IMG/VR virus record: IMGVR_UViG_3300023273_000812
Coordinates: 1 to 64,000 of that record
Length of the DNA: 64,000 nucleotides
Source: a virus
Direction: 5' to 3' (one strand)
Below, piece after piece: positions 1 through 64,000 of the stretch; within the stretch, counting starts at the first letter, position 1, and each line of letters begins with the position of its first letter. The position numbers were made by a program, and so were the translations under genes. The notes under the pieces are model-generated. The model worked only from the letters and a program-made list of their open reading frames with translations, was not told where the DNA came from and searched no databases.

Positions 1-1081
1 CAAAAGCTTTAACAATTTTGTGTATGCATTGATAGTAGTAGGCTGTGGGTGTCATACCTACTTTTTCACAGTTACGAAGAACAGACATAGCGGACATACA
101 AAACATCCCCGCCAGTTCATCGTATCTAATTGGGTGTGTTTGACTTTCAAGAATACTTATTAGTTTGGTTTTAAAAGTAGTGTCTAACAAGTATTGTTTA
201 ACAGCGTCGTTATGGTTCTTAATTAAAGGTTGTAGTAATCCGTTAAGGTTTTCTACACTCTTGTATAAAGTCTGGTCATCACACAAAGATGGAAGAATGT
301 CTTTTATATCTTTTATTGTAATAGTGTGTGTTAAAGGTAAAGTGCTTATATACTTCTGTATTCTAGGTAGTAGTACGGTTACATCTTGTTTTTGAATACA
401 GATACCATGTTTATTACAAAGGATTGTAACGGACCATCGACCAAAGGACTTACCGTTTTTATTAGTATAGCCGGCTTCGTTTAGTTTCTTAGTAATCTCA
501 GCATATGTCAAAGGTTGTTGTTCTAACAAGGATTTAATATAAGTTATGGATTCTGGGTCTTCTAGTTTAGGTTGTTCCTGTTGAACGATAACACTATCCT
601 CAAAGTTGATGTTAGTAACATCTGGTAGTAAGGTATAAGGATTAAACACTTGAGGGTCAAACTCACAGATTTCCTCTATTGGTGTAGGTTGTATCTTTCT
701 AAGACTTTGAACAGCCACAACACCTTTAACAGTTTGTACACCTCTAGTTTGTAGATAATAATTCAAACCATTACTAGACCAAGGTTTACCTTGAGTATTA
801 GTAATTCTTAAACTGTTTAGAATAGAACAAAGTGTATTGCTAGATATAAGTGTTTTACCATGTTCTTCTAAAACTAAACTCAAGTCTACTAAGGGTGCGT
901 CTATAAGGAAACTTAAAACTCTTTTTCTTTTAGGTAATGAGTTCTTAGTACGCATATAGTGAATAGTCTGTTTAGACACTTGTTTACCAAAAGACAACAG
1001 TTTAACCATGTCTTGGTCTTTATAGCCTTGTAGTGTATACTTCAGGATCTCAGTTTTTTGTTGTAAGTCCAGTTCTACCAT
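1..1081 (-). CDS. HTH-rich DNA-binding protein, C-terminus cut by window edge
   Basis: The minus strand is open from an ATG at 1081 to the window edge (360 codons seen, no stop reached). An AGGAG at 1087-1091 sits five bases before the ATG. Several helix-turn-helix-like segments are visible: one at the N-terminus (residues about 8-40, QGYKDQDMVKLLSFGKQVSK), one around residues 195-230 (LTYAEITKKLNEAGYTNKNG) resembling the helical segment that follows the catalytic domain in large serine recombinases, and one near the end (ELAGMFCMSAMSVLRN). No catalytic recombinase domain is seen in the part present. It is probably a regulator or DNA-binding accessory protein; function is unassigned. The phage promoter-like motif at 1107-1138 lies 26 bases upstream of the start. 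Confidence 0.8.
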   Translation of the reverse strand, partial: MVELDLQQKTEILKYTLQGYKDQDMVKLLSFGKQVSKQTIHYMRTKNSLPKRKRVLSFLIDAPLVDLSLVLEEHGKTLISSNTLCSILNSLRITNTQGKPWSSNGLNYYLQTRGVQTVKGVVAVQSLRKIQPTPIEEICEFDPQVFNPYTLLPDVTNINFEDSVIVQQEQPKLEDPESITYIKSLLEQQPLTYAEITKKLNEAGYTNKNGKSFGRWSVTILCNKHGICIQKQDVTVLLPRIQKYISTLPLTHTITIKDIKDILPSLCDDQTLYKSVENLNGLLQPLIKNHNDAVKQYLLDTTFKTKLISILESQTHPIRYDELAGMFCMSAMSVLRNCEKVGMTPTAYYYQCIHKIVKAF

Positions 1082-1106
1082 ATGTTCTCCTGTGGTTAGA
1101 TACAGA

Positions 1107-1138
1107 TATATACTAAAACACAAGAAAAAATTATAGGT
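1107..1138 (-). promoter_or_regulatory. Putative phage promoter (CCTATAA-N15-AGTATATA)
   Basis: Read on the minus strand: ACCTATAAT, exactly 15 bases, then AGTATATA, ending 26 bases before the ATG of the HTH gene at 1081. This is one of about ten copies in the window that share both boxes and the 15-base spacing. Confidence 0.6.
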
Positions 1139-1158
1139 TATTTTATATTTTTAAAAGT

Positions 1159-1404
1159 CTAGTTAACATACACCACTGTATCCCAAGGACCTAAGTGTTC
1201 TGGTGTAAGTACTACTCTATACTTACAATCTAGTAAGACAGTGTTCCAAGTGTCACTGTCAATCACCATTTGTGTAGAGAAGGGTATTCCTAAGTTTAAT
1301 TGTAGACAGCACACATACATAAACAATACCAAGTCTTCACACTCGAATTGTTTTAAATAGGCTGTGCCGTCTATTACGGTATATTGAAACTGTAGGAATC
1401 TCAT
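1159..1404 (-). CDS. Small hypothetical protein
   Basis: An 81-codon minus-strand frame fills the gap between the HTH gene at 1-1081 and the terminator at 1450-1493. The protein is not recognised. It is rich in hydrophobic and cysteine residues (FMYVCCLQLNLG) and has no signal peptide or clear domain. No convincing Shine-Dalgarno precedes the ATG; only GATGA is nearby. Its reading is supported mainly by length and by lying in an otherwise empty gap, so it could be a chance frame. Confidence 0.45.
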   Translation of the reverse strand: MRFLQFQYTVIDGTAYLKQFECEDLVLFMYVCCLQLNLGIPFSTQMVIDSDTWNTVLLDCKYRVVLTPEHLGPWDTVVYVN

Positions 1405-1449
1405 TCATCATTTATTGTATTAGTATTATCATATTTAATAAACAAATTA

Positions 1450-1493
1450 AAGGACCCACAACCTATAAACTTTTCCCTTAGGTTGGGGTCCTT
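1450..1493 (-). terminator. Rho-independent terminator
   Basis: An inverted repeat (AAGGACCC-CAACCT against AGGTTG-GGGTCCTT, one imperfect position) has a T-rich tract on its minus-strand 3' side. It lies just downstream of the gene ending at 1526. Confidence 0.75.
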
Positions 1494-1525
1494 AGTAGTA
1501 TTGTAGTTTATAACTGGGTTTAAAG

Positions 1526-1999
1526 TTATAATAAAACTTTGTAGTCTAGTGTAATGTAACCCTCGACATAAAAACCACCTTCAATGTCAAAAGCTGAGTA
1601 AACATCTAAGGATGTATATTCTGTGTCTTCTAACTGTTCGTTTAATATGTTCTCCACAAAACCAACAGCTTCCCTCTCACTTATATCGTAGACCTTGGTG
1701 TTAACAACAACACCCATTGGATAGTTATAATCTAAACGGGCCTCTATAGTAGTATCTGAGTCTACATAAACATCTGACACAAGGTATTGTATACCTAAAG
1801 CTTTCTTTTGTAGTAAGGTACTAAAACCTCTATTACTCTGGTAGAGTTGTAAGAAGTATTTATTTAAGTCCTTTTCAGACATACCTAAAGCTTCAGCTAA
1901 TACAATTGCTTGTTTTAGATGGGAGGAGGATCTGTCTCCGTTCCAGTTATTAAAAGTCTCTTGGAAAACTTGATCTAATTTTGGATCAATTTTGGTCAT
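1526..1999 (-). CDS. Paralogous small protein with QAxxLAxxL N-terminal motif (family A)
   Basis: A 157-residue protein with a good ribosome site (AAGGA, then ATG at 1999). The N-terminal segment LKQAIVLAEALGMSEKDL matches segments in the proteins at 14337, 17849, 18418, 19017 and 48037 (LVTQAIVLADSLPL and similar), which I call family A here. The rest is an alpha/beta, acidic sequence with no recognised catalytic motif. The gene stands alone between two terminators (1450-1493 downstream; 2050-2083 upstream, after the sheath gene). Function unknown. The shared helical N-terminus suggests a common docking or packaging role; that is inference. Confidence 0.8.
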   Translation of the reverse strand: MTKIDPKLDQVFQETFNNWNGDRSSSHLKQAIVLAEALGMSEKDLNKYFLQLYQSNRGFSTLLQKKALGIQYLVSDVYVDSDTTIEARLDYNYPMGVVVNTKVYDISEREAVGFVENILNEQLEDTEYTSLDVYSAFDIEGGFYVEGYITLDYKVLL

Positions 2000-2049
2000 A
2001 CTAGTAATCCTTGTTTTGTTAATTTATCTTCTACAATTTTATAAACAAA

Positions 2050-2083
2050 TAAAAAGGGGGGTCCTTTTACAAGACCCCCCTTA
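2050..2083 (-). terminator. Strong rho-independent terminator after the sheath gene
   Basis: A ten-base GC-rich stem (AAGGGGGGTC / GACCCCCCTT) is followed on the minus strand by TTTTTATTTG. It lies 23 bases beyond the sheath stop codon, as expected for a highly expressed structural gene. Confidence 0.9.
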
Positions 2084-2105
2084 GTTCAGGTTCCTTTAGT
2101 TCGGT

Positions 2106-5100
2106 TTACAAACTAGAACGAACATTGAAAGTAATTACAATGTAGATCAATGGGAACACTGGTTGGTAGTAGGCTTCCACTTCGATAGCCGTTGCATCCG
2201 TTTCAGATACTTTAGCACTAGCAGGAATAAAGGTAGCAATAATTTGGTTACCCACAAGTCCTTTAAGAGTAGCGTTTAACTGACCCTCGATTTGACTTGT
2301 AATCCCTGGTAAGAACTTAATACCAATGAAACGATCCAAAGTAGCACGGGCTTGTCTTTGAACTTCATCTGCAATAGTAATAACAGAAGGAGTTCTAGAC
2401 AAAGTGTTAGTCATGTCTGTTGTAAGACCGTGACGAACAGAAATAACCTGTCTGTCTTGTCCAATAACAGTCACACCTCTAACGGCCACTTGGTTTTGTG
2501 CTACAGCATCTAACTTACGAGCAACTTCATCAAATCCAACAATACGACCACGAGTCCAAGGAGTCGCAACATCAATTGTAGGACTTGCTCTGTTACCAGC
2601 CCAAGCGGCTGCTACATAAGTACCATCCACCAAGTAAGACTTAACAGAACCATCCGCTGCAGTTAAAGACAATGTAACAATGTCCGGATACATAATTCTC
2701 AAACGAGAACGCATAACGGCTTCTGCTATATTACCAACCTGTCTAGGTTGTGTTCCAGCACTAACACCAACAATCGCAGTTCTTTCCGCACGATAACGAA
2801 TAGAACTTTGAATGTCACAATGTCTAGCCAAGTATTGGAACATTGGTAAACTATCACCCCGCATAGGAACAATGTAGTTAGGATAAATACCACCAGGTAA
2901 AGACCCTTCTACTTCATCGATAGCCTTAATGTAAGCGTCAATAGAAGCAGAGTCCGGAGTACCATCGTTGTTAATGTCTTCATCCTTTTCTACTTGTTTA
3001 ATAGCAATGATTACGGCACCATTCAAGAACGCTAAGTAAGCACCTAAGGAAACAGGATTAGAAGGAGTCTTTTCACCAAACGCTTGTTCTACAGTCGCTT
3101 GTTTAGTGTAAATCTGACTACTAAAATCTTGTTTACGATAGTTGTACGACACATAGTAGATGTCTCCTACACTAGGTTCATTTCCACCACTTGCATAAGT
3201 AGTAACAACAGCCGAGTCTCCAACATTAACACCTAAAGTATTAGAAACAATTGTTTCTACTCCCGGTAAAGTATTAATAGGAAGATTGGAGTCTGTTGTA
3301 ACAACCTTACGAAGTTTGAAAGTGAAACTTTCACCTGTAGGATAACTAGCGCCACCAGGTCTTGGTAAAACAGTAAAAGTCAAACCAGTAACTAAGTCAC
3401 GATAGGTTTGTCCAACATTACCATCTTGTCCATTACCACTATTAAGTACAGAAGTATTAGCTGAACCCGAACCGTCAATAGGATCAGAAGATGTAACATA
3501 GAAACCATCTATGGATGGTTCACCAACATTACCTTCTCCACCAGTAACACCTAATCCAGTACCAGGTCTTGTTACAGAGTCTACAGCGGCTTCTACAATA
3601 GCAATAGAACTAGAAGTTCCAACACCAGAAGTACCTAAACTTTGTAAGTACAAGAACTCTCCACCAACACTATCACGAATAGTTTTAGCAATACCCACTT
3701 TAGTAAAGTAAGCAGACGCACCACCATCTGCCCAGTCGATTAAGTGCAATGCTATAGACGCTTGGTCGTGTGCCAAAAGAGCACTAACCAATGTTTCCAC
3801 TTCTACAACAGTTCTAAATACTTGTTCACCGGTATTGAATCCAAGTGTGTCGTTAGCAGAACCATTACCAATAGTAATAGAAGCATCTGAACTAGAACTA
3901 GCACCACGGAAACGGATACCCACACCTTCTTGCATTACCAATCCACTAGCCAAACCTTGAGCAACCATGGCCGCTTGGATTTGGTTTAAGACTGTATTCG
4001 CTGTACCAATAGGACCTAAAGGAACATCTGCAGATGTTGTAATAGCACCGCCAGTACCGTCTGTAAACTCAATAGTTACAGGTACACCTTCGAAAGTAAA
4101 CTTAAAGATGTTACTTTGTGGGTTAGTTGAACTTGGACCATAGAAAGTTACTAAAGGTTGTCCACTACCGTCTTGTCCACCTTCAAGTCCAATGTGTGAA
4201 CTAATAGTAGGTTCCATAACTGTACCACGAATACCACTAACACCAATTTCGTTAGAAGTAAGACCACAGTTATTGTTTCCACTACCACCTAAGACTTGAA
4301 TAAAGGCTTGGTCTTGAACATATTGTCCATCCATAGAACCAGATTTTCCAGGTACAAGGCGGTTACGAAGAATAAGTCTATCATAACGCTTTTGTCCTGA
4401 GGCACCTGTAAGTGAGAACACACGAGCAATTTTACCATTAACAAGTTTGGCTTGTCCACCTTGTGCACTGTCAGTATCGAAACCTGCTAACACAGCAAAG
4501 TCACGAGCAGGAGTTCCATTAGTTACAAACTCCAAGAAACCACCGTCAGTATCTGTATGATCTGGAATCAAACTAAATACTAATCTTCCACTAGTATCGG
4601 CTTCTACTGTAATAATACAGGAAAGACCCGCTACACCAACTGCTGTGTTTACTGCAGTTTGAATAGCAGATACTAAGTCACTTACAGAACCATAAGTACT
4701 TGCGGGAATTGTGACAGAGATTGGAACAGAACCTTTAACGGAACCAGTGTAGTTAAGTTCAATTTGATCAAACTCACTCGCACTGATAACAGTAGGAGCC
4801 AAGAACTGTGTTACTCCAGTAATACTAGGAGCAGCATCTGGATTGTACAAGTGGAATACAGAAGTAGCATCGAAAGTACCACCATCAAGTGTTAACACAC
4901 CATTAACAGAGGCTGTAACAGTTCTAACTGTAGTACTTACACCAGTACCTCCTGTACACACAAGTTGCCAGCCTGCATACAGATTATCTGTATCACAAGG
5001 CATTTCCGAAGCGGGAATTGTAAGTGTGTTAAGACCACCCGCACTCGCTAATGCAAAGATACCTAAGGTGGCTTGGTTAATAGCTAAAGCATAGTAACCA

Positions 5101-7256
5101 ACATCTACAGTACCTGTAGCGATACAAGCCATAATAAGTTTACCATCAACAATAAACTCTAAGTTCTTATTAGTTTCGTCTACTACATAAGTAGTGTATC
5201 CACTAGAGGCTGTATACACAATCTCATTACTTACAAGTTGTGCGTGTATACCGCAACCTGCACCTGTTGGATCACTTAAGTCCACAAAGCCACCAGTAAC
5301 AGTAGACCCTTCAAACTCTACATCAAAATGGTCAGAACCATTAGAGATAAGATAGTAAGGACCTGTACCTGGTACAGTGTATTTAGCCAATGTTGCATCT
5401 TGACTGTCGAATGTAACAGTTACATCTTCTTCTACTGAACCTTGATAAAAGTTAGTATTAAAAGGTGTTTCTACACGACAATCAGGAAGTCTTTCTGTAC
5501 CACTTGGAAACTGTAATTCGATAGTAGCCAACCCACTGGACTTAGATCCAAATTGTGGTGTTACTAAGGCATTACTGTTTTCGTCTGTGATAGTATAAGT
5601 ACCAACACCACTTGCTCCAGCCGTATTACTAACAATAGAGTACTCTAGGTCTACTAATGTGTTGTAATAGAATGTAGCGTATACTGTGGCCCCTACAGGT
5701 ACTGCTTGTGCTAAAGTGATAGTATTGGTTTCACTATCAACCTTAGTTACTTGTACACGACCACGATTAACAGCGTCTTCTACAGAGAATCCCCAATAAG
5801 CCCAAACCAGGTCTGGTCTATTGGTTGGAAGATCGTAACGACCATTAGATACTTTGTTGTATGTATCAGAAGACAGAGGAGTATTTCTACCATTACCCGT
5901 TGTGGCTTGTAAAGGTAAAGTGAACTCTTTACGACCTTCTACTGCAGGAGAAGTTGCTGTATTTACAACGGCTGTACATTCTGCTAAGTATTGTCTAACA
6001 TCTACCAAAGAAGAGGTAACTTGTGTTCCATCGAAGAAGTTGTAACCCAAAGTGTGAACACCAGACTCAACAGTACTAGCAGTACCCCAAAGGATTAAGT
6101 CGTCCTTTAGAATAAAGTCCGCACCGGCTGTGTAATCCTGACGATCTGGTGTAATACCACATTGTGTGATTTGAGTAACACCACGATGTGCCAGATAATC
6201 AAAAGTGTCCTGCCAAGAGTTAAAGTAATACTGACAAGATACAGTATCTCCAACCTTTGGAGCGAAAGGTAAAGTAATAGCACCAGATTGTCCATCTACT
6301 GAAGTAGGGATTACTTGGATACCGTTTACTTTAACTGTTACATCCGCGGGATCTGTTGAGGTAATACCACCATTAGAACCATCTACGATAGGTCTTTGGA
6401 ATGTGTAGAACACATTATTTCTTGGAGTAGTTTGTCCTAGAGTAAGTCCTAATGTAGTATTAGCAGACCCGTTAAGGATTTCAATACTATTATCAGCACT
6501 TAATACTACAACAGTTTCTCCAAAGTTATTAACTGCAGTAGAACCACTTAAGGAAGTACTACCACTACCACCATTAATAAAAGCAGCGATTTGAGCGGCT
6601 GTCCAAGGAGCACCTGCTGCACTTGGAAGAATTGTAATGTCCAAAGTAGTTTGGTTATCTACCAAGATTTTAAGAGTGTCGTTTACACCTTGTGTGATTA
6701 CAAAAGGTTCACCTTTTGCTCCGTAAATAATAGGTGCTTGGGATGTAACTTGTTCAGACAAGTTATCCGTAATCAAAGTGTCTGTTCTATTAAAGAAGTA
6801 AGTAACTCTTACTTCGTCACCTAAACTAGGAGAAGTAGAAAGTTTTAAAATACCTTTAGAACCGTCAATAGCCAGAACTACTACGGGTTCATTATTAATA
6901 GTTACAGAAACACTACCGGTATCTTTTGCAGTAGTTCCTGAACCGTCTCCTGTTACAATAGGAAAATGTTTAACTTGAATACGATCCAAGTTACCATCAA
7001 AAGCACCTAAAGTTACATTACCAGTTTGGGAAATACTAACAACAGCACGACCTGTTTCATCTTCTTGAACAATGCGTTGGTCTACTGAAGAAGAAGAACC
7101 ACGAACAAGTTCAAGTTGATTTTGTGTTAAGATTTCAGAGCCCGTTCCTACCAATAAAGGAATACGGACATTAGAGGCCACACCTTGTAAAGGGTCCTCA
7201 AAGTTTGTTTGGGTATACACACCGGGAGGGGCGTATATAGAACCTGGGAAAGTCAT
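2106..7256 (-). CDS. Giant tail sheath protein with repeated beta-domain insertions
   Basis: The protein has 1716 residues, against roughly 400-700 in most contractile sheaths. The N-terminus (MTFPGSIYAPPGVYTQ) and the last about 290 residues (SIDAYIKAIDEVEG onward, with GRIVGFDEVARKLDAVAQ, VISVRHGLTTD and LNATLKGLVGNQIIA) have the character of contractile-phage sheaths. The intervening region is beta-rich and internally repetitive. Residues about 98-165 and 288-353 align as duplicates (PIV.G...G.T..D...V.V..N, DG..G...L...P..GD.V...Y.FN...DT). Weaker copies lie near residues 470-535 and 1330-1370. A second repeat type ends NGSAN(T/D)TLG. Such modules would decorate the outside of the sheath tube. 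Expressed from AGGAG before the ATG, ending at a strong terminator. Confidence 0.92.
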   Translation of the reverse strand: MTFPGSIYAPPGVYTQTNFEDPLQGVASNVRIPLLVGTGSEILTQNQLELVRGSSSSVDQRIVQEDETGRAVVSISQTGNVTLGAFDGNLDRIQVKHFPIVTGDGSGTTAKDTGSVSVTINNEPVVVLAIDGSKGILKLSTSPSLGDEVRVTYFFNRTDTLITDNLSEQVTSQAPIIYGAKGEPFVITQGVNDTLKILVDNQTTLDITILPSAAGAPWTAAQIAAFINGGSGSTSLSGSTAVNNFGETVVVLSADNSIEILNGSANTTLGLTLGQTTPRNNVFYTFQRPIVDGSNGGITSTDPADVTVKVNGIQVIPTSVDGQSGAITLPFAPKVGDTVSCQYYFNSWQDTFDYLAHRGVTQITQCGITPDRQDYTAGADFILKDDLILWGTASTVESGVHTLGYNFFDGTQVTSSLVDVRQYLAECTAVVNTATSPAVEGRKEFTLPLQATTGNGRNTPLSSDTYNKVSNGRYDLPTNRPDLVWAYWGFSVEDAVNRGRVQVTKVDSETNTITLAQAVPVGATVYATFYYNTLVDLEYSIVSNTAGASGVGTYTITDENSNALVTPQFGSKSSGLATIELQFPSGTERLPDCRVETPFNTNFYQGSVEEDVTVTFDSQDATLAKYTVPGTGPYYLISNGSDHFDVEFEGSTVTGGFVDLSDPTGAGCGIHAQLVSNEIVYTASSGYTTYVVDETNKNLEFIVDGKLIMACIATGTVDVGYYALAINQATLGIFALASAGGLNTLTIPASEMPCDTDNLYAGWQLVCTGGTGVSTTVRTVTASVNGVLTLDGGTFDATSVFHLYNPDAAPSITGVTQFLAPTVISASEFDQIELNYTGSVKGSVPISVTIPASTYGSVSDLVSAIQTAVNTAVGVAGLSCIITVEADTSGRLVFSLIPDHTDTDGGFLEFVTNGTPARDFAVLAGFDTDSAQGGQAKLVNGKIARVFSLTGASGQKRYDRLILRNRLVPGKSGSMDGQYVQDQAFIQVLGGSGNNNCGLTSNEIGVSGIRGTVMEPTISSHIGLEGGQDGSGQPLVTFYGPSSTNPQSNIFKFTFEGVPVTIEFTDGTGGAITTSADVPLGPIGTANTVLNQIQAAMVAQGLASGLVMQEGVGIRFRGASSSSDASITIGNGSANDTLGFNTGEQVFRTVVEVETLVSALLAHDQASIALHLIDWADGGASAYFTKVGIAKTIRDSVGGEFLYLQSLGTSGVGTSSSIAIVEAAVDSVTRPGTGLGVTGGEGNVGEPSIDGFYVTSSDPIDGSGSANTSVLNSGNGQDGNVGQTYRDLVTGLTFTVLPRPGGASYPTGESFTFKLRKVVTTDSNLPINTLPGVETIVSNTLGVNVGDSAVVTTYASGGNEPSVGDIYYVSYNYRKQDFSSQIYTKQATVEQAFGEKTPSNPVSLGAYLAFLNGAVIIAIKQVEKDEDINNDGTPDSASIDAYIKAIDEVEGSLPGGIYPNYIVPMRGDSLPMFQYLARHCDIQSSIRYRAERTAIVGVSAGTQPRQVGNIAEAVMRSRLRIMYPDIVTLSLTAADGSVKSYLVDGTYVAAAWAGNRASPTIDVATPWTRGRIVGFDEVARKLDAVAQNQVAVRGVTVIGQDRQVISVRHGLTTDMTNTLSRTPSVITIADEVQRQARATLDRFIGIKFLPGITSQIEGQLNATLKGLVGNQIIATFIPASAKVSETDATAIEVEAYYQPVFPLIYIVITFNVRSSL

Positions 7257-7295
7257 TTTAAACTCCTAGTTTAAAGTACAAGAAAAAGGATCTAA

Positions 7296-7339
7296 CCACG
7301 ATAGTGGAACTAATACTCTTAGTTAATAGAAAGAGTATT
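7296..7339. repeat. Two short inverted repeats upstream of the sheath gene
   Basis: CCAC-GATA-GTGG at 7296-7307 and AATACTCTT...AAGAGTATT at about 7311-7339 lie in the leader between the zinc-ribbon gene and the sheath gene. Neither is followed by a T-tract on the minus strand, so they look more like mRNA processing or stabilising hairpins than terminators. Confidence 0.35.
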
Positions 7340-7359
7340 GTGTTTAATATACACAAAGA

Positions 7360-7815
7360 TTATTGTTTATCTTTTTTAAACTTTTCAGAGAGTTTTTTAT
7401 TATAATCTTCAGCCAACGACCTATTTACATTAACCCTATCTATCTCTTGTTGTGTAAGTGTTCTGTACGAACCATCCCCTGTAGGTGTTAAGTGATCCAT
7501 ATGAACATCCCTACCACTTCTTCTTTCGTCTAAAGCTGTAGCAATTTTAACATCCCTTCTTTTATGAATCACTTCCCACTTCTGTTCAGCATCCCTACCT
7601 ATAACTTTATCGTAGTTATAATCAATACCAGACACTCCAGTGTTTTGAGGTATAGGACCTGTTGGTGTATGTTGAAAAGTAAAACTGGAACCGGAAACTT
7701 GTTTGTCTGCTAACTCATTACAACAAGTACAAGGGCAGGTTTCTCTTTGTGTAGTACTTCTTAGTTGTTCAAACTCTAAACCACAATGTGAACATAAGTA
7801 TTTATATCTAGGCAT
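7360..7815 (-). CDS. FmdB-like zinc-ribbon protein
   Basis: A 151-residue protein beginning MPRYKYLCSHCG. I chose the ATG at 7815 because GAGGATACTA precedes it; a longer frame to 7884 would add 23 residues overlapping the upstream gene and lacks a ribosome site. The N-terminus has CSHCG (C8, C11) and CPCTCC (C27-C32), the pattern of a small FmdB-type zinc ribbon. The C-terminal half is basic and charged with no recognised domain (ALDERRSGRDVHMDHLT, LSEKFKKDKQ). It overlaps the preceding gene's stop by eight bases and lies directly upstream of the sheath gene in transcription order. A structural-assembly or nucleic-acid role is possible but unproven. Confidence 0.75.
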   Translation of the reverse strand: MPRYKYLCSHCGLEFEQLRSTTQRETCPCTCCNELADKQVSGSSFTFQHTPTGPIPQNTGVSGIDYNYDKVIGRDAEQKWEVIHKRRDVKIATALDERRSGRDVHMDHLTPTGDGSYRTLTQQEIDRVNVNRSLAEDYNKKLSEKFKKDKQ

Positions 7816-8068
7816 TAGTATCCTCGTCCAGAAACCACTGATTATTTTTGTATACAATCCAAGTACAATCACTCTCAAAAACATCTAAATGAATCTTGTT
7901 CATAAGTGTTCGAGTAATACCTATCGTGTGTATAGAACTATTGTCCATACTAAGTTGAAAGTGTAAGTTATCCGCAACCTTTTCGGCTTTATAGTAATCC
8001 CTTAAAGCACATACAATTATAGGTTTAGAATGTTCGTTTGATGTATACCAAAGTAAATAAACTTTCAT
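7808..8068 (-). CDS. Small hypothetical protein
   Basis: An 86-residue acidic protein with a clear ribosome site (AGAGGAAAC, ATG at 8068). It looks like a compact alpha/beta fold (MKVYLLWYTSNEHSKP, a central helix DYYKAEKVADNLHF, and a C-terminal strand TWIVYKNNQWFLDED). No catalytic motif is visible. Its stop overlaps the zinc-ribbon gene's start, indicating translational coupling. Not recognised. Confidence 0.75.
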   Translation of the reverse strand: MKVYLLWYTSNEHSKPIIVCALRDYYKAEKVADNLHFQLSMDNSSIHTIGITRTLMNKIHLDVFESDCTWIVYKNNQWFLDEDTNA

Positions 8069-8094
8069 GTTTCCTCTTGTTTAAATAAGTATAC

Positions 8095-8892
8095 TCACTC
8101 ATCCAACAAGGTATAACTAAAAGTTTCTCTTCCTGTTTTCTCTACTTGTAGATGTGCCAGTTTTAACATCTTCTCAAAGTCGGCTAATCTTTTAAAGACC
8201 TGACAACCTGCAGACCACCTATTAACATTCTCACTTTCTCCATTAGCAGAAGACCTATGTATGTTAATACCGAAATATCCACTAGCAATAGTTTTTTCAC
8301 TACGGTCTAGAATACTATCTTTGTCACCATCCCTGTAAATCTTAACCTTACCAGACCTTTGACATAACGCTTCATACTTACCTTGATGTAGACCGAGTTT
8401 CCAAGTGTCTAAGTATTGTCCTTCTACTAAGATAGCCGTACCCACAACATAACTAGGATTCTCTAACCAGTATGTACCAGGATCTGTTGTACCTGGCCAA
8501 AAGTAAGAGTGCCATCCACCATCTGCGTAATAGTAACAACCTAATGTGTCGTCAAACTTATTAGACTGTGTTTCTTTAGAACGGATTCCAAATAACCAAA
8601 GTCTATATGGTTCATCCCATATCTCGTACCCTAACTTACGAGCCTTATCTAATATAGGGGGTAAAGGTGCTGTGGGTTCGTACTTAGTAGGGACTTGTAA
8701 TAAACCAGTCCAAGTATCTTCTCCTACAATGCCGTCTGATAATAAACCCTTATCTTGTTGAAACTTACACACAATTTTGTGTGTAGTAGGTCCGAAGTCC
8801 CCATCTACAGATAAAGTATAACCATGTTGTTTTAATAGTTTTTGTAGTTTTCTTACATCGGCACCTTTGTCGCCTTTCTTTAAAATGTCCAT
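8095..8892 (-). CDS. Peptidoglycan-binding lysin with L,D-transpeptidase-like C-terminal motif
   Basis: A 265-residue protein. Residues 3-65 form a PG_binding_1 domain (KKGDKGADVRKLQKLLKQHG, VDGDFGPTTHKIVCKFQ). The C-terminal part contains H212 and S227-A-G-C230 in an arrangement (NIHRSS...RWSAGCQVF) reminiscent of the HxnS(H/x)GC active site of YkuD L,D-transpeptidase-fold enzymes. Phage proteins with this layout are generally endolysins or tail-associated lysins. No signal peptide or membrane segment is seen, and no holin is apparent nearby. The gene is embedded in a tail-gene cluster, so a virion-associated lysin is as likely as a free endolysin. Ribosome site AGGAG is well placed. Confidence 0.75.
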   Translation of the reverse strand: MDILKKGDKGADVRKLQKLLKQHGYTLSVDGDFGPTTHKIVCKFQQDKGLLSDGIVGEDTWTGLLQVPTKYEPTAPLPPILDKARKLGYEIWDEPYRLWLFGIRSKETQSNKFDDTLGCYYYADGGWHSYFWPGTTDPGTYWLENPSYVVGTAILVEGQYLDTWKLGLHQGKYEALCQRSGKVKIYRDGDKDSILDRSEKTIASGYFGINIHRSSANGESENVNRWSAGCQVFKRLADFEKMLKLAHLQVEKTGRETFSYTLLDE

Positions 8893-8903
8893 TAAAAAAA
8901 CTC

Positions 8904-10127
8904 CTATTTAATAATCTCGAAATCTTTCGTTCTATTAGAGTAGAACGGGTCTCTTAACTCTACTAACTTTAAACTCTCTACTAAAGTTAAAGTTGTAGGG
9001 TTTCCTGTTTCTATTAACTCATCATCTGTTAAAGCATTGGTAGCTACTTCAGATACAAGTTGGTGGGGTACAACACGAGATAAGTATCTCGGCATTGGTT
9101 TAAACATAAACCAATCTGTCATAACTGTTACAGACACGCTTGCGGTGTAAAAATAATCATCCCCATTATCATCATATGTTTCTTCACCTTCTCCACCTAA
9201 AGAAACATCTGTAATAACAATACCTTCCTTGCCTAATCGATCCCTTAATGTTGTGTACAAGTACATTACAGTGCGATCCGCTATCTCACCTTGTGAGTAA
9301 AGGTCTCTAGCCATTATGTCAAAGTCTAAACTAAGTTCCCAGTTACCGCCGTACTGTAAAAAGACATCTTCCCTTTGTCTAGTTACAAGTACACACATTA
9401 CATCTCCAGCAAAAGCTCTTCTTCCAAAGGCTAGTATAACACCTGGTATGGCCGTATTGTTAGTACCATTTTCTTCTAATACATAAGGACCTGTAGATTG
9501 TCCTGCGTATCTATAGTCAACACTTAAAGACAAGTTGTTAGGTAAGGCTTTTAATAAAGTAATAGTACCTGTCTCTGGGTCTGCTGTATAGTTAACACCC
9601 TCGTAGTAAGGAAAATTACCGGGTACTTCGAATACTCGTAAGGAACCTGCATGAAAACCACCAGCACCTACTTCGAAAGTATAGTTGTTAATCCTTAAAG
9701 GTATTTCATTAACTATCTCTAATAAAGGGTCTACATAGAACACAAGTTTATCTCTAGGTTCCCCTTTAACTAAAACTTGCTCTTCGACTACCTCTATATA
9801 ATAGATACCTGGTGGTGTTGGAAACTTACTATTGTTTTGTTGAATGGCTACACTGTCTTCTTTAATCCATTCAATACTAGTACCTTGTTTACCATAGTAA
9901 CCAGTAAGGGTACAGTAAGAAGACACTGTACCCATAAAATGGTCTGCGGCTAACGATGTAGCGGACGCTGAGTTACTTTTAAGAATAATAGCCTGTTGAG
10001 GTCTTTCTTCGAAAGAGAACTTACCTTGAATAACAAGATTATCTTTATACTGGGGTTCCGTAGACCAATAGTTACGTAACTCCATTATAAATCTTCTTTT
10101 AATACTCTCCGTTAAGTTTGCAAACAT
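8904..10127 (-). CDS. Tail or neck structural protein (unassigned)
   Basis: A 407-residue beta-rich protein ending 11 bases before the lysin gene. A segment near residues 175-210 (YTADPETGTITLLKALP, then SVDYRYAG) resembles the repeated module of the sheath (DG..G...L...P..GD.V...Y.F), suggesting a virion location. The rest (DVMCVLVTRQREDVFLQYGG, LSLDFDIMARDLYSQGE, DRTVMYLYTTLRDRL) has the look of a head-tail connector or tail-completion protein, but I cannot assign it to a named family. The start is uncertain. ATG at 10127 lies inside a 23-bp repeat with no good Shine-Dalgarno; an internal ATG 14 codons later (MELRNYW) is an alternative. Confidence 0.75.
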   Translation of the reverse strand: MFANLTESIKRRFIMELRNYWSTEPQYKDNLVIQGKFSFEERPQQAIILKSNSASATSLAADHFMGTVSSYCTLTGYYGKQGTSIEWIKEDSVAIQQNNSKFPTPPGIYYIEVVEEQVLVKGEPRDKLVFYVDPLLEIVNEIPLRINNYTFEVGAGGFHAGSLRVFEVPGNFPYYEGVNYTADPETGTITLLKALPNNLSLSVDYRYAGQSTGPYVLEENGTNNTAIPGVILAFGRRAFAGDVMCVLVTRQREDVFLQYGGNWELSLDFDIMARDLYSQGEIADRTVMYLYTTLRDRLGKEGIVITDVSLGGEGEETYDDNGDDYFYTASVSVTVMTDWFMFKPMPRYLSRVVPHQLVSEVATNALTDDELIETGNPTTLTLVESLKLVELRDPFYSNRTKDFEIIK

Positions 10128-10138
10128 ACAGGGTCATC
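10116..10138. repeat. 23-bp direct repeat, copy 1
   Basis: GTTTGCAAACATACAGGGTC and three more bases recur with one mismatch at 10770-10792. This copy holds the ATG of the structural gene at 8904-10127. Confidence 0.8.
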
Positions 10139-10164
10139 TTTAAAGGGTGTTTAAGTAAGGTTTT

Positions 10165-10737
10165 TTACAGTCGATAGTTTGTTGGAACTTTTACCTTTAG
10201 GATTCCTTTGGTTTCATTATCTATATCCCAACCAAGACCTCCCCTTCGTTCAACATCAAATGCTCTCGACCAGTCTTCCATATCCTCTAGAAAAGTATTA
10301 TAAAAGTTATCACGGTCACGACCAAGATTGTACAATGTCCCAGAAGATGTAGTGATAGTGTATTCGAACTGCACATAAGGCATTCTATTCATTTCTATAA
10401 TTTCGAAATCACTTACAACCTGTAATTCACGACGGTTTCGGCCGCGGCTATAAGACCTAGCTAATGTTGTAACCTTGTCCCGAACCAAGTCTAACCACTG
10501 TTGGGGTGTTCCAGCATCACTTAACCTTTCAGTTTCCGCTTGTAAAAATGTCTTATACCCTTCTAAGTGTCCTAGTAAGTTATCCTTTTCTCTTCCAGTC
10601 TGACCACGCATATAGTGCTTCAAAGTTTCTAAGGCTGAAAGTGTTTCCCTTATATTTATTAATTGTTCCTGTTTAGAAGCCAGTTTCTTTAATTGTTGAA
10701 CTTCTTTAAGAAGTTGTTTTGCTGTTAATTTTCTCAT
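10165..10737 (-). CDS. Leader-bearing protein (family B), 190 residues
   Basis: A good AGGAG precedes the ATG at 10737. Residues 1-22 (RKLTAKQLLKEVQQLKKLAS) are an amphipathic helix nearly identical in protein and DNA to the start of the next gene (10793-11455). It is related to those at 19659, 50024 and 51604; I call this set family B. The body is unrelated at sight to the neighbour: a helical region to about residue 100, then a beta-rich region (MPYVQFEYTITTSSGTLYN), then WSRAFDVERRGGLGWDIDN. No catalytic motif is recognised. The sharp boundary between leader and body implies the leader is a transferable targeting signal, for example for packaging into the capsid. That is inference. Confidence 0.8.
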   Translation of the reverse strand: MRKLTAKQLLKEVQQLKKLASKQEQLINIRETLSALETLKHYMRGQTGREKDNLLGHLEGYKTFLQAETERLSDAGTPQQWLDLVRDKVTTLARSYSRGRNRRELQVVSDFEIIEMNRMPYVQFEYTITTSSGTLYNLGRDRDNFYNTFLEDMEDWSRAFDVERRGGLGWDIDNETKGILKVKVPTNYRL

Positions 10738-10769
10738 GTGTTAACTCCTAGTTAACCTATTAAATTAAT

Positions 10770-10792
10770 GTTTGCAAACATACATGGTCATC
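10770..10792. repeat. 23-bp direct repeat, copy 2
   Basis: Matches 10116-10138 with one mismatch. Here it gives only a ten-codon remnant (MFAN then stop at once), a decayed copy of the start of the structural gene. This marks insertion of the gene at 10165-10737 by recombination. Confidence 0.75.
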
Positions 10793-11455
10793 CTAATATG
10801 CGTCTTTATTGTCTAGGTAATTCATTAGAATTTTTGGTGCTTCTTTATCAAACACAGATTTAAAATGTGTAAAACACTTATCCATCGACTCATCTATATT
10901 TGGAGTAAGAATATTTTTCTCAACATCGTAAGGGTCTTGAAACAACCCGTAAAAATCACATTCGCTCTTATTGGTCCCATCTCTTGCGATCACATAATTG
11001 AACAAAATGAAATCACGACCCACGACTAACTTCATCTCTACATGTCCCCAAGCACCTTTACCCCCTATATTAGATTTTATTTTCCAATCTAAACCTGTTT
11101 TCTTAGCCCAATTTTCCATATAAGACAGGATTTTACCATAGGTGTCTTCAATGGCTTGTTTAGCGTCTTGGTCACATTCAGAACCTTGTTTCCACCAATC
11201 TATACAAACCTTTTGTTTTTGTACTCGAATAGGCTGTGTTCTTGTATAGGTGACATAGGCTATGTCACCTTGAACATTAATGTCTTCGATATAATGTTGT
11301 GAGACATGCTGAGCAGCCCAAGACTCTACTTGACCCAACAGGTCTTCTTCGTCTTCGTAAACGAAAACATAATCTTCTAACCAGTCTTTAGAGGCCAGTT
11401 TCTTTAATTGTTGAACTTCAAGAAGAAGTTGTTTTGCTGTCAGTTTTTTATTCAT
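10793..11455 (-). CDS. Leader-bearing protein (family B), 220 residues
   Basis: AAGGTG precedes the ATG at 11455. The leader (KLTAKQLLLEVQQLKKLASK) matches the next gene (10165-10737) almost base for base over about 60 bases (11387-11449 against 10671-10733), after which the proteins differ. The body reads as a single alpha/beta domain (DINVQGDIAYVTYTRTQPIR, IEDTYGKILSYMENWAKKTG, WGHVEMKLVVGRDFILFNYV). Cysteines at scattered positions show no metal-site spacing. The architecture, leader plus globular domain of about 190 residues, resembles the proteins at 50024 and 51604. Function unknown. Confidence 0.8.
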   Translation of the reverse strand: MNKKLTAKQLLLEVQQLKKLASKDWLEDYVFVYEDEEDLLGQVESWAAQHVSQHYIEDINVQGDIAYVTYTRTQPIRVQKQKVCIDWWKQGSECDQDAKQAIEDTYGKILSYMENWAKKTGLDWKIKSNIGGKGAWGHVEMKLVVGRDFILFNYVIARDGTNKSECDFYGLFQDPYDVEKNILTPNIDESMDKCFTHFKSVFDKEAPKILMNYLDNKDAY

Positions 11456-11528
11456 AACACACCTTTTTGGAATTGTTATTTTAACATAAATGTTTTTTGT
11501 ATAAGGATTCTATTGAATGTATCTCTAG

Positions 11529-12974
11529 TTAATCTATTAAATAAATGTAAGCACTGGAGTCTGTCTCGATAATACCATCGTCAAACATAATCTCTAAAAC
11601 CTGACTTACTTGTTTAGCGTCTACTTTAAACTTACGCATTACTTGTTTTGTTAAGTCTTCAATGAAAATAGCATCTTTACGACTTAGTAAGTCTTGAATG
11701 TACTTTTCCATCTTAGACTGTAAGTTTGCAAACTTCCACTTATTACGATCCATCATGTCCTTAGGTGAAAAGGTATTACGTTTAGGAAGAAACTTGTCAA
11801 AGTCATATCGTCCGTCTCCTTCTCGGGCTTGTAACCAAGCCAAAACACCTCTAGCAGAACCATGTGTACCAAACCTTTTAACAATGGAGAATCTATTATC
11901 TACCATGTACATTGTGTAACGATCAATGTACTTGTTATTTTCAGAATCTGCGTTTCTTAAAGCAAGGAATGTGTATTCAGGAGAGATTCTTTTAGTGAAA
12001 CTAGATTGATCTCTGGACCATCCCGCTACACCTACGGCAGAGTGTGTAGGTATACCTTTTCTAGGAACACTGTCACCTTGTTTGTAGATAGGATACCCAT
12101 AACCATTAAAGTCCGCTTTAAAGTTTCTACGGGCTTGTCTAGACTGGTTCATTTTAACAGCCCCTTGTAAATCCGGTTGTTCGGATTCTACAACAAACCT
12201 GTTTAAAGTAGACACATCACTACCACCGGGTAACTCTAAAATCTCGTCTGGAGTTAAAGGACTAGCTTCGTACTCTTTCTTTTCCTGTGATAGTGGGCTT
12301 TGGTGGCCTCTATCTTCTTTTAAAGTATTTTTAAAAGTAGTAGGGTCATTAGAAACAGCGTTGGACTCTGCAAACTGTGAAACCTCTACTTTACGAGGAT
12401 CTTTGTAAAAGATTTCGGCGGCGTCTATATCTTCCGAAACTCTTCTGTTTAATTTGGCTGTTCTAGGTTCTACAATCTGTTGTAACAAGTATAAGTTACT
12501 TTCGTGGTTGGAAGCCAATGTGATTAATAAATCCTCTAGACCTATTGTCATTAAACCAAAACCTTTTAAGTCCTCAATACTTTGTTCGATTAACTGTAAA
12601 AAGAACCTTTCAATGTGTAAGCCTCTTTTAATAGGATCTTGTACCTGAGAGAAACCTTGTAGGTATGAAAACATCAAAGGTGCTTGGTAGGCTAGTTTAA
12701 GTTGGCTAGTTCCCATAACCCCACCAATCTTTTCCGCCAAACTATCAATCTCTTCGTTTGTAGAGTTGTACAGTCTTTCGAAAAGTAAGTGGTCTTGGAA
12801 AAAGTGTGATCCGTATACAGTCCAATGGGAAGTCTGGTAAGAAATAGACATTGCTCTTAAACAGGCTAAAACAGGTCCTAGGATCTGTCCACCTACGGCC
12901 ACCATTTCTAAGTCGTTAGTCACATACCCATTTTTAGTAAAGTTTTCGTATTGTTGTTCCATAGTATCTTCCAT
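11529..12974 (-). CDS. Dps/ferritin-like domain fused to a large C-terminal region
   Basis: A 481-residue protein. Residues about 22-190 match the Dps family: HW (H50), GSHFFQDH (H62), EEIDSLAEKIGG (D77, E81). The spacings 12, 15 and 4 between H50, H62, D77 and E81 are exactly those of the Dps ferroxidase site, so iron oxidation and storage is plausible. Dps proteins are about 160-180 residues; here about 290 residues follow. That part holds a low-complexity linker (200-250), a basic central stretch and a C-terminal winged-helix-like segment (DLTKQVMRKFKVDAKQVSQV, IIETDSSAYIYL). No signal peptide. The start could instead be the ATG at 12962, four codons in. The gene is divergent from 13150 and upstream of the leader-bearing genes. 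Confidence 0.82.
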   Translation of the reverse strand: MEDTMEQQYENFTKNGYVTNDLEMVAVGGQILGPVLACLRAMSISYQTSHWTVYGSHFFQDHLLFERLYNSTNEEIDSLAEKIGGVMGTSQLKLAYQAPLMFSYLQGFSQVQDPIKRGLHIERFFLQLIEQSIEDLKGFGLMTIGLEDLLITLASNHESNLYLLQQIVEPRTAKLNRRVSEDIDAAEIFYKDPRKVEVSQFAESNAVSNDPTTFKNTLKEDRGHQSPLSQEKKEYEASPLTPDEILELPGGSDVSTLNRFVVESEQPDLQGAVKMNQSRQARRNFKADFNGYGYPIYKQGDSVPRKGIPTHSAVGVAGWSRDQSSFTKRISPEYTFLALRNADSENNKYIDRYTMYMVDNRFSIVKRFGTHGSARGVLAWLQAREGDGRYDFDKFLPKRNTFSPKDMMDRNKWKFANLQSKMEKYIQDLLSRKDAIFIEDLTKQVMRKFKVDAKQVSQVLEIMFDDGIIETDSSAYIYLID

Positions 12975-13069
12975 TTCGATTTCTTCGTTATACTCATAAG
13001 GACCACCCTGCCCCTCATAAGAACCTCAACCCCTTTTGAGTCTGCGTTGTTGTTTCCACATTGTTTTCA

Positions 13070-13101
13070 CCGTATTAGTTTGTCTATCTAAGTTGTATAG
13101 T
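13070..13101 (+). promoter_or_regulatory. Weak copy of the phage promoter motif
   Basis: CCGTATTAG, 15 bases, TGTATAGT lies 48 bases upstream of the ATG at 13150. Both boxes deviate from the consensus seen elsewhere, so this is a tentative call in the divergent intergenic region 12975-13149. Confidence 0.35.
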
Positions 13102-13149
13102 AATAACATTTTATGTAGACGATAGTGTTTCTATTGAGAGGAGTGTTAC

Positions 13150-13539
13150 ATGAATATACAGTTTAAATTAAGTTTAGAATCTGAATACGAACTGTATGAT
13201 TATTACGGGTATCCAGTAATACCACAAAAGTTATTTTCGGATATTTACTATAAACATAATGTTAAAACTAACTCTGTGGCTTTTGTTTCAAGACAAGACA
13301 ATAAGTATCTTATGTTAATGGTACCTATACCTAAATACTTAAACAGAGACGACCTTGAAAGAGTTACTTATCGTAATGACTTTTACTTTAGATGTGAGTT
13401 TATGTCTAATATAGAAGGTAATCACGATAAGTGTTTCTTTATGGTTAAGGCTTTAGATGTAGACACTATACCTTATGTAGATACAAGTATCTGGGGTATA
13501 TTTAATAGACAAATACAAGAGTTAAAGAGTAAAGAATGA
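13150..13539 (+). CDS. Hypothetical protein
   Basis: A 129-residue protein with a strong ribosome site (GAGAGGAG) before the ATG. It is rich in Tyr, Asn and charged residues (YELYDYYGYPVIPQKL) and looks like one alpha/beta domain. No motif is recognised. Its stop overlaps the next gene by four bases (ATGA), so the two are co-translated. First gene of a short plus-strand operon between two minus-strand blocks. Confidence 0.8.
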   Translation: MNIQFKLSLESEYELYDYYGYPVIPQKLFSDIYYKHNVKTNSVAFVSRQDNKYLMLMVPIPKYLNRDDLERVTYRNDFYFRCEFMSNIEGNHDKCFFMVKALDVDTIPYVDTSIWGIFNRQIQELKSKE

Positions 13540-14336
13540 GAGTTATAAACAGATGGAAAGAGTGTTACGAAGGTGTTCACACTCAAACACCACCCAATGA
13601 GTTTAAACAGTTGTTTTGTAATAGCTGTATGAACACATCTTGTGAGTTATCTAAAGGTGGGGGTTTATCTTGGTCTAAACGCATGGCCTATCAAGTAGAG
13701 CGAATGTTAAACGATCCAAAGTTTGCAGACGAAAGGGACCCAGAGTTCCAACAAATTAGAAACTTAGACTTTAAAGACTTATTACATAGAGAACTAACTT
13801 TAAAGGTAAGTTCGGACAGAGGGGACTGGTCTATACCAACAGACATAGAAGTTTCTGTAGAGGCTAGTAAGTTACTTAATACTATTGATGAGTTAGAACA
13901 CCCACAAGGTTTTACACCAGAACTTTTACCAGAGGCTGTATTACCTCAACAACCTGTTCAACAGGATACAGAATACAAGTACTTTGTAAAAGGTAGTGGA
14001 GATAACACTTACATTGTTACTAATACAAAAGATAACTGGACTTGTACTTGTCCTAGTTTTACTTACTCTAAGTTAGACACACCTACTTGTAAACATATAG
14101 ACCAACATAAGCCTGTTAAACAAGACACACAAGACACAACACAAGAAGCGCCAGTACCAAGACCACCTCCTATTAATAAAGTCCCACAAATGAACACACA
14201 ACAACCTACAACAGGTATTATGTTAAGTGGAAATAAAGAACAGCCCGAAGATGTAGATCCATGGGCTGCTCCTAGTGAAGTTAGTTCAGACAAAGGTACA
14301 TTAAAGTCTGGAATGAAGTTTAGTTTTAAGAAGTGA
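13536..14336 (+). CDS. SWIM-type zinc-finger protein
   Basis: A 266-residue protein. Residues 150-190 carry a SWIM zinc finger: W-T-C170-T-C172 then C185-K-H187, the CxC...CxH pattern of this DNA- or protein-binding fold. The N-terminus has a second possible metal site (C28, C31, C36: FCNSCMNTSC). The C-terminal 80 residues are Pro/Gln-rich and probably disordered, ending in a basic tip (KSGMKFSFKK). The stop codon directly abuts that of the opposing gene at 14337, with no intergenic base. A role as an adaptor in recombination or transcription is possible; nothing in the sequence fixes it. Confidence 0.8.
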   Translation: MRVINRWKECYEGVHTQTPPNEFKQLFCNSCMNTSCELSKGGGLSWSKRMAYQVERMLNDPKFADERDPEFQQIRNLDFKDLLHRELTLKVSSDRGDWSIPTDIEVSVEASKLLNTIDELEHPQGFTPELLPEAVLPQQPVQQDTEYKYFVKGSGDNTYIVTNTKDNWTCTCPSFTYSKLDTPTCKHIDQHKPVKQDTQDTTQEAPVPRPPPINKVPQMNTQQPTTGIMLSGNKEQPEDVDPWAAPSEVSSDKGTLKSGMKFSFKK

Positions 14337-14984
14337 TTACCACCCATAAAAGGACAATACATCTTCTAGGACTTCCTTATCACCCCAAAAGTTCTTCTTT
14401 AATTGTTTAATAGCCTCTGGGTCTTGGAATAGTTTGTCACCATAGTCTTTAAAGGACTTATCAATAGTCTTAAAGTGTTTTTCAATTAAAGATGTAAGTT
14501 GTTTAGTGTTGTTGAATATAGTTAAAGGGATGAAAAAGTTTATAGGTAAGTATACTTTTTTGCTAACAAAAGAGTCTTGTAATGATAACGGACCATCATC
14601 CATAATTTCAGCTTCGTATTGTTTATTTCGTTTTAGGTATTCTCTTGGGATTACACTATACACATTAAAGTACTTATTGTGTACAACATTACAATAGAGG
14701 ACAAGTTCATCGTCCTCTATTGACACAGAAACCTCAAATACACAAGCTAGTTGTAAGTGTCTGGTGTTTACTACCGTAAACACATTACCTTCGTCTTGTT
14801 CCATAACACTAAAATTACCAGACCAAGGTAAGTTTTCAAAGTCGTTTATACCATTAACGATGTCTATTAGTGGTTGTAGTTGGGGTAATAAGTCTAAGGA
14901 ATCTGCTAACAATTCCGCTTGTTGTATTAAAGAAGGATCGTTTCTTAATACTAATTCTTGTAGTTTTTCAATTTCTGAGGACAT
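14337..14984 (-). CDS. Family A paralogue with QAELLADSL motif
   Basis: A 215-residue protein with GGAG before the ATG. The N-terminus (LQELVLRNDPSLIQQAELLADSLDLL) is the clearest family A motif and recalls short helical-repeat (LRR-variant-like) segments. A beta-rich middle follows (VFEVSVSIEDDELVLYCNVV). The C-terminus is helical (SLIEKHFKTIDKSFKDYGDK) and resembles the C-terminal segment of the proteins at 17849, 18418 and 19017. No enzymatic motif. It is the last gene of the large minus-strand block and its stop touches the plus-strand SWIM gene. Confidence 0.8.
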   Translation of the reverse strand: MSSEIEKLQELVLRNDPSLIQQAELLADSLDLLPQLQPLIDIVNGINDFENLPWSGNFSVMEQDEGNVFTVVNTRHLQLACVFEVSVSIEDDELVLYCNVVHNKYFNVYSVIPREYLKRNKQYEAEIMDDGPLSLQDSFVSKKVYLPINFFIPLTIFNNTKQLTSLIEKHFKTIDKSFKDYGDKLFQDPEAIKQLKKNFWGDKEVLEDVLSFYGW

Positions 14985-15025
14985 ATTTTCTCCAATAACT
15001 TTTATAGTTAGTAACTATTAAGGAA

Positions 15026-15256
15026 CTATTGTGAGTCTATATAGGCCTGTATATCTTCTATAGCGTGGTCCACTGTACTAGGTATTTCATCATAAGATAA
15101 GTAGGAATCCAAACTATCCGAAATATATTGTAAGGCTAGTTCTAAAGGTTGTTCTAACTTAATACAAGCTAAAACAGCACATGCTATGGCTTGGAAAAAT
15201 TGTGGATTGTTCTTTTCTTGTTCAACCCACTTTTGAAACTCTTGTTCAATACTCAT
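15026..15256 (-). CDS. Small acidic helical protein
   Basis: A 76-residue protein starting at the ATG at 15256, which overlaps the upstream stop as ATGA; a longer reading from 15265 adds three residues. Mostly helical and acidic (FQKWVEQEKNNPQFFQAIAC, DEIPSTVDHAIEDIQAYIDS). No recognised family. Translationally coupled to the phosphoribosyltransferase gene. Confidence 0.75.
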   Translation of the reverse strand: MSIEQEFQKWVEQEKNNPQFFQAIACAVLACIKLEQPLELALQYISDSLDSYLSYDEIPSTVDHAIEDIQAYIDSQ

Positions 15257-15675
15257 AGTTCCCACCAGAACTCAATCCAAGACCCATCGTGTAAGTGTAA
15301 CCAATCCACATTATGTAAATTGTCCTTACCATAAACACATAAAGTATTCATTTTACCTTTAAACTGTTTTAAGTCGAACTGAATAGTTTGAATGGTATGT
15401 CCTGTATCGTAAATATCATCTAACAATAAATAGGACTTACTAGATTGTAAGTCTGCATCATGAATAAAAGATACGGCTTTATCTTTATTGTCGTAAGTCT
15501 GGTACTTAACAATAGACACAGGTAAGTCGTGTATGTTACTTAGATGCACACCCATAGGTAAACTACCTCTATAAACACACACAATATGGTCAATGTTATT
15601 TTCCTTAATGTACTCACCTATTCTTTGTATGTCCGTCTGATACATATCTATAGAATATAAAGTTTTATTTATCAT
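15253..15675 (-). CDS. Phosphoribosyltransferase (xanthine-guanine PRTase-like)
   Basis: A 140-residue protein with the core features of type I phosphoribosyltransferases: a PPi-loop-like segment VYRGSLPMGVHLS (residues 34-46) and the PRPP-binding motif YLLLDDIYDTGHTI (residues 82-95, acidic pair D86-D87). The C-terminus WIEFWWEL recalls the short tail of xanthine-guanine PRTases (Gpt). The expected reaction is transfer of phosphoribose from PRPP to a purine base, salvaging nucleotides during infection. It lies in an operon after SbcD-like and SbcC-N genes, with AGGAG before the ATG. Exact base specificity cannot be read. Confidence 0.85.
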   Translation of the reverse strand: MINKTLYSIDMYQTDIQRIGEYIKENNIDHIVCVYRGSLPMGVHLSNIHDLPVSIVKYQTYDNKDKAVSFIHDADLQSSKSYLLLDDIYDTGHTIQTIQFDLKQFKGKMNTLCVYGKDNLHNVDWLHLHDGSWIEFWWEL

Positions 15676-15676
15676 G

Positions 15677-16636
15677 TCATTCTCCTAACTCTAAATAATG
15701 TAAAACCATTTCTCTAACTTCATTAGATACTTCTAAGTTATTAATACTGTCGTGTAAAGTGTCTTCTGTTTTAGTGTTCAGTTGTTCTTGTAATTTGTGT
15801 ACAAAAGAATCCATCTCCATCTGTCTCTCTACTTGGCGTCTACGACCTTCCATATCAAACACTTGCTCTGGAGCCTTAACTTTTAAAGGCTTTTGTGTAC
15901 ATACCACACCTTCTTTTGTACATTCTATTAACACACAACAAGGTATACGATTAACTTCGTCTTCAGATAAAGAACCACGCGTTAATGAGCCTGTATTAAT
16001 AATAGTCTTATTACCTACTTGTGTAATACCTTGGTTCTTATGCCAGTGTCCAAAACAAAACACATCAGGCTCTAAGTCTTCTAAGTCACTATACTTAATA
16101 ATGTCTTCACCCTCAAACATGGTACCGCCTTTCTCACTGGCTAGTATATGGGCTACACATATTAGTATATCTTCGTTCCCTTTCTTTATATGTTCAAACA
16201 AAGACTTGTCATAACTAGGACCTGGATAAGGAACACCAACTACTCGTACTTTAAAGCCATCCTTTTCAAACACTACCTCATGTTCGTTATACAATCTTTT
16301 AAAGATACCTGTAGCATACAACACACCTAAAGGTTGTTGTGGTAGGAACTTATAATCTCCATACACACTGTCATGATTACCAGGGCAACAGTAAACGGGT
16401 ATCTTGTAATCAATATGGTGTTCACTTGTCTTAATAATAAGTTTATGAGAGTTTTTTGTAGGAGACTTAACATGAAAAAAGTCACCCCCATCTAAGATAG
16501 CCATTGCGTTATTTGTGTAGGCTATATCCCTAACTTGTCCTAGTTTTTCTAATACTGTATCATCCCAGTCATCTAAACGAGAACTAGGTTTATGATCAGA
16601 CATATGAACATCCGTTCGCCATACTAAGTTAATCAT
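15677..16636 (-). CDS. sbcD: SbcD/Mre11-like nuclease subunit
   Basis: A 319-residue calcineurin-like phosphoesterase with the Mre11/SbcD motif series: RTDVHMSD (D-x-H), DGGDFFH (GD), CCPGNHDS (GNHD), CVAHILAS (H) and CFGHWHK (GHxH). Together these bind two metal ions for DNA end cleavage. Residues 270-319 are helical and likely contact the Rad50 partner. I chose the ATG at 16636 (AAAGG upstream, overlapping the SbcC-N stop by eight bases); a start at 16666 would add ten residues without support. Coupling to the SbcC N-half directly upstream indicates an MR-type complex for end processing or recombination-dependent replication, as gp47/gp46 in T4. Confidence 0.92.
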   Translation of the reverse strand: MINLVWRTDVHMSDHKPSSRLDDWDDTVLEKLGQVRDIAYTNNAMAILDGGDFFHVKSPTKNSHKLIIKTSEHHIDYKIPVYCCPGNHDSVYGDYKFLPQQPLGVLYATGIFKRLYNEHEVVFEKDGFKVRVVGVPYPGPSYDKSLFEHIKKGNEDILICVAHILASEKGGTMFEGEDIIKYSDLEDLEPDVFCFGHWHKNQGITQVGNKTIINTGSLTRGSLSEDEVNRIPCCVLIECTKEGVVCTQKPLKVKAPEQVFDMEGRRRQVERQMEMDSFVHKLQEQLNTKTEDTLHDSINNLEVSNEVREMVLHYLELGE

Positions 16637-17801
16637 TGTGTACCTTTTTACATACAGGACATTCACCTAACTCACCAAGAGTATCCTGTATAAAACCTTG
16701 TACTTTATGATACTGTATCTCACACTCTTGTATAGAGTGTTGTTGTGTATTTATTTGTGTTTGTACACTCTTAAGTTGTTCACTTAACTTAAGTACTTTA
16801 CTTAAAGTACTTTGTATTTTTAATAACTTTGTACTATCTGGTAACTCTGGTATGTCTTGTTGATAAGTGTCCACTAAGTCCACACATTGGACATATCTAG
16901 TGTTTAAGGCTTGTACCCTTTGTATCTTACTTACAAGTTGTGTAAAGTCTGTTGTGGGTACTTGTACCTCTTTTAAACCACTATACTTATTCAAAGTACT
17001 TTTACAATTGTTTTGTCTTGTAAGTAGTTGTCCTACTTTAGTTAAACCTAAATGTAATCTTTCGACTTTACTTTTATCTGGTATTGTTAAACCTTCTAAG
17101 TCTTTATACTGTTCTACAACCTGTTTACAAGAGTTATACTTATCTTGTAAATCCTGTACTTGTGTAATTGTAGTTTGTATCTTTTGTAGTTTAAGTTGTA
17201 ACAGTTCCAAGCCTTCAAACATACTTTCAAGAGTATCAAAGCCTTTATACACTTGTAAGGCTTCTTCTTGTTTAACTAAGTCTTGTTCTCTTACTTTTAA
17301 CTCACTAGTTACAGATCGTTTATCCTTTTCCGCTAGCCTTAAAGCATTATTTAAACGACCTACCTTTTCAACATCAGATAAGGCTTCTCCTAATACAGCA
17401 CCTGTTTCGTTTACAAGAAATAAAGTTCCTTGGAACTGTTTTGCTATCTGTGGCCAGATTACAGTATTACCGGCTTGAATCGGTTTAACACCTAAATCAT
17501 TTAGTTCTTCAGGAACACCTCGTCCTACAGTTTCTAACTTATAACCATTAATAGTATAAGCGTTTACTTTAGGTCCCTTTTCCCAAGTTACAGTTTGACC
17601 ATCTTCAAACTCTAAGTCTACTGTTAACTGCTTCTGTCCATGACGAACTAAAGGGCCACTAGGAGAGTTTTCAAACACACCCCTAATAGCCCTCATTAAC
17701 GCCGTCTTACCAGAGTTGTTGGGACCTGTAACTACTGTTAGACCATTAATGTCTAGTGTTACATCTTTAAGGCTTTGGAAATTCTGTACTCTAACTTTCA
17801 T
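16629..17801 (-). CDS. sbcC: SbcC/Rad50 N-terminal half (Walker A, coiled coil, zinc hook)
   Basis: A 390-residue protein. Residues 1-150 form the N-terminal lobe of an SMC-like ATPase: MKVRVQNFQSLKDVTLDI, Walker A GPNNSGKTALM (about residues 26-36) and a Q-loop region. Residues 155-375 are coiled coil with three loose repeats. The protein ends six residues after a zinc-hook CPVC (C381, C384). There is no signature motif, Walker B or H-loop. Those lie in the separate plus-strand protein at 40818-41474, so the ATPase is split at the hook. SbcD/Mre11 follows with an eight-base overlap. The promoter-like motif at 17807-17838 is so close to the ATG that the transcript could be leaderless. Confidence 0.9.
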   Translation of the reverse strand: MKVRVQNFQSLKDVTLDINGLTVVTGPNNSGKTALMRAIRGVFENSPSGPLVRHGQKQLTVDLEFEDGQTVTWEKGPKVNAYTINGYKLETVGRGVPEELNDLGVKPIQAGNTVIWPQIAKQFQGTLFLVNETGAVLGEALSDVEKVGRLNNALRLAEKDKRSVTSELKVREQDLVKQEEALQVYKGFDTLESMFEGLELLQLKLQKIQTTITQVQDLQDKYNSCKQVVEQYKDLEGLTIPDKSKVERLHLGLTKVGQLLTRQNNCKSTLNKYSGLKEVQVPTTDFTQLVSKIQRVQALNTRYVQCVDLVDTYQQDIPELPDSTKLLKIQSTLSKVLKLSEQLKSVQTQINTQQHSIQECEIQYHKVQGFIQDTLGELGECPVCKKVHND

Positions 17802-17806
17802 AATAT

Positions 17807-17838
17807 ATAGTACAATATAAGTACTAAAAGTTAGAGGG
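17807..17838 (-). promoter_or_regulatory. Putative phage promoter of the SbcC-N operon
   Basis: On the minus strand: CCCTCTAAC, 15 bases, TGTACTAT. The downstream box ends only about five bases before the ATG at 17801, and no Shine-Dalgarno fits between them. Confidence 0.5.
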
Positions 17839-17848
17839 TTATTCTAAT

Positions 17849-18388
17849 TTATCTTGTCCCAGGTATTAGTTTAAGGAACTTAGGGTCGTCCATTAGTTTC
17901 TTTAAAATAGGCTCTAACCTTGTTAAGTTTTTCTCAAAAGTAGTATCAATAAAGTCCAACATATCGTCGTAAGACATCTCTAATACATCTGTGGATACTA
18001 CGGGTACTTTTCTGTTTAGGATTTGAGTTTGTACAAACTCAAAGGCCTTATTATTACCTCTCCAAGATCCAGCAGAAGAAGGATTGATTGTATACATAAC
18101 ACCATTACCTGTAAGTTTTACACCTGTATGTAACTCTCCATCCCTAATGATAGCGGTTGGCTCTAAAGACACATATAAACCAAAGTTGGTAGACATCCAT
18201 TCCATATAGGTAGATTCTAACTCTGTATTTTTAATTTCTATTAACTGTGTAAGTCTGTAATTGTATACCGCGGAATTAAAAACATCCCTTTCCTGTTTTG
18301 TTAAAGGTAAAGAATCCGCTAACACAATTGCTTGTGTTACTAAGGAATCGTCTTCTTTTTCTACTAAATCCAATAACTTATGTAACAT
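17849..18388 (-). CDS. Family A paralogue
   Basis: A 179-residue protein; GGGAG precedes the ATG. N-terminal helix pair LLDLVEKEDDSLVTQAIVLADSL is the family A motif. A beta-rich centre (YVSLEPTAIIRDGELHTGVK) and a helical C-terminus (DDMLDFIDTTFEKNLTRLEP) follow. It is the third of three tandem paralogues (19017, 18418, 17849 in transcription order). No active-site motif seen. Tandem duplication with strong divergence suggests a function that benefits from variety, such as host-interaction or internal virion proteins. This is speculative. Confidence 0.8.
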   Translation of the reverse strand: MLHKLLDLVEKEDDSLVTQAIVLADSLPLTKQERDVFNSAVYNYRLTQLIEIKNTELESTYMEWMSTNFGLYVSLEPTAIIRDGELHTGVKLTGNGVMYTINPSSAGSWRGNNKAFEFVQTQILNRKVPVVSTDVLEMSYDDMLDFIDTTFEKNLTRLEPILKKLMDDPKFLKLIPGTR

Positions 18389-18417
18389 TGTCTTATACTC
18401 CCTTTATTAAACTAAGA

Positions 18418-19014
18418 CTATTTACACAAAGGTGTAGCCTTATTTAATCGTGTCAGTTTAGGGTCCATTGCTAAGAACTTGGTTTTAAGGTGAACCTTAG
18501 CAGATATGTCATTCCAATAGTGTTCCACTACATCTTCCACTTTATCCCAAGTATCGTCTACTGTGGTATCTATAGTTAGTTCCTTAAAGACACCTTTAAG
18601 TTCTTTCTCTGCATACTTAAATGCCTTGTTACCGATAGAGCTTTGATAGTACCAGTTACCGTTCTTAGGGCAAAAGTAGATCATGTCGTCAAACCTTATA
18701 CCCACACGAATAATGTTTGGGGCAATACTTACAGGCTCGATTTGGAAACTGAATGAGTAAGAGTCACTTTTACTCCCATCAGCAAAACCTAAACCTGGAT
18801 TTTGTATACTGCGACCAACACTAACATAGTCATTAGAACCCCAACCATTAAAGAATATGTTGGGTAGCACTAAGGCAATCTCTGTTTCCAACGCATAAAT
18901 CTCTTGGGCATTAAGACCTACTAAGTACATAAGTTCTTTTACTTGTTCAATGTAAGCGAGGTTACCTGTTTCAACAAGTCTCATTAACTTTATTGCGTCT
19001 TCTGATAATCTCAT
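18418..19014 (-). CDS. Family A paralogue
   Basis: A 198-residue protein starting two bases after the upstream stop, with AGGA inside the preceding stop region, so translation is probably coupled. The N-terminus (LSEDAIKLMRLVETGN...EQVKELMYLVGLNAQE) aligns with that of 19017 (LSEDAQKLKDLITNGN). The C-terminal helical segment (WDKVEDVVEHYWNDISAK) matches those of 17849 and 19017. Beta-rich middle region. Function unknown. Confidence 0.8.
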   Translation of the reverse strand: MRLSEDAIKLMRLVETGNLAYIEQVKELMYLVGLNAQEIYALETEIALVLPNIFFNGWGSNDYVSVGRSIQNPGLGFADGSKSDSYSFSFQIEPVSIAPNIIRVGIRFDDMIYFCPKNGNWYYQSSIGNKAFKYAEKELKGVFKELTIDTTVDDTWDKVEDVVEHYWNDISAKVHLKTKFLAMDPKLTRLNKATPLCK

Positions 19015-19016
19015 TC

Positions 19017-19589
19017 TTAAAATCCTGCGTAGGATCTAAAAGCCGATTGATTAACCCATCTTTGGGCTTCCCCTGCTAAACGGTTAATACGATTACGAAA
19101 GTATCTTTCTGCATACTTAACAAAGTCTTCGTATTCTGTATCCCACTTAACTTCAAACAAACCAGGTCCTAACTTTTTGTTAAGAACCTTAATAGCAAAA
19201 TCATCGGCTCTTTTATTGACATTAGTTTCATTGTTAGAACGAAAAGGTCCTACAGTAGATCCTCCCTCAAATACAGGCTGAACCTTAATTAAAGGCATGT
19301 TTGGATTAGGGTAGAAACCACCAACATAAACAGGAAACATATATTCATACTCATCGTCGTCTGTTCGGATTACAAGAACATCTTGTAAGTCATACCGACC
19401 ATAGTCGTCCCAAATCATTTCAGTGAAAGCTATCTTTTTCCAATCTACGATAAGTTCCTTAATGTACTGTTCTTCATCTCTAGGCAACTGTATGTCTTCT
19501 AATAAAAGAACAGCCTGATTTACAAACGTTTCATTACCATTAGTAATTAAGTCTTTAAGTTTTTGAGCGTCTTCTGATAAGTTACGCAT
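19017..19589 (-). CDS. Family A paralogue
   Basis: A 190-residue protein with GGAG before the ATG. The N-terminus (LSEDAQKLKDLITNGN, FVNQAVLLLEDIQL) is family A; the C-terminal helix (EYEDFVKYAERYFRNRINRL) matches its neighbours. The 5' flank (terminator hairpin, TTATTATGGAGAAACT, ATG) is an almost exact copy of that of the next upstream gene (19659-20084) although the proteins differ. This points to cassette-like duplication. Function unknown. Confidence 0.8.
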   Translation of the reverse strand: MRNLSEDAQKLKDLITNGNETFVNQAVLLLEDIQLPRDEEQYIKELIVDWKKIAFTEMIWDDYGRYDLQDVLVIRTDDDEYEYMFPVYVGGFYPNPNMPLIKVQPVFEGGSTVGPFRSNNETNVNKRADDFAIKVLNKKLGPGLFEVKWDTEYEDFVKYAERYFRNRINRLAGEAQRWVNQSAFRSYAGF

Positions 19590-19602
19590 AGTTTCTCCAT
19601 AA

Positions 19603-19639
19603 TAAAAAAGGATGTGTTTTAAACAAAAAACACATCCTT
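19603..19639 (-). terminator. Terminator, duplicated cassette copy 1
   Basis: A 13-base stem (AAGGATGTGTTTT / AAAACACATCCTT) followed on the minus strand by TTTTTATT and then directly by the ribosome site of the gene at 19589. The same hairpin and flanks recur at 20103-20132. Confidence 0.8.
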
Positions 19640-19658
19640 ATATACAATTTATTGCTAC

Positions 19659-20084
19659 TTACATTGCAGGTGTATAGATTGTAGTGTAAACAGTCACAAC
19701 ACCTTTTCTAGTAGTTTCTTCAATGTTTTTTAAGTCCCATTCGGCACCATAAACTTTATCCAACCATTTTGAAACAGGTCCCCAAATTGAGTGTGCATGG
19801 TCCAGCAATACCTCGTCCCACAAGTCATAATCTTCTTCTTCTAACATAATTAATTCTTGGTGTTGTTGGGGTGTCAGTTTCTTAGATAACTCAAGATCTA
19901 GTTGTCCCTTATATTCATCTTGCTCTACTTTAATACCTCGAAAATTCTTTTCTAAGGCTTTGATAAGTTCAGGCATATCAAACTTATCGAAGTTACCGGC
20001 TTGTTTAGTTGAAAGGGCTTCTACTTCTTGTTTAAGACTAGCTACTTGGTTAGCCAATCTTTTTAGGGTTTGTTTATTAGTCAT
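19659..20084 (-). CDS. Leader-bearing coiled-coil protein
   Basis: A 141-residue protein. I chose the ATG at 20084 (GGAGAAACT upstream); a frame from 20126 would read through the terminator hairpin. The N-terminus (QTLKRLANQVASLKQEVEAL) is a basic amphipathic or coiled-coil helix ending STKQAG, similar in character to the family B leaders. The body is acidic (TPQQHQELIMLEEEDYDLWD) and ends in beta strands (GVVTVYTTIYTPAM). No enzymatic motif. It lies between RecA and the family A cluster, with a terminator on each side. Confidence 0.75.
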   Translation of the reverse strand: MTNKQTLKRLANQVASLKQEVEALSTKQAGNFDKFDMPELIKALEKNFRGIKVEQDEYKGQLDLELSKKLTPQQHQELIMLEEEDYDLWDEVLLDHAHSIWGPVSKWLDKVYGAEWDLKNIEETTRKGVVTVYTTIYTPAM

Positions 20085-20097
20085 AGTTTCTCCATAA

Positions 20098-20132
20098 TAA
20101 AAAAGGATGTGTTTAAACATAAACACATCCTT
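20098..20132 (-). terminator. Terminator, duplicated cassette copy 2
   Basis: A 12-base stem (AAGGATGTGTTT / AAACACATCCTT) followed by TTTTTTATT on the minus strand, downstream of recA (stop at 20156). It nearly repeats the hairpin at 19603-19639 with shared flanks. Confidence 0.85.
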
Positions 20133-20155
20133 ATATACAATTTATTGAAAATGTT

Positions 20156-21364
20156 TTAGAGATCTAAATCGTCTAAATCACTTAAAACATTATCGATGTC
20201 ATTACCTGCCGTATCTTCCTCTTCGTCTTCATCTGTAAAGTTATCTGCGGCCCCTGTACCCAATAATGGTAAGACAGTGTTACGCAAAGATAAGTAGTCG
20301 TCTTCAGATTGTATTAAGTGTGTTCTTAAACGCTCTGTACCTTGTAGTTTTAACGGACCACTTGGACAAGTTTCCCAAGTTAACCAAGAACCACCTTTCT
20401 TAATAATACCGTGAGCAATGGCAATTTCCATCATAGTACGAACATTGTCAATACCTTCACCCCAACGAATATAAAAGATCTCTTGACGACCTTGGGATCG
20501 TGACATCTTACACTTAACGGCTTCCACTTTAATAATACCACCCACAACACGTTCATCTGTTTTATGAGTAAGTTTATTGTGTTCCTTAGCCTTTTCGTTT
20601 TGTACACGCCGTAATTCCAATCTAACAGAAGAATAAAACTTCCAAGCATTTCCACCTTGTGGTTTACTTTGTTTACCCATACTGTTCATTGTAGCACGGA
20701 TCTGTGAGATACCAATAATAGCAGTTCCAGTCTTAGCGATAACTTTCTTTAAGTTAGGTAGTTCCTGTGACCATACAGATTGTAACTCACCAATCTTACC
20801 TTGCTCTGCTACATCCAAGGCGTCTCGTTCAGATAGTCTTCTTGGAATAGCGGCTCCCACAGAGTCAAACACAATAATGTCAACACCAGCAGCGGCGTAT
20901 GCCATTGCATACTTAATACCATCTTCTAAAGACTCTGGTTGTAATAACTCAAAACGATCAGGGTCTGTAATAGGAACACCAAGTGCCATTGCATAATCAG
21001 GAACAATGTCGTTTTCCCAATCAATGTAAAGTGCGGAACCACCTTCAGCACAAACACGAGCACATGCTTCCAAACATAAAGTAGTTTTACCAGCCGACTC
21101 ATGTCCCCATACTTGGGTAACACGACCACGAGGAAAACCTGGACAAGGGGCTACACCAAACTTATTAGGTTCACCTCCAATAAGATAATCTACTACATCT
21201 GAACCACTACTAATGTGAGGTAAGGATTCTTTTAATGCGTCATCATCCAAGGCTACACGAATACTGGTAAAGTCCTTACCAGCTTTCTTTTTTAAGTATT
21301 CACGAGCGGCTGCAAGTGGGTTAGACCCACCACTTTGTATTTCACTTTTAGCTTTCTTAGCCAT
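20156..21364 (-). CDS. recA: RecA/UvsX-type recombinase
   Basis: A 402-residue protein from the ATG at 21364 (GGAGAAATAACT upstream); an upstream frame to 21409 has no ribosome site. RecA core: Walker A GHESAGKTTL (residues 87-96), Walker B VDIIVFDSVGA, and loop 2 region IIGISQIRATMNSM followed by QGGNAWKFYSSVRLELRR. It forms filaments on ssDNA for strand exchange. The C-terminus is strongly acidic (TDEDEEEDTAGNDIDNVLSD) and ends DIDNVLSDLDDLDL, a tail shared with the ssDNA-binding protein (22108) and the UvsY-like protein (23019). Flanked by RuvC-like and gp32-like genes in a T4-like recombination cluster. Confidence 0.93.
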   Translation of the reverse strand: MAKKAKSEIQSGGSNPLAAAREYLKKKAGKDFTSIRVALDDDALKESLPHISSGSDVVDYLIGGEPNKFGVAPCPGFPRGRVTQVWGHESAGKTTLCLEACARVCAEGGSALYIDWENDIVPDYAMALGVPITDPDRFELLQPESLEDGIKYAMAYAAAGVDIIVFDSVGAAIPRRLSERDALDVAEQGKIGELQSVWSQELPNLKKVIAKTGTAIIGISQIRATMNSMGKQSKPQGGNAWKFYSSVRLELRRVQNEKAKEHNKLTHKTDERVVGGIIKVEAVKCKMSRSQGRQEIFYIRWGEGIDNVRTMMEIAIAHGIIKKGGSWLTWETCPSGPLKLQGTERLRTHLIQSEDDYLSLRNTVLPLLGTGAADNFTDEDEEEDTAGNDIDNVLSDLDDLDL

Positions 21365-21393
21365 AGTTATTTCTCCACATAGAGTTGTTAGTT

Positions 21394-22038
21394 TTATTTT
21401 TGTGACCAAAGGAAGAACCGATCTTCTTCTCTATACATCATCCCAGTACGAACAGTTTTACCCGCTTTCTTACCACGAGAAAAAGTATGTTCCTTAGTAA
21501 AGTACTTCTTTTCAACTGAGTTTAATAGGCTTTCTGTAGTGTTTCCTAAATAAAAATTCCAGAATGAAGCCGACAATCTAGCAACATGATAAGCGTCGGC
21601 TTCATTGTGATTTATTCTACCAAAACCACCGTCTACTTTAGCCGCTTCACACATATCCATTTTATCCATAGCCCAACCTTTAGGTCTATCTATTAGTAAA
21701 CGAGCATATGCTTTAACTTGTAAAGGTGACCAGAATACAACATCACACTTAGTATCTTTCAAAGCCTCACAACAAAACAAGAAAAGACCATACATTCCTT
21801 CTGACCAAAGATTATTAAAGACTGGAAACTCAATACCAACATAGTCTGGTTCGTATTGTTCAATTAAGTCTTTAAGGTGTTGTCTTTGATGTTTATATCT
21901 TTCTATAAACTCCATCTTAGCCTGAGTCTTAATAAGACCCTTTGCTACACAACGACTTTTATCTCCAGAAGGTTTATCTGTATCTATAATAGCCCAACCA
22001 AAGTTAGTAAGAGAAGGGTCAAGTCCAAGTACTTTCAT
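21394..22038 (-). CDS. RuvC-like Holliday-junction resolvase
   Basis: A 214-residue RNase H-fold protein. Motifs: LGLDPSLTNFGWAIID (first catalytic Asp), DYVGIEFPVF (Glu) and HNEADAYHVA (C-terminal acidic residues), as in RuvC and related phage resolvases. I chose the ATG at 22038 (AGGTG upstream) because the conserved strand starts there; the frame to 22080 runs into the terminator. The basic C-terminus (FSRGKKAGKTVRTG) suits DNA binding. The expected role is resolving or trimming branched replication intermediates before packaging. Placed between recA and the ssDNA-binding gene. Confidence 0.87.
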   Translation of the reverse strand: MKVLGLDPSLTNFGWAIIDTDKPSGDKSRCVAKGLIKTQAKMEFIERYKHQRQHLKDLIEQYEPDYVGIEFPVFNNLWSEGMYGLFLFCCEALKDTKCDVVFWSPLQVKAYARLLIDRPKGWAMDKMDMCEAAKVDGGFGRINHNEADAYHVARLSASFWNFYLGNTTESLLNSVEKKYFTKEHTFSRGKKAGKTVRTGMMYREEDRFFLWSQK

Positions 22039-22051
22039 GTTTACACCTACA

Positions 22052-22085
22052 AATAAAAATAGGGTGGATTTAACACCCACCCTAT
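22052..22085 (-). terminator. Rho-independent terminator after the ssDNA-binding gene
   Basis: Stem ATAGGGTGG / CCACCCTAT followed on the minus strand by TTTTATTTG, 23 bases past the stop at 22108. Confidence 0.85.
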
Positions 22086-22107
22086 CAACCTATTAACTCA
22101 AACTACA

Positions 22108-22827
22108 TTACAGAATGTCAGACAACAAGTTATCCACATCAGATGAAGTATGAGATCCAGTTGGAGTATCCAAAGTTTCACCCAAGGCTTCACGAACTTG
22201 ATCTGTAGTCATATCACGAGCCAAGTCTCTTTGAAGACCCTCTGCTACACGATTCACATCAGCCAAAATCTGACGACCAACTTCTTGTAATTTAGCATTT
22301 TCTGAGTTCAACAATTTCATAAACAAGTTTTCCCCTTCTGGAGTAAAAGTAAGTTTTTGAAACTGTGCGTCAGAACAAGCCATACTCAAGTCATGTTTAG
22401 TAAGAGGGAATCTTTTGTGATTTCTACCAATCTCTTTGTACTTATCTGCACTAAAGATCCAAGGAGAAACATTCCATCCCTTACCAGATTTAAACGCACT
22501 TACATCCAAGTCACCATCTTTGTCTGTTGGCCACACACAAATAATAGTCGCAATAGTTTGTTTAGGCTGTGAACCCAACAAGTCAATCATTGCAGCACGA
22601 TTAGAATCTTTAATCAAAACATATCCAACACCGTTTTTATAGATACGCTCACAACCAGTAAAACGTGGTGAACTGTCTTCTGTAGGCATACCATTATCAT
22701 CAGTGTTTGTTAACCAAACAAAAGATGCACGGTAAGTACGGTTTGACTCAGCTTTGAATCGTTCAGTTTTTTTGCCAATGCGGGAATCACCCTCGCCAAT
22801 TGTAAAGTCTAAAAATCCATCAGACAT
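22108..22827 (-). CDS. gp32-like single-stranded DNA-binding protein
   Basis: A 239-residue protein with TTTGGAG before the ATG. The assignment rests on context (between RuvC/RecA and the recombination genes), size, aromatic- and basic-rich core (YRASFVWLTN, GKGWNVSPWIFSADKYKEIG) and the C-terminus SSDVDNLLSDIL. That end closely resembles the acidic tail of T4 gp32, which recruits replication and recombination partners. The zinc site of T4 gp32 is not obvious. The gene has its own promoter-like motif with a 74-base leader and its own terminator, as expected for an abundant protein. It could also be a divergent OB-fold protein of another family. Confidence 0.75.
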   Translation of the reverse strand: MSDGFLDFTIGEGDSRIGKKTERFKAESNRTYRASFVWLTNTDDNGMPTEDSSPRFTGCERIYKNGVGYVLIKDSNRAAMIDLLGSQPKQTIATIICVWPTDKDGDLDVSAFKSGKGWNVSPWIFSADKYKEIGRNHKRFPLTKHDLSMACSDAQFQKLTFTPEGENLFMKLLNSENAKLQEVGRQILADVNRVAEGLQRDLARDMTTDQVREALGETLDTPTGSHTSSDVDNLLSDIL

Positions 22828-22900
22828 AATTTACTCCAAATAGTAGCGGGTTTAATGTTTGTGACTATATTGTCGGAAAAGTTTATTGTGCTACTGAATA

Positions 22901-22932
22901 TATATACTTACAAGAAAACTATTTGTATAGGG
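22901..22932 (-). promoter_or_regulatory. Putative phage promoter of the ssDNA-binding gene
   Basis: Minus strand CCCTATACA, 15 bases, AGTATATA, 74 bases upstream of the ATG at 22827. The longest leader among the copies, leaving room for translational control. Confidence 0.6.
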
Positions 22933-22954
22933 TAAAGTCGAAACTTTTTTACTT

Positions 22955-22998
22955 TTAAAATTAAAAAACCCACTGGTCTACTTACACCAGTGGGTTTT
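22955..22998 (-). terminator. Strong rho-independent terminator
   Basis: A 13-base stem (AAAACCCACTGGT / ACCAGTGGGTTTT) followed on the minus strand by TTAATTTTAAAAG. It lies 21 bases past the stop of the gene at 23019 and separates it from the promoter at 22901-22932. Confidence 0.9.
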
Positions 22999-23018
22999 AG
23001 GGACATTTAGGGGAAGCT

Positions 23019-23804
23019 TTAGTTTAGTAAACTGTCTAACAAGTCGTCTATATCTGTATTAGACTTTCTAATTTGGGGTTCATTACTTGTAGCCTCTACA
23101 ATCGCTTTTACAGGCGTTTCTTCTTCTACAGTAGTGTCTACACTGACACTCTCTAACTCTTGTAGGAAATCGTCCATATCCTCTCCTAAGGACTCTTTTA
23201 CAATGTTAGTATTAGTTGTCGTTCTTTGTCCTGAAAACATCTCATGTAACTGTTTTACAGTAGTGTGTCCTTCCTTCTTAGGCTCTTCCTTTTCTACTTG
23301 TCCAAACTTCTTATTACCCCAACGACCCCCTAAGGAGATTTCTTCCTGACACAATCTAATCTGGTCTTTAAGTCTAGACTGTGTGTCTTTAAGGTCAGAC
23401 TTCTTAGACTTAACTACTACAATAATAGCCTCTAAGTCGGACAAAGCACTTTCACATTTAGAAACTTCTTCTACTTCGGATCTTAACTTCATAGATGCAA
23501 TAGCATCTCGATCAGCCACATTTCGACCAGCCCTAACTTCTGGGTCATTAGCCAAAAGATGTTTCTTACCTAAGTCCAAGTTTAACTGTGCGGCTCTGTT
23601 GGCCGACTTGTATTTCTGTACCCACAAAGACACTTTTAAAAATAAAGCCTCACACTCACTTTGGTATTGTCTTACTTCTGCGATCTTTTGATTAAGTCTT
23701 TTAGGACCATAGATAAGTGGGTTTTCGTCTAGTTCAACTTCCATATCCATTAACTGGTTAAAGATGTTGGTTACAATGTTTTGGTCAATAGAAGGTAGTT
23801 CCAT
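23019..23804 (-). CDS. Candidate recombination mediator (UvsY-like), acidic tail
   Basis: A 261-residue protein. Residues 30-150 are helical (FLKVSLWVQKYKSANRAAQL, ASMKLRSEVEEVSKCESALS, LEAIIVVVKSKKSDLKD), a layout similar to T4 UvsY, which loads the recombinase onto gp32-coated DNA. A linker of about 90 residues leads to a C-terminal tip NTDIDDLLDSLLN, matching the tails of RecA and the gp32-like protein. Overall sequence identity to UvsY is not evident to me, so the call rests on helix layout, tail and position. GGAG precedes the ATG, three bases after the helicase stop. Confidence 0.55.
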   Translation of the reverse strand: MELPSIDQNIVTNIFNQLMDMEVELDENPLIYGPKRLNQKIAEVRQYQSECEALFLKVSLWVQKYKSANRAAQLNLDLGKKHLLANDPEVRAGRNVADRDAIASMKLRSEVEEVSKCESALSDLEAIIVVVKSKKSDLKDTQSRLKDQIRLCQEEISLGGRWGNKKFGQVEKEEPKKEGHTTVKQLHEMFSGQRTTTNTNIVKESLGEDMDDFLQELESVSVDTTVEEETPVKAIVEATSNEPQIRKSNTDIDDLLDSLLN

Positions 23805-23807
23805 TGT

Positions 23808-26138
23808 TTACTCCATAGTTATAGGTTGTTCTTTATATACTGTTATTATGCGTTCGTCTAATAGGGTAAATCTTTTGTTAGCCTTATCATTAGTAACGGC
23901 TTTTAATATAGCCCCTTGTTCACCAATAATAAAAACCTTTTTCTTAGCCCTTGTAATTGCTGTGTAAAACAAGTTTCTTTGTAACTGTAAAGAGAAACTA
24001 TTTAACAAAGGTAACACAATAATGTCATACTCCTGACCCTGACTTTTATGTACTGTTTGGGCATAAGCCAATCTTAACACTTGTGTGGCTTCTTGAAAAG
24101 AGTATCTAACAACACTTGGTGGTACATCCGTCCCCTCATGTATCTTAACTTCAATCTCTTTAGCTTTCTTATCTATAAAAGACACTTTACCAACATCACC
24201 ATTATAAACACCTTTTAAGTAATCGTTCTTAATAGTCATTACACGATCACCCTCTCTTACAACAGCATTACCTAATCTAACTTCAGGTACTGTATAAGAA
24301 GGAGGATTTAGTGTCTGTCTTAAAGACTCGTTTAAGGCCGTTACACCAGCCTCTCCATTATGTCTAGGAGACAACACTTGAAAGTTGTATCTACTATTGT
24401 AGAGTTTCTTAGACACTTGTACAATCTTATCTTGTGCGTCTTTTTGACTACCACTAGCAAATAGTACAAAGTCTTTATTATCAATTGTAGGCATTACACC
24501 ATGATGTGTATCATGGGCGGCTAATACAATACCACTTGTATTTTGTTGTCTAAAGATTTCGTCTAAATGTGTGTGGTTAAAAACATTAGTACTTACTAAA
24601 TCCCTTAGAATGTCCCCACTACCAACACTTGGTAATTGGTACGGGTCTCCTACAAAGACAACATGACAATCTTTTCTTGTACCTAATAATAATCTATAAA
24701 GCATATGTAAGTCTAACATAGAGCTTTCATCTACAATAATAAACTGGGCTGGATGTGGATTCTCTTCGTCAAAACCCCACTCCTGTTTTAAAGACTCATC
24801 GAATCCTTGCTTCTTTGCTGTCTTAATAACACCTGTGTAAGAAGCCAGATCCTCATCTTCTTCTATACGACCTTTAGCACCAAAGGCTCTATGTACTGTC
24901 ATAGCCTCACAACCTGTTACACTAGATAATCTTTTAGCCGCAATACCTGTAGGGGCACACAATAAGAAAGGTATACCTGCGTCTTTTAAAACACTTACAA
25001 CAGATTGTAAGGTGGTTGTTTTACCGGTACCAGGTAATCCTGTTAGTACAGACACTTTAGAAGTTAGGATACTAATACTAGCCTGTTTCTGTGTTTCCGT
25101 AAGAGTGATGTGATTACCTTTTGACCAGTTAGAAATACAGGCTTCCGCTACTTGGTTTAAGTCACCACCTTGTTCCACAACCTCTTCTACAGCGTACCCT
25201 ACATTAGTTAAAGATTTTATGTAGGCTTCTAAGTCTATGTTTGTACTTAACCTTTCTATAAGTTGTTGTGTACAATATGTTTCCATATCATAATTATGTT
25301 TTAGATAAACACACACCCCTTGAGTTTCACTTTTATGAGCCACTATACTTTTCTTATGTACTAAGTCCTTTATAGCATCGGAAAAGTCTTCATTGTCTAC
25401 ACTGGATCTTGTTAAGTTTCTAACAAGATCCATTAACTTAGAAAGTGGGATATATAAGTCACCTTGACTTGTTTCGGTTTTAACTACGGATAAGATAGCC
25501 CCTTTTAATCGATTATTATTGTCTAAAGACACACCTAACTTTTCAGCTATCCTGTCTGCTTCAATAAAACTAATACCTGCGGCTCTAACTAGTATCCAAG
25601 GATCTTGATTAATAACATCTTCGATGTCGGAACCTATTGTCTTCCATATATTAGAAATAACATGAGTACTTAAACCTAAATCATATAAGTATGTGGTTGT
25701 TTCTAAGTGTGCTCTAATAAAGTTCCATCTGCCAATAACAAAGACTTGTTGTTCTGGTTTTAACTTTTCAACATTAGATAAGTCACCACTGTTTAACAAG
25801 TCGAACAGTTTCACATCATTACTATCACAGTACATCTCCAATACAGTTCTAGCAAACATGGAAACACCTTGGGCTGTTAAAGCAGACATTATCTTTTCCT
25901 CTGTCCAAGTATCTACAGGAACAGGGTATCTAGTCACACTTAACTGTTTACCATACTTACGATCACTAACCCACTCTCCTTCAAAACTAATCCAAGTACC
26001 AATAGCGATCTTATCATAGAAGTTTCCTTTTACAGTAATAGGTAAAGATTTTTTATCTCCGTCTAACAAGACTTTTAAGATTTTAAAGTCTTCGTTTTCA
26101 TATACAATAGTGTTTACTCGTCCACTAAAATTGTTCAT
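23808..26138 (-). CDS. RecD-type superfamily 1 helicase
   Basis: A 776-residue helicase. The N-terminal domain (residues 1-85) is an OB-like fold seen in RecD2/TraA-type enzymes (INTIVYENEDFKI-like strand). Helicase motifs: I GLPGTGKTTTL, II IIVDESSMLD, III VFVGDPYQLPSVGSGD, V AYAQTVHKSQGQEYD and VI LFYTAITRAKKKVFI. It has helix-hairpin-helix-like segments around residues 105-240, as in RecD2. It would unwind DNA 5' to 3' in recombination or repair. Own promoter-like motif upstream at 26165-26196, and coupled to the UvsY-like gene downstream (three-base gap). Confidence 0.92.
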   Translation of the reverse strand: MNNFSGRVNTIVYENEDFKILKVLLDGDKKSLPITVKGNFYDKIAIGTWISFEGEWVSDRKYGKQLSVTRYPVPVDTWTEEKIMSALTAQGVSMFARTVLEMYCDSNDVKLFDLLNSGDLSNVEKLKPEQQVFVIGRWNFIRAHLETTTYLYDLGLSTHVISNIWKTIGSDIEDVINQDPWILVRAAGISFIEADRIAEKLGVSLDNNNRLKGAILSVVKTETSQGDLYIPLSKLMDLVRNLTRSSVDNEDFSDAIKDLVHKKSIVAHKSETQGVCVYLKHNYDMETYCTQQLIERLSTNIDLEAYIKSLTNVGYAVEEVVEQGGDLNQVAEACISNWSKGNHITLTETQKQASISILTSKVSVLTGLPGTGKTTTLQSVVSVLKDAGIPFLLCAPTGIAAKRLSSVTGCEAMTVHRAFGAKGRIEEDEDLASYTGVIKTAKKQGFDESLKQEWGFDEENPHPAQFIIVDESSMLDLHMLYRLLLGTRKDCHVVFVGDPYQLPSVGSGDILRDLVSTNVFNHTHLDEIFRQQNTSGIVLAAHDTHHGVMPTIDNKDFVLFASGSQKDAQDKIVQVSKKLYNSRYNFQVLSPRHNGEAGVTALNESLRQTLNPPSYTVPEVRLGNAVVREGDRVMTIKNDYLKGVYNGDVGKVSFIDKKAKEIEVKIHEGTDVPPSVVRYSFQEATQVLRLAYAQTVHKSQGQEYDIIVLPLLNSFSLQLQRNLFYTAITRAKKKVFIIGEQGAILKAVTNDKANKRFTLLDERIITVYKEQPITME

Positions 26139-26164
26139 ACTATCTCCAATACAATGCGTACAAT

Positions 26165-26196
26165 TATATACAGTAATTACAACAACAATTAGAGGG
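26165..26196 (-). promoter_or_regulatory. Putative phage promoter of the helicase operon
   Basis: Minus strand CCCTCTAAT, 15 bases, TGTATATA, ending 27 bases before the helicase ATG. Confidence 0.6.
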
Positions 26197-26197
26197 T

Positions 26198-26239
26198 AAA
26201 AAACAAAAGGAGTAGGACTTTACTAAATCCTACTCCTTT
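26198..26239 (-). terminator. Rho-independent terminator after nrdJ
   Basis: A 12-base stem (AAAGGAGTAGGA / TCCTACTCCTTT) followed on the minus strand by TGTTTTTT, 34 bases beyond the nrdJ stop and just upstream of the next promoter. Confidence 0.88.
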
Positions 26240-26272
26240 ACTTAAAAGTTAACTTATAAACTTTACACAAGT

Positions 26273-28126
26273 TTAGATAAGTTCACAGGCTCCACCACCA
26301 CAAGCGATTTCACCAGACAAGTCTGTTTCATCTGTTTCTTCCAAAACATTATCTAAGTTAATCTCTGAAACATATTGGATAAGTTCATTATACTTTTCCT
26401 CAGTGATGTCTTCAAAAGGTGCTTGGACATAGTTGTGTTCACTATGAGGTAGTACGGACAAGCCATTGTAATACTCACGATTTTCCCACATCCAATTTCC
26501 TACAGTATCCCATTCATCTGGTTTAATAGAAACAGTAGCGGAAACATTGTGTGAGTTAGAGCCTTTAATGTGACCAGGTCTAATCCACTTCTCCGTAACT
26601 AACTTAATACGGTTCAAAAGATCTAAAGGGGACTCATGTCTTGTAATAGCACCTTCGGGAGCCTTTTGAGGTACAGACAAGACACTTGTATCATGTGGTC
26701 TGTAAGAGTAAGACTCCATTAACTCAGGTACCTTTTCCATTAAATAATTATAAATGGCTTCGTTGTGTCCAATAGTAAGTCTACGGATATAATAATCATT
26801 GTGCCACGCATGAATACCACTTGAACAACCTAAAACTAAACTTGTAGTTCCAGCGGGCTTTACACAAGTAGTACGGGCTGCTGGGTTAATACCGATCAAC
26901 TTAGCAACTTCTTGGTTAGTACTTTTAACTACTTCGGCACTTTGTTCCATATCCAAGTTAAGTACAGCACCTGAAGCAATACCTGTCATAGACACACCAA
27001 TCAAAGCTTCTTTTTCTGTAGTTCGTTGCCATACAGGACGAAGGTAATGAAAGTCAGTATAACCGGCTTGTAAAGTTGCTACAATACTAGCAGCCTTACA
27101 ACGACTGTTAAGGTCTGTTTGGTCTTTTAAGTCTGAGGCGTTAATCTCTACAAGATTACAAAACTGAAAAGGTTTAAGACCAATTTCACAGCAAGGATTA
27201 CATCCCCACTCTTTATCATTAGATAAGTAAAAACCAGGTTCACCCCAACCAGATTCTTCTACACGCTTCCATACTTTGAAAAAGGTTTCTTTATCCAATC
27301 TATGTCTTAATAAAACTACAGAGTTATTAGCACGACCTCTTTGACCATTTAACTCGTACCACTTACCAGACTTACAAGATAACATTTCATCGTCATCCGC
27401 AGAGAACAAAGAGATAAGGGCTGCTCTACGAATACCTCCGGCCAATACAGCATCTGCAATATGACAGATCATATCGTGTACTTCCAAAGGTGTTAACTGA
27501 TCACCGTCTTCCTTAGTTTCCAAGATACCTTCTAACTTAACAAGACATTCCTTAAGTGGTTGTGGACCTGGAGCCTTACCACCACTTGTAATAAGTCTAG
27601 CACCTTTAGGTCGAATGTCAGAAAAGTCAAATCTTAATCTGGAAGACCCTTTAAAGTAAGATTCTACTAAGGCCTTAACAGCATCCGCCCAACCTTCGAT
27701 ACTATCCCCAATAAGGAAACGGCGGGTTCTTTTGTCACTAGGTGTTTTAATAGAAGGTAACTTTTCAACATGATGTTTCTGTACAGAGAAACCCACACCC
27801 GTTCCACCTAACAACAAGAACATAATCTCTGAAAAGATCTTTGGGTGATCCGCAGGTGCATACGCACAATTGAAAATCCTATTTGGAGACACTTCAATAG
27901 GTTTACCTCCGAACTGTAAAGAACGCATAGAAGGTAGGATAAGTTTGTCGTAAACAAATTCGTAAGCCCATTCGATCTGTTCTTTTAAGTGTGGATATTT
28001 AGCGATGTGCATTTCTTTATTACGAGTAACTAGACTATACCAGTTCTCTCTTTTGTTTTGTTCTTCTAAGTACCGAGCATACTTCATATGTACGGTAATG
28101 TCAGATAAGATTGTCTTCTCTTTCAT
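26273..28126 (-). CDS. nrdJ: Class II (adenosylcobalamin-dependent) ribonucleotide reductase
   Basis: A 617-residue single-chain reductase. Features: LILPSMRSLQFGGKPIEVSP, IFNCAYAPADHPKIFSEIMF with a redox cysteine, LLLGGTGVGFSVQ, the active-site stretch NPCCEIGLKPFQFCNLVEIN, and a C-terminal redox pair in CGGGACELI. Length and order fit the monomeric RTPR-like NrdJ, which uses B12 to make deoxynucleotides without oxygen dependence or a small subunit. No thioredoxin or glutaredoxin gene is seen nearby. AGGAG precedes the ATG. Flanked by terminators, downstream of the clamp-loader genes. Confidence 0.93.
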   Translation of the reverse strand: MKEKTILSDITVHMKYARYLEEQNKRENWYSLVTRNKEMHIAKYPHLKEQIEWAYEFVYDKLILPSMRSLQFGGKPIEVSPNRIFNCAYAPADHPKIFSEIMFLLLGGTGVGFSVQKHHVEKLPSIKTPSDKRTRRFLIGDSIEGWADAVKALVESYFKGSSRLRFDFSDIRPKGARLITSGGKAPGPQPLKECLVKLEGILETKEDGDQLTPLEVHDMICHIADAVLAGGIRRAALISLFSADDDEMLSCKSGKWYELNGQRGRANNSVVLLRHRLDKETFFKVWKRVEESGWGEPGFYLSNDKEWGCNPCCEIGLKPFQFCNLVEINASDLKDQTDLNSRCKAASIVATLQAGYTDFHYLRPVWQRTTEKEALIGVSMTGIASGAVLNLDMEQSAEVVKSTNQEVAKLIGINPAARTTCVKPAGTTSLVLGCSSGIHAWHNDYYIRRLTIGHNEAIYNYLMEKVPELMESYSYRPHDTSVLSVPQKAPEGAITRHESPLDLLNRIKLVTEKWIRPGHIKGSNSHNVSATVSIKPDEWDTVGNWMWENREYYNGLSVLPHSEHNYVQAPFEDITEEKYNELIQYVSEINLDNVLEETDETDLSGEIACGGGACELI

Positions 28127-28151
28127 TCAAGACTCCTGATTATGTAGATTA

Positions 28152-28181
28152 AAAAATCGGTTGTAGAGAATACTACAACCT
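28152..28181 (-). terminator. Rho-independent terminator after the delta gene
   Basis: Stem GGTTGTAG / CTACAACC followed on the minus strand by GATTTTTTAATC, 12 bases past the stop at 28193. Confidence 0.8.
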
Positions 28182-28192
28182 ATAGCGATATA

Positions 28193-29173
28193 TTAGATGT
28201 ATTTCAGTAAAATACTTTCACAAGCAGCCCAACTATTAGGACAACCCTTTAAAACTTTGGACTCTAACTCGGCTAACAGATATACCATTTGTTTTAGTGT
28301 TCCCATCTTCCAGTTTCCTGCTACAGTTAAAAGGTCTTTTTGAAGTATCCATAAAGGAATACCCAAACGACTTGAGATTTCCTCTGGTGTCTTCTTTTGT
28401 TTAAGACACTGTTTTACTAATAGTAAGTTGTATAAAACATCTAACGGACCACCACGACCTTTTAACATTAACATTGTAGGATCGGAGGCGGACTTGGTAC
28501 GGATTTTATACAAAGATAAGGCTAGTCTCTTTTTGTCTTTTAGTTTTAAACTTTGTCTTAAACCATCTAAGTCTAAATCATCCCCTTGCTTAATTAAACT
28601 AGAAACAACCTCTGTTGTAACTTGGTTTAATCCTTTGTACTTAGCACATAAGGAATACTTAGTGGCCTCGAAAGATAAAACACCTAAGTCCACACCAACA
28701 ACCTTCACAACAGCATCTACTAGATTGTCTTCTATACTATTACTTTTACCTAAAAGTCTATCACACTCATAAGCTAAAAATCGTTTAGCCACTTTTACTT
28801 TATCAGCCTGTCTTGTAGGTATATTGTGTTCCCTAATCATTTTCTTAGGAACTAAGTCTAACCACTTAATCTTTTTAGGAAGTTCCTTAGTACACTCGAT
28901 TAATAAACACACCTTGGGTAAAGGATTGTCTAATACGTCCTTTATAGTGTCTTCTTGTACATCCTCGATCTGAATGTGTATTAAACAAGTATCCCCAAAA
29001 GTTCCACAACCTGTAAGTAAGTCTACTACTTCATTGTCTGTAGATACTCGTTCAGTACGAATACCGTTTTTAAACATACTAAGTTTAGCGTTTCTAATTT
29101 CTCTTTGCACTAGAAATTGTTCTGAACCACCCATAACTAAAACAGGTGGTGGGTTCTTCCATGATATAGACAT
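28193..29173 (-). CDS. holA: DNA polymerase III delta-like clamp-loader subunit
   Basis: A 326-residue protein with the layout of bacterial delta (HolA). The N-terminal Rossmann-like region (PPVLVMGGSEQFLVQREIRN) has no Walker A. A central part contains CLLIECTKELPKKIKWLD, and a helical C-terminal collar domain contains GPLDVLYNLLLVKQCLKQKK. Delta opens the beta clamp. The gene is directly downstream of the delta-prime gene (eight-base gap), and the clamp (39684) and DnaX (44749) are also encoded here. That supports a complete phage clamp loader. Assigned from fold features and context. Confidence 0.8.
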   Translation of the reverse strand: MSISWKNPPPVLVMGGSEQFLVQREIRNAKLSMFKNGIRTERVSTDNEVVDLLTGCGTFGDTCLIHIQIEDVQEDTIKDVLDNPLPKVCLLIECTKELPKKIKWLDLVPKKMIREHNIPTRQADKVKVAKRFLAYECDRLLGKSNSIEDNLVDAVVKVVGVDLGVLSFEATKYSLCAKYKGLNQVTTEVVSSLIKQGDDLDLDGLRQSLKLKDKKRLALSLYKIRTKSASDPTMLMLKGRGGPLDVLYNLLLVKQCLKQKKTPEEISSRLGIPLWILQKDLLTVAGNWKMGTLKQMVYLLAELESKVLKGCPNSWAACESILLKYI

Positions 29174-29181
29174 AACTACCT

Positions 29182-29805
29182 TTATAGATTTTTAAGGAAT
29201 AGTTTCACACCTAACAAGAAACTACCTTTACTGTTTAAAGTGTTTTTTAAGTCAGGCCAAAACCTTAATAGATCTGTTTCCCCTTTTAACACTTCCTCAC
29301 ATAAAACTTTACTAAAAGCTTCTAATAACTGATCGTAGTATTTCTTATTATCAGGTTCATTAAGGATTTCTAGTAAGCCTAACTCGTCTTTACTTTTAAC
29401 GGCTTTAAGTAAGTTTTTAGCTGTAGGAATCATATAATCCGTTTGACTAATATAAGTCTTACTAGGTGGACACCACTTAGGTAAGGTTCTAGATCTAATA
29501 GTACCAATTACACCATTTAAGTTTTCAGCCCATAATGTAATTTTTAAAGGTCCTTCCGCTAAGTCTTCTAATGTCTTTAATAAAGCGTCTGCCGCTTCGG
29601 GCGTGGCTTTATCTATAGGACCAATAACCACACAAGGAGGTTTATCTCCAACACCACTACTTTGACTAATGTAGACAATGCTACGAGCATCATCTACTTT
29701 TAAACCTTTATCTCCAATAGGTTCACTAATCATTCGTCCTAAGGACTGTGCTCTGTATAGAGCATTGTCTCTAGCCATAGGACCATGGAATAACATAGGT
29801 GTCAT
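29182..29805 (-). CDS. holB: DNA polymerase III delta-prime-like clamp-loader subunit
   Basis: A 207-residue protein, shorter than bacterial delta-prime (about 330), which suggests a reduced collar domain. Recognisable AAA+ features: KVDDARSIVYISQSS, DKATPEAADALLKTLEDL (the conserved sensor-proximal helix) and ITLWAENLNGVIGTIRSRTL, containing a conserved SR arginine-finger-like element. No functional Walker A, as is usual for delta-prime. AAGGAAG precedes the ATG; a promoter-like motif lies 30 bases upstream. Forms an operon with the delta gene. Confidence 0.8.
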   Translation of the reverse strand: MTPMLFHGPMARDNALYRAQSLGRMISEPIGDKGLKVDDARSIVYISQSSGVGDKPPCVVIGPIDKATPEAADALLKTLEDLAEGPLKITLWAENLNGVIGTIRSRTLPKWCPPSKTYISQTDYMIPTAKNLLKAVKSKDELGLLEILNEPDNKKYYDQLLEAFSKVLCEEVLKGETDLLRFWPDLKNTLNSKGSFLLGVKLFLKNL

Positions 29806-29834
29806 TACTTTTCTTCCTTTAAACTTTGTAATCT

Positions 29835-29866
29835 TATATACTGTATCTGTAAGTCAGTTAATAGGA
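29835..29866 (-). promoter_or_regulatory. Putative phage promoter of the clamp-loader operon
   Basis: Minus strand TCCTATTAA, 15 bases, AGTATATA, 30 bases upstream of the ATG at 29805, immediately past the stop of the small zinc-ribbon gene. Confidence 0.5.
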
Positions 29867-29870
29867 TTAC

Positions 29871-30029
29871 TTAAAAAGTAATAGTGAAGCCACCATTACA
29901 AGTAAGACATCTATAGTGGATACTTCTTCCTCCCGTAGGGAGATTGAACTTCCTTAGTACAAGACATCTTTGTCCTGTACATTTAGGTTTTCTACAATTA
30001 ACAAAAACAGTATCCCCAGGTTTAGACAT
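29871..30029 (-). CDS. 52-residue zinc-ribbon protein
   Basis: A short frame starting at the ATG at 30029 (AAGGA nine bases upstream, three bases after the preceding stop). The product, MSKPGDTVFVNCRKPKC... CRCLTCNGGFTITF-type, has cysteines at 12, 17, 22, 41 and 44; CLTC (41-44) with the N-terminal cysteines makes a plausible zinc ribbon. Basic and glycine-rich. Small zinc ribbons in phages often bind nucleic acid or RNA polymerase; no specific function can be assigned. The gene lies between the Lys/Asn-rich gene and the clamp-loader promoter. Confidence 0.7.
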   Translation of the reverse strand: MSKPGDTVFVNCRKPKCTGQRCLVLRKFNLPTGGRSIHYRCLTCNGGFTITF

Positions 30030-30032
30030 AAG

Positions 30033-30566
30033 TTAAAATCCTTGCTCTATATTCTTTTGTTCTAATAACTGTTTAACTAATGTAGGTAATAATACAGTAT
30101 CCTCAATAGTGTATAAAGAACCTATACTAGACTCTATAAAAGTAGTCTCTCCTATCTTTACATTATGTAAGTATATATCTTGTCCTTTAATAGGATACTT
30201 ACCTAAGTAAGACTTTACTTGTTCTACAATAGGACTTACTACTTTATCCCATTGTAGTTCATTAATACTTATAGTATTAATTTTACCTTTAAGTAAAACT
30301 ACTTTACTTGGATTGGAATTACTCCAAGTAGCATAACTTATACTATTATTACCAATAACTAAATCAATAATCATATAGTTAAGATTACCAATCTCTTTTG
30401 TACTTAATGTATTCTTTCTATCATTGTATCTAGACATAGTCTTATTCTTACTTATCTTCTTATGTTTACTTTTATTGTTCTTGTTATTTATTGTACTCTC
30501 ACTATTTCTATTCTTAGTCTTGTTAATCTTATTAGGCTTATTGTTCTTTGTATCAGGTAAAAACAT
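30033..30566 (-). CDS. Hypothetical protein with Lys/Asn-rich N-terminus
   Basis: A 177-codon frame. Residues 1-60 are low-complexity, Lys/Asn/Ser-rich and probably disordered (KINKTKNRNSESTINNKN); residues 62-177 look like a folded alpha/beta domain (YMIIDLVIGNNSISYATWSN, VVLLKGKINTISINELQWDK). No Shine-Dalgarno is evident at the first ATG, nor clearly at internal ATGs (30437, 30374), so the true start is unsure. The base composition of the N-terminal part is more AT-rich than its neighbours. Not recognised. Confidence 0.6.
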   Translation of the reverse strand: MFLPDTKNNKPNKINKTKNRNSESTINNKNNKSKHKKISKNKTMSRYNDRKNTLSTKEIGNLNYMIIDLVIGNNSISYATWSNSNPSKVVLLKGKINTISINELQWDKVVSPIVEQVKSYLGKYPIKGQDIYLHNVKIGETTFIESSIGSLYTIEDTVLLPTLVKQLLEQKNIEQGF

Positions 30567-30686
30567 ATACTTGAATTCTATACTAAACCTTCCCTAATTA
30601 ATCCTACCTTTACTTTTAGGTGTTTAGTTATAGTGTCCGTATACAAAATCCTCATATGTAAAAAACACTTAGAGGAATCCTTTAAA

Positions 30687-30698
30687 GTTCCTTGACCT
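30687..30698. repeat. 12-bp direct repeat, copy 1
   Basis: GTTCCTTGACCT, repeated exactly at 30733-30744, 46 bases apart. Confidence 0.7.
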
Positions 30699-30732
30699 TT
30701 TATGTAGGTAAAAAGTCTTTTGGTGGGAGGCT

Positions 30733-30744
30733 GTTCCTTGACCT
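30733..30744. repeat. 12-bp direct repeat, copy 2
   Basis: GTTCCTTGACCT, exact copy of 30687-30698. Confidence 0.7.
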
Positions 30745-30840
30745 AAGGGTTTCCCCTTACTTAACACTAAGTACCATATTTATCAGTTTAGACAAAATAG
30801 TTAGATTATCTAAATCCTGTGGTCGTGTAGTTTAAGTCTA

Positions 30841-30870
30841 TAAACCTATTCCTATATAGGAATAGGTTTA
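30841..30870. repeat. Perfect 30-bp palindrome
   Basis: TAAACCTATTCCTAT is followed at once by its exact reverse complement, with no loop. There is no T-tract on either side, so it does not look like a terminator. Candidate operator or origin element, or a cruciform. Confidence 0.85.
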
Positions 30871-30942
30871 CCACCACCTATGTTATAAAGCATTTTTACC
30901 AAACTGGTTCGAATTTTCTTCTTTTTCTTTTTAGAGGCTATT

Positions 30943-31251
30943 ATGTATACTGTACTAATTGTAGATACAACAAAGGATTTATGGGAACTTGTAAGTACAC
31001 CTATGAATTGTAATTCCGAGAAAGAAGCCTTATCCTTAGCTGGACGGTTTTTAAAAGGACTTAGTTCTGTACCTTTGTATTCTAGTAATCTTACAGAGTT
31101 TCAATTACAACAACAAGGTTTACCTATAGATAGTTTAGGTGTATGTGTTTACAGTCCAGCATTGCCGTTTATGGCTGTTATACCTGGTTTAACTTATACA
31201 GATCCTAATAATGAAAAAGGACCCTACCTTGGTGAGATAGGACCCTTTTAA
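30943..31251 (+). CDS. Hypothetical protein
   Basis: A 102-residue protein with AGAGG before the ATG. N-terminal beta-alpha-beta look (MYTVLIVDTTKDLWELV, SEKEALSLAGRFLKG) and a proline/glycine-rich C-terminus (LPFMAVIPGLTYTDPNNEKG). No motif recognised. Single plus-strand gene between the palindrome region and the convergent sigma-like gene. Confidence 0.7.
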   Translation: MYTVLIVDTTKDLWELVSTPMNCNSEKEALSLAGRFLKGLSSVPLYSSNLTEFQLQQQGLPIDSLGVCVYSPALPFMAVIPGLTYTDPNNEKGPYLGEIGPF

Positions 31252-31270
31252 AGTATCAACCTGAAGAGTG

Positions 31271-32113
31271 TTAGAACAGAAGTTCTTCTTCTCTTGTCAT
31301 AATACCTTCTCTAGTAAACTGTATTGTAGAATCTGTATAAGTAATAAGGTTGTCTTCACCCAACACTTGTAAGGCTTTTCTCAACCATTTACTGTCTTCG
31401 TCTTCTACATCCAAGTCTTTAATGAAAACAGTATCTGTATCTTGTTCCATAACCAAACGAGCCATAGAACAAGTCTTTTGTAATGTTTCACGAAGAGTTT
31501 GTACAACAGCACGCATAGTTGTCATTGTATCCCCTTCCATTTCAGCAATTTGAGTCACAGTATAGTCTTCACAAATCAAGTTGTAGATACGAGTGTATCG
31601 TTCACTTGCTCTCATTGTACCTAAAACCTTACGTAAGAAGTTACTACGATAAGCAGTCTTGTCATATTGTACTTCTTTTGGTTCGGCTACTACAATAAAA
31701 GTATCCCCTTCTTCTCCGTTTTCAGATTTTTGAGAAACAACAATAGAAGGAGTATCCGCAGGTAAGATATAACTGTCCGCGTTTACTTTTTGGTTTCTTT
31801 GTTCAGACAAAGTACGAGCACCAGTATGATGACGAACCAACGCATCTTGTGCTTTACCGAATACTTGTGTTTGTTTCTTTTGGTTTAAGAACTTCAAGAT
31901 TGTTGGAAACGCTACAAAAGGATTGTTACTTAAGTAGTCATCAAAAGTACCTTCTACACACCACTTCCAAAGTTGGAAATTAGTAAAGGATAATAAATCA
32001 TCGTAAGACTCATGTACCCATACTTTTCTTAAAGAAGAAGTGAGTTTACGGTTAATGGCTTGGGTTTCAATTTGTTCACTAAGGAACTTGTGGGTAAGTG
32101 TCATGTAAGACAT
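31271..32113 (-). CDS. Sigma-70-like transcription factor
   Basis: A 280-residue protein with AGGAG before the ATG. Residues about 35-90 (YDDLLSFTNFQLWKWCVEGT, AFPTILKFLNQKKQ) may correspond to a divergent region 2. Residues about 175-215 form a region 4-like HTH: RYTRIYNLICEDYTVTQIAE then GDTMTTMRAVVQTLRETLQK, the usual spacing of a sigma region 4. An acidic linker separates them. A phage sigma would redirect host RNA polymerase, possibly to the bipartite motif found throughout this window. The leader (32114-32230) contains a host-like promoter candidate. A general HTH regulator is an alternative. Confidence 0.68.
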   Translation of the reverse strand: MSYMTLTHKFLSEQIETQAINRKLTSSLRKVWVHESYDDLLSFTNFQLWKWCVEGTFDDYLSNNPFVAFPTILKFLNQKKQTQVFGKAQDALVRHHTGARTLSEQRNQKVNADSYILPADTPSIVVSQKSENGEEGDTFIVVAEPKEVQYDKTAYRSNFLRKVLGTMRASERYTRIYNLICEDYTVTQIAEMEGDTMTTMRAVVQTLRETLQKTCSMARLVMEQDTDTVFIKDLDVEDEDSKWLRKALQVLGEDNLITYTDSTIQFTREGIMTREEELLF

Positions 32114-32207
32114 AGTATTTTCTCCTGCTTGACCTTAAAAGGTATCGCTTAAAGTAAGGTTAATGTGTCGGACTTGGACTCTTGCGGTCAGTGTCTCTCA
32201 CTTAAAC

Positions 32208-32234
32208 AGTATAACACATTTTTAGAGGGTACAA
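32208..32234 (-). promoter_or_regulatory. Possible host-type promoter for the sigma-like gene
   Basis: Minus strand TTGTAC, 15 bases, TATACT, about 95 bases upstream of the ATG. The spacing is short for sigma-70, and CCCTCTAAA lies inside it without the matching downstream box. Confidence 0.3.
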
Positions 32235-32294
32235 GTAAAAAATACACTTTTTTATGTAGAAATCGTGACTTTTTGTTTTCCAATATGTTGTTTA

Positions 32295-32326
32295 TCCTCT
32301 AACATTAGTTGTAAATATAGTACTGT
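32295..32326 (+). promoter_or_regulatory. Putative phage promoter
   Basis: TCCTCTAAC, 15 bases, AGTACTGT, ending 11 bases before the ATG at 32338 (AGGAG between). The downstream box resembles the one at 17807-17838. Confidence 0.45.
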
Positions 32327-32337
32327 TAGGAGTAAGT

Positions 32338-33690
32338 ATGACAAAAGTAGGAAGATTGTTAAAAGCAATGTTAACAAAGAGGCTTGGTACAACCTTGAAT
32401 GAATATAGTTCCAATGTGTTTGAATACAACGATTTAGGTAAGGCTTACTTCGTAGCAGGTTTCTTAGGTGAAAACTATAGACAAGCGGAACGAAGAAACT
32501 ACTTGGCCACAAAAGGTGAAGCCTTAGTACAAGCAGGAATGCCTGCCAATCAGGCTTCACAATGGACAGGAGAGTTAATTGTTACACAAGATTCTACTGG
32601 TCGTTCTAACTATACAGAGGATCGTACTAACATCTGGAAACCCTCATTCTTTGCTGCTAATCGTATTGTTAACAGATATGGTATTCAAATGTTCTCTGCA
32701 GACGATGTTGTTTCTAGTTTGTTATTAGGTGTATCTGTTGCCACTAATGAACCTATTAATGGTGGTATTCCTGCCCCTTATCTTATTGGACAACAAAAGA
32801 GAAACGATGTGGCTAACGCAACACCACAAAGTTTGGCTAACTTATTGCAAGTACAGGCAGTACAACAAACAGAAGCCGCAGCACGGGCTATGTCGAGAAG
32901 AAGAGATACTACAGACAGTGGAGATGCTCCGTTGTTTGAAGAATCCAGTGTAAGTTGGTTTGATATTTTAAATGGTGATTACACAGACGAAAGTGGTTAT
33001 GGTTTGGAAGGTATTCACTGGGAAGATGTTTTAGATGACAACGCCGCTTTATTAGCCTTAAACGAGACAGTTCAAGGTTCTAACTTACCTAATGCCATGA
33101 AGGAAATATTCGAAGTTATTCTTATTGACCCTAGTTTGTTAGTAACTAGAAGCGGTGACTTATCTGTTAAACAAAAGGATGTGGCGGATGTTTTGTATGA
33201 TGGTAATCCTACAAAGTCCCAGATTCAGTATGTAGGTCAAGTTTGGAGGGCTAATAAAAATAAACTTATTAAAACTCTTAGAGACGCTGTACCTAACAAT
33301 GAAGTGTTGAACATTGTTCAGGAAGAGTTACAAAAGTTTGATAGATCTTTTAGGGGTCGTAACGCTTCTGTTAGAATGGCTAAACGAGTAGTTAATATGT
33401 ACTTAGACAAAACTGCTGGTGTAGATTGGATGAAATGGGGTAAGTCTAAAGGTTTATTAGTACAAAAGGAAAAGTATGGTACTTTACCTGATACTGTAGA
33501 AGAGTTTCGGTTTACTAATGGTTATGTAGGTGATTGGGATAACTTGGATACTTTAGGTGGCGACATTACTTGTTCATTAGAAGTAGTAGAAGACGGATCT
33601 TATAGACTTTATACCGGTAGAAAGATGGAAACCTTTTTACAAGGTGAAGAGAAAGCTATTGAAAGAGCCATACTTAAGTTCTTAAAATAA
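32338..33690 (+). CDS. Unknown protein, possibly sigma- or DNA-binding-related
   Basis: A 450-residue protein with AGGAG before the ATG. Residues about 105-135 (FFAANRIVNRYGIQMFSADD then VVSSLLLGV) faintly resemble sigma region 2 (ADDLVQ-type). The C-terminal half has helical, basic segments (QVWRANKNKLIKTLRDAVPN, RGRNASVRMAKRVVNMYLDK) followed by a beta-rich end. No catalytic motif was identified. It is divergent from the sigma-like gene, has its own promoter motif and ends at a strong UUCG terminator, so it is a single-gene transcript. Function uncertain. Confidence 0.75.
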   Translation: MTKVGRLLKAMLTKRLGTTLNEYSSNVFEYNDLGKAYFVAGFLGENYRQAERRNYLATKGEALVQAGMPANQASQWTGELIVTQDSTGRSNYTEDRTNIWKPSFFAANRIVNRYGIQMFSADDVVSSLLLGVSVATNEPINGGIPAPYLIGQQKRNDVANATPQSLANLLQVQAVQQTEAAARAMSRRRDTTDSGDAPLFEESSVSWFDILNGDYTDESGYGLEGIHWEDVLDDNAALLALNETVQGSNLPNAMKEIFEVILIDPSLLVTRSGDLSVKQKDVADVLYDGNPTKSQIQYVGQVWRANKNKLIKTLRDAVPNNEVLNIVQEELQKFDRSFRGRNASVRMAKRVVNMYLDKTAGVDWMKWGKSKGLLVQKEKYGTLPDTVEEFRFTNGYVGDWDNLDTLGGDITCSLEVVEDGSYRLYTGRKMETFLQGEEKAIERAILKFLK

Positions 33691-33722
33691 TTTCTTTGAT
33701 TGATTGATTGTGTTGAATGTTT

Positions 33723-33752
33723 AAACCCATAAGTTCGCTTATGGGTTTTTTC
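33723..33752 (+). terminator. Rho-independent terminator with UUCG tetraloop
   Basis: Stem AAACCCATAAG / CTTATGGGTTT closed by TTCG and followed by TTTC-rich sequence, 32 bases past the stop at 33690. A UUCG loop is exceptionally stable. Confidence 0.92.
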
Positions 33753-33758
33753 TTTTAT

Positions 33759-33790
33759 CCCTCTAATCCTAAAACCTATTCCAGTATATA
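33759..33790 (+). promoter_or_regulatory. Putative phage promoter of the methyltransferase operon
   Basis: CCCTCTAAT, 15 bases, AGTATATA, ending 28 bases before the ATG at 33819 and directly after a terminator. One of the best copies. Confidence 0.65.
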
Positions 33791-33818
33791 AGGTACAACA
33801 CTAACATGAGGAGTACCT

Positions 33819-34811
33819 ATGTATACTAAAATTAATACAGATACAGTTATCTCTTTAGGAGACAACGCACCTAACGCAAAACTACTATGGGGTCATAGTT
33901 TTGATGTATTACAAGACCTTCATATACAGAAAACACAAGTACAGTCTATTATCACAGAACTACCTTCTTACGGTATTGGAGACTCTATGGATGTAGAGTG
34001 GCCACAGTGTACTTACAAAGTGTTTGATAATGTTACTCATACAATACCTAAACAACAAACTACTTTAGGTTTAGAGGATACTGTTGAGGATTACATTGGA
34101 CACATTGTACAGTTGTTAGATAGTGCCCGAGAAGTACTTAAAACTAATGGTACATTATGGTTAGCTTGTAGAGATCGTTATGGTGAGGATAAAAACTTAG
34201 GTATGATACCTGCTCGTATTGCTTTAGCTTTACAGGCTGAAGGTTGGATTCTTCGTAATGACATCATCTGGAAGTGGGATAATCCTAATCCAGAGTCTAC
34301 TAAGGATAGACTAACAAGAACCTATGGTCACATATTTATGTTTGCTCATCCTGATAGTAAAGGGGAATACTTATATAACCAAGATAGTATTAGAGAGGAA
34401 CATACTTCTAGTTTATCTGATAGTTATGTTTCCTATACAGAAGTTGCAGACGGTTTTAGTAAACGACCAGACGCTCACCAAGCCTATCATCCTTTAGGTA
34501 GAAATAAAAGGGATGTTTGGGAAGTGAACTTAGGTGCTTATATGGGTAAGTCTAATAGTCCTTGGCCTTACGAGTTAGTTGTTCCAATGGTATTGGCTTC
34601 TAGTAATGAGGGCGATACGGTTTTGGATTTATTAAGTGGGACAGCACAGACAGGTAAGGCTTGTTTAGATAATAACCGTAACTATATTGGAATAGATAGT
34701 AACACACAAGTAAGGTCAGAGGCCTTAGCCCGTTTACAAGGTATTAAACAATCCCGTAAGGCTAAACAACAATGGGATTCTAATCCTGTTGTAGAGATGT
34801 TTGGAGTATAA
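33819..34811 (+). CDS. Beta-class DNA methyltransferase-like protein with altered motifs
   Basis: A 330-residue protein with GAGGAG before the ATG. The overall order (catalytic region first, AdoMet region last) and many segments (DYIGHIVQLLDSAREVLKTN, GTLWLACRDRYGE, NDIIWKWDNPNPESTKDRLT, TYGHIFMFAH, NYIGIDSN) are those of N4-cytosine/N6-adenine methyltransferases. The catalytic motif IV, normally (T)SPPY, reads T46-E-L-P-S-Y51. The AdoMet loop, normally DPFxGxGTT, reads D270-LLSGTAQTG. Both changes could impair catalysis, so it may be a pseudoenzyme or have changed chemistry. No restriction enzyme is adjacent. Confidence 0.82.
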   Translation: MYTKINTDTVISLGDNAPNAKLLWGHSFDVLQDLHIQKTQVQSIITELPSYGIGDSMDVEWPQCTYKVFDNVTHTIPKQQTTLGLEDTVEDYIGHIVQLLDSAREVLKTNGTLWLACRDRYGEDKNLGMIPARIALALQAEGWILRNDIIWKWDNPNPESTKDRLTRTYGHIFMFAHPDSKGEYLYNQDSIREEHTSSLSDSYVSYTEVADGFSKRPDAHQAYHPLGRNKRDVWEVNLGAYMGKSNSPWPYELVVPMVLASSNEGDTVLDLLSGTAQTGKACLDNNRNYIGIDSNTQVRSEALARLQGIKQSRKAKQQWDSNPVVEMFGV

Positions 34812-34812
34812 G

Positions 34813-35604
34813 ATGGAAATTAAACTGTATGAGCCGAAAGATGTGATACCACAACAACAGATACAAGTTGTTGTGGAACATCCAACCAAACCTGGTGTAA
34901 TGATTTTAAATCCAAACTTGGAAGCTAAAATTGTTGAAAGAGTATTTCTAGATGGGGACATACCAGAACTTAGAACAGGTCCTTTACATACTGAAGGAAT
35001 ACCCGCAGTACCTGTGTTAACGGATTCCCTTAACTCTTTAGTTGTAGGAGAGATGTTAGAACAGGCTTCTAACTTTGTTAAAAGTGAGTTAGATAATAAG
35101 TTGTTAGGCTTTGTAGAAAGTAATGAGCCTACAGACCTAGTAAAACATCCTGAAGTTTATAACTTACTCGGTATATATAGTGCTGGTACAGAGGTTCCTT
35201 TAATGGAAGTACAGCCTAAGTCTTTGGGAGAGTTAGTTTCTTGTACCGTAGAAAAACAACGGGAATGGGTTTATAAAACTATTTCGACAACACAAGGTCG
35301 AAGATCTTTACAGTATCCAATTGAACATAGAATGTGGGAAACACTGTTAGGTCTTGGGTATGTAAGAAAGGTGTGTCTTAATCCACAAGAGTTTTATACA
35401 CATTGGGAAATGACTACTTGGGGTAGTGAAGATATGCAAGTAGGTTTTAATCCTGCTTCAGTGGCTTGTAATGCTTTATTAAAAGACTTTACGAATAAAG
35501 TAGGACCTACAGCCGTACAAAATATACAAGTAGAGTCTGTTAATATGTATGCCGAAAGAGTTTTCGGTTGGTCTGTAATAATAACTTATTGTGGAGGTGA
35601 GTAA
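34813..35604 (+). CDS. Hypothetical protein
   Basis: A 263-residue protein. I chose the ATG at 34813 (GGAG eight bases upstream, inside the methyltransferase stop region); a TTG at 34801 is in frame but not needed. Pro- and Glu-rich N-terminus (YEPKDVIPQQQIQVVVEHPT), helical middle (VVGEMLEQASNFVKSELDNK) and a C-terminal alpha/beta part (WETLLGLGYVRKVCLNPQEF, VFGWSVIITYC). Not recognised. Coupled to the methyltransferase upstream and by one-base overlap to the next gene. Confidence 0.78.
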   Translation: MEIKLYEPKDVIPQQQIQVVVEHPTKPGVMILNPNLEAKIVERVFLDGDIPELRTGPLHTEGIPAVPVLTDSLNSLVVGEMLEQASNFVKSELDNKLLGFVESNEPTDLVKHPEVYNLLGIYSAGTEVPLMEVQPKSLGELVSCTVEKQREWVYKTISTTQGRRSLQYPIEHRMWETLLGLGYVRKVCLNPQEFYTHWEMTTWGSEDMQVGFNPASVACNALLKDFTNKVGPTAVQNIQVESVNMYAERVFGWSVIITYCGGE

Positions 35605-35885
35605 TGGCAATGGTAAGAGATAGAGTTCAGTGGATTGTGGAACAACCCAAAAAAGTAAGTAATGTTGTAATTTTAACTACTAAGTCTGACACACAAGATA
35701 CTATGAAAGGTTTGTTTTCCTATAAAGTAGAAAAGACATCGGACATTGGATATATTCAAATCCGTGGTGTTAAGTATTGGGTGTCTTTACTGTGTAGTGA
35801 CAAGCCTAACTTTGAGTACCAATCTTATCTATGTGTTAGTTCTATTTCGAAAGAAGAAGAAAAACATTTAAAGAGATGGCTATGA
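35604..35885 (+). CDS. Small hypothetical protein
   Basis: A 93-residue basic protein. GGAGG upstream and a TAATG overlap with the previous stop set the start. Beta-rich (VQWIVEQPKKVSNVVILTTK, IGYIQIRGVKYWVSLLC) with a helical C-terminus (SKEEEKHLKRWL). No family recognised; member of the methyltransferase operon. Confidence 0.75.
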   Translation: MAMVRDRVQWIVEQPKKVSNVVILTTKSDTQDTMKGLFSYKVEKTSDIGYIQIRGVKYWVSLLCSDKPNFEYQSYLCVSSISKEEEKHLKRWL

Positions 35886-36313
35886 CAAACTTTTATACCT
35901 ACAAGATAGAGTCTAATATACACTTTACTGTTTCTCTTAAAGGAAACGATACTATCGTTCATACTGGAGGTACAAGTTTAGGTAAACTTGTATGTACAGA
36001 ACAAGAGTTACAAGAGTTACAAGACTACTTTGTAGTACTTGGTGTTAAAGTAGAGTTTTTTGAAACACCAAGGTCTGACGAAGAGACATTAAGTATTCAA
36101 AAGGAGATGTTAGGAAAAGGGGATGTTGTTTATCCACATCTGTCTTGTGCGAAGTGTAGTTGGTTTAATCCAGAGATAAAGTCTTTTTGTTGGCTGACGG
36201 ATTTATCTGTAGAGGGTATTAACACTCTTATAGAAAAAGATAATTACAAGAAAGATAAGATTAACTGCCCTGTTCCATACCTTTGGGATAATAATCTTTC
36301 TATCAAAGGTTAG
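35882..36313 (+). CDS. Hypothetical protein with CxxC site
   Basis: A 143-residue protein. I prefer the ATG at 35882, which overlaps the upstream stop as ATGA; the in-frame ATG six bases earlier is an alternative. Contains LSCAKCSWFNPEIKSFCWL and a later C in INCPVPYLW, a possible zinc site. Otherwise unrecognised alpha/beta sequence. Operon member. Confidence 0.72.
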   Translation: MTNFYTYKIESNIHFTVSLKGNDTIVHTGGTSLGKLVCTEQELQELQDYFVVLGVKVEFFETPRSDEETLSIQKEMLGKGDVVYPHLSCAKCSWFNPEIKSFCWLTDLSVEGINTLIEKDNYKKDKINCPVPYLWDNNLSIKG

Positions 36314-36317
36314 AATT

Positions 36318-36611
36318 ATGATTTCTGATTATACAGTATTATTAAAACGAGGTTATGAAGACATTATTGTTTATGTAAACAATAATGGTTCTAGGTACCC
36401 TTGGACTATTATTAAAAATAAAGTTGTGGTAGGTCCTGTAAGAAAAAGTACAGTGTATGGTATCCCTGTAAATTCTTTACAGTGGAGAACAGATAAGTAT
36501 TGGGTGTGTGGGGCCACAACAAGTACAGGACAAGGTGTAGAGTTAACGCCTCAAGAATATATGAAAAGTATAAAAGAAGTATATACAAGGGGGCAGTTAC
36601 ATTTTCAATAG
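36318..36611 (+). CDS. Small hypothetical protein
   Basis: A 97-residue protein with AAAGG before the ATG, four bases after the previous stop. Beta-rich (YEDIIVYVNNNGSRYPWTII, YWVCGATTSTGQGVEL), ending in a short basic helix. Not recognised. Confidence 0.7.
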   Translation: MISDYTVLLKRGYEDIIVYVNNNGSRYPWTIIKNKVVVGPVRKSTVYGIPVNSLQWRTDKYWVCGATTSTGQGVELTPQEYMKSIKEVYTRGQLHFQ

Positions 36612-36619
36612 GAGTATTT

Positions 36620-36805
36620 ATGTCAGGTAGTTTAGAGTTTAAATTGTTATCAAGGATTGATAAAAACGGGAATGAGTACTTAATAGGCTCACCTAATTTC
36701 CCAGCTAATGTTAACCTGAACGATTTTACAATTATCGTTTTTTATCCTGAAGAAGAAGGTGGTAAAGCCACAATTATTCTTCGACCTAAAGAAGATAAAA
36801 AGTAA
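36620..36805 (+). CDS. Small hypothetical protein
   Basis: A 61-residue protein from the ATG at 36620 (AGGAG upstream); a longer frame from 36500 would overlap the previous gene. Beta-rich and charged (LEFKLLSRIDKNGNEYLIG, ILRPKEDKK). Last gene before the terminator at 36826-36857. Not recognised. Confidence 0.65.
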   Translation: MSGSLEFKLLSRIDKNGNEYLIGSPNFPANVNLNDFTIIVFYPEEEGGKATIILRPKEDKK

Positions 36806-36825
36806 GACCACTAAATGTAACACAT

Positions 36826-36857
36826 AAAGGGTAGTTCACTTAGAACTACCCTTTTTT
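36826..36857 (+). terminator. Rho-independent terminator between convergent genes
   Basis: Stem AAAGGGTAGTTC / GAACTACCCTTT followed by TTTTTT-GTTTTG on the plus strand. It may also slow transcripts of the opposing PhoH gene. Confidence 0.88.
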
Positions 36858-36863
36858 GTTTTG

Positions 36864-38174
36864 TTATAATCTGTTAGCTGCAACCTCTGCTAATTCAGAT
36901 CTAACACCTTGAGTAAAGAATACTGTTCCAAAGATACTCTCCCCTAACATTCTTTGACTTACATAAGTAAGACCATTAGAGTGCTTGTCTAGGAATGGGC
37001 TATCTACTTGATACGGGTCACCCAATAAAACTACCTTAGTGTTTTCACCGGCTCTTGTAACAATAGTTTTAATCTCATGTGTTGTTAGGTTTTGGGCTTC
37101 GTCTATTACTATAAAAGAGTTGTCTAAAGAACGACCCCTAATAGAGTTAAGAGGTTGTACTACAACAGCCTCCGTATCTAGTAAGTACTTCCAGTTAGGT
37201 TCTTTCTTTTTACCTGTTCCTACAAAACTTTTAGTAGGCATAATCTTAGATAGATTGTCATAGTAACTAGCCATCCAAGGTTGTAATTTTTCGTCCAAGT
37301 CACCTGGTAAGAATCCAATAGAGTTGCCCATGTCTATAATAGGCTTCGCTAATATAATTTGTTCGTATTGAGTATGTAGTTGAGACAACGCGGCAGCTAA
37401 AGTTAAAAATGTTTTACCCGTACCAGCCTTACCTACAAGAGTTATAAGTTGGACTGTAGAATCTGTTAATAGATCCAAAGCCATTCTTTGTTCCAAGTTA
37501 CGAGCCTCAACACCTACATTAAACTCTTTATCCACCGGTATAACTTGGCCGTACTTATTTCTACATAGAATGTTTTTACCCATCCACTCAGAAATATAAA
37601 ACTGATTGTAAATAGGTTCTGGTACTAACTCTATAGGTTGAATGTTAGTTGTAGGGTTGTAGGCTTCCTTTAGAATAGGGTCCTCTCCTAAGTGTGTGTA
37701 ACCTGGGTACAAGTCTGCAACATCAACTTTGTCTGTTTCGTAGTCTTCCGCTACTAATCCTTGACCTTGACATAAGAGTCTAAGGTTAAGATCTTTAGAG
37801 ACTAGTACTACATGTTCGTATTGCTTTTTCATTTCTAAAGCACATTCCATAATCCACAGATCCATCTTTCTAGGATTAGTGGTAGACTGTAAAGCCTTAA
37901 TACCAATGTCTGAAGTTGTGCCTATAACTTTCACATTAATGTCTTCTTCTTGTAGGTAAACTCCTTTTTGTAAATCTTGGTCACCTTGAATGTCTTGTAT
38001 ATTTCTACTTGCCTCCCTAGACTTAAAACTAACATTAGTTTTCTTTCTTTCTTTTAAGTCATCCAGTTCTATGATTACAAAGATTGGGAGAGCAACATCA
38101 TTGCCTTTAAAGTTTGTAATACATTCTGGATCATGAATAAGTACAGATGTGTCTAATACATATAGTTTTCTCAT
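36864..38174 (-). CDS. phoH: PIN-PhoH ATPase
   Basis: A 436-residue protein from the ATG at 38174 (AGGAGGTACTTA upstream). Residues 1-150 are a PIN RNase domain (KLYVLDTSVLIHDPECI, IIELDDLKER, LVSKDLNLRLLCQGQG, with conserved acidic residues). Residues about 225-436 are the PhoH P-loop ATPase: Walker A GKAGTGKTFLTLAAA, ILAKPIIDMG and Walker B NSFIVIDEAQNLT, then VLLGDPYQVDSP. The fusion matches bacterial PhoH2-type RNA helicase/ribonuclease proteins. It may act in RNA turnover during infection. Single-gene minus transcript between two plus-strand blocks. Confidence 0.92.
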   Translation of the reverse strand: MRKLYVLDTSVLIHDPECITNFKGNDVALPIFVIIELDDLKERKKTNVSFKSREASRNIQDIQGDQDLQKGVYLQEEDINVKVIGTTSDIGIKALQSTTNPRKMDLWIMECALEMKKQYEHVVLVSKDLNLRLLCQGQGLVAEDYETDKVDVADLYPGYTHLGEDPILKEAYNPTTNIQPIELVPEPIYNQFYISEWMGKNILCRNKYGQVIPVDKEFNVGVEARNLEQRMALDLLTDSTVQLITLVGKAGTGKTFLTLAAALSQLHTQYEQIILAKPIIDMGNSIGFLPGDLDEKLQPWMASYYDNLSKIMPTKSFVGTGKKKEPNWKYLLDTEAVVVQPLNSIRGRSLDNSFIVIDEAQNLTTHEIKTIVTRAGENTKVVLLGDPYQVDSPFLDKHSNGLTYVSQRMLGESIFGTVFFTQGVRSELAEVAANRL

Positions 38175-38261
38175 TAAGTACCTCCTAGTACATAAACCAC
38201 ACAAGATAGAAAAGAAACTAAGTTCTGTGTGTATAATTAAGTGTTTATTTGGAGTGTGAAA

Positions 38262-38444
38262 GTGAAAAACATAAAAATATTTTTATACTTGTGTTTAGCA
38301 GTGTTTACTTTAAGACTGAGTGTGAACACTTATAGATGGTATTGTTTAAATAGGGATTGTACAGATTATTCCTCTAAAACAGAAAGAGAGTGTGAAAGAA
38401 CCAAAAGATACTTGAGATATAGTATACGCAAGGCTAATAAATGA
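38262..38444 (+). CDS. Small single-pass membrane protein
   Basis: A 60-residue frame starting at a GTG at 38262 (GGAG seven bases upstream); the frame is also open from 38241. A hydrophobic helix (KIFLYLCLAVFTLRLSVNTY) is followed by a basic cytoplasmic or periplasmic tail with two cysteines (YCLNRDCTDY). It could be a small membrane anchor or a lysis accessory protein. A TATAAT at 38232-38237 lies upstream without a clear -35. Start codon and reality are moderately supported. Confidence 0.5.
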   Translation: MKNIKIFLYLCLAVFTLRLSVNTYRWYCLNRDCTDYSSKTERECERTKRYLRYSIRKANK

Positions 38445-38490
38445 TGGTGTTTAAGTTTAATGTGTGTATTTTTATTTATGGGGGTGACCT

Positions 38491-39378
38491 GTGAATATAA
38501 AAAGTACATTGTTCTGGTCTCATTTAAAAATGTATGAAGACTGTCCTCAAAGGTTTCTTTGGACAAAAGGTTGGGATGGTATTGATGTAGGTGCTGGAGA
38601 GGGTAAACCAAAACCAGTTACTAAACCTACAAGTAGACATGCTGCTATTATGGGTATTGCTATTCATCACGCTATTGAGTTGTTTTATAATGATGAGATT
38701 TATCGTAACGGAAAAGGTGTTACAGATTTACTTTGTACACTAGCCACAGAAAAGTTTAACACTTTATGTGAAAAGTCTTTTATAGACTATGAGGAAGCCA
38801 AGTTAACTAAACAACAGATGTTAGACTTAGTTATTAATGGTGTTAAAGGGTTTGTACAGACTTGTAAACACAATAAATTACTAGGTACATATTCCAAGTC
38901 CGAAGTAAAAATGATAGCGTGGATTGACCAGTATAACAGTATTGGTGGGATTGTAGACATTGTTGTTCGAAGAGAAGACTGTGGTACTTTACTGTTAGAT
39001 GGTAAGAACAGTCGTATAAAAGAAAAGGTAGACGAGGATCAATTACACTTCTATGCTCTAGTGTATAGATACTCTTATAGAAAGATGCCGGACAAGTTAG
39101 GGTTCGTTTGGTTTAGGTATCCGTATGTAGAAAATACACAAGACACAGGTATTACTTGGGTAGATGTTAGTCAACAAAAGTTGGACGAGTTAATTACAAG
39201 GGTACAAACGGCTAAGAAAAGTATGTATAAGAAGAAGTTTAAAGCCAAACCTAGTAGAGATGCTTGTATCTTTTGTAATTATAAAGATCAATGTTCTGAA
39301 TACCAAGAAGGTGAGCAGTTAGTAGAGGGTATTAAAAAAGTACCAAAGAATAATGGTTTTGGAGATTTCTCCCTATAA
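38491..39378 (+). CDS. Cas4/RecB-like PD-(D/E)XK nuclease
   Basis: A 295-residue protein starting at GTG 38491 (GGGGGTGA upstream). It has the layout of RecB-family nucleases with a [4Fe-4S] cluster: C18 in YEDCPQRF, IGIAIHHAIE, GGIVDIVVRRED then LLLDGKNSR (catalytic D-x-K), DQLHFYALVYRY (Q/Y motif), and C259, C262 and C268 in CIFCNYKDQC. Cas4-like enzymes in phages act in DNA end processing and recombination. It precedes the sliding-clamp operon. There is no CRISPR locus in the window. Confidence 0.88.
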   Translation: MNIKSTLFWSHLKMYEDCPQRFLWTKGWDGIDVGAGEGKPKPVTKPTSRHAAIMGIAIHHAIELFYNDEIYRNGKGVTDLLCTLATEKFNTLCEKSFIDYEEAKLTKQQMLDLVINGVKGFVQTCKHNKLLGTYSKSEVKMIAWIDQYNSIGGIVDIVVRREDCGTLLLDGKNSRIKEKVDEDQLHFYALVYRYSYRKMPDKLGFVWFRYPYVENTQDTGITWVDVSQQKLDELITRVQTAKKSMYKKKFKAKPSRDACIFCNYKDQCSEYQEGEQLVEGIKKVPKNNGFGDFSL

Positions 39379-39402
39379 CCTAAAACCTTAAAATAGTATA
39401 TA
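39371..39402 (+). promoter_or_regulatory. Putative phage promoter of the clamp operon
   Basis: CCCTATAAC, 15 bases, AGTATATA, ending 18 bases before the ATG at 39421. The upstream box overlaps the end of the nuclease gene. Confidence 0.65.
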
Positions 39403-39420
39403 CAACATAAGGAGGTAGGT

Positions 39421-39684
39421 ATGACTACGGAAGACCGGTTAAACAAAGCCATTAAGTTAAGAGAAACTTTATCCTCAGACTTACAAAGAATGTTAGGAAA
39501 GAAACAAGCCGCAGAACAGTCTTTATTAAAAGTCGAACAAGAGATAAGAGACGCTAACTTAGATCCCAACACTTTACAAGAAACTTTAACAAAGTTACAA
39601 CAAGCCCTTGAACAAACATTAAGTGAGTTCGAGGCTCAACTCAATCTAGTACAGGATAAAATGTCCTTATATACGGAGAAATAA
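39421..39684 (+). CDS. Small coiled-coil protein
   Basis: An 87-residue protein that is almost entirely heptad-repeat helix (LRETLSSDLQRMLGKKQAAE, LLKVEQEIRDANLDPNTLQE). AAGGAGG precedes the ATG and the stop overlaps the clamp start (TAATG). No cysteine or catalytic motif. It opens the operon with the beta clamp and SbcC C-half. It may interact with either, for instance as an extra coiled-coil arm for the split SbcC; that is speculation. Confidence 0.75.
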   Translation: MTTEDRLNKAIKLRETLSSDLQRMLGKKQAAEQSLLKVEQEIRDANLDPNTLQETLTKLQQALEQTLSEFEAQLNLVQDKMSLYTEK

Positions 39685-40817
39685 TGAAAATTGAAGTCGC
39701 AAGAAATGATTTAGAGTTCTCTCTAAATACTACCAGAACAGCTGTAGGTAACGGTACAGACATTACATCACACTACCTGTTTCGTGTACATAATAATAAA
39801 GTAGAAGTTCTTTCCCAGAACTTAAGAGTGTTTAGTGGTGCTCCAATTATTTGTACCTTTGAAGGTGAAGAGGGCGATGCTTTTACAGTGGAATCTTGGC
39901 GTTTAGATAAGTGGTTGTCCGGTGCTTCAGATGGTGTGTTAACACTTACTTATAATGGTGGTGGGGATGTACAAGCCAAGTCCGGTCGTTCCTCTATTCG
40001 TTTAAGATCTTTAGATCCTAGTAAGTTTCCTTTTTGGGATAAGTTAATGTCTACGGCTACTACTGTTGGAAATATTGCCCCTGAAAAGATTACAAGGGCT
40101 TTAAATCTTACTAAGAACTTTGTTAGTACAGACGACACACTTAAACCAGAATTGTGTCAAGTAGAATCTATTGATGGTACATTTTGGGCTACAGATAGAA
40201 AAGGTGTGTGTAGTGCAAAAGTTCCTATGGGTGACTTGAACATTCGTATTCCTGCTAAAGACATTACTCCAGTAACAAAGTTCTTGGGTAATGAGGATTC
40301 TGTTGAAGTGTTAACATCTACTCGTGAAGATGATAGTGGTTCTTGTGTATTGTTTAAGAAGGAAACAGGTCACTACTTAGGTGTTACTAAGCCTGTTACA
40401 CAGTTTCCGACCTTGGCTTTAGATCCAGATAAAGTGCCAGATTGTACAGTTAGTTTGGATATGGACGAGTTAACAGCAGGTTTGGCTGTCTTGTCGGCTT
40501 CTGCTCCTAAAGGTCATGAGAGTGTTACTTTCCGTTGGGATAGTGAGAATCAAAAGGTGGTTTTGTCAATGCCAAGTGTTGCCGGTGGCAATGATGAGTA
40601 CCCTCTAAGTTTGGCTGGACTTACAGTACATAGTAAAGAGTTCGAAACTTTTACTATCGACTATCCGTACTTGAAAGGTATTGTTAACGCTTTTGGTTTA
40701 GATAAAATTGATCTTGGTGTTAATAGTATGGGTCGAGCAGGTTTTACATCTTTTAAGTATGAAGAAGAAGTAGAAGAAGGAAACTCATACTACGCTGTAA
40801 TTGTATGGAGAACTTAA
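39684..40817 (+). CDS. dnaN: DNA polymerase III beta-type sliding clamp
   Basis: A 377-residue protein, the usual beta-clamp length, with three repeated domains of DnaN type: NDLEFSLNTTRTAVGN, VESWRLDKWLSG, VQAKSGRSSIRLRSLDPSKF, FVSTDDTLKPELCQV and GTFWATDRKGVCSA, and YPYLKGIVNAFGLDKIDL near the C-terminus. It would ring DNA and tether a polymerase. Phages of the T4 type use a trimeric clamp of about 230 residues; a bacterial-type dimeric clamp here fits the presence of delta, delta-prime and DnaX. One-base overlap with the upstream gene and adjoining the SbcC C-half. Confidence 0.85.
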   Translation: MKIEVARNDLEFSLNTTRTAVGNGTDITSHYLFRVHNNKVEVLSQNLRVFSGAPIICTFEGEEGDAFTVESWRLDKWLSGASDGVLTLTYNGGGDVQAKSGRSSIRLRSLDPSKFPFWDKLMSTATTVGNIAPEKITRALNLTKNFVSTDDTLKPELCQVESIDGTFWATDRKGVCSAKVPMGDLNIRIPAKDITPVTKFLGNEDSVEVLTSTREDDSGSCVLFKKETGHYLGVTKPVTQFPTLALDPDKVPDCTVSLDMDELTAGLAVLSASAPKGHESVTFRWDSENQKVVLSMPSVAGGNDEYPLSLAGLTVHSKEFETFTIDYPYLKGIVNAFGLDKIDLGVNSMGRAGFTSFKYEEEVEEGNSYYAVIVWRT

Positions 40818-41474
40818 TTGTCTACTTATGATCAATTAATGTTTGTGTATAAGGGCTTAAGGGAGGATTACATCCGAACAAAAGCCCTTATTGATACACA
40901 TAAAAAACAACATGAAGAGTTGTTGGAACAAGTTTTAGATCTAAAACATCGAACAGATATATTAGATAAAACTTGTTCTGTTCTTCGTGGTTTAATTGAC
41001 CATGAAATGGTAGCCAATATAACAACAGCGGAAACATTATTAACAGAAGGATTACAACATATCTTTGACGACTTAAATCTAAGTGTACGAGCGGACACTA
41101 GTATACAAAGAGGTAAAGTGTCTGTAGACTTTGTAACAGTACAAGAACATACTACTGGCATGATAACAGAAGGTAGTTCTATGGATGTTTATGGTGGTTC
41201 TGTATCTACAGTACAATCCACTCTACTAAGGATTGTTGTACTAACAAGAAGAAGTTTACGACCTTTATTGTTATTGGATGAAAGTTTATCGGCAGTGGCT
41301 GAAAGGTATGTTCCAAGAGTAGGAAACTTTTTAAGAACACTGTCAGAAAAGTTAAACTTAGACATTCTAGTGGTAACACATAATCCAACATTAGTAGAGC
41401 AAGCGGATGTTGCTTATAGGATTAAAAAAATAAAAGGTTCGGCTACTTTCACAAAAATAGGGCGTTCACAATGA
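40818..41474 (+). CDS. sbcC: SbcC/Rad50 C-terminal half (signature, Walker B, H-loop)
   Basis: A 218-residue protein starting at a TTG at 40818 (TGGAGAAC upstream, directly after the clamp stop). Residues 12-75 are coiled coil. The rest is the C-terminal lobe of an SMC/Rad50 ATPase: signature YGGSVSTVQ (126-130), Walker B LLLLDESLSAV (150-160, D154, E155) and H-loop VVTHNP (H188). There is no Walker A and no hook cysteine pair. It is complementary to the N-half at 16629-17801 on the other strand. The coiled coil is much shorter than in the N-half, so pairing geometry is unclear. The operon also holds the clamp and zinc proteins. Confidence 0.87.
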   Translation: MSTYDQLMFVYKGLREDYIRTKALIDTHKKQHEELLEQVLDLKHRTDILDKTCSVLRGLIDHEMVANITTAETLLTEGLQHIFDDLNLSVRADTSIQRGKVSVDFVTVQEHTTGMITEGSSMDVYGGSVSTVQSTLLRIVVLTRRSLRPLLLLDESLSAVAERYVPRVGNFLRTLSEKLNLDILVVTHNPTLVEQADVAYRIKKIKGSATFTKIGRSQ

Positions 41475-41887
41475 AAACCGATGGTGAAATAAAACAACGA
41501 TTAAAACAAATTCGTTTCCGAACTATTAAAAAAGAAATTGAAAACCTACTTAAAAGAACCGCTTCTAACTGTAGGTTTAACTACTTATTAAAACCACAAG
41601 GACAAGACACTACTCAGTTATGTGATATGTTAGAAGGTGGTGTTTATATTTGTAAGTGTCCAGATTACAATACACATATATGTGATACTCGTTTTTCTCA
41701 AGAGGACCCGGCTGTAAAATGTCCTTACTTTGACACTAGACACAACAAGGACTTAATTAAACAATCTTTATCTGGTTTCTTTGACAATGCCCCCGTAGAA
41801 GAAATCTTAGTAAGATTTCCACAGATAGCTACCCTGTTATGGGTGTTACAAGAAGACGATGTAAAACCTACAACAGAAGAAGACTAA
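41471..41887 (+). CDS. Cysteine-rich zinc-binding protein
   Basis: A 138-residue protein, ATGA overlap with the upstream stop. The N-terminal half is basic and helical. The centre has eight cysteines in pairs (NCRFNYL, TQLCDML, YICKCPDYN, HICDTRF, VKCPYF), resembling uncharacterised phage proteins of the NCxYN...C...CP-F type. Probably one or two metal sites. It precedes the primase by one gene; a zinc-domain partner for the Toprim primase is possible but not shown. Confidence 0.75.
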   Translation: MKTDGEIKQRLKQIRFRTIKKEIENLLKRTASNCRFNYLLKPQGQDTTQLCDMLEGGVYICKCPDYNTHICDTRFSQEDPAVKCPYFDTRHNKDLIKQSLSGFFDNAPVEEILVRFPQIATLLWVLQEDDVKPTTEED

Positions 41888-42399
41888 TGTTATTACAAGT
41901 TATTCAAATGAAGACACCCCAACCTCCTATTATGTTTGAATGCGGTGTGGATCAACAATTAGATGGACCTTACTTAGTTAGTTCGACGAAAGACTTTATA
42001 TGGGTAAACAGACAGTTCCCAGGTAATCTATTAAGAGCCGCTACTAGGCAAGGGTCTATAAACGAGTTGTTTATGGACATTGTTTTTAAGTGTAAAGAAA
42101 TGTCCCTACAATCCCAATGGGGTTCTTGTTTGGAATATAACAACACTAATATACAGGATCGTTTACAACAGGTACAAGAGTACTTTAACTACTTTGGTTT
42201 TACAGAGTTTGATGTTTATACAAACGAAACAGTAAACGATGTTAACAGTACCCTAGTAAGTTGGGTACCTGAAAAGTATATAGTTGTGACACCCAAGGAT
42301 AAAACATACTTAGGCACTGTTTATAACTTTAACTCAAACTTAAATGGTGTAGTTGTACATAATCCTTCTAGGGGTATTTGTATCTTATATCCAGAGTAA
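41887..42399 (+). CDS. Hypothetical protein
   Basis: A 170-residue protein from the ATG at 41887, which overlaps the upstream TAA by one base; a frame from 41839 is a read-in. Alpha/beta sequence (YLVSSTKDFIWVNRQFPGNL, VSWVPEKYIVVTPKDKTYLG) with no recognised motif. Located between the zinc protein and the primase in the replication operon. Confidence 0.75.
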   Translation: MLLQVIQMKTPQPPIMFECGVDQQLDGPYLVSSTKDFIWVNRQFPGNLLRAATRQGSINELFMDIVFKCKEMSLQSQWGSCLEYNNTNIQDRLQQVQEYFNYFGFTEFDVYTNETVNDVNSTLVSWVPEKYIVVTPKDKTYLGTVYNFNSNLNGVVVHNPSRGICILYPE

Positions 42400-42402
42400 T
42401 AC

Positions 42403-43113
42403 ATGAGAGAGTGGTTGTTAAACGCTATTAAGGATTTAACCTTACCGGAAGAAGCTTTAGGTTATGTTTTAGGTAGAGGTTTACCTTATACACTTGTACA
42501 GGAACTAAAAATAGGTGTGTGGAAAACACAAACGGAAAGAGCCCCAGACTCGGACTTTCATACTAATGGTGTGATGGGTCATCGTTTACATGGTATGTTG
42601 TGTATTCCTATCTACTCTCCTAGAGGTGTGTTAATAGGCTGTGAGTTTCGTAATATGGAAGAGAAACTTGTTCGTAAGTATTACTTACCTGATGTTAAGT
42701 GGAATCCAGCTTTTGTAGGTATGTGTCCTAGTGTGTTTGAAGGAATTTGTAAGGGTTATGATGTGTGGTTGGTAGAAGGTGTGTTTGATCTAAGTATCCT
42801 AAAAGCCTTACCTAAAAATCATGTGTGTCTAGCGATGGGTGGTGCTAGAGTAACTCCTACACAAGTAAAGTTCTTACAAAGGTTTATACGACCTAAGGCT
42901 ACTGTACATATATGTTTTGATATGGATGAAACAGGTAGAAAGTTAAGTGCTGGATATAAAAATGATCAGGGAAAACTAATTTGGGGTCTAAAACAGAAAC
43001 TGGATACAGTACATATAAACACTAGGTTGGTTACTTACTTTGGAGGTAAAGATCCTGGTGAAATATGGGAAAGTGGTGGAACACTAGCCCTTAAAAAATC
43101 CTTTAACTTATAA
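42403..43113 (+). CDS. DnaG-like Toprim primase (no zinc domain)
   Basis: A 236-residue protein. Toprim motifs: VWLVEGVFDLSILKAL (catalytic Glu) and HICFDMDETGRK (DxD). The N-terminal about 100 residues (LGRGLPYTLVQELKIGVWKT, LCIPIYSPRGVLIGCEFRN) match the DnaG RNA-polymerase-domain N-lobe. The CHC2 zinc finger and helicase-binding domain of full DnaG are missing, so zinc recognition may be supplied in trans by the protein at 41471. It would make RNA primers at the phage fork. Four bases follow the upstream stop. Confidence 0.87.
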   Translation: MREWLLNAIKDLTLPEEALGYVLGRGLPYTLVQELKIGVWKTQTERAPDSDFHTNGVMGHRLHGMLCIPIYSPRGVLIGCEFRNMEEKLVRKYYLPDVKWNPAFVGMCPSVFEGICKGYDVWLVEGVFDLSILKALPKNHVCLAMGGARVTPTQVKFLQRFIRPKATVHICFDMDETGRKLSAGYKNDQGKLIWGLKQKLDTVHINTRLVTYFGGKDPGEIWESGGTLALKKSFNL

Positions 43114-43130
43114 TCTTTGGAGATTAAAAA

Positions 43131-43589
43131 ATGTCTGCTACTATTTGGAAAGCACGAGAAGAAATTGTGTCTGATGTACACACCCTAATTCATAATAATC
43201 ACCCACACTTATCTTACTTGGTAGATGAGATCTGTGTAGTGTTTCGGGAAAAGGCTACTATGTCTGGTGGTCAAACAGTCTTTGGTAAAGTAACTAAATG
43301 TTCTGACTTGATTAACGCTATGTCTGGTACAGATTACCAGTTGATTATGGAGTTGGCTGCAGATACTTGGACTAACGACTTAGATACACACGCACAAGAA
43401 GCATTGTTGGACAGTTTGTTGTGTTCTATTCATGTAGAAGAGAATCCTAAAACTGGTGACATGAAAATTAAAATCTTGAAGCCAGACATTATGGCACATC
43501 GTTCTAACATTGAGAAATATGGTATGTGGATGCCTAAACAAGAAGACTTGGACTTAGATAACTTAGAGGAAGTTGAAGAACAAGGTTAA
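43131..43589 (+). CDS. Putative phage metallopeptidase-fold protein, motif lost
   Basis: A 152-residue acidic protein with GGAG before the ATG. The C-terminal half (QEALLDSLLCSIHVEENPKT...LKPDIMAHRSNIEKYGMW) resembles a phage putative-metallopeptidase family whose active site is HELxH and which ends near YGxW. At the HELxH position the sequence reads DSLLC, so the metal-binding histidines are absent. It may be a structural derivative. Last gene before the terminator at 43613-43641. Confidence 0.6.
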   Translation: MSATIWKAREEIVSDVHTLIHNNHPHLSYLVDEICVVFREKATMSGGQTVFGKVTKCSDLINAMSGTDYQLIMELAADTWTNDLDTHAQEALLDSLLCSIHVEENPKTGDMKIKILKPDIMAHRSNIEKYGMWMPKQEDLDLDNLEEVEEQG

Positions 43590-43612
43590 TAATAGGTTGT
43601 TTATCTTGTATT

Positions 43613-43641
43613 AAAAGGAGAGTGATACACTCTCCTTTTTT
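43613..43641 (+). terminator. Rho-independent terminator
   Basis: A 12-base perfect stem (AAAAGGAGAGTG / CACTCTCCTTTT) followed by TTAGG, 24 bases past the stop at 43589. Confidence 0.9.
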
Positions 43642-43652
43642 AGGTTTAAGTT

Positions 43653-44687
43653 ATGGTAGATAGTAAGACAGTAGTAAAACGATATATACTCAGACAAGCG
43701 GCTTTACAGGCCTATACAGAAGCCACACAGTCTAGGTACGCTTTTAATAGTAGACAGGCCCGTAAAGTAAGACAAGAGTTTACAGTAGAGGTGTTTGAAG
43801 CTTTTACTTATCCTTTTTTAAAGAAGGCTGTAGATAAGTTTACAATCAAGGATGTGGTTAAAAAGGTTAAAGACATCTGGTTGGCTTTTCAAAAAGTTCC
43901 TAAGTATTGGGAACAGTTTAAAAGTATGTTAGGTATTACAGCTAAAAACCTTATTACATTCACAGCACAGTTACCTAAAAAGATTATAGAGTTTTTCAAA
44001 AACGGATATAAAGGGTTTACAGATGTTGTTAAACAGATGCAAAGTAAACTGTCCGAGTTTATGAAGGTGTTTAATGCTATAAGTAGTAACATTACTCCCT
44101 TTAACTTATTAATGGAAAAGGCTACAACATACCTAAAAGAATCCCCAGTCGGTAAACAGGTTATTGGTGTGTTAGACAACGGCAAGAAGAAAGCCGAAGA
44201 CTTCCTTAGTAACATTAAGTTTAAAAGTGGTAATACTGGCTTAGACTTAATGAAAGATATACTGAATACTTTTCTAGATGGTAAGGTATCCAATACAGTA
44301 GGTATACCTTTAAAGGCTTACATTTTCTTTGACATCTGGATTAGTGTGGCCGAGTTGTCTTGGGATTATACTGGAATCGTTAAAGGTATGTTAGGTCTTT
44401 TATCTTGGAGAGACTTGTTAGGAACACTACCTGAAAGTGGTGTGGGTTACTTAGTAAATAAGTTTCTAGGTTTCGCCTTCCCTGGTTTTGCTATTTTTAA
44501 AGGATACTCTTTGTTGACAAAGATAACAGGTAATCGTTTGATGTTAGTAATACCTGTGTTCCAAATTATTTACTTAATTAAAAATAAGTTAATAGCCATA
44601 GGCTCTTCCGTTATTAAGTTCTTTTGGGATAAGATGGGTATCCCAGACTTTAAGGACAAAGGATTGCCGGAAACAATAAGTTTGTAA
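43653..44687 (+). CDS. Hydrophobic amphipathic protein, possible membrane-active virion protein
   Basis: A 344-residue basic protein. The N-terminal 40 residues (YILRQAALQAYTEATQSRYA) are a basic amphipathic helix. The middle consists of long Lys/Phe-rich helices (LPKKIIEFFKNGYKGFTDVV). The C-terminal third has three hydrophobic stretches (IFFDIWISVAEL, FLGFAFPGFAIF, LMLVIPVFQIIYLI) able to span or insert in a membrane. No enzymatic motif. It sits between the primase operon and dnaX. A channel-forming or DNA-ejection role is conceivable; uncertain. Confidence 0.7.
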   Translation: MVDSKTVVKRYILRQAALQAYTEATQSRYAFNSRQARKVRQEFTVEVFEAFTYPFLKKAVDKFTIKDVVKKVKDIWLAFQKVPKYWEQFKSMLGITAKNLITFTAQLPKKIIEFFKNGYKGFTDVVKQMQSKLSEFMKVFNAISSNITPFNLLMEKATTYLKESPVGKQVIGVLDNGKKKAEDFLSNIKFKSGNTGLDLMKDILNTFLDGKVSNTVGIPLKAYIFFDIWISVAELSWDYTGIVKGMLGLLSWRDLLGTLPESGVGYLVNKFLGFAFPGFAIFKGYSLLTKITGNRLMLVIPVFQIIYLIKNKLIAIGSSVIKFFWDKMGIPDFKDKGLPETISL

Positions 44688-44691
44688 ATAA

Positions 44692-44723
44692 TCCTAGTAT
44701 TGTTGACACGCATATAGTATATA
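44692..44723 (+). promoter_or_regulatory. Putative phage promoter of the dnaX operon
   Basis: TCCTAGTAT, 15 bases, AGTATATA, 25 bases before the ATG at 44749. A TTGACA at 44703-44708 lies between the boxes and could alternatively serve as a host -35. Confidence 0.5.
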
Positions 44724-44748
44724 TGTACAACAAGATTAGGAGATAGCT

Positions 44749-46119
44749 ATGGCTTTAGACACAAAGTACAGACCACGAAATTATGTAGATGTTTTAGGAC
44801 AAGAATCTAGTACTGCTGTTTTAAAACAGTTTGTGAAAGAAGGAAAAGGCTTTCACCAGTCTTATGTGTTTTGTGGTCAACATGGTTCTGGTAAAACAAC
44901 AATGGGTCGTATTCTAGCCCGTGCTTTATTGTGTTCTAATCCTGTAGAAGGTGAACCTTGTAATGAGTGCGAATCCTGTAATACCTTTCTAAGTGGTGGT
45001 GTACACGCTAACTTTGAAGAGTTAGATGCTGCTACTAGATCAGGTAAGGCTGACTTAGCACAAATTATAGAAGAACTTAACTACGCTTCCTTTTCAGGTA
45101 AAAGAAAGATTTACTTGTTCGACGAGTCCCATCGTTTATCTAAACAGGCCTTAGATGCGTTATTAAAACCGATGGAAGACACAATAGAAGGAAGTGAAGA
45201 CAAAAGACTTATCTGTATTTTCTGTACAACAGAACCAGAGAAAATGGTATCTACTATCTTCTCTAGATGTGCTCCAGCGTTTGTTATTAAAGCCGTAGAC
45301 GCAGAAGGTATTGCTGAACGATTGGCTTATGTGTGTGAACAAGAGAGTATTAACTATACTATAGATTCCTTAGTAACAATAGCGGAAGTAGCAGAGTGTC
45401 ACATTAGAGACTGTTTAAAAATGGTTGAAGGTGTGTCTATGTTAGGGGACATTAATAAGCAGACAGTTACTCAGTACTTACAGATAGGTGCTAATGATTA
45501 TATTGTGGACACACTTTTAAACATTGGTGTGGATCTAAATCAATGTGTACAGAATACAGATTTACTATCTAAAGAAGTTTCTCCAAGTGTTGCATATGAA
45601 AGATTAGCAGATTGTTGTATGGTGGCTTATCGTAAGTTTTTAGGTGTGGGTAAAGTTCCTAAACAATGGGAGGAGTCCAAGATAGAGGAACTATCTAAGA
45701 AGGGTGAACAGTTATTAACATTGTCTATGAAGTTTGCTGCTCCAATACATAAACCTAGTAAACAAACATTGGTGTTAGATATAGCAATGTGTCATTATGG
45801 AGATAAGTTCCAAGTCCCAGATAATTGTGTTACAATAAACTTTAATAACAGTGGTGCTAAATCTTCTACTAATGAGCATAAAAAATCAACAGTAGAAAAG
45901 ATAAATGTAAGTAATATACAAAGTGAGGTTGTTAAAACAGACAAGCCAGTAAAGGGTCAGGTAAGTCAGTCTTTAACTCCTACAGGTGTCTGGGTAGACC
46001 CTAGAGCCATAAAAAGTATAAATACACAAAAAAGAATCACTAACGGGTTAGCACCTAATGAGTTTAGATCGATACTACTGTATCATCTGCGGAGACAAAT
46101 AGATGGAGAGAGATGGTAA
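44749..46119 (+). CDS. dnaX: DNA polymerase III gamma/tau-like clamp-loader ATPase
   Basis: A 456-residue AAA+ protein. N-terminus LDTKYRPRNYVDVLGQ is the classic DnaX start; Walker A CGQHGSGKTTMGR (about 43-55), a zinc module (C-x8-C-x2-C-x2-C in LCSNPVEGEPCNECESC), Walker B KIYLFDESHRLS, and sensor/arginine finger TIFSRCAP. A collar domain and a linker of about 100 residues (370-456) follow; this may bind a polymerase or helicase as tau does. AGGAG precedes the ATG. With delta, delta-prime and beta it completes a bacterial-type clamp loader. Overlaps the NusG-like gene by 17 bases. Confidence 0.93.
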   Translation: MALDTKYRPRNYVDVLGQESSTAVLKQFVKEGKGFHQSYVFCGQHGSGKTTMGRILARALLCSNPVEGEPCNECESCNTFLSGGVHANFEELDAATRSGKADLAQIIEELNYASFSGKRKIYLFDESHRLSKQALDALLKPMEDTIEGSEDKRLICIFCTTEPEKMVSTIFSRCAPAFVIKAVDAEGIAERLAYVCEQESINYTIDSLVTIAEVAECHIRDCLKMVEGVSMLGDINKQTVTQYLQIGANDYIVDTLLNIGVDLNQCVQNTDLLSKEVSPSVAYERLADCCMVAYRKFLGVGKVPKQWEESKIEELSKKGEQLLTLSMKFAAPIHKPSKQTLVLDIAMCHYGDKFQVPDNCVTINFNNSGAKSSTNEHKKSTVEKINVSNIQSEVVKTDKPVKGQVSQSLTPTGVWVDPRAIKSINTQKRITNGLAPNEFRSILLYHLRRQIDGERW

Positions 46120-46642
46120 AACTTGGGTAATCCTTCAGTTAACTCCTTATGGGGAAGCCTTAGCTGAAAAGGGTGAACTGTATTCCAAACTTCGTAGGAG
46201 TATTCCTAGGGAAAAGGAAATCTTTATACCATACCATCGAATAAACTTCCAAGGAAAAATTACAAAGTTAAATGTGTTAGAGGGTTATTGTTTTGTAGAA
46301 TCGGGTCTACCAGAAAATGATTACTTTAACTTTGGCTTAGAAAATTACATTGAAGATGTTTTACATAGTAAAAGTAGTAAGAGAGGTCCTATTACTTTAC
46401 AGACTGTAAGGGATGTAGATGTGCAAAAATTAAAAGACAGTCTACAAGAAATGCTAAGCCAAGACTTACAAGAAGATATGAGTGTAACTATTACAAGTGG
46501 TATCTACAAAGGTTTAGAGGGTAAGGTTGTAGGCTTTACAGAAGATAGGGGTGAGGCTTTTATTTATATAAGTTTAAGATCTTTAAAAGCCATCCGAACT
46601 GTTCCTACAATACTTTTAACTACGGAGGTAGAGGATGTCTAA
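46103..46642 (+). CDS. NusG-like transcription factor (NGN + KOW)
   Basis: A 179-residue protein. Residues 5-70 match an NGN domain (WVILQLTPYGEALAEKGELY, EIFIPYHRI, LEGYCFVES). Residues about 128-155 are a KOW motif (VTITSGIYKGLEGKVVGF) followed by ISLRSLKAIRTVP. NusG proteins bind the RNA polymerase clamp and modulate pausing and termination; a phage paralogue could act as an antiterminator like RfaH. GGAG precedes the ATG within the dnaX end. Followed with eight-base overlap by a sigma-like HTH gene, so both form a transcription module behind dnaX. Confidence 0.82.
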   Translation: MERDGKTWVILQLTPYGEALAEKGELYSKLRRSIPREKEIFIPYHRINFQGKITKLNVLEGYCFVESGLPENDYFNFGLENYIEDVLHSKSSKRGPITLQTVRDVDVQKLKDSLQEMLSQDLQEDMSVTITSGIYKGLEGKVVGFTEDRGEAFIYISLRSLKAIRTVPTILLTTEVEDV

Positions 46643-47240
46643 GTATTGGAGTAACTTTGTATATTTTGACAGCCATGACTTTGAAGGAATGTTTTCCAAC
46701 GAAGACGGTATACATAACTTTCCTACATACAGTGAAGTCTTAGACGAAGACTCCCAAGAGAAATTAGATAGTATTAGGGAAGTGTTAGAAGAATTACCAC
46801 CAAGGGAAGCCGATTTTATTGACTTGTACTTTTTTAAAAAAGTAACACAGTTGGGTATAGCAGACTTGTTTGGTGTTTCTCAACCTACAGTATGTTATAG
46901 GTTAGCTAAAGCCGCTAAAAGATTAAGTTACATAATTAACACACCAAACTATCCTATTAGTAGTGTGGAAGAAGACTTGAGGGGTGTGTTAACAGACGAG
47001 TTGGACATTAATATAATGTTGTTAATGTTACAAAAAACTTGTCAGTCAGAAGTAGCCCGAGAATTAAATGTTTCACAAGGATTAGTTCGTTATAGGTTTA
47101 TGCGTAACTTAAAACAAATTAAAAACTTTAAGGATTTAGATAAAACCATACAGTGTTTAGAGCATGTGTCTAATCACTTTAACATTCTAAAAGACACTAA
47201 CAGATCAAAACTAGAAGAGTCTATTACTTATTCCTTATAA
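46635..47240 (+). CDS. Sigma region 4-like HTH protein
   Basis: A 201-residue protein, GGAGG before the ATG. Residues about 40-100 (LEELPPREADFIDLYFFKKV, LGIADLFGVSQPTVCYRLAK) match sigma region 4: a helix ending in a P-R/x-E-x-D motif, then HTH. A second HTH follows (TCQSEVARELNVSQGLVRYR). Region 2 is not evident, so it may be a partial sigma, an anti-sigma-type appropriator or a late-gene activator. Its position with the NusG paralogue suggests control of phage transcription. Confidence 0.75.
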   Translation: MSKYWSNFVYFDSHDFEGMFSNEDGIHNFPTYSEVLDEDSQEKLDSIREVLEELPPREADFIDLYFFKKVTQLGIADLFGVSQPTVCYRLAKAAKRLSYIINTPNYPISSVEEDLRGVLTDELDINIMLLMLQKTCQSEVARELNVSQGLVRYRFMRNLKQIKNFKDLDKTIQCLEHVSNHFNILKDTNRSKLEESITYSL

Positions 47241-47288
47241 CAATAAATACTTTATACATTACATAGTGTGTCAGTAAAAAGGATTGTT

Positions 47289-47594
47289 ATGGATAAATCT
47301 TCTACCAAAAGAGTACTAATGGCCCGTAGTGTGGCTACACAATGGTTACAAAAACATAGTTCGGCTGAGTACAGACTGCATGTGTATCCTACATTAGGCA
47401 CAGCACAAACTTTACCTTCGTGGTTAAAAGCTTTTAGGGATGGTAAGTCTAAGTTTGGTAGTTTACAATCTTTTGATTTTGCTGTTGAAATTGGTAGTGA
47501 TTCCTTTTGTATTCGTAGTCGTGACAAGGATAGCCTCATAACTTTAAATGCTAAGTTAGAAGAGATGGGTCACGAAACCTCAGGTGTTTGGTAA
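47289..47594 (+). CDS. Small protein with N-terminal basic helix
   Basis: A 101-residue protein from the ATG at 47289 (AAAGG upstream); the frame is open from 47268. The N-terminus (STKRVLMARSVATQWLQKHS) is a basic amphipathic helix of the type seen on several leader-bearing proteins here, including VARRY at 63271. The body is alpha/beta (LHVYPTLGTAQTLPSWLKAF, SFDFAVEIGSDSFCIRSRDK). No motif recognised. First gene of a leader-rich cluster. Confidence 0.72.
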   Translation: MDKSSTKRVLMARSVATQWLQKHSSAEYRLHVYPTLGTAQTLPSWLKAFRDGKSKFGSLQSFDFAVEIGSDSFCIRSRDKDSLITLNAKLEEMGHETSGVW

Positions 47595-47595
47595 G

Positions 47596-48024
47596 ATGGC
47601 TGTTTCATTAGTACAATCCGAGTTTACTTACCAAAGTGGTACAGCACCTACTTTGTATATGTTTACTATTGTATCTGATCTTAGTGGTACATTAAGTGTT
47701 CGAGATATACAAGACCCTTATGGTTTTATTATCTCTCCTTATACACAGATACCTAAATCAGTAACTGACGACATACAAAGTGCTATGTTGCAAGTGGAGG
47801 GTCTTTTGAGTAGTACAAGTGCTTTTAATGGTAGTGTTAACTTTGTAGGAGAGACTACAAAAGTTATCACTTTCCCAAGTGTACAACCTAACCTAAATTA
47901 CAGGGTTCATTTAACAAGTGATATATTCGCACCTTTCAAAGTTACAAGTAAAACACTTACAAGTTTCACTATCGAATGTGGTGCGGAAATTACAGCCACT
48001 GTTTCGTTCGATGTTTTTATTTAA
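47596..48024 (+). CDS. Virion protein with fibre-type C-terminal beta domain
   Basis: A 142-residue protein from the ATG at 47596, one base after the preceding stop; the frame is open from 47584. The C-terminal half (FPSVQPNLNYRVHLTSDIFA, SKTLTSFTIECGAE) is a beta-sandwich segment similar to the C-terminus of the protein at 61251-62714 (FPQSDTNYVVLVESPD, SKTVNSFTIVSD). Such domains occur at tips of phage tail or head fibres. Likely structural. Confidence 0.72.
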   Translation: MAVSLVQSEFTYQSGTAPTLYMFTIVSDLSGTLSVRDIQDPYGFIISPYTQIPKSVTDDIQSAMLQVEGLLSSTSAFNGSVNFVGETTKVITFPSVQPNLNYRVHLTSDIFAPFKVTSKTLTSFTIECGAEITATVSFDVFI

Positions 48025-48036
48025 CAAGGATAAGTT

Positions 48037-49638
48037 ATGAATAGACAACAAAAAGAAAACCTTAAAGGTCTACTAATGAGTGGAGACAAGGGTTCCATTA
48101 ATCAAGCACTATCTTTGATGGATGCTTTAGATATGGCTACACAAGAAAAGGATAGTGAACTTATAAGAGAAGTTACTAATTACCTTTATGAGGAGGGTAG
48201 TGTAGACAACGATTACTTCGAACGCTCCCAAACTTTAAGAAAAGAAATGGTTCGTTTTAAAGGTGGTGTGGTTAAGGATTTAGTGGACTTTGTAGACGAA
48301 GTTGTACATGGTTGTTGGAAGGGTCCAAAAGGTAACAAACCTACAGGTTCCGCAATGCATAGTGAAAAGACTGTTTTTAATACAGATGAACTGGATTTTC
48401 TTTATTCTGTACAAGGTGATTATAGTGCTGAAAGTCGTAACTTCGGAACGGCTTATAATTTTGTGAATTGTTTAAAACAATCCTTAAAACAGTATGGTCT
48501 AATACAAAAGGATGATCAAGTATACGCCCGCTATGATAGGGAAGACTTCATGTTTGAAGTAAGCTTAGACTTAAAGCAGATTAACTTTAATAAACTAAAA
48601 TTAGCAAGTACAGGGAGTGATACTATGCGAAAACTAGCTAGAACGGAACGTAAAAAAGGTATTGAGGTTTGGGTTTCCCGTAGAACAACAAACTTTCCAA
48701 AAAATGTAAACGATAAAAAGTATTGGCAAGGATACTTAGAGATGTTAGCAGACGTTCATGAATGGGATGAAGACGTTTATGAGCAGATGAAGATAGAAAC
48801 CGACGAGGACGTGCTTTTAGAGAATATAAAACTAACCGATATAAACGACCTTGGAGACAATGCTATATTGACTTTCGATGTGGATGTTTCGTTTAATGAT
48901 TCTTATTATAAACACGCAAGGAGTAATACTATGCGAAAATTAACTAAGAGACAAGCAAGTCGTAAACTGGATGAGTTGTACGGTCAACTCACTAACAATA
49001 AACAAGCCTATCTAACTAGAAGAGCAAAAACTGAAACCGTAAAGTTCACTATGGACTTTAATGAGATGTTTTCGTATGCCCAATTACGAGGTCATGATAT
49101 AACTGATAGAGGTGTTATTGAGGGATTATTAATCCCTGAGTGGCAGGTAGAGGAAAAGGCTGAAGACTTTGTTATGGGTAATTATGGAGACGTGGATTGG
49201 GAAATCTACACTACCAAAGTTAAAGGAAGACCTAGAATTGACTTACATGCTGTAAGTCAAGGATATGAAGATTGGGAGATGGATGATAGCCACTATGGTG
49301 GTACCGTTTCTGGAACACTGGAGGTAACCCTTCATATTTCTGACGATAATTCTTCAAGACGTGCTCGTTTCTCTGAAGGACCCGAAGGTACAAAAGAGTT
49401 CGAAAAGTGGAAAGCCGAACAACCCGAAGAGTTCCAAGAAGAATGGGATGCTAATACTGAAAAGTACAAAGATAAGTTTAAACAAGCCAAGTTAACTCGT
49501 AGACAAGCAAGTCGTGCTTTAGATCGTTTACATGCACAAGTTGTAGGTACTAAGCGTACAGCAAGTTCTAGAATGACTAAACGTCAGGCCTCTAGAAAGT
49601 TAGACTTGTTACACAAAAAACTTACTACTAGACGATAA
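48037..49638 (+). CDS. Concatenated multi-unit protein (family A unit plus family B-like units)
   Basis: A 533-residue frame that looks like several genes fused in frame. Unit 1 (1-196) starts with a family A motif (GLLMSGDKGSINQALSLMDA). Unit 2 begins at internal Met 197 (48625: MRKLARTERKKG) and unit 3 at Met 299 (48931: MRKLTKRQASRKLDELY). Both internal ATGs carry Shine-Dalgarno-like sequences in frame (AGGGAGTGATACT, AAGGAGTAATACT). The end of the protein holds two more copies of the RQASR leader (LTRRQASRALDRLHAQ, MTKRQASRKLDLLHK). Either one polyprotein or internal starts giving nested products. Function unknown. Confidence 0.78.
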   Translation: MNRQQKENLKGLLMSGDKGSINQALSLMDALDMATQEKDSELIREVTNYLYEEGSVDNDYFERSQTLRKEMVRFKGGVVKDLVDFVDEVVHGCWKGPKGNKPTGSAMHSEKTVFNTDELDFLYSVQGDYSAESRNFGTAYNFVNCLKQSLKQYGLIQKDDQVYARYDREDFMFEVSLDLKQINFNKLKLASTGSDTMRKLARTERKKGIEVWVSRRTTNFPKNVNDKKYWQGYLEMLADVHEWDEDVYEQMKIETDEDVLLENIKLTDINDLGDNAILTFDVDVSFNDSYYKHARSNTMRKLTKRQASRKLDELYGQLTNNKQAYLTRRAKTETVKFTMDFNEMFSYAQLRGHDITDRGVIEGLLIPEWQVEEKAEDFVMGNYGDVDWEIYTTKVKGRPRIDLHAVSQGYEDWEMDDSHYGGTVSGTLEVTLHISDDNSSRRARFSEGPEGTKEFEKWKAEQPEEFQEEWDANTEKYKDKFKQAKLTRRQASRALDRLHAQVVGTKRTASSRMTKRQASRKLDLLHKKLTTRR

Positions 49639-49663
49639 GACTTAGTGTTTTGTGGTTAGACAT

Positions 49664-49696
49664 AAGGGTACACATACAAGTGTACCCTTCTTTGTT
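49664..49696 (+). terminator. Rho-independent terminator
   Basis: Stem AAGGGTACAC / GTGTACCCTT followed by CTTTGTTT, 26 bases past the stop at 49638. Confidence 0.78.
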
Positions 49697-49709
49697 TATA
49701 GGAGATAGT

Positions 49710-49985
49710 ATGGACTCTGTAAGATTTATTAGAGTATGGTGTGTTGTAAGAGATGGTTTTGTTTACACTAAACAAGGAAACCTAGGACAAGGACACACAG
49801 CAATACCTTGGCAGGTTTTATTAAAGTTACATTTTAAAGTACCTTACACACAAGAACTTATATTAAGTGATTGGAATAGTATACCAGATACTAATAAGAA
49901 GTATGTCTATATAGATAGAAGAGAACACCAAGTTGTACTACAAGACTACTTAGGGGCTTTAGATGAATGGGTAGAACTTAAATAG
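49710..49985 (+). CDS. Small hypothetical protein
   Basis: A 91-residue protein from the ATG at 49710 (AGGAG upstream); the longer frame from 49650 runs through the terminator. Beta-rich with aromatic residues (VRFIRVWCVVRDGFVYTKQG, KKYVYIDRREHQVVLQDYLG). Not recognised. Confidence 0.72.
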   Translation: MDSVRFIRVWCVVRDGFVYTKQGNLGQGHTAIPWQVLLKLHFKVPYTQELILSDWNSIPDTNKKYVYIDRREHQVVLQDYLGALDEWVELK

Positions 49986-50023
49986 TTAGTTTATACGCTA
50001 ATACTATTAAAGTAAGGTTCAGT

Positions 50024-50746
50024 ATGAAAAAACAATCAAAAGCAAATCTAACACCTAAAAGACAAATAATGGCATCTAACCAAAAGGAAAATAAAATGTC
50101 AAGAAAAATAACAGCCAAAGAACTTTTAAGAGAAGTCAGAACTTTGAAGAAACAAGCAGGTGAGAATCCTTGCGCCCCAAGACTAATTGAATACTCCGAA
50201 GATAGTGAGTTAAAGTCTCTGATTGAGCGAAGCATAGGACCAGATGGTTTGATGTATGGTTGGGGACACTTTACCTTGAAAAATATAGAGGTAGTGGATG
50301 GGATCGCGTACTTTGATGGGAACATTTCGGGTGAAGTCCCTGTTATGAAAGTGACCCCTTGGTTTGAAACTGCTAACCACCCACAAGTACAAAAAGCATT
50401 CAAAGAACTTGAGAAAGAACTGAAGTCTTTTGTAGCGAAAAACGGTCTTTCCGATTTGAGGGTAGTCGCTAGTAACGACGATTATAACAGAAATGTAGAC
50501 TGGATTACATCGGTTTCTATCGTAGATAGCATAACGAATCGAAAGGTGTCCTTTCTTATAGGAGGGTGGGACACTGATTCAGCCGTTGTAGAGTCATGGT
50601 TGGGAGACCATTGGTCAAAGAAGTTCTCCGGAAATATAGATGCAGATGTTGCTATGGCAGTTTCAAATATGAGGAAGTTCATCAATAAAGACCTACTCCA
50701 GCAAGTATTAGAATCCAGAGCAAAGTTCGAAGCCAGAAAAAGATAA
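50024..50746 (+). CDS. Leader-bearing protein (family B) with stacked leaders
   Basis: A 240-residue frame. From the ATG at 50024 the first 14 residues (KQSKANLTPKRQ) match those of the next gene. Then comes a segment that elsewhere is a ribosome-site region (IMASNQKENK), and then the family B leader at the internal ATG at 50096 (SRKITAKELLREV). AAAAGGAAAAT before 50096 makes that the likelier ancestral start. The body (residues about 50-240) is an alpha/beta domain (GHFTLKNIEVVDGIAYFDGN, AFKELEKELKSFVAKNGLSD) resembling that at 10793. Bases 50066-50133 recur perfectly at 51574-51641. Confidence 0.78.
   Translation: MKKQSKANLTPKRQIMASNQKENKMSRKITAKELLREVRTLKKQAGENPCAPRLIEYSEDSELKSLIERSIGPDGLMYGWGHFTLKNIEVVDGIAYFDGNISGEVPVMKVTPWFETANHPQVQKAFKELEKELKSFVAKNGLSDLRVVASNDDYNRNVDWITSVSIVDSITNRKVSFLIGGWDTDSAVVESWLGDHWSKKFSGNIDADVAMAVSNMRKFINKDLLQQVLESRAKFEARKR
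50030..50065 (+). repeat. 36-bp leader repeat, copy 1
   Basis: Encodes KQSKANLTPKRQ; matches 50757-50792 with one mismatch. Confidence 0.85.
50066..50133 (+). repeat. 68-bp perfect direct repeat, copy 1
   Basis: Spans a ribosome site, an ATG and the first 12 leader codons; identical to 51574-51641. A partial copy of its 5' part lies at about 51253-51296. Confidence 0.9.
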
Positions 50747-50750
50747 TCTT

Positions 50751-51587
50751 ATGCGAAAACAATCTAAAGCAAATCTAACACCTAAAAGACAACGAACTCA
50801 ATACTCATGTATGGCTACCTCAATGAGTATGTGTTTACAGGCCTTAGACTATCCACACGCTAATGAGGATGAAGTCAATAAGGTAATGGGTGCTTTACCG
50901 ATGAGAGGGGCCGCTTGGGAACAAGCTTTGGCATGTGCTCAGCATTATGGGTGTAGAGCCACATTAACAATGCCTTCTACAGTTAAGCAATTAAAAGAAT
51001 GGACTGACCGAGGTGTTCCTGTAATGATTGCTTGGAACCCAGAGGGTCGTGATTGGTCTCATGCTTCTGTAGTCTTCGATGTAGATGAAGACTTAAATGT
51101 ATATGTTGCTGACCCTAACATTCCAGACCCAGATGAAACTGTAAGGGTTGTACCTAAAACAGAGTTCTATTCAAAGTGGTACGAGAAGTGGCCGAATTAT
51201 CTAGTTCGTCGCCCTGCCTGCGCTATCGAGAGAGAAATAACTCCGGATGGGAGACAAATAATGGCATCTAAAAAGGAGAATAAAATGTCAAGAAATCCAG
51301 AAATAAGAAAAATTGCTCGAGAAATCGAATCTATTAAAGGTCAATTACAAGGCAAAACAGCAGGGACTTGGGATCTTGGAACAGAACTTTCTGCGTTGAA
51401 GAAAAACTCTGGAATCCATTTCAAGTTATCAGACAAGTTAATTGGGGAAGCCGTGGGAGAAGTGCAATTATACGAAGATTTGCGTAAAGGCTACAGCCTT
51501 TTAGATCAAGTAAAAGCGATGTTGCAACAAACAATAGAAGAAATCGAATCCATGCAGAGAAAAATTAAGTCTGATAATGGCATCTAA
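50751..51587 (+). CDS. C39-like cysteine peptidase with leader, fused to a helical unit
   Basis: A 278-residue frame. Residues 1-14 (KQSKANLTPKRQ) repeat the start of the previous gene. Residues 15-160 resemble a papain-like C39/bacteriocin-processing peptidase: Q-Y-S-C-M-A-T-S (catalytic Cys in RTQYSCMATSMSMCLQ) and WSHASVVFDVDEDLNVYVAD (His, Asp). After about residue 168 the sequence runs through a former ribosome site (IMASKKENK) into MSRNPEIRKIAREIESIKG (ATG at 51285, with AAAGGAG), a coiled-coil unit. The second unit may also be translated alone. The peptidase could process leaders of neighbouring proteins; inference only. Confidence 0.75.
   Translation: MRKQSKANLTPKRQRTQYSCMATSMSMCLQALDYPHANEDEVNKVMGALPMRGAAWEQALACAQHYGCRATLTMPSTVKQLKEWTDRGVPVMIAWNPEGRDWSHASVVFDVDEDLNVYVADPNIPDPDETVRVVPKTEFYSKWYEKWPNYLVRRPACAIEREITPDGRQIMASKKENKMSRNPEIRKIAREIESIKGQLQGKTAGTWDLGTELSALKKNSGIHFKLSDKLIGEAVGEVQLYEDLRKGYSLLDQVKAMLQQTIEEIESMQRKIKSDNGI
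50757..50792 (+). repeat. 36-bp leader repeat, copy 2
   Basis: Encodes KQSKANLTPKRQ at the start of the C39-like peptidase; matches 50030-50065 with one mismatch. Confidence 0.85.
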
Positions 51588-51641
51588 CCAAAAGGAAAAT
51601 AAAATGTCAAGAAAAATAACAGCCAAAGAACTTTTAAGAGA
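51574..51641 (+). repeat. 68-bp perfect direct repeat, copy 2
   Basis: Identical to 50066-50133. Here the first bases form the stop codon region of the preceding gene, and the rest is the ribosome site and leader of the gene at 51604. Confidence 0.9.
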
Positions 51642-52317
51642 GGTTCGTGCGATTAAAAAATTAGCCGCGGGTACAAGTATTCCATCGGTTTTTCCATCTA
51701 TTACAAGACAATTAAACATTCCAGAAGGTGTACAGTTCCTTCCTGATGGTAGTGGTGAGTTTGAAATTATTACAGAAAACGGCGAACATATTTACGCTGT
51801 TTTAGGAGATAGTGGTTACGAAATTAGTGGAAAAGGTGCTAAGAAACCTTTTATTAAAGCAGACATTACTTTCGATGAAGAGGGTGAAGGTGTTACAAAC
51901 GATCCTAAATCCATTGTGAGTGCTATTCAAACTATGTTAAACTGGTACGACAATGCTTTGTTAACCTCTATTAAAGACGACGAACTGGAAATGAGAAAAC
52001 TTTTCTCTATGGCTTTTAAAGGTAGTAGAACCTTTGATTATGATAGTTGGTATAAAAAAGGTAAGATTTATATTATTACAGGTAAGTCTTACGGTATGCC
52101 ACAGCAAGTTGTTGGTGGCGGCGGTATAGAGTTTCAGATCTATAGAGAGGGGGATAATAAGGCCAGTGTAAACGCTTTATACCCAGATAAAAGACGACAT
52201 ATGGGAACTTATATTGTTAACAATGTCCAATGGACTGCTAATGGTGTTCCATTAATTGACCCACGAGAATTTAAAAAGATTTTCTCTAAGGTTAGCGCTA
52301 AAACTAAAAAATGGTAA
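51604..52317 (+). CDS. Leader-bearing protein (family B)
   Basis: A 237-residue protein from the ATG at 51604 (AAGGAAAATAA upstream); the frame is open nine codons further, overlapping the previous gene. The leader SRKITAKELLREVRAIKKLA is the same as at 50096 in its first 12 residues and then diverges. The body (GSGEFEIITENGEHIYAVLG, AIQTMLNWYDNALLTSIKDD, KGKIYIITGKSYGMPQQVVG) is alpha/beta with a glycine-rich loop and no recognised motif. Ends with a basic tail (KVSAKTKKW). Confidence 0.8.
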   Translation: MSRKITAKELLREVRAIKKLAAGTSIPSVFPSITRQLNIPEGVQFLPDGSGEFEIITENGEHIYAVLGDSGYEISGKGAKKPFIKADITFDEEGEGVTNDPKSIVSAIQTMLNWYDNALLTSIKDDELEMRKLFSMAFKGSRTFDYDSWYKKGKIYIITGKSYGMPQQVVGGGGIEFQIYREGDNKASVNALYPDKRRHMGTYIVNNVQWTANGVPLIDPREFKKIFSKVSAKTKKW

Positions 52318-52345
52318 TAACCTTACCCTCTTATAGGAATAAGTA

Positions 52346-53050
52346 ATGCCAGCACAAGGAATATGTCTAAGAGTAACACATACAGGGGCTGTAAAAGGAC
52401 CTCTGTTAGTTACTGATATACACGATGGTATAGATGCCAATGGTCGTGTTCAGGCTAATAAACCTGGTGCTGTGTATATTCCTTTTAATGGTGTTGTGGA
52501 CTTAATCTATACTTCACAAGTAGCACACTCTTTTGAAGTAGGAGCTATTCGTGCTTGGATTAATACTGGATACTTAACGGCTGTGTTTGTATTTGGTACT
52601 AGTTTCCACAACACTATTACTCAAACCTCTTCTATTATTGTACAAGATGAAGGGGTACCTGTAGAAACTGAAACCACCACACTTAACTTTATTGGTGGTA
52701 ATGTTACAGCCACACCAGTAGGTGGTGGTGTTGTAGATGTAGTCGTTGTAGGTGGTGGCGCCAGTACTTATTGGAATGTGCTTACTACACTTGTAGATAG
52801 GGTGGCTACCAACTCAGAGTTCATTCTTATTGATAGTGACCCAGTTACAATAACTTTACCTGTTCCTAATGTAAGTGATCACATTGCAGTAAAAGTGATA
52901 ACACCCACCATTACAAATATACAAGTTAAGACTCATGGGGCGGGTGTTTTAATAGATGGTACTGATTACTCCGTTACAGGTCTTCCTTTAACCACACAAT
53001 GGGAACAAGTTAACTTTATTAGTAATGGTACAAATTGGTTTATATGGTAG
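52346..53050 (+). CDS. Fibre-like virion protein
   Basis: A 234-residue beta-rich protein with AGGA before the ATG. The central motif (IIVQDEGVPVETETTTLNFI then GGNVTATPVGGGVVDVVVVG) is a linker often found in phage fibre or decoration proteins. The C-terminal domain (SDPVTITLPVPNVSDHIAVK, WEQVNFISNGTNWFIW) is of the type seen at fibre ends. Probably a head or tail fibre subunit. Start of the structural block. Confidence 0.78.
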   Translation: MPAQGICLRVTHTGAVKGPLLVTDIHDGIDANGRVQANKPGAVYIPFNGVVDLIYTSQVAHSFEVGAIRAWINTGYLTAVFVFGTSFHNTITQTSSIIVQDEGVPVETETTTLNFIGGNVTATPVGGGVVDVVVVGGGASTYWNVLTTLVDRVATNSEFILIDSDPVTITLPVPNVSDHIAVKVITPTITNIQVKTHGAGVLIDGTDYSVTGLPLTTQWEQVNFISNGTNWFIW

Positions 53051-53056
53051 GTTTAT

Positions 53057-54664
53057 ATGTCTTACAGTCCACAAGTTAGAAATACAATAGATGAGGCGAA
53101 TAGTAGTATTGTACCTTTATTGGCCGGTCAAACTTTTACTGGAGGCTGGACAGATATAACACTATGGAATGGTATTAGTGTTTTCCTTGATGGTAAGTCC
53201 TTATCCACAGCACCTGGTACATTACAAATGCAATTCTCACAGGATTGTATTACTGTTAATGAAAGTATCCAAATTAACATACAAGATATAGACACTGCTA
53301 ACTCTAGAACACTAGCGCCTATATCTAGATACTTTCGAGTTGTATATACCAATGGTGGTGTTGATCAAACCGTATTTAACTTACAGACTATCTATCATAC
53401 ATCACAAGTAAGTTCTGTTTCTAGATTAAACCAAGACCTTGTAGGAAACGAAGATGTTATTAATGTTCGTTCTGTGTCTACTGGACAACAACCTGATGGC
53501 GACTTTGTAAACGCAAAAGCTGACGGTACTGCTTTTGTAAGTGTTGTACCATTAGGTGTTGGTGGTGTGTATGATAGTGGTTGGGTAGACACAGATGGTT
53601 TTGTATCTGTAGAGTTGTTTATAGCCACTGATCAAGTATCTTCCTCACAAGGTATTCAAATCCTGTTTACGGATGATGTGCAAGGGGCTGCTACAGTAAG
53701 AGCCATTGAAACTTATACTTATTCACAAGACGAAGTAGATAGAGGATTTCTATCTATTAACTTTGGAACTAGGTTAGATGGGTTTAGAGTTATCTATACT
53801 AATAACTCTGTAGCGCAAACAAGTTTCTTTTTAGAGTGTGACTTAAGAACCAATACCATTCCGTTTAGAACTAGTAACATCGGTGCTATTGTAACAACAG
53901 ATTTTCAAGTAGAAGTCGCTCTTGGTAATATACCTGGTTACAGTAATGGTACTAAGTTTGGCTCTATTAGATTGATTGACGCCGCAGACGCACAACCTTT
54001 AACTATATGGCGCTTGGCGGATGATGGTAGAACACCTTTACGAGTGGCTAGAAAGACTTTTCAGACTGTTGCGAGTAACGCTTGGGTGGCTAGTAATAAT
54101 GCTTTAGACGCTGGTAAACAGATTACAGTTGAACTTAATGATAGTAACAACAATTTTGTAACTCATACACTTACTTTAAATGGTGGGGATGGTAGAATAC
54201 CAGTATCTACTGGTATTAGTGCTTTAGATTGTAATGTGGCTTTTCTAAGTGGTGATACCCAAACATTAAGTGGTGATGTGTATGTTACCAATGCTAATAA
54301 CTTTACGAATGGTGTTCCTAACTTAGGTAGTGCGGTTCTTGCTTTCATATCACAAGCAGATGGTAGAACACAACAATCTGTATACAGAGTACCTAGTGGG
54401 TATACAATGATTATTCGTAATGTGTATTCTACTATTACAGCGGGTACCTCTAATGGTTCTGTGCAAGTCACATTAAGAATTAAACCTGATGGTGGTTCTT
54501 GGTATGTGGTAAGACCTTATGCTATTACAACAGCCGTAGCTTTAGATAGAGAAGAAATAATTACTTTAAGTGAAAACAGTCTTGTAGAGTTTACTGTTTC
54601 GGACATAGGTGGTAATGATACCAATACTTTAGCATTCTTTAATTATGAATTAATTGCTAACTAA
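53057..54664 (+). CDS. Structural protein with internal duplication
   Basis: A 535-residue beta-rich protein, six bases after the previous stop. Residues about 20-120 and 170-265 are duplicates: (S/G)GW.D, then F(R)V(V/I)YTN..V.QT.F.L (YFRVVYTNGGVDQTVFNLQT against GFRVIYTNNSVAQTSFFLEC). The C-terminal part (VYRVPSGYTMIIRNVYSTIT, LRIKPDGGSWYVVRPYAITT) is a further beta domain. Pattern typical of phage fibre or decoration proteins. Its position before terminase suggests a head-associated location. Confidence 0.8.
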   Translation: MSYSPQVRNTIDEANSSIVPLLAGQTFTGGWTDITLWNGISVFLDGKSLSTAPGTLQMQFSQDCITVNESIQINIQDIDTANSRTLAPISRYFRVVYTNGGVDQTVFNLQTIYHTSQVSSVSRLNQDLVGNEDVINVRSVSTGQQPDGDFVNAKADGTAFVSVVPLGVGGVYDSGWVDTDGFVSVELFIATDQVSSSQGIQILFTDDVQGAATVRAIETYTYSQDEVDRGFLSINFGTRLDGFRVIYTNNSVAQTSFFLECDLRTNTIPFRTSNIGAIVTTDFQVEVALGNIPGYSNGTKFGSIRLIDAADAQPLTIWRLADDGRTPLRVARKTFQTVASNAWVASNNALDAGKQITVELNDSNNNFVTHTLTLNGGDGRIPVSTGISALDCNVAFLSGDTQTLSGDVYVTNANNFTNGVPNLGSAVLAFISQADGRTQQSVYRVPSGYTMIIRNVYSTITAGTSNGSVQVTLRIKPDGGSWYVVRPYAITTAVALDREEIITLSENSLVEFTVSDIGGNDTNTLAFFNYELIAN

Positions 54665-54666
54665 TA

Positions 54667-54698
54667 CTGTATAAAAGGTTTACAGTATGTAGTATATA
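54667..54698 (+). promoter_or_regulatory. Putative phage promoter
   Basis: CTGTATAAA, 15 bases, AGTATATA, ending 18 bases before the ATG at 54717 (ACGGAGG between). The upstream box is a weaker match. Confidence 0.45.
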
Positions 54699-54716
54699 AA
54701 TATATACGGAGGGCAT

Positions 54717-55094
54717 ATGAAAGTAATTGGTATCAATGACATTAAAGGTATGGTGTTCAAACAAAAGTCTATTGAACAGTTAACAGAGGGTTTCGACTTA
54801 AACTTTTCTTTAGAGGAGCAACAATACTTTAAGGATATGTTGTTTAGTTATATGGAAGCCGAACACAATATACAAGTAGAAAAGTCTATGGAAGACTTTG
54901 ATGTTTACTTAGCGTTATCCTCACAAGATGCTTTATTAGGTCGTATTAGTTTTGCTGTGGAAAATAAGATGATACTTTTATTGGCTACAGGTGATAATAG
55001 TATTCATGACATAGAGAATATGAAAGAACTGTTTATGGTAGTAAAGTCTTTTTATACAGTGTACAAACAGTTCAGTAAAGGTTTAATAGGATAA
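54717..55094 (+). CDS. Hypothetical protein, paralogue of the next gene
   Basis: A 125-residue acidic protein with CGGAGGG before the ATG. Helix-rich start (INDIKGMVFKQKSIEQLTEG), then FSLEEQQYFKDMLFSYMEAE, which parallels LSPVEGMELKYLLRTYLEED in the next protein, and a C-terminal helix (MKELFMVVKSFYTVYKQFSK). Not recognised. Probably arose by duplication together with its neighbour. Confidence 0.75.
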   Translation: MKVIGINDIKGMVFKQKSIEQLTEGFDLNFSLEEQQYFKDMLFSYMEAEHNIQVEKSMEDFDVYLALSSQDALLGRISFAVENKMILLLATGDNSIHDIENMKELFMVVKSFYTVYKQFSKGLIG

Positions 55095-55097
55095 ACT

Positions 55098-55505
55098 ATG
55101 GCTGACATTATAGACCTTAAAGAAAAGTTACAAAAGGACTTTTATACAGAAAGACTCTATAATGGTTTATCTTTAAAATTAAGTCCTGTAGAAGGTATGG
55201 AACTTAAGTATTTATTAAGAACATACTTAGAAGAGGATTTTATATACGAGACTTCCTATGATGTAAATGAGGATGTTTTAACAGTACTTAAAAACAACAA
55301 GCCTGTAATACTTCTTACATTCACAGAAGGAAGTCATGTTTATTTCACACCCCCTTTAGACTTCATGGGACAAGACACCGAAGTACAAAACTTGTGTATA
55401 TGTTTAGTAGTGTGTGACCAGTTTATAGAAGTTTACTTAGAACTATATGGTCCTCAAGACAGTTCTACAGATGATGGTAATGTGTTAACTTTCCCAATTA
55501 AATAA
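55098..55505 (+). CDS. Hypothetical protein, paralogue of the previous gene
   Basis: A 135-residue acidic protein starting three bases after the previous stop (AGGA upstream). Layout matches its neighbour: helical start, LSPVEGMELKYLLRTYLEED, a central strand region (VLKNNKPVILLTFTEGSH) and a C-terminal helix. No active-site motif. Its stop lies inside the left arm of the inverted repeat at 55501-55540. Confidence 0.75.
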   Translation: MADIIDLKEKLQKDFYTERLYNGLSLKLSPVEGMELKYLLRTYLEEDFIYETSYDVNEDVLTVLKNNKPVILLTFTEGSHVYFTPPLDFMGQDTEVQNLCICLVVCDQFIEVYLELYGPQDSSTDDGNVLTFPIK

Positions 55506-55540
55506 CTTGTTTATACTAATACAATAGTTAACAAGTTATT
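55501..55540. repeat. 11-bp inverted repeat
   Basis: AATAACTTGTT (55501-55511) and AACAAGTTATT (55530-55540), 18-base loop, no T-tract. It lies before the ribosome site of the gene at 55554; possible operator or mRNA hairpin. Confidence 0.6.
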
Positions 55541-55553
55541 ACAGAGGATTGTT

Positions 55554-56120
55554 ATGGGACGAGGTATTGCAGGACAAAAGCCGTTTAAGATGTTGGTTGC
55601 AAATCTTAGACAAGGATCTGATCCTTCTAAAGGTGAAAGTGGAAACCCACAGATCGTACGCAAAACATACACTACACAAAACTTTATTGAAGTTGCGGGT
55701 AAAGGTATACCTAAAGAAGGTAAGAGTGGTAAAACACCAGGTACGGGTGTTAGAATGGGACATATTGTACAAGGTAATGTTGCACCTACTTTTACGATTT
55801 CTGTAGATAATGCTGTTAGTGCTTTAAGTACAATGGAACCTACAGAACTTGTAATGGGTGATTATGTTATTGTAAGTCATGTAGACTTTGTAGTTGTTAA
55901 TGGTGATGTAAATACAACGGCTACTAATTTGGCTACTACTATTGGTACAGACACACCTTTTTCTGCAGTGGCTGTAGGGGCTATTGTAACAGTGAGTTTA
56001 CCTGTTGGATTAGAGTATAATAGTATGTACACAAAAGTTACAGGACCTAACGCAGGTGATTACACGATGTCACAAGTTGTGGAAGGAGAACCTTATATTG
56101 GTCCTGCTATTATAGGATAA
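55554..56120 (+). CDS. Minor structural protein
   Basis: A 188-residue protein with AGAGGA before the ATG. The N-terminal 75 residues are basic and glycine-rich (GIAGQKPFKMLVANLRQG, GKSGKTPGTGVRMG). The rest is a beta domain (YVIVSHVDFVVVNGDVNTTA, LATTIGTDTPFSAVAVGAIV) similar to the domain in 61251-62714 (FTVNGVTLLGVEGNRTSGLN). Probably a virion component near the packaging genes. Confidence 0.68.
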   Translation: MGRGIAGQKPFKMLVANLRQGSDPSKGESGNPQIVRKTYTTQNFIEVAGKGIPKEGKSGKTPGTGVRMGHIVQGNVAPTFTISVDNAVSALSTMEPTELVMGDYVIVSHVDFVVVNGDVNTTATNLATTIGTDTPFSAVAVGAIVTVSLPVGLEYNSMYTKVTGPNAGDYTMSQVVEGEPYIGPAIIG

Positions 56121-56125
56121 TAAGC

Positions 56126-56803
56126 ATGAAACAGACCAAAGAAGAAAAACAACATATACTAGATAACTTACCTGAAGGTACGAGAAGGATACAAGTTGTT
56201 TCTCCTAATGGTAAACAACAGTATAAAAGACCGGACGAAGTGGATATAGACACAGATGAGATTTCTATAGCACCCACCGGAGCCCCTATTGTAATGAGGG
56301 GAAAACCTGGTCGTAAACCAAAAGTGGTTCGTAATGCTGTAACACCTCAAATCGCCCAAACTTGTCAAGCAAGAGACGAGCATGTTTCTGCTAATGAGTT
56401 GTCTAATACAATAAAAGAGGACTCTAACTCTGATCGTGTAATAGAAAACATTCTATTAGAAATGGCTCAGGACGCGGCTACCATAGACTTTGAGAAAGAC
56501 GAGGCTAGTAGAACGGGAGGTGATGTTAGTGGTTTACTAACAAAGAAAGCCCGTATCTTAAAAGGTATGTCTGATATATGGCTTCGTAAAAAGTCTTTAG
56601 ATGAAGGTGGTATTATAGACTTAGAGTCTGGTACTTTCGAAGCAGTGTTTGGTTTAATACTAGAAACTTTTAAGGAAACATTGTTAGAATCTGGTGTTCA
56701 CGATGAACACATAGAAACTATTTTCGCTAAGTTAGTAAGTAGTTTAGACGATCAGTGGAAGGAAGAAGCCAAAAGAAGAATGCGTCAAGAAAGAGGTAAC
56801 TAA
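56126..56803 (+). CDS. Probable small terminase subunit
   Basis: A 225-residue protein directly upstream of the large terminase (one-base overlap, TAATG). An AT-hook-like patch (RGKPGRKPKVV, about residues 54-64) offers DNA binding. The C-terminal 110 residues are helical (VIENILLEMAQDAATIDFEK, TFEAVFGLILETFKETLLES, WKEEAKRRMRQERGN), as in small terminases that form oligomeric rings. Assigned from position, size and helical content, not from clear sequence similarity. Confidence 0.6.
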   Translation: MKQTKEEKQHILDNLPEGTRRIQVVSPNGKQQYKRPDEVDIDTDEISIAPTGAPIVMRGKPGRKPKVVRNAVTPQIAQTCQARDEHVSANELSNTIKEDSNSDRVIENILLEMAQDAATIDFEKDEASRTGGDVSGLLTKKARILKGMSDIWLRKKSLDEGGIIDLESGTFEAVFGLILETFKETLLESGVHDEHIETIFAKLVSSLDDQWKEEAKRRMRQERGN

Positions 56804-58698
56804 TGGGTTTAGGAGATTTAGCTGCCACTATTGGTAGAAGTAAGTCAACAGATAAAAGAGATCCTGTAGACATTATTACTTTTATTGAGGCTCCTTGGGG
56901 TTTAGGTTTAAAGTTGTTTCCAGTACAACGAGTTATACTTAAAACACATTATGGTATGACCTTAGACGACAACGAACTAGATTATCCTTTAGATGTACCT
57001 GTACCCGAAGATCATGAAAACTATGACCCTGAGTTGATGGATAGGGATGGTTATTACAAGTATAGATTAGTTATTACGGACTTTAGAAGAGAGAATGTTC
57101 AGTACTTCACAGAGGCCGGTTACTTAAAGTACTTACATAGTGAAGGTAGATGTAATACAGATAAAGTAATACCAGGTGTACAAAGACGAGAAATGGTTTT
57201 AAGTGTGGGTCGTCGTTCTGGAAAAACACTTATTACATCTTGTATTGTGGCGTACGAAACTTATAAATTATTATTACTTGGTAATCCACAGAAACATTAT
57301 GGGTCTTCACAGTCGAATGTTATACAGTTAATTTCCGTTGCGACAGATCAGGCACAGGCCTCTTTATTGTATAGGGAGGCTAGTGGACACTTCCAAAAGT
57401 GTGATTACTTTAAACCTTATACTGCGAATGCTACACAAAGTTACGCAACTTTTCAAACACCTTTTGATATAGAAACTTATGGTAGTTATTCTAAGAATCC
57501 AAAAGCCCGTTATTCAGTTAATGTTACTTTTAGGTCTTGTGTGGCAAAAGGGCTTCGCGGGGGCGCTAACATTATGGTTGCACTGGACGAGGTTGCTCAC
57601 TTTGGTGAACAAGGACAAGCCTCTGCAGATGAAGTGTATCAGGCTGTAGAACCTTCTACTAGAACCTTTTCTCCTAAGGACCCCTTAGACACTACAAAAC
57701 CTGTTGGCGAGAACGAAGGTCGTATTGTTATGATTTCTTCTCCGTTAGGTAAACAAGGTTTGTTCTATAAACAGTTTGAGTTAGGTTTTGGTAATAACAA
57801 AGCGGCGGATAATCTTCTTTGTATACAAGCACCTACTTGGGAAGTAAACCCAACAGTACCCGCGGAAACCTTTGTGGCTTCTTACTTAAAAGATCCTAAT
57901 GTTTTCTATACGGAATTTGGGGCTGTGTTTTCGGATAGAACTCGTGGGTGGATTCAAGACGCTAAAGACTTATTAGATTGTATAGATCCCGCTTTAAGAA
58001 AAAGAACATCTGGTTTACCGAAAGCACCTTACTTTATGGGGATAGACATCGCACTTGTAGGTGACTGGTGTGCTGTAGCAATTGGACATAACGATCAAAA
58101 TGGTAATGTTGTTGTAGATTGTATGGAGCGTATTAAAGCCGGTGAGGGTAAGTACCAAGACTTAGAAAGATTAGACTTTGATGAGGTAGCGGATTGGATT
58201 ACTAGTTTCACTAGTAGATTTTATATTAGAGAAGGTGTGTTTGACCAGTGGGTCGGTATACCAATGGAACAGGCTTTACAAAAAAGAGGCTTACCTCAGT
58301 TAAAGTCTTTACATCACACAAAACAGTTAACATCCCAGATGTTCCATAACTTAAAAAACTTAATGTTTGATAGTAAGTTAAAAATATATGATGAACCTAC
58401 AGAAGAAGGACATGCCGATTACATTCAAGAGTTGTTAGAGTTACAGGCCACACAGGTTAGTAAATATGTAATAGAAGTAGAAGCCCCACAGACAGAAGGT
58501 AAGCACGATGACTACTCGGACGCCTTAGTTAGAATGTGTTGGTTGGCTACAAAGGATTCAAATAAAAAGGTTATCTTATCTGGTACTCGTGGAAATATAT
58601 ACTCAAGTGGTAATTCCAGATTTGGAAGGTCTACTACAAAAACTCGTAGTGGGTCTCATGAGTCCAGACAATTACCTAGAAATAATAGGAGAAAATAA
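56803..58698 (+). CDS. terL: Terminase large subunit
   Basis: A 631-residue packaging motor. ATPase domain: adenine/Q-motif LFPVQRV (about 38-44), Walker A SVGRRSGKTLIT (about 134-145), Walker B IMVALDEVAHF and a coupling segment GRIVMISSPLGKQG. Nuclease domain: YFMGIDIALVGDWCAVAIG (first Asp), DQWVGIPMEQALQKRGL and KHDDYSDALVRMCW (C-terminal Asp residues). A basic C-terminal tail (STKTRSGSHESRQLPRNNRR) may contact the portal. Coupled to the small-subunit candidate and followed by head genes. Confidence 0.94.
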   Translation: MGLGDLAATIGRSKSTDKRDPVDIITFIEAPWGLGLKLFPVQRVILKTHYGMTLDDNELDYPLDVPVPEDHENYDPELMDRDGYYKYRLVITDFRRENVQYFTEAGYLKYLHSEGRCNTDKVIPGVQRREMVLSVGRRSGKTLITSCIVAYETYKLLLLGNPQKHYGSSQSNVIQLISVATDQAQASLLYREASGHFQKCDYFKPYTANATQSYATFQTPFDIETYGSYSKNPKARYSVNVTFRSCVAKGLRGGANIMVALDEVAHFGEQGQASADEVYQAVEPSTRTFSPKDPLDTTKPVGENEGRIVMISSPLGKQGLFYKQFELGFGNNKAADNLLCIQAPTWEVNPTVPAETFVASYLKDPNVFYTEFGAVFSDRTRGWIQDAKDLLDCIDPALRKRTSGLPKAPYFMGIDIALVGDWCAVAIGHNDQNGNVVVDCMERIKAGEGKYQDLERLDFDEVADWITSFTSRFYIREGVFDQWVGIPMEQALQKRGLPQLKSLHHTKQLTSQMFHNLKNLMFDSKLKIYDEPTEEGHADYIQELLELQATQVSKYVIEVEAPQTEGKHDDYSDALVRMCWLATKDSNKKVILSGTRGNIYSSGNSRFGRSTTKTRSGSHESRQLPRNNRRK

Positions 58699-58700
58699 AA

Positions 58701-59273
58701 ATGGCAACCTTAGTTAATTCAAGTGTCGTAGATAGTGGTGATGTGGAGTTACAGTTCCCTGGTGATAGGTTTCCAGTTACAGTAGGACCTACTTTAAGAG
58801 CCCGTGGTTGGAGAGGTGGTTTGTTTGTACAATATGTACAAACAACACAAGAGTATACAGTAGAAGTTAGTGATGGTTCTAATGTGTGTGGATTTCTGTT
58901 ATTCCAATCAGAAAACTACACTCCAATGACACCTGGTGGTATTAGTACAGGGTCTCCAGAAAACTTTATTGGTAAACAGTTTCGGGCTCCTGTAGGTGGT
59001 AACAATGTTGCTACAATGATAAATGGTGGTACAAGGGCTATGTTTAAGTTCTTTGAAACCACAGCCTTGACAGGTGGGGGAACTCGTACAGGAGGGGTTA
59101 TTACTTATAACTTAAATGAGGCTTTACGAGTTTCTGAAAATGGTTTATTATGTAATGACTCAGAAGCGAATCTAATAGCTGCAGGTGTAGTTAATCCTAC
59201 ACAAGTAGGATTATGTAGTAGTGTTCCAAAAGAAAGTAACTTTAATCGTTTAGGTATAGACCTGAAGTACTAA
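58701..59273 (+). CDS. Structural protein, possible head decoration
   Basis: A 190-residue glycine- and threonine-rich beta protein with AGGAG before the ATG, two bases after the terminase stop. Segments (VQYVQTTQEYTVEVSDGSNV, RTGGVITYNLNEALRVSENG) resemble small head decoration or stabilisation proteins that lie near terminase and portal genes. Not tied to a named family. Confidence 0.65.
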   Translation: MATLVNSSVVDSGDVELQFPGDRFPVTVGPTLRARGWRGGLFVQYVQTTQEYTVEVSDGSNVCGFLLFQSENYTPMTPGGISTGSPENFIGKQFRAPVGGNNVATMINGGTRAMFKFFETTALTGGGTRTGGVITYNLNEALRVSENGLLCNDSEANLIAAGVVNPTQVGLCSSVPKESNFNRLGIDLKY

Positions 59274-59527
59274 TGAGAAATATACAAGGCACATATGATG
59301 AACATTTAAAAAGGGCTACTAGGGAAATAGAGTCGGCTTTAAGACTTGTAAGTGGTAGTTCTTTAAGTATTCAGGATCGTAAAAAAGTTTTACGAAAACT
59401 AGATCCTGTTTTAATGTTAATAAAACAAAGTAGTCGTGTAAAATTAGTAAACGAAGAACAAGAACAAGATGTAAAGAAGACAAGGGGTAATAAAGATGGC
59501 AACAAACGAGGACGGAACGCCAATTAA
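59273..59527 (+). CDS. Small basic helical protein
   Basis: An 84-residue protein overlapping the previous stop by one base (TAATG) and the portal start by 32 bases. Helical and charged (YDEHLKRATREIESALRLVS, DRKKVLRKLDPVLMLIKQ) with a basic tail (RGNKDGNKRGRNAN). Possibly an assembly factor; not recognised. Confidence 0.68.
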   Translation: MRNIQGTYDEHLKRATREIESALRLVSGSSLSIQDRKKVLRKLDPVLMLIKQSSRVKLVNEEQEQDVKKTRGNKDGNKRGRNAN

Positions 59528-61190
59528 AAAGATCCCTTCGGGTGATGGTAAACACAAGGCTAGTACTGGTAAACCTAGAAGAATTGTAACCTCCTCTATG
59601 AAATCCAGAACAGCCTCTTATGCTGGTGCTAATACTATTAACGGTATGGGTCAGAACTTCTACTCACCTGAGTTGTCTACAGATTTCTTAGAGTTACCAC
59701 AAAGTTTACATGAACAGTGGAAGTTCTACAGATTCTTTTACAAGTCCGAACCTTTTGTTGGTCAGGCCATAGACTTACATACTGAGTTACCTTTATCTAA
59801 AATTAGAATTGGTAAGCCTAGGTGTAAAAACCAAGACTTAGGGGATCAGGCTACAAAGTTTTGTGAGAAGTGGGCTAATAACATTGGACTACTACATAGA
59901 CTTATTGCTATTGTACATGACCGAAATCTTATCGGTGAAGTGTTTATCTGGTGTGAAGACGCTAATCCAGAAATGCCTAGAGACATTAGGGAAGAACTTG
60001 TAAGAGTTGTTAAACCTGACGGTACAGTGACAGAGGATTATACATTAAGACCAGACGCAGATGAAAGAGCCGCCAATTGGGTTCGTAAAAACTATAAAGG
60101 GTGGACCTCTGTAAGGGTTTTACCTCCAGAACAAATTCAGATGGAAACTTTTAACTTTACAGACGAGAGAATTGTGGAGTTAATACCAGATGGTAAAACT
60201 AAGTCTATAATAGACAAAGCTATAGCCGGTGATCCACAAGCACAACGTATTGTAGAGTCAATGCCTCCAGATGTTGTACAGGCTGTAACAGAGGAACGTA
60301 ATATACCCTTAAACACAGACCCATATGCAGGGTCCTTTGTTTACTATATGGCTAATCGTAAGTCTGACTATGATACTAGAGGTAGTTCTATTCTAGAAAG
60401 ATGTATGCGTCCTTTGGTATACCGAGACAAGTTAAGACAAGCCCAAACTAGTATTGCTTCCAGACATATGACACCTATCCGTATTGTTTACGGAGAAGAC
60501 TTGAGTATGGAAGATGTAGACGCTTTAAGAGAACAAGTTGATCAGGCTTTACAAGATCCAGACTATTCTATTATTGCTAATTTTCAAATTAGTTGGGAAG
60601 AAATGGGTGCTGACCAAAGACTATTAGATTTAAGTGGAGAGTATGACTTAACAGATAGACAGATGTACGCTGGATTGGGTGTTACAGAATCTTTAATGTC
60701 TGGAGAAAGTTCTTACTCTGGAGACAGACTTAACTTAGAAGTAATCAATACTCGTTATATGTTACTTAGAGAACAGTTACAAGAGTTTGTTGAAAAGTTT
60801 ATTTTCAAACCGATGTGTGCTCGTATGGGTTTTATCGAGTACGATGATTTCGGAGACGAGATAGTTATTACACCAACATTATCTTTCACTAGACTAGCCT
60901 TAAGGGATAATCAAGATACCTTTGATCAGTTGTATAACTTGTATACAAAGGGCTCTTTAGATGTAGATACTATTTTAGAGTTGTTAAACTTAGATCCAAT
61001 GGCTGTTAAGGAACGCATTAAGAGAGACTTGTTTACAGTTAATGATCCAACATTCAATGAAATGATGAGAGACATTTATGGTGGAGCCGGTGGCTTTATA
61101 CAAGAGAACTCTGATGTAAATGAGATTATTGCCAAAGAGTTAGGTCTTAAGTTAAAACCGGCAGAAGACGAAGGGGATGGTCGTTGGTAG
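59496..61190 (+). CDS. Portal protein
   Basis: A 564-residue protein of portal size. Features: SLHEQWKFYRFFYKSEPFVG, AIDLHTELPLSKIRIGKP, ERAANWVRKNYKGWTSVRVL, RSDYDTRG-like LERCMRPLVYRDKLRQAQTS, SIIANFQISWEEMGADQRLL and a C-terminal LQEFVEKFIFKPMCARMG, as in large-phage portals. The portal forms the dodecameric vertex through which terminase packages DNA. AAGGGG precedes the ATG. N-terminal 40 residues are basic and low-complexity. Follows terminase and two small genes. Confidence 0.9.
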   Translation: MATNEDGTPIKKIPSGDGKHKASTGKPRRIVTSSMKSRTASYAGANTINGMGQNFYSPELSTDFLELPQSLHEQWKFYRFFYKSEPFVGQAIDLHTELPLSKIRIGKPRCKNQDLGDQATKFCEKWANNIGLLHRLIAIVHDRNLIGEVFIWCEDANPEMPRDIREELVRVVKPDGTVTEDYTLRPDADERAANWVRKNYKGWTSVRVLPPEQIQMETFNFTDERIVELIPDGKTKSIIDKAIAGDPQAQRIVESMPPDVVQAVTEERNIPLNTDPYAGSFVYYMANRKSDYDTRGSSILERCMRPLVYRDKLRQAQTSIASRHMTPIRIVYGEDLSMEDVDALREQVDQALQDPDYSIIANFQISWEEMGADQRLLDLSGEYDLTDRQMYAGLGVTESLMSGESSYSGDRLNLEVINTRYMLLREQLQEFVEKFIFKPMCARMGFIEYDDFGDEIVITPTLSFTRLALRDNQDTFDQLYNLYTKGSLDVDTILELLNLDPMAVKERIKRDLFTVNDPTFNEMMRDIYGGAGGFIQENSDVNEIIAKELGLKLKPAEDEGDGRW

Positions 61191-61198
61191 AGAGTTCG

Positions 61199-61229
61199 CC
61201 CTTTAACAATAATTTTTCAATAGTAAATT
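61199..61229 (+). promoter_or_regulatory. Possible phage promoter (14-base spacing)
   Basis: CCCTTTAAC, 14 bases, AGTAAATT, ending 21 bases before the ATG at 61251. Similar to the other copies but one base shorter in spacing. Confidence 0.4.
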
Positions 61230-61250
61230 AAAAGTTAATAAGGGGGTCTT

Positions 61251-62714
61251 ATGCCACAATCACCATTTCAAGTAGATCAGTTACAAATAGAACCTGGTTC
61301 AGGGGATACTATTGTAATAAACAGAGATGTTTCAGGTAACTTAACTTTTACAGATACACACTTACCAACAGGTATAGCCTTACAACAGTTGTTGGGCTTA
61401 CAAAACTTAAAAGATGTTTATGTTGTAGGTAAAGAAAATACTCCTTATACAAGTGTACAAGACGCCTTAAACGCTATTCCAGACGCTTCTAGCGATACAA
61501 GTGTGGTATTAGTTACAAACGGTACTTACACAGAGAATATAAGTATTACAAAGGACAATGTGATACTACAAGGTATTGGTGGTGTGTTAGTTAATGATGG
61601 AAACTCTTCCACAGTGACAGTAGAAGTTTCTACTACAAGTACTCCTAATAAATTACAGATTAAAGACTTAGACATTCGTTGTACACAAGATGGTAAGTCT
61701 TGTGTAAGTGTTTTAGGTGCTAATCAGTTTGCTTCTGGTACAGTTACAGTCTCTGGTTTCCCTGTAGCGGGAGATAGTTTTACTGTTAATGGTGTGACCT
61801 TACTAGGTGTGGAAGGTAATCGTACAAGTGGTTTAAATAACTTTTCTGTTAATGGGGTTTCAACAGATAATATAGCAATCGAAATAACAGAAGCCCTTAT
61901 GGATGAAAATAATGGGTTTGTTTCTTTTGTTACAAGTGAGGTTGTGGGTTCTATTGTTACACTTACAAGTGTACTGCCAGGTAGTATTGGTAATACTTAT
62001 ACACTTACTACTGCTTCTGGAAACTTTACCCTATCCGGACCAACCTTAGTGGGTGGTAGTTCTGCTGGAACTAGCTTAGGGTCTGAGGAAATAAGTATTA
62101 GTAATGTAAACTTATTTTCTACGGGTGTAGGAGGTTACTTTGTATATGCTGACACAATGAATAATCTTACACTAAATAATGTAAGTGGTAATGGTAGTGC
62201 TTTAACAGCGTCTATGTTGGTATCTAATGTGGCTAGTTTAAAACTTTACAATGTAAAAGACTTTACAGATGTAAGTCTAAACTACGATAACGGTTTAGAC
62301 CAACCTTCCATACTTACAAGTTTATATGAACTAAGTAATGTACAATGTGGTAATGTTGCGGTTAACCTAACAGGTGTAGGGTCTACTGTTATTAGTAACA
62401 GTGTTTTATCTAACTTAACTGTTAGTGGGGATCGTACAGTTAAGTTGTATAATAGTAAAAGGGATGGGGGTAGTTATATAGACACACCCACAGTAGAAGA
62501 AAATACAGTATTATTACAAACTATTTTTACTGCTAGTAATAATGAGGTAGTGTCTTTACCTTTTCCACAATCAGATACAAATTATGTAGTATTAGTAGAG
62601 AGTCCAGACCTAACAGTTAAGTTTTCTGTGATTAGTAAGACAGTTAATAGTTTCACTATTGTAAGTGATAGTTTATATACAGGAACTATAAACAGTATAG
62701 TAAAGAGGTTTTAA
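61251..62714 (+). CDS. Beta-helix virion protein with fibre-type C-terminus
   Basis: A 487-residue protein. Residues 60-155 are a pectate-lyase-like beta-helix start (VGKENTPYTSVQDALNAIPD, VVLVTNGTYTENISITKDNV). An inserted beta domain (FPVAGDSFTVNGVTLLGVEG, residues about 160-270) follows, then more helix rungs (ISISNVNLFSTGVGGYFVYA, LSNVQCGNVAVNLTGVGS) and a C-terminal domain (LPFPQSDTNYVVLVESPDLT) similar to 47596-48024. Likely a tail-spike or head-fibre protein. GGGGG-rich ribosome site before the ATG. Confidence 0.8.
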   Translation: MPQSPFQVDQLQIEPGSGDTIVINRDVSGNLTFTDTHLPTGIALQQLLGLQNLKDVYVVGKENTPYTSVQDALNAIPDASSDTSVVLVTNGTYTENISITKDNVILQGIGGVLVNDGNSSTVTVEVSTTSTPNKLQIKDLDIRCTQDGKSCVSVLGANQFASGTVTVSGFPVAGDSFTVNGVTLLGVEGNRTSGLNNFSVNGVSTDNIAIEITEALMDENNGFVSFVTSEVVGSIVTLTSVLPGSIGNTYTLTTASGNFTLSGPTLVGGSSAGTSLGSEEISISNVNLFSTGVGGYFVYADTMNNLTLNNVSGNGSALTASMLVSNVASLKLYNVKDFTDVSLNYDNGLDQPSILTSLYELSNVQCGNVAVNLTGVGSTVISNSVLSNLTVSGDRTVKLYNSKRDGGSYIDTPTVEENTVLLQTIFTASNNEVVSLPFPQSDTNYVVLVESPDLTVKFSVISKTVNSFTIVSDSLYTGTINSIVKRF

Positions 62715-62716
62715 AA

Positions 62717-63265
62717 ATGAGTAGCTTTTGGGATAAGTTAAAACAAGGTTCTTCTACAAGTAGTTATGTAACTGCAATGGACCAACATTTACAAGGTAGT
62801 ACTTTTGTATCTATGCAAGAGTTAACAGACACTTACAGACAAAAAAGTGCTTTACATCTACCAGTAGAAGCGGGTACCCGAGTTGCCTTTATGGGTTGGT
62901 TAGAGTCGTACTTAAGTTACACAGATCCACCACAAGATAAGGATATGGGTACAGTAGTAACGGCAAAATCCGCTAATGGGGAATCTACCTCTTTTGAGGA
63001 TTTAGTTTTTGTAAAGTTCGATAACGGTAAACTATTAAGTGTCCATACAAGCCATTTAAGACTTGTAGAAACAGACACACAAGTAATCAAACAAGCAAGT
63101 TTCACTGTTAAGTCCTTTTCTGACTTAGATAGATTCCTAGTGTTAAGTACTGATCATCTTGTACATAAATGTACACAAGACTTATGGTCTTTTAAAAAGG
63201 ATGCAGATGGAAACATTACAGTAGAGAAACTATACGATGATAATGGTAATCCATTAAAGGTGTAA
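62717..63265 (+). CDS. Hypothetical protein in head gene cluster
   Basis: A 182-residue protein two bases after the previous stop, AGAGG upstream. Helical N-terminus (FWDKLKQGSSTSSYVTAMDQ), then SH3-like beta segments (MGTVVTAKSANGESTSFEDL, VFVKFDNGKLLSVHTSHLRL), which resemble loops of size-exclusion or KOW-like folds. Function unknown; structural by position. Confidence 0.7.
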   Translation: MSSFWDKLKQGSSTSSYVTAMDQHLQGSTFVSMQELTDTYRQKSALHLPVEAGTRVAFMGWLESYLSYTDPPQDKDMGTVVTAKSANGESTSFEDLVFVKFDNGKLLSVHTSHLRLVETDTQVIKQASFTVKSFSDLDRFLVLSTDHLVHKCTQDLWSFKKDADGNITVEKLYDDNGNPLKV

Positions 63266-63270
63266 TAGAT

Positions 63271-63894
63271 ATGTCTAAGATAGTAAAAAATGTGGCTCGT
63301 AGATACGCGGCGAATCAACAAGTAACAAAACAGGCCATGGTAAAACAAGCCGGTGAAGTTCGTTTTATTAAAGACAATACCTCTGGTGACTTGTCTGGAG
63401 ATTGGGCTTACCAGAATACAGGTTCTAGTGCTAGAACTATTGGTAAGGACTTTGTGTTTAATCCAAAGCAACTTAAACCCTTGGCTAAAACATTAAGGTC
63501 TGTATTAATGGCCTTAGGACACGCTACATCTGGATATAATACTTTTGTAAAGATTAAGTCTAGAAACATATCCCCAGACGGAAACTTGGGTGGTATGGGT
63601 TATATAATGGAAATTAGTAAGATCAGAAAAGGTTTAATGAACTGTATTGAAGCCTTATCTGCTATGTCTGATTGTATGTACGACGAGTTAGGTGCACCAC
63701 ACTGGAACCCTGAAAAGGATGAACTACATCCTAGAGATAGAGCCGAGGTTCAAGAGTTGGTTAAACAAGTGAACGAAATACAACAAGATCCAGAAGAGTA
63801 CGCAGAAGAAGCCGAAGAAGAGTTGGATGAAGAAGTAGACGAGGCTGTTGAAAATTACAATGACTCAGACTTTGAACAAGATAGTGAGGATTAA
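63271..63894 (+). CDS. Leader-bearing structural protein with acidic tail
   Basis: A 207-residue protein. The N-terminus (SKIVKNVARRYAANQQVTKQ) is a basic amphipathic leader ending KQAGE. The middle has helical segments (LKPLAKTLRSVLMALGHATS, KIRKGLMNCIEALSAMSDCM). The last 50 residues are strongly acidic (EEYAEEAEEELDEEVDEAVE). Leader plus acidic tail suggests a prohead-associated or scaffold-like protein processed during assembly; inference from character and position. Confidence 0.72.
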   Translation: MSKIVKNVARRYAANQQVTKQAMVKQAGEVRFIKDNTSGDLSGDWAYQNTGSSARTIGKDFVFNPKQLKPLAKTLRSVLMALGHATSGYNTFVKIKSRNISPDGNLGGMGYIMEISKIRKGLMNCIEALSAMSDCMYDELGAPHWNPEKDELHPRDRAEVQELVKQVNEIQQDPEEYAEEAEEELDEEVDEAVENYNDSDFEQDSED

Positions 63895-63897
63895 TCT

Positions 63898-64000
63898 ATG
63901 TCTAGGAAAGAAGAAAGTTTTTTAAAAGAATCACACCTACCTACCGATGTGTTCGGTAGTGCCTTTGAAACAGAGGGTACTGTACAGTGTGAAGACTTTG
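63898..64000 (+). CDS. Partial gene at window end
   Basis: An open frame starts at the ATG at 63898 (GAGG eight bases upstream) and runs off the window, beginning SRKEESFLKESHLPTDVFGS. Too short to identify. Position after the portal and head genes makes a prohead protease or structural protein likely. Confidence 0.65.
   Translation, partial: MSRKEESFLKESHLPTDVFGSAFETEGTVQCEDF

Follow-up and report, generated by a model that had tools for sequence, protein, structure and literature searches.

What marks the start of an operon in an uncultured giant phage, and which polymerase reads the mark? The question is raised by a two-part motif, CCCT(A/C)TAA(C/T), then exactly 15 bases, then (A/T)GTATATA, noticed upstream of several genes in the window (the whole stretch of 64,000 nucleotides that was analysed, bases 1-64000 of the 101,749-base IMG/VR virus record IMGVR_UViG_3300023273_000812). 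The original prediction took it for a phage-specific promoter at operon starts that follow terminators. The motif, here called M, is real and very probably forms one of the promoter classes that a jumbo phage uses.

A Megablast comparison of the window with phage records gave no match; LR745208.1, a metagenomic phage genome of 485 kb, encodes a terminase (TerL) with 54% identity to the one in the window. A second record of the same phage, G001 (102,476 bases), adds 42 kb on the left. The two overlapping records joined give 144 kb at 37% GC, and the phage genome is still incomplete. Relatives are syntenic with the focal phage over the replication and the head and packaging blocks, with GC contents mostly of 51-65%, versus 37%. 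When all viral contigs were scanned for M, at least 119 stretches came up, nearly all with one match, as expected by chance; the scan also surfaced G030, a 62.6-kb contig that shares its sample with G001. This contig probably adds a third piece to the phage genome: its GC content is 36.8%; it carries the same E and L motifs (two further promoter classes, described below); and its codon usage lies at a distance of 0.121 from that of the phage, compared with 0.089 between the two halves of the phage and 0.277 between the phage and its nearest relative. G030 (L393-L396) holds a SNF2-type helicase gene along with E, M, and L sites.

Two structural proteins deserve mention here. Despite the gap in GC content (37% here, 55-64% in the relatives compared), the major head protein (record positions 73021-73896, plus strand; L081:10021-10896) keeps 88-91% identity, far more than other proteins do. 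The tail-sheath protein (window positions 2106-7256, minus strand; 1716 aa) matches the sheath family only over its last ~350 residues; the relatives' tail-sheath proteins are of similar length and 57-70% identical to it.

Scanned as CCCTMTAAY-N15-WGTATATA, the motif has three exact sites, one with a single mismatch, and more with two or three; the majority lie directly upstream of genes. With box B required to be exact and box A allowed up to three mismatches, a spacer of 15 gave 11 upstream sites (including one L-type site, at 20132-20163) and the other spacers between 0 and 40 gave 0-3 each, so that only the predicted spacing peaks. The same search found three spacer-15 matches outside upstream regions, although upstream-intergenic DNA makes up just 2.7% of positions; the motif is not as frequent inside genes as ahead of them. 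Against the 11 upstream matches at up to three mismatches, dinucleotide shuffles of the upstream regions gave a mean of 0.18 and a maximum of one. The 15 intervening bases vary, as claimed at the outset: information per spacer position is at most 0.47 bit and mostly under 0.35.

Weight matrices gave the same picture. The ten sites used to build one matrix top all 288,008 positions scored, and each site, when omitted in turn, still ranks between 9 and 23. A matrix trained on the eight window sites alone was then applied to 105 kb of held-out sequence in two stretches, where the top two positions of each stretch were new sites, four in all. Every one is intergenic and lies 15-28 nt before a start codon, one of them 28 nt before the SNF2-type helicase gene of G030; their scores (16.8-22.5) exceed the maximum in reversed sequence (14.4). 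Fixed spacing, gene-sense orientation, proximity to start codons, upstream terminators, and recurrence in held-out sequence together point to a promoter, as had been proposed.

Eight window sites were kept, including all six that had been named with most assurance (before genes 1081, 22827, 26138, 29805, 33819, and 39421). Each kept site has a perfect box B (AGTATATA or TGTATATA) and points in gene sense; box A of the six has zero to three mismatches. The distance from the end of box B to the start codon is 15-29 nt, with the exception of gene 22827 (73 nt). The sites, and the intrinsic-terminator-like hairpins found directly upstream of some of them, are as follows.

1107..1138, minus strand: M promoter, ACCTATAAT-N15-AGTATATA, one mismatch; 25 nt before gene -172..1081, which has a weak recombinase/HTH match
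22901..22932, minus strand: M promoter, CCCTATACA-N15-AGTATATA, two mismatches; 73 nt before gene 22827, with RuvC-like and UvsX-like genes downstream
22965..22998, minus strand: terminator-like hairpin directly upstream of the site at 22901..22932
26165..26196, minus strand: M promoter, no mismatches to the consensus; gene 23808-26138 (RecD/Dda-type helicase) starts 26 nt downstream
26206..26239, minus strand: terminator-like hairpin directly upstream of the site at 26165..26196
29835..29866, minus strand: M promoter, TCCTATTAA-N15-AGTATATA, three mismatches; 29 nt before gene 29805 (clamp-loader delta'-like), with a ribonucleotide reductase gene downstream
29878..29899, minus strand: terminator-like hairpin directly upstream of the site at 29835..29866
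33723..33748, plus strand: terminator-like hairpin directly upstream of the site at 33759..33790
33759..33790, plus strand: M promoter, no mismatches to the consensus; gene 33819-34811 (DNA methyltransferase) starts 28 nt downstream
39371..39402, plus strand: M promoter, exact consensus; overlaps the preceding gene's stop codon, 18 nt before gene 39421 (a small coiled-coil-like protein), with the sliding clamp next and a Toprim protein also in the operon
44692..44723, plus strand: M promoter, TCCTAGTAT-N15-AGTATATA, three mismatches; 25 nt before gene 44749, in an operon that encodes a clamp loader, a KOW protein, and a sigma-region-4 protein
54667..54698, plus strand: M promoter, CTGTATAAA-N15-AGTATATA, three mismatches; 18 nt before gene 54717; the weakest kept site (leave-one-out rank 23 of 288,008)

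The idea that these operons start after terminators thus fits half of the window sites (4/8), where strong intrinsic terminators lie just upstream. Six weaker copies had also been listed, and two of them, before 44749 and 54717, are real. The copy before 13150 has five mismatches, which is chance level. Box A of those before 17801 and 32338 is good; box B, however, differs (TGTACTAT and AGTACTGT, respectively) and is separated from the start codon by just 5 and 11 nt, too tight for a start site plus a Shine-Dalgarno sequence. The copy before 61251 fits the separate L class better, and the three-mismatch match at 20132-20163 was likewise set aside as L-like.

What do the M sites control? Their genes encode functions in recombination, helicase activity, the sliding clamp and clamp loader, DNA methylation (a methyltransferase), and nucleotide metabolism, along with the SNF2-type helicase of G030; genes -38199, -212, and 54717 are without assigned function. 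M is very probably the middle, replication-gene promoter class, a timing that follows from the make-up of this regulon.

The original prediction described one motif class. M has held up as such, and two more classes, E and L, exist in this phage; at least one L-class site had been listed as M. Both emerged from de novo expectation-maximisation on upstream regions, and both are stronger than M. The E motif is ACTCTCYTTTT-N10-TTCCTATAYA, followed in the leader by a small TGTGG...CCACA inverted repeat (a hairpin) and TTAAAAAATA. Its ~17 near-identical copies, none of them in the window, lie before small early-type genes in the left arm (G001 ~18.4-39 kb, window coordinates -23.8k to -3.4k) and at positions 101492-101508 (minus strand) of the window's record. 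E and M have in common a TATA-type -10, with unrelated boxes at the -35 position.

The L motif is CAATA-N6-TTATA and mostly precedes structural genes; it is the probable late promoter class, a timing that we infer. In the focal phage together with G002, 18 upstream copies have a spacer of 6, and any other spacer gives 0-1. Terminators lie between L sites and their genes in 4/24 cases, which makes no general rule. Six examples are in the window.

11500..11515, minus strand: L-class site, CAATAGAATCCTTATA; before gene 11455
15016..15031, minus strand: L-class site, CAATAGTTCCTTAATA; before gene 14984
47241..47256, plus strand: L-class promoter, CAATAAATACTTTATA; its first base directly follows the stop codon of the sigma-region-4 gene, before gene 47289
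49981..49995, plus strand: L-class promoter, AATAGTTAGTTTATA; before gene 50024
55501..55515, plus strand: L-class promoter, AATAACTTGTTTATA; before gene 55554, in the packaging block
61207..61222, plus strand: L-class site, CAATAATTTTTCAATA; before gene 61251, the supposed weak M copy

Elsewhere in the window, near-identical leader blocks (CAATAAATTGTATATAAGGATGTGTTT...AAACACATCC TTTTTTATTATGGAGAAACT) occur on the minus strand at 19639 and 20139, before genes 19589 and 20084. The leader of these two genes is duplicated, with a hairpin and a T-run between an AT-rich box and the gene.

Both M and L have counterparts in the relatives. The relatives' L is C[GT][GT]TA-N6-[CT]TAT, summarised as CGGTA-N6-CTAT; across 73 records (2.5 Mb) it has 176 upstream sites at spacer 6 and 0-8 at each of the other spacers between 0 and 15. 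At 75 loci that carry the sigma-region-4 gene, its density per kb is 1.19 in tandem intergenic regions in the sense orientation, 0.15 in antisense, 0.05 in convergent gaps, and under 0.02 inside genes. The sites precede mostly structural orthologues, and in 18 relatives an L site stands before the orthologue of gene 47289. Ahead of the CGGTA box the profile is not conserved; L therefore has no -35 box. Judged by its sequence, this compact L (CRRTA-N6-YTAT) is conserved across the clade, from 37 to 65% GC.

The M class tells a different story. At up to two mismatches, the focal M motif is found neither in eight TerL-related records of other phages plus LR745208.1 nor in 20 UvsX-related records. 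The relatives instead have GGGGG[TC]-N17-GGGTA, many of them with a copy at the orthologous position, upstream of the 39421 orthologue. Pooled over the relatives, this motif has 38 upstream sites at spacer 17, compared with seven each at spacers 16 and 18 and 0-4 elsewhere. The genes behind such sites that have a counterpart in the focal phage are all replication-block orthologues: that of 39421 fifteen times, 43131 nine times, 42403 six times, 22108 three times, and three others once each. In both versions of M, the GTA of box B begins at index 25 from the first base of box A. This shared index and the orthologous replication genes indicate that the placement, the geometry, and the GTA core of M were kept while box A changed, from GGGGGT in relatives to CCCTMTAA here or the reverse; either the M factor changed, or box A is read differently. 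The G-run class, sought inside the focal phage, has two chance-like intergenic matches only. G021 and G010 have repeated leader or promoter families of their own, AGGGTTCC-N13-GACGTAAC and GGGGGTTCAACTC...CCGTATA, which are perhaps the early classes of these relatives.

Which polymerase, then, reads these promoters? The beta subunit of multisubunit RNA polymerase (PF00562) is absent from eight records, perhaps incomplete, in a search whose control was positive; this absence concerns the multisubunit type only, the control for a T7-type enzyme having been silent. Two neighbouring genes of the M operon behind 44692..44723 are of particular interest.

46103..46642, plus strand: KOW-motif, antiterminator-like protein; PF00467 at 1.1e-4, at the cut-off; phrog_6386, transcription antiterminator, at 3.8e-5
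46635..47240, plus strand: sigma-70 region 4 protein (sigma4 protein), 201 aa; PF04545 at 7.6e-13, residues ~40-103

A sigma-70 region 4 match is present in all 11 records examined, above the curated cut-off in 10/11, and relatives of the sigma4 protein are encoded at 75 viral loci, on contigs of up to 619 kb. Its predicted model has a mean pLDDT of 77, with both of its HTH regions mostly at 85-96. Residues 34-106 superimpose on sigma region 4 structures with Z of about 10, and the domain is nearest to SigB/F/G models and to a SigF structure. A second, sigma4-like HTH spans residues ~122-162; among the fold-search matches listed, all are to sigma region 4 at residues 34-106, and the second HTH is scarcely covered. 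Its likeness to sigma region 4 is suggested by sub-threshold Pfam Sigma70_r4 matches in relatives (7.7e-6, in G004). The recognition-helix residues of both HTHs are invariant across 58 sequences.

At 201 aa the protein is too short to leave room for sigma region 2, and no region 2 (PF04542) scored over the cut-off in 11 records, in a search whose control was positive in 10 bacteria. A conserved 142-aa neighbour (47596-48024) was considered as a region 2 partner; neither PHROG nor Pfam gives it a function, and it is unlike sigma region 2. The KOW protein, encoded just upstream, is a possible partner in elongation or antitermination. The sigma4 protein would belong with L, since its recognition helices are invariant and L is conserved, whereas box A of M is not. 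It is a candidate late transcription factor. As for M itself, a Pfam scan of 20 early or M-driven proteins of this incomplete genome brought up neither MotA nor AsiA nor another activator; among the early proteins it recognised an AAA ATPase, a VWA protein, and a 5'-3' exonuclease, the others remaining unassigned.

These observations suggest a model, which we consider likely, in which M is the middle promoter class of an early-middle-late cascade and is read by host polymerase; for this model we infer transcription starts, their timing, the use of host polymerase, and box binding. Box B, AGTATATA, would act as a -10-type element, with box A, (C/A)CCTATAA, at the -35 position. From such sites, leftward and rightward operons would be started for recombination, helicase, clamp, clamp loader, nucleotide metabolism, and the sigma4 protein. 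Because the phage appears to have no multisubunit RNA polymerase to call on, the M sites would have to be read by host polymerase. It would be redirected to them, most likely, through an early phage protein bound to box A, which stands in for sigma region 4 or remodels it. The sigma4 protein from the M operon would then most likely switch the polymerase to the compact L promoters. The outcome would be an E to M to L cascade based on host polymerase.

Could the host's main sigma factor read M without any phage factor, through a -35 preference other than TTGACA? TATATA in box B agrees with TATAAT at 4/6 positions, and TMTAAY-N17-TATATA has normal -35/-10 geometry. M nevertheless fails the sigma-70 consensus test (TTGACA/TATAAT), in keeping with the early claim that it differs from host boxes, although that consensus may not be the host's. 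The -35-position boxes of E and M, being unrelated, could hardly be selected by one sigma region 4; the relatives' M has GGGTA as its -10, not TATAAT; and sigma-70-type matches are not enriched (55, versus 61.7 +/- 8.2 in shuffles). Such ordinary promoters are improbable. That the motif is no promoter at all, and marks operon starts as a conserved site for protein binding or RNA processing, is more improbable still: some sites do overlap the end of the preceding gene (39371), but the sense orientation of all kept sites, the short distance from box B to nearly all start codons, the TATA-type box, and terminators that lie upstream rather than downstream argue against it.

M might instead be read by a holoenzyme of SigB/SigF type, with sigma supplied by a stress factor of the host or by a split phage factor of unrecognised region 2; this is unlikely, yet it accounts for some of the data. 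The relatives' GGGGG[TC]-N17-GGGTA is close to published SigF and SigB consensus sequences: GTTT-N14-19-GGGTA in Mycobacterium smegmatis (PMC4694148) and GNNT...GGGTAT for Streptomyces SigB homologues (PMC8346170). The affinities of the phage sigma4 domain point the same way. Relatives' M shares with these promoters the -10 GGGTA and a similar spacing; its upstream box differs (GGGGGT), and the focal phage, with AGTATATA at -10 and CCCTMTAA as box A, has neither box. This reading is further opposed by the failure to detect region 2 over the cut-off in 11 records, by the origin of the sigma4 protein in an M operon itself, and by recognition helices that are invariant where box A is not. A middle class recognised through box A by a phage early protein thus remains the preferred reading of M.

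A broader proposal is offered tentatively, as less likely than not to hold in all its parts: a large clade of giant phages without a multisubunit polymerase of their own would run an E-M-L programme in which a two-HTH sigma4 protein, on host polymerase, reads a new, -35-less 15-bp L, and in which box A of M has been rewritten with its geometry kept. The results provide a regulatory map for an abundant clade of uncultured giant phages, naming genes that would be switched on together and a probable late-switch protein. L, short, widespread, and unlike -35/-10 promoters, raises the question of how polymerase reads it; M offers a case of a promoter box rewritten while its spacing and target genes stayed constant. 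For comparison, the huge-phage lineages described by Al-Shayeb et al. (PMC7162821) are close to the focal phage through the TerL identity to LR745208.1, and in its passages on promoters and sigma factors their paper defines no promoter classes. The novelty lies more in the clade-wide compact L and the two-HTH sigma4 protein than in the M motif.

How does this programme relate to known ones? T4 middle promoters combine a MotA box with a sigma-70 -10 and work through sigma appropriation by AsiA/MotA. The middle genes of T4 encode functions in replication, recombination, and nucleotide metabolism, and factors for the late switch; the T4 MotA box, (a/t)(a/t)(a/t)TGCTTtA, ends 12 +/- 1 bp from the -10 (PMC2988021). 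The M class resembles this system in its host-like -10 joined to a phage-specific box in the -35 region, and in a regulon of replication, recombination, and nucleotide genes plus a putative late-switch factor. The box itself is unlike MotA's: focal box A is CCCTMTAAY and ends 17 bp from TATATA. By analogy, M would work like a T4 middle promoter, but it is not one.

SPO1 runs a sigma cascade, with gp28 for middle and gp33/gp34 for late genes, in which successive promoter classes are read in turn and the late factor comes from a middle gene. The successive classes, and a putative late factor encoded by a middle gene, are common to both phages. SPO1, however, uses sigma factors with other consensus boxes, whereas region 4 is the sole sigma part recognised here, and the L motif is 15 bp long, without a -35 box.

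The phiKZ-like phages have a multisubunit RNA polymerase of their own; the focal phage and its relatives have none detected in eight records. A further comparison is with the minimal, HTH-only sigma factors and gp33 orthologues of jumbo phages, in which a single HTH binds the polymerase beta flap (PMC7824862). As there, sigma is reduced to HTH and there is no recognised phage polymerase; unlike there, two sigma4-like HTHs are combined in one 201-aa protein, encoded beside a KOW-domain protein.

Follow-up and report, generated by a model that had tools for sequence, protein, structure and literature searches.

A transferable N-terminal leader on differing proteins of an uncultured phage-G-like huge phage

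Six proteins of a huge-phage record carry a common leader (type A, consensus KLTAKxLLxEVxxLKKLAS) on differing bodies, and on sequence grounds this leader is established as a transferable N-terminal module. By analogy with the CTS of the T4 internal proteins, it is probably a capsid-targeting propeptide that would be packaged together with its cargo and removed by the head maturation protease. The window (the whole stretch analyzed, 64,000 nucleotides) is part of a 101,749-base IMG/VR record, and coordinates outside it are marked as record positions. As the record probably represents part of a larger genome, all leader counts are lower limits. The first-pass annotation had recognized a transferable module from two adjacent genes, a proposal now borne out by six copies on differing bodies, by discordance between leader and body, and by the exchange of leaders between phages on homologous bodies; what it did not include was the origin of the pair by tandem duplication and the genome-wide spread of the leader.

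Two of the six genes lie side by side on the minus strand:

10165-10737, minus strand: leader gene 1 (190 aa), with a body without family match
10672-10737, minus strand: type A leader of gene 10165-10737, MRKLTAKQLLKEVQQLKKLASK
10793-11455, minus strand: leader gene 2 (220 aa)
11387-11455, minus strand: type A leader of gene 10793-11455, MNKKLTAKQLLLEVQQLKKLASK

A 61 nt repeat (10672-10732 and 11387-11447, 90% identical, spacing 715) is found at the start of these genes, and in both it encodes KLTAKQLL(K/L)EVQQLKKLASK. Codons are identical at 16 of the 18 shared leader residues, where 8.1 would be expected from codon usage, so the near identity of the two gene starts described earlier is real, with the correction that the identical part begins at codon 3-4 and the first residues differ (MRK and MNKK). 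A pattern derived from the leader had 0.00 expected matches in shuffled windows, and its matches at the DNA level were exactly 10165 and 10793. The amphipathic character first noted is borne out: the leader is a basic helix, about 22 residues long, with hydrophobic moments of 0.56 in 10165 (p=0.004 against shuffles) and 0.42 in 10793 (p=0.054). The downstream proteins, previously called unrelated at sight, could not be aligned beyond the level of shuffles, since the relatedness implied by a local score of 43 (shuffled mean 30.7, p=0.03) is not convincing; full-length homology of the bodies, raised earlier as a counter-indication, found no sequence support in this alignment and was rejected. 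AlphaFold models of both proteins are of low confidence (pLDDT 57 and 62) and gave no fold match at E<=0.001. Remote homology of the bodies may nevertheless exist, as a beta-beta-alpha-beta-beta core is predicted in both low-confidence models (in 10165, following helices).

According to the repeat comparison, the pair is a tandem duplication of a unit consisting of the end of a Dps-like gene, a leader gene and the start of a 407-aa gene. The flanking blocks are as follows:

10116-10138, minus strand: original of the start block of the 407-aa gene (repeat comparison)
10770-10792, minus strand: duplicate of the start block of the 407-aa gene downstream, GATGACCATGTATGTTTGCAAAC, left as a scar by the tandem duplication
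11525-11553, minus strand: original of the 3'-end block of the Dps-like gene (repeat comparison)
10748-10776, minus strand: duplicate of the 3'-end block of the Dps-like gene upstream, joined to the 407-gene block with a junction overlap of TGCnnAC

The stretch between the two leader genes is a fusion of both flank copies. The two 407-gene blocks differ by one mismatch in 23, those of the Dps-like gene are 86% identical, and each block occurs only twice in the whole record. Since the flanks and the leader are 86-96% identical while everything between the leader and the 3' flank is different, one body must have been replaced; the pair thus goes back to the tandem duplication of one leader gene and the later replacement of one body, with the leader kept. 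In the syntenic genome G001, 11 bp separate the Dps-like gene from the 407-aa gene, and upstream of the Dps-like gene is the leader gene. The Dps-like gene (11529-12974, minus strand) encodes 481 aa, the N-terminal part of which is Dps/ferritin-like (phrog_3636, E 7e-11), and has a homolog at the same place in G001.

A leader profile, which was built from the same six proteins, recovered 10165, 10793, 50024, 51577, 97817 and 100144 (the last two in record coordinates) with E-values of 3e-14 to 5e-12, the next best being 0.1. Two of the genes flank a peptidase gene:

50096-50164, plus strand: type A leader of gene 50024-50746, MSRKITAKELLREVRTLKKQAGE
50751-51587, plus strand: gene for a C39/C70-like cysteine peptidase; past the domain it contains an internal leader-like segment
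51604-51672, plus strand: type A leader of gene 51577-52317, MSRKITAKELLREVRAIKKLAAG

Over about 65 nt, ribosome-binding site included, genes 50024 and 51577 are identical. The 67 residues after the leader in 10793 are 48% identical to those of 97817-98317 (E 1.2e-13), and 97817 is weakly related to 50024 in the same region. The body of 10793 thus has its relative in 97817, whereas the leader DNA of 10793 most resembles that of 10165, showing that leader and body have differed in their recent histories. The remaining leader pairs share codons at chance level, so that conservation is on the peptide and not on the DNA. Searches of the leader proteins against Pfam and PHROGs gave nothing informative besides C39 and the leucine-rich repeats (LRR) in the body of 100144. 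Gene 50024 begins like the C39-like gene 50751-51587, with the peptidase domain missing between two AGACAA repeats, and looks like a copy of that gene from which the domain was deleted. Within the C39-like gene itself there is an in-frame ribosome-binding site with a start (AAGGAGAATAAAATG), as well as a leader-like segment past the peptidase domain, and the gene may yield two products. A second N-terminal module (approximately LxxLLxSGDxxxVxQAxxLAxSLxL) is present on several small proteins (1526-1999, 14337-14984, 17849-18388, 18418-19014 and 19017-19589 on the minus strand, 48037-49638 on the plus strand, and record 100144-100788), and in 100144 it directly follows the type A leader.

Type A was seen only in this phage, in its near-twin G004 (99.8% identical over the stretches compared) and in G001. 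There are seven leader copies in G004, and three leader-LRR paralogs are clustered there (G004:C1:10190-13219), against only one (100144) in the record of the window; this cluster is a region that is changing fast. G001 has type A leaders MSRELTATELLKEVRELKKLASN and MSNKREIAKIAREIRELKKQAAG, plus an internal copy following its C39-like domain. No type A leader was detected near the major capsid protein of 80 relatives or across the whole contigs of 17 relatives, and cultured phages gave no match. The search across related phage genomes that was suggested at first thus traced the leader to G004 and G001. A bacterial origin of type A was unsupported, with no confirmed match in prokaryote genome contigs.

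The type B leader (LRSKLIRLAHxNPxLRPHLLPLLKxA) occurs in relatives with an 85-91% identical major capsid protein. Proteins starting with or containing LRSKLIRLAHENPALRPHLLPLLKEA number 11 in the 485-kb phage LR745208 and 10 in G009, and type B was found at 74 loci in IMG/VR, 61 of them with distinct bodies; one such body is an ART-PolyVal ADP-ribosyltransferase (L213:2492-3340, E 3.9e-12). The type C leader (SRVAARYL) is present in G001 as MKRASSSRVASKYL. The bodies of L171 (type B) and G001 5489-5923 (type C) match at 58% over 96 aa (E 1.6e-29) in an alignment that begins just past the leader, and L218 (type B) matches L033/L034 (SASRVAARHL) and others at 40% (E 1.6e-37). Homologous bodies with different leaders in different phages indicate that leaders are exchangeable, and all presumably serve one purpose. 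In seven cases (L182, L200, L219, L222, L224, L235 and L239) the type B segment is internal to the ORF or C-terminal, and these are possibly polyproteins or C-terminal tags.

Hundreds of IMG/VR contigs, as well as LR745208, encode a major capsid protein that shares 85-93% identity with the one in the record (73021-73896); for the major capsid protein of Bacillus phage G the figure is 40%. A head maturation protease (record 69243-70631; phrog_18299, E 1.7e-12) is encoded, as are a portal, a terminase and a major head protein, and no leader gene of the record adjoins the capsid gene. Judging from sequence, the phage that bears the leaders is an uncultured, phage-G-like huge phage. Type A leaders end in K-x-A-[S/G/A/N] and type B leaders in K-x-A (among 64 distinct leaders, 56 have the K and 50 have the A), and such a closing motif, [KR]-x-A-[S/A/G], also occurs near the N-termini of the portal (RTAS), the protease (RTAS), a scaffold-like protein (RTAN), the product of gene 63271 (KQAG) and the major capsid protein (KLAAS). 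Two of these sites are:

59607-59618, plus strand: RTAS, residues 38-41 of the portal gene (59496-61190)
63343-63354, plus strand: KQAG, residues 25-28 of the head-region gene 63271-63894

Across relatives, the motif is found in 28 of 32 proteases (5.2 in shuffles) and in 23 of 35 scaffold-like proteins (5.0 in shuffles), with the surrounding residues varying in both families. In the protease and the scaffold-like protein it appears to lie in a disordered stretch, which would be more in keeping with a cut site than with the surface of a helix. The case for the motif rests on its conservation within single families; enrichment over all N-termini was weak (ratio 1.5) and a reversed control motif was also enriched (2.1), so a general N-terminal [KR]xA[SA] enrichment was dropped as unspecific and is not used as evidence. 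Separately, a basic motif, (K/R)LT(K/R)RQAxRxLxxL, is repeated in 48037-49638, in its C-terminal part, and in the scaffold-like protein (record 70585-72165), in its N-terminal part.

In T4, the CTS consists of 10 residues, is cut by gp21, and is enough to carry foreign proteins into the head; its key residues are 4 and 7 for targeting and 8 and 10 for processing, and the ADP-ribosyltransferase Alt is among the proteins packaged (PMC9026906). The adjacent T4 genes ipII and ipIII are 100% identical over their first 30 nt and then diverge abruptly, the same anatomy as in 10165 and 10793, with a common gene start followed by unrelated bodies. Just as IPI, IPII, IPIII and Alt have this gp21-processed N-terminus in common, a short N-terminus is common to unrelated proteins here; both phages encode a head protease, and an ADP-ribosyltransferase is tagged in T4 (Alt) as well as in relatives of the present phage (the type B ART-PolyVal body). 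A gapless alignment pairs the T4 CTS, MKTYQEFIAE, with the short type A leader MSTYKSLLTE (p=0.0007), which has Y, L, L and E at positions 4, 7, 8 and 10. The short leaders of the LRR proteins gave p-values of 0.0007-0.004 in this alignment, and the longer type A leaders aligned weakly (p 0.04-0.23). The present leader differs from the T4 CTS in its longer helix (~22 aa), in closing with KxA[S/A/G] instead of only xxE, in being attached to at least six proteins (10-11 in relatives) with some copies internal or C-terminal, and in belonging to a phage with another (phage-G-like) lineage of major capsid protein and protease. Because packaging and cleavage are deduced, and because length, closing motif and phage lineage differ, membership in the T4 CTS family is not claimed.

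Similar designs are found in other phages. The first 15 residues of gp53 and gp54 of SPN3US are identical, and head-protein propeptides of the giant phages phiKZ and SPN3US are thought to direct ejection proteins into the head (PMC5694885). This identical start on paralogs resembles the shared leader described here, but the SPN3US propeptides mostly exceed 100 residues and have a cut motif ending in E, and gp53 and gp54 are full paralogs, whereas here a leader of ~22 aa sits on unrelated bodies. On a T4-like contig (L138:5028-9002), five close genes with differing bodies start with xxEVRxLQKIAGLLKEDEFDLSDNPL (INEVRxLQKIAGLLKEDE), apparently a CTS family of its own. These small leader genes of T4-like, Bacteroidota-type phages follow the same design, joining a similar core (xEVRxLxKxAG) to bodies that differ, but T4-type head genes are nearby and the leader tail is acidic (...KEDE) rather than the LAS of type A.

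A capsid-targeting or protease-processed signal, as first proposed, is the best-supported function, given the encoded protease, the motif in common with head proteins and the likeness to ipII/ipIII; from these we infer packaging and cleavage. The leader helix would bind the scaffold or core of the prohead and so bring the cargo inside, the head maturation protease would cut at the closing [KR]-x-A-[S/A/G] to release it, and the freed cargo would be delivered together with the DNA. There are two candidate cut sites, between E and V of LxEV (as in T4) or between A and S of the terminal KxAS. A wider reading, which falls somewhat short of probable, is that the phage-G-like clade uses lineage-specific head tags (A, B and C) on many accessory proteins, interchangeable on homologous bodies and all dependent on one protease with a previously undescribed [KR]-x-A-[S/A/G] specificity (cut after A).

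The copies inside an ORF or at the C-terminus count against a propeptide and would fit a tag that is never cleaved and that docks proteins to a tail, baseplate, neck or non-virion complex during assembly. The leader genes also adjoin tail-side genes (8095-10127 and 52346-54664) and not the capsid gene, but ipII and ipIII likewise lie away from the T4 capsid gene, next to e and denV, and the closing motif is common to the N-termini of the protease, scaffold-like protein, portal and major capsid protein, leaving a docking tag unlikely. Less likely still is that the leader serves mainly as a DNA-level homology anchor for swapping accessory bodies, with any peptide function secondary: two independent recent copyings (10165/10793 and 50024/51577) and the domain deletion between AGACAA repeats would agree with this, but the other leader pairs are no closer in DNA than codon usage predicts, and the B/C exchange on homologous bodies retains some leader despite differing DNA. 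That the leader of the pair is a mere residue of recent tandem duplication or recombination, with no common function, is very improbable despite the flanking scars and the 16/18 identical codons, as flanks and leader survived a complete change of bodies, four more copies in the record keep the protein sequence with synonymous sites at chance (i.e., selection on the peptide), and relatives keep the same design with other leaders. A double-glycine leader (ending in GG, GA, GS or AG with LSxxELxxIxGG spacing) was considered because the leader genes have a C39-like peptidase gene in their midst, and was rejected, the ends being KKLAS, KKQAG, KKLAAG, KKVAS and KKVAN without that spacing.

Most proteins of huge phages cannot be assigned a function. 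If the leaders are head-targeting propeptides, they would pinpoint unknown proteins that travel in the virion and are injected upon infection, among them peptidase-like, ADP-ribosyltransferase and LRR proteins, and would supply a rule for cleavage that can be tested in a protease lineage not yet studied in such detail. They would also indicate a route by which new cargo is acquired, i.e., a tagged gene is duplicated, the tag retained and the body swapped. Most worth testing is the wider pattern in phage-G-like huge phages, where several leaders, specific to lineages and interchangeable, have one closing motif in common; should the clade-wide reading be true, a search for tags would predict the packaged and injected proteins of each phage from its sequence alone.

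What the first reader, a model, noticed from the sequence alone, without database searches (positions are those of the whole stretch)
16629..17801. Rad50/SbcC split at its zinc hook, N-half with SbcD
The N-half ends six residues after CPVC (C381, C384), that is, at the apex of the zinc hook, and lacks signature, Walker B and H-loop. Those motifs occur in the 218-residue protein at 40818-41474 on the other strand, 23 kb away. Together they make one complete Rad50 head. A Rad50 encoded as two separately transcribed polypeptides, one beside Mre11 and one beside the sliding clamp, is unusual and could couple end processing to replication.
Basis: partly seen in the sequence, partly recalled or inferred. 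Interest (0 to 1): 0.85.

Follow-up and report, generated by a model that had tools for sequence, protein, structure and literature searches.

The report
Phage Rad50 encoded in two halves
A large group of bacterial viruses makes the DNA-end-repair motor Rad50 as two separate proteins, one encoded near its nuclease partner and the other directly behind the DNA-polymerase sliding clamp, so a machine that is a single chain in known organisms has to be put together from parts.

Summary
The 390-residue protein is a Rad50/SbcC N-lobe (Walker A, Q-loop, helical arm, terminal CPVC). The 218-residue protein is the matching C-lobe (signature-like GG, Walker B, H-loop). Neither is complete alone, and no full-length SbcC was found in the 101.7-kb record. 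The same split pair recurs in cultured phages (Tunturi_5, Magritte, vB_BboS-125, Mvi-JY20) and in 61 non-redundant groups of uncultured phage contigs. There the usual order is N-half, SbcD, PDDEXK nuclease, ~90-aa helical hairpin, sliding clamp, C-half, primase, all on one strand. The clamp gene abuts or overlaps the C-half gene in 61/61 groups. In the window this module is broken into two blocks 23 kb apart. Also, the hairpin protein may be a third piece. Foldseek matches the two halves to complementary chains of the same Rad50 crystals. Assembly into one ATPase is strongly implied but not shown. I found no description of a split Rad50 in the searched literature.

The parts
16629..17801 (-). 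Rad50/SbcC N-half, 390 aa: N-lobe of the ABC ATPase head, long helical arm, C-terminal CPVC
17703..17726 (-). Walker A GPNNSGKT (residues 26-33); G26, N28, G31, K32 invariant in 45 homologues; two relatives carry an intein at this motif
17433..17456 (-). Q-loop region WPQIAKQF (residues 116-123); P117, A120, Q122 invariant
16650..16661 (-). CPVC, candidate zinc hook (C381-C384), 6 residues from the C-terminus
15677..16666 (-). SbcD/Mre11 nuclease; likely true start is the ATG near 16636
38491..39378 (+). PDDEXK (Cas4/RecB-type) nuclease, member of the conserved module
39421..39684 (+). 87-aa predicted helical-hairpin protein, candidate third Rad50 piece
39684..40817 (+). DNA polymerase sliding clamp (processivity factor, phrog_947)
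40818..41474 (+). Rad50/SbcC C-half, 218 aa (TTG start directly after the clamp stop): one long helix plus C-lobe of the ABC ATPase head
41190..41219 (+). Signature-like motif YGGSVSTVQS (residues 125-134)
41265..41282 (+). Walker B LLLLDE (residues 150-155); D154 and E155 invariant in 31 homologues
41379..41381 (+). H-loop histidine H188, invariant in 31 homologues
42403..43113 (+). Toprim primase, downstream member of the conserved module

Best explanation
This is a naturally split Rad50/SbcC that works with its own SbcD. The N-half supplies lobe I (Walker A, Q-loop) and an arm ending in a CPxC hook. The C-half supplies lobe II (signature, Walker B, D- and H-loops) on a short coil. Only N plus C makes one ABC head. 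Two such heads with ATP between them, plus two SbcD, would make a Mre11-Rad50-type complex that processes phage DNA ends for recombination and recombination-dependent replication, as T4 gp46/47 does (established knowledge of that family). Shown here: motif content, conservation, co-occurrence, gene order, and fold matches to complementary chains of Rad50. Inferred: physical assembly of the halves, hook pairing of two N-halves at their C-termini, ATP-driven nuclease control. More tentative: the ~90-aa hairpin protein belongs to the complex, and coupling of the C-half gene to the clamp gene sets its dose or its site of action at the replisome.
For: Complementary motifs, each set in one half only. 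phrog_77 aligns the N-half to its 298-403 region and the C-half to its 885-951 region in the same genome. Foldseek: the N-half model hits 1f2u_A, 1ii8_A, 3qkr_A, 9a9j_A; the C-half model (pLDDT 91) hits 1f2u_B/D, 1ii8_B, 3qkr_B, 9a9j_B. These are the two chains of the same crystals, in which P. furiosus Rad50 N- and C-fragments are separate polypeptides. Co-occurrence: 37 of 44 contigs with a real N-half carry exactly one C-half, and the seven without are mostly short or have the N-half near a contig end; every one of 18 records checked has an N-half. Module order was collinear in 61/61 groups, clamp next to C-half in 61/61, N-half within the fetched flank in 53/61. No fusion and no full-length SbcC in 37 large records. 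Conserved Walker A, Q-loop, CPxC, DE and H. Inteins sit at Walker A of the N-half and beside the metal-site GHxH of SbcD in some relatives; inteins commonly insert in functional active-site motifs.
Against: No complex could be modelled and no biochemistry exists. The N-half model is weak over its arm (pTM 0.34). The returning coil arm is missing and arm lengths do not co-vary, so the architecture differs from known Rad50. The signature serine is replaced by F/Y. The CPxC region matches the Rad50 hook structure only weakly. The Nhead-C distance correlation is significant but not stronger than for several other module gene pairs.
Confidence: 0.86

Rival explanations
1. Split Rad50 in three pieces: N-half, hairpin protein and C-half together rebuild the arm, the hairpin (a relative of the C-half's N-terminal coil) serving as the missing return strand or a brace.
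For: The hairpin gene lies just before the clamp and C-half in 59/61 groups. Homologues sit between N-half and C-half in vB_BboS-125 (E 4e-9) and, more weakly, between SbcD and C-half in Mvi-JY20 (E 1e-3). Profile comparison of hairpin with C-half N-terminal helix: probability 79%, E 1.7e-5, versus 6.5% for the N-arm.
Against: Coiled-coil similarity is easily spurious. The hairpin has nearly fixed length (85-108 aa) while N-arm length varies. In Tunturi_5 the match is marginal (E 0.002), and none was found next to the C-half in Magritte.
Confidence: 0.35
2. The halves work in two separate machines: N-half with SbcD, and C-half as a clamp-associated regulator.
For: Genes can be far apart and on opposite strands (window; Tunturi_5; Magritte; contigs G064 and G065) while the C-half stays beside the clamp in the window and in loci L188-L190.
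Against: The C-half has no Walker A, and the N-half no Walker B, signature or H-loop, yet all these motifs are conserved, which is hard to explain unless they meet in one active site. The halves co-occur throughout.
Confidence: 0.07
3. Decayed or mis-assembled sbcC.
For: Split genes often mean decay; in the window the parts are 23 kb apart.
Against: Intact ORFs and invariant catalytic residues across ~60 divergent groups and several cultured phages.
Confidence: 0.01
4. The halves are joined after transcription or translation (trans-splicing, split intein, read-through).
For: Full inteins do occur in some N-half and SbcD genes of this group.
Against: No Hint domain in the window's halves, only 3-21 residues after CxxC, no Rfam intron in the window; the clamp/C-half offset varies from -19 to +20 bases, so no fixed read-through phase.
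Confidence: 0.02

Closest known systems
Rad50/SbcC with Mre11/SbcD (E. coli SbcCD, archaeal and eukaryotic MR complexes; T4 gp46/gp47)
   Same: ABC head of the Rad50/RecF/SMC type with Walker A, Q-loop, Walker B, H-loop; helical arm; CxxC hook; partner nuclease gene adjacent
   Different: Two polypeptides instead of one; return arm reduced to ~60 residues; CxxC at a C-terminus rather than between two arms; signature serine replaced by F/Y; C-half gene abuts or overlaps the sliding-clamp gene
Two-chain P. furiosus Rad50 catalytic domain constructs (PDB 1f2u, 1ii8, 3qkr, 9a9j)
   Same: N- and C-lobe as separate chains forming one head; our two models match chains A and B respectively
   Different: Laboratory construct without the full arm and hook; here the split is natural and the N-half keeps a long arm and CxxC
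PHROG families phrog_16465 ('exonuclease') and phrog_15167 ('ATPase')
   Same: The N-half and C-half fall into these families; phage vB_BboS-125 carries both kinds as separate genes
   Different: These families are not linked to each other as halves of one protein
Other split phage enzymes (multi-subunit RNAP, split Pol III alpha; Iyer et al. 2021, PMC7824862)
   Same: Phage core enzymes encoded as separate chains, sometimes by distant genes
   Different: [quoted passage not shown] the passages found there do not describe a split SbcC/Rad50

Membership tests
Rad50/SbcC | N-lobe with Walker A and Q-loop | tested here: met
   Invariant G26, N28, G31, K32, Q122 in 45 homologues; fold match to Rad50 N-lobe chains
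Rad50/SbcC | C-lobe with Walker B (DE) and H-loop | tested here: met
   D154, E155, H188 invariant in 31 homologues; fold match to Rad50 C-lobe chains
Rad50/SbcC | Canonical signature SGG(E/Q) | tested here: not met
   GG invariant but the serine position is F/Y/M in all 31 aligned; motif [FY]GG[AS]V
Rad50/SbcC | CxxC zinc hook | tested here: inconclusive
   CPxC invariant in 45, but at the C-terminus; similarity to hook structure 1l8d weak; zinc binding not testable
Rad50/SbcC | Two antiparallel coil arms of equal length | tested here: not met
   C-half coil ~60 aa, N-arm much longer, no length correlation (r=0.007, n=53)
Rad50/SbcC | Single polypeptide | tested here: not met
   No fused N+C gene
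Rad50/SbcC | Functional link with Mre11/SbcD | tested here: met
   Gene adjacency only: SbcD in 55/61 groups; binding not tested
Rad50/SbcC | ATP-dependent head dimerisation and control of nuclease | not testable with these tools
   Needs biochemistry
Rad50-like defence ATPases (Lamassu LmuB, MADS mad3, AriA) | Defence gene context | tested here: not met
   N-half hits such models mainly by its head, but the genes sit in a replication/recombination module with SbcD, clamp and primase

The most novel reading that the evidence does not exclude
A Mre11-Rad50 machine built from at least four chains (N-half, helical hairpin, C-half, SbcD). Its arm is made by the N-half alone and closed by a C-terminal CPxC hook between two N-halves, and lobe II is delivered through a lasting link to the sliding clamp, so head assembly itself would gate end processing at the replisome.
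Probability: 0.22. Interest if true: 0.88.

Novelty: new variant of a known kind. Interest (0 to 1): 0.72.

Why it matters
Rad50 is regarded as one chain whose two arms must match in length and meet at a zinc hook. A conserved natural version in parts would show that chain continuity and a full return arm are dispensable. It offers a small, separable system to ask what the arm, the hook and lobe II each do, and its clamp-linked gene order makes the link between DNA-end processing and replication testable. It also gives two 'unknown' or vaguely named phage families a joint function.

Tried and rejected
Pseudogene or assembly error: rejected on conservation. Trans-splicing, split intein or intron: no Hint domain in the window's halves, no Rfam hit. 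Clamp/C-half read-through fusion: the in-frame stop/TTG junction in the window is not conserved in phase. First alignments were too diverse for collection scans, so closer subsets were used. Mirror-tree test: Nhead-C correlation 0.63 (0 of 2,000 permutations reach it), but other module pairs are similar, so not diagnostic. Hydrophobic periodicity of the arm: inconclusive about dimer versus bundle. Hook-only profile: 1l8d found only at E 0.32. Literature searches for split Rad50/SbcC/SMC found no such report; most subscription papers are not held, so absence there is weak evidence.

Full report
Observation. The two ORFs are as described. The 390-aa N-half has Walker A (GPNNSGKT), a Q-loop region and a long helical part that ends CPVC-KKVHND. 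The 218-aa C-half has YGGSVS, LLLLDE and a THN H-loop. Pfam and PHROGs put the N-half with AAA_15/AAA_23 and phrog_16465, and the C-half with phrog_15167; SbcC family phrog_77 covers the first at its N-lobe and the second at its C-lobe. The whole record (101,749 bases) holds one of each and no full-length SbcC. The record may not be a complete genome.

The split is a rule, not an accident. The same two proteins occur as separate genes in uncultured megaphage LR745208, Tunturi_5 (126.9 and 19.1 kb, opposite strands), Magritte (93.8 and 0.3 kb) and vB_BboS-125 (two genes between them), and more distantly in Microcystis phage Mvi-JY20 as N-half, SbcD, 94-aa protein, C-half. In IMG/VR, an N-half profile found 56 contigs; of 44 with a real N-half, 37 carry exactly one C-half, and those without are mostly short or have the N-half near an end. 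A C-half profile found 98 contigs, of which 80 were kept, making 61 groups at 90% identity. In all 61 the sliding clamp gene lies directly upstream on the same strand, and 53 have the N-half in the fetched flank. The usual order is N-half, SbcD, PDDEXK nuclease, hairpin protein, clamp, C-half, primase. Among the N-half-anchored loci, the clamp stop and C-half start lie between -19 and +20 bases apart, often -4, -13 or -19, as expected for translational coupling. None of 37 contigs of 100-619 kb shows a full-length SbcC, and all 18 records searched have an N-half. In one-per-species bacterial and archaeal genomes only two metagenome-assembled contigs carry a close C-half, so this looks like a virus module.

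The window is a rearranged member: N-half/SbcD lie in the leftward arm, nuclease-hairpin-clamp-C-half in the rightward arm. Other dispersals exist: loci L188 and L189 keep nuclease-hairpin-clamp-C-half but have their N-half far away and with no SbcD within about 5 kb.

Fold. The C-half model is good (pLDDT 91, pTM 0.72): one helix 2-82, then lobe II. The N-half model is good in the head but weak overall (pLDDT 78, pTM 0.34), with helices 144-184, 188-232, 243-274, 285-314 and 323-376 before CPVC. Foldseek places the N-half on chains A and the C-half on chains B (and D) of the same Rad50 crystals 1f2u, 1ii8, 3qkr and 9a9j. That those crystals used separate N- and C-fragments is general knowledge consistent with the chain lengths shown; it is a precedent for assembly in trans.

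Where the simple picture fails. In Rad50 the two arms pair along their length and the hook sits between them. Here 67 of 69 N-halves end 3-21 residues after CxxC, N-half length ranges 347-484 (excluding two with inteins), while C-halves are 205-222 aa with no correlation (r=0.007, n=53; the two intein-bearing N-halves were left in that correlation). Reading the arms by eye, length changes go with single helix-plus-loop units of ~45 aa (4, 5 or 6 helices). The distal N-arm therefore cannot pair with the C-half. It must fold on itself, pair with the N-half of the other head, or use another protein.

A candidate other protein is the ~90-aa hairpin at 39421-39684. It is present just before the clamp in 59/61 groups, has a clear homologue between the halves in vB_BboS-125 (E 4e-9) and weaker ones next to C-half or N-half in Mvi-JY20 and Tunturi_5. 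Its first helix resembles the C-half's N-terminal helix (profile probability 79%). This is suggestive only.

Other details. The signature is [FY]GG[AS]V instead of SGGE. Two relatives carry an intein at Walker A of the N-half, two others an intein in SbcD just before GHWH (LAGLIDADG domains confirmed for one of each).

Reading. The best explanation is a Mre11-Rad50 complex whose Rad50 head is assembled from two chains. Motif complementarity, co-occurrence, synteny and fold evidence are direct. Assembly, hook pairing and biochemical role are inferred from the known family. Membership: it resembles Rad50/SbcC by head, hook-like end and SbcD context, but it is not a canonical member, because single-chain form, paired arms and signature serine were tested and not met; it is best called a split variant. 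Literature held here has no split Rad50; PMC7824862 speaks of phage SbcC as an ABC ATPase without mention of a split in the passages found.

Noticed in passing
L168:3355-5601 and L076:4603-6726: Inteins inserted at the Walker A motif of the Rad50 N-half, after GxNNSGK (Hint plus LAGLIDADG domains found in L168).
   Followed up: partly
L062:11236-13467 (same gene as L156:4785-7037) and L065:11567-13699: Inteins in SbcD, inserted just before the conserved GHWH metal-site motif.
   Followed up: partly
window 41190-41219 and homologues: The ABC signature serine is replaced by F/Y throughout this family (R in Magritte and vB_BboS-125), a change that would be expected to disturb ATP sensing in ordinary Rad50.
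   Followed up: partly
window 39421-39684: Family of ~90-aa helical-hairpin proteins tied to split Rad50 genes; no known function (weak match to phrog_18563).
   Followed up: partly
L194:5653-8480 (Microcystis phage Mvi-JY20): Compact, overlapping operon of N-half, SbcD, 94-aa protein and C-half, all annotated as hypothetical proteins.
   Followed up: partly
window 36864-38204: PIN domain fused to PhoH-like ATPase on the opposite strand just before the nuclease-clamp block.
   Followed up: no
L200 and L201 (G064, G065): Distant relatives in which the N-half lies alone, without SbcD, clamp or C-half within about 5 kb.
   Followed up: partly
window 44749-46119: Clamp loader a few genes downstream of the clamp and C-half.
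   Followed up: no
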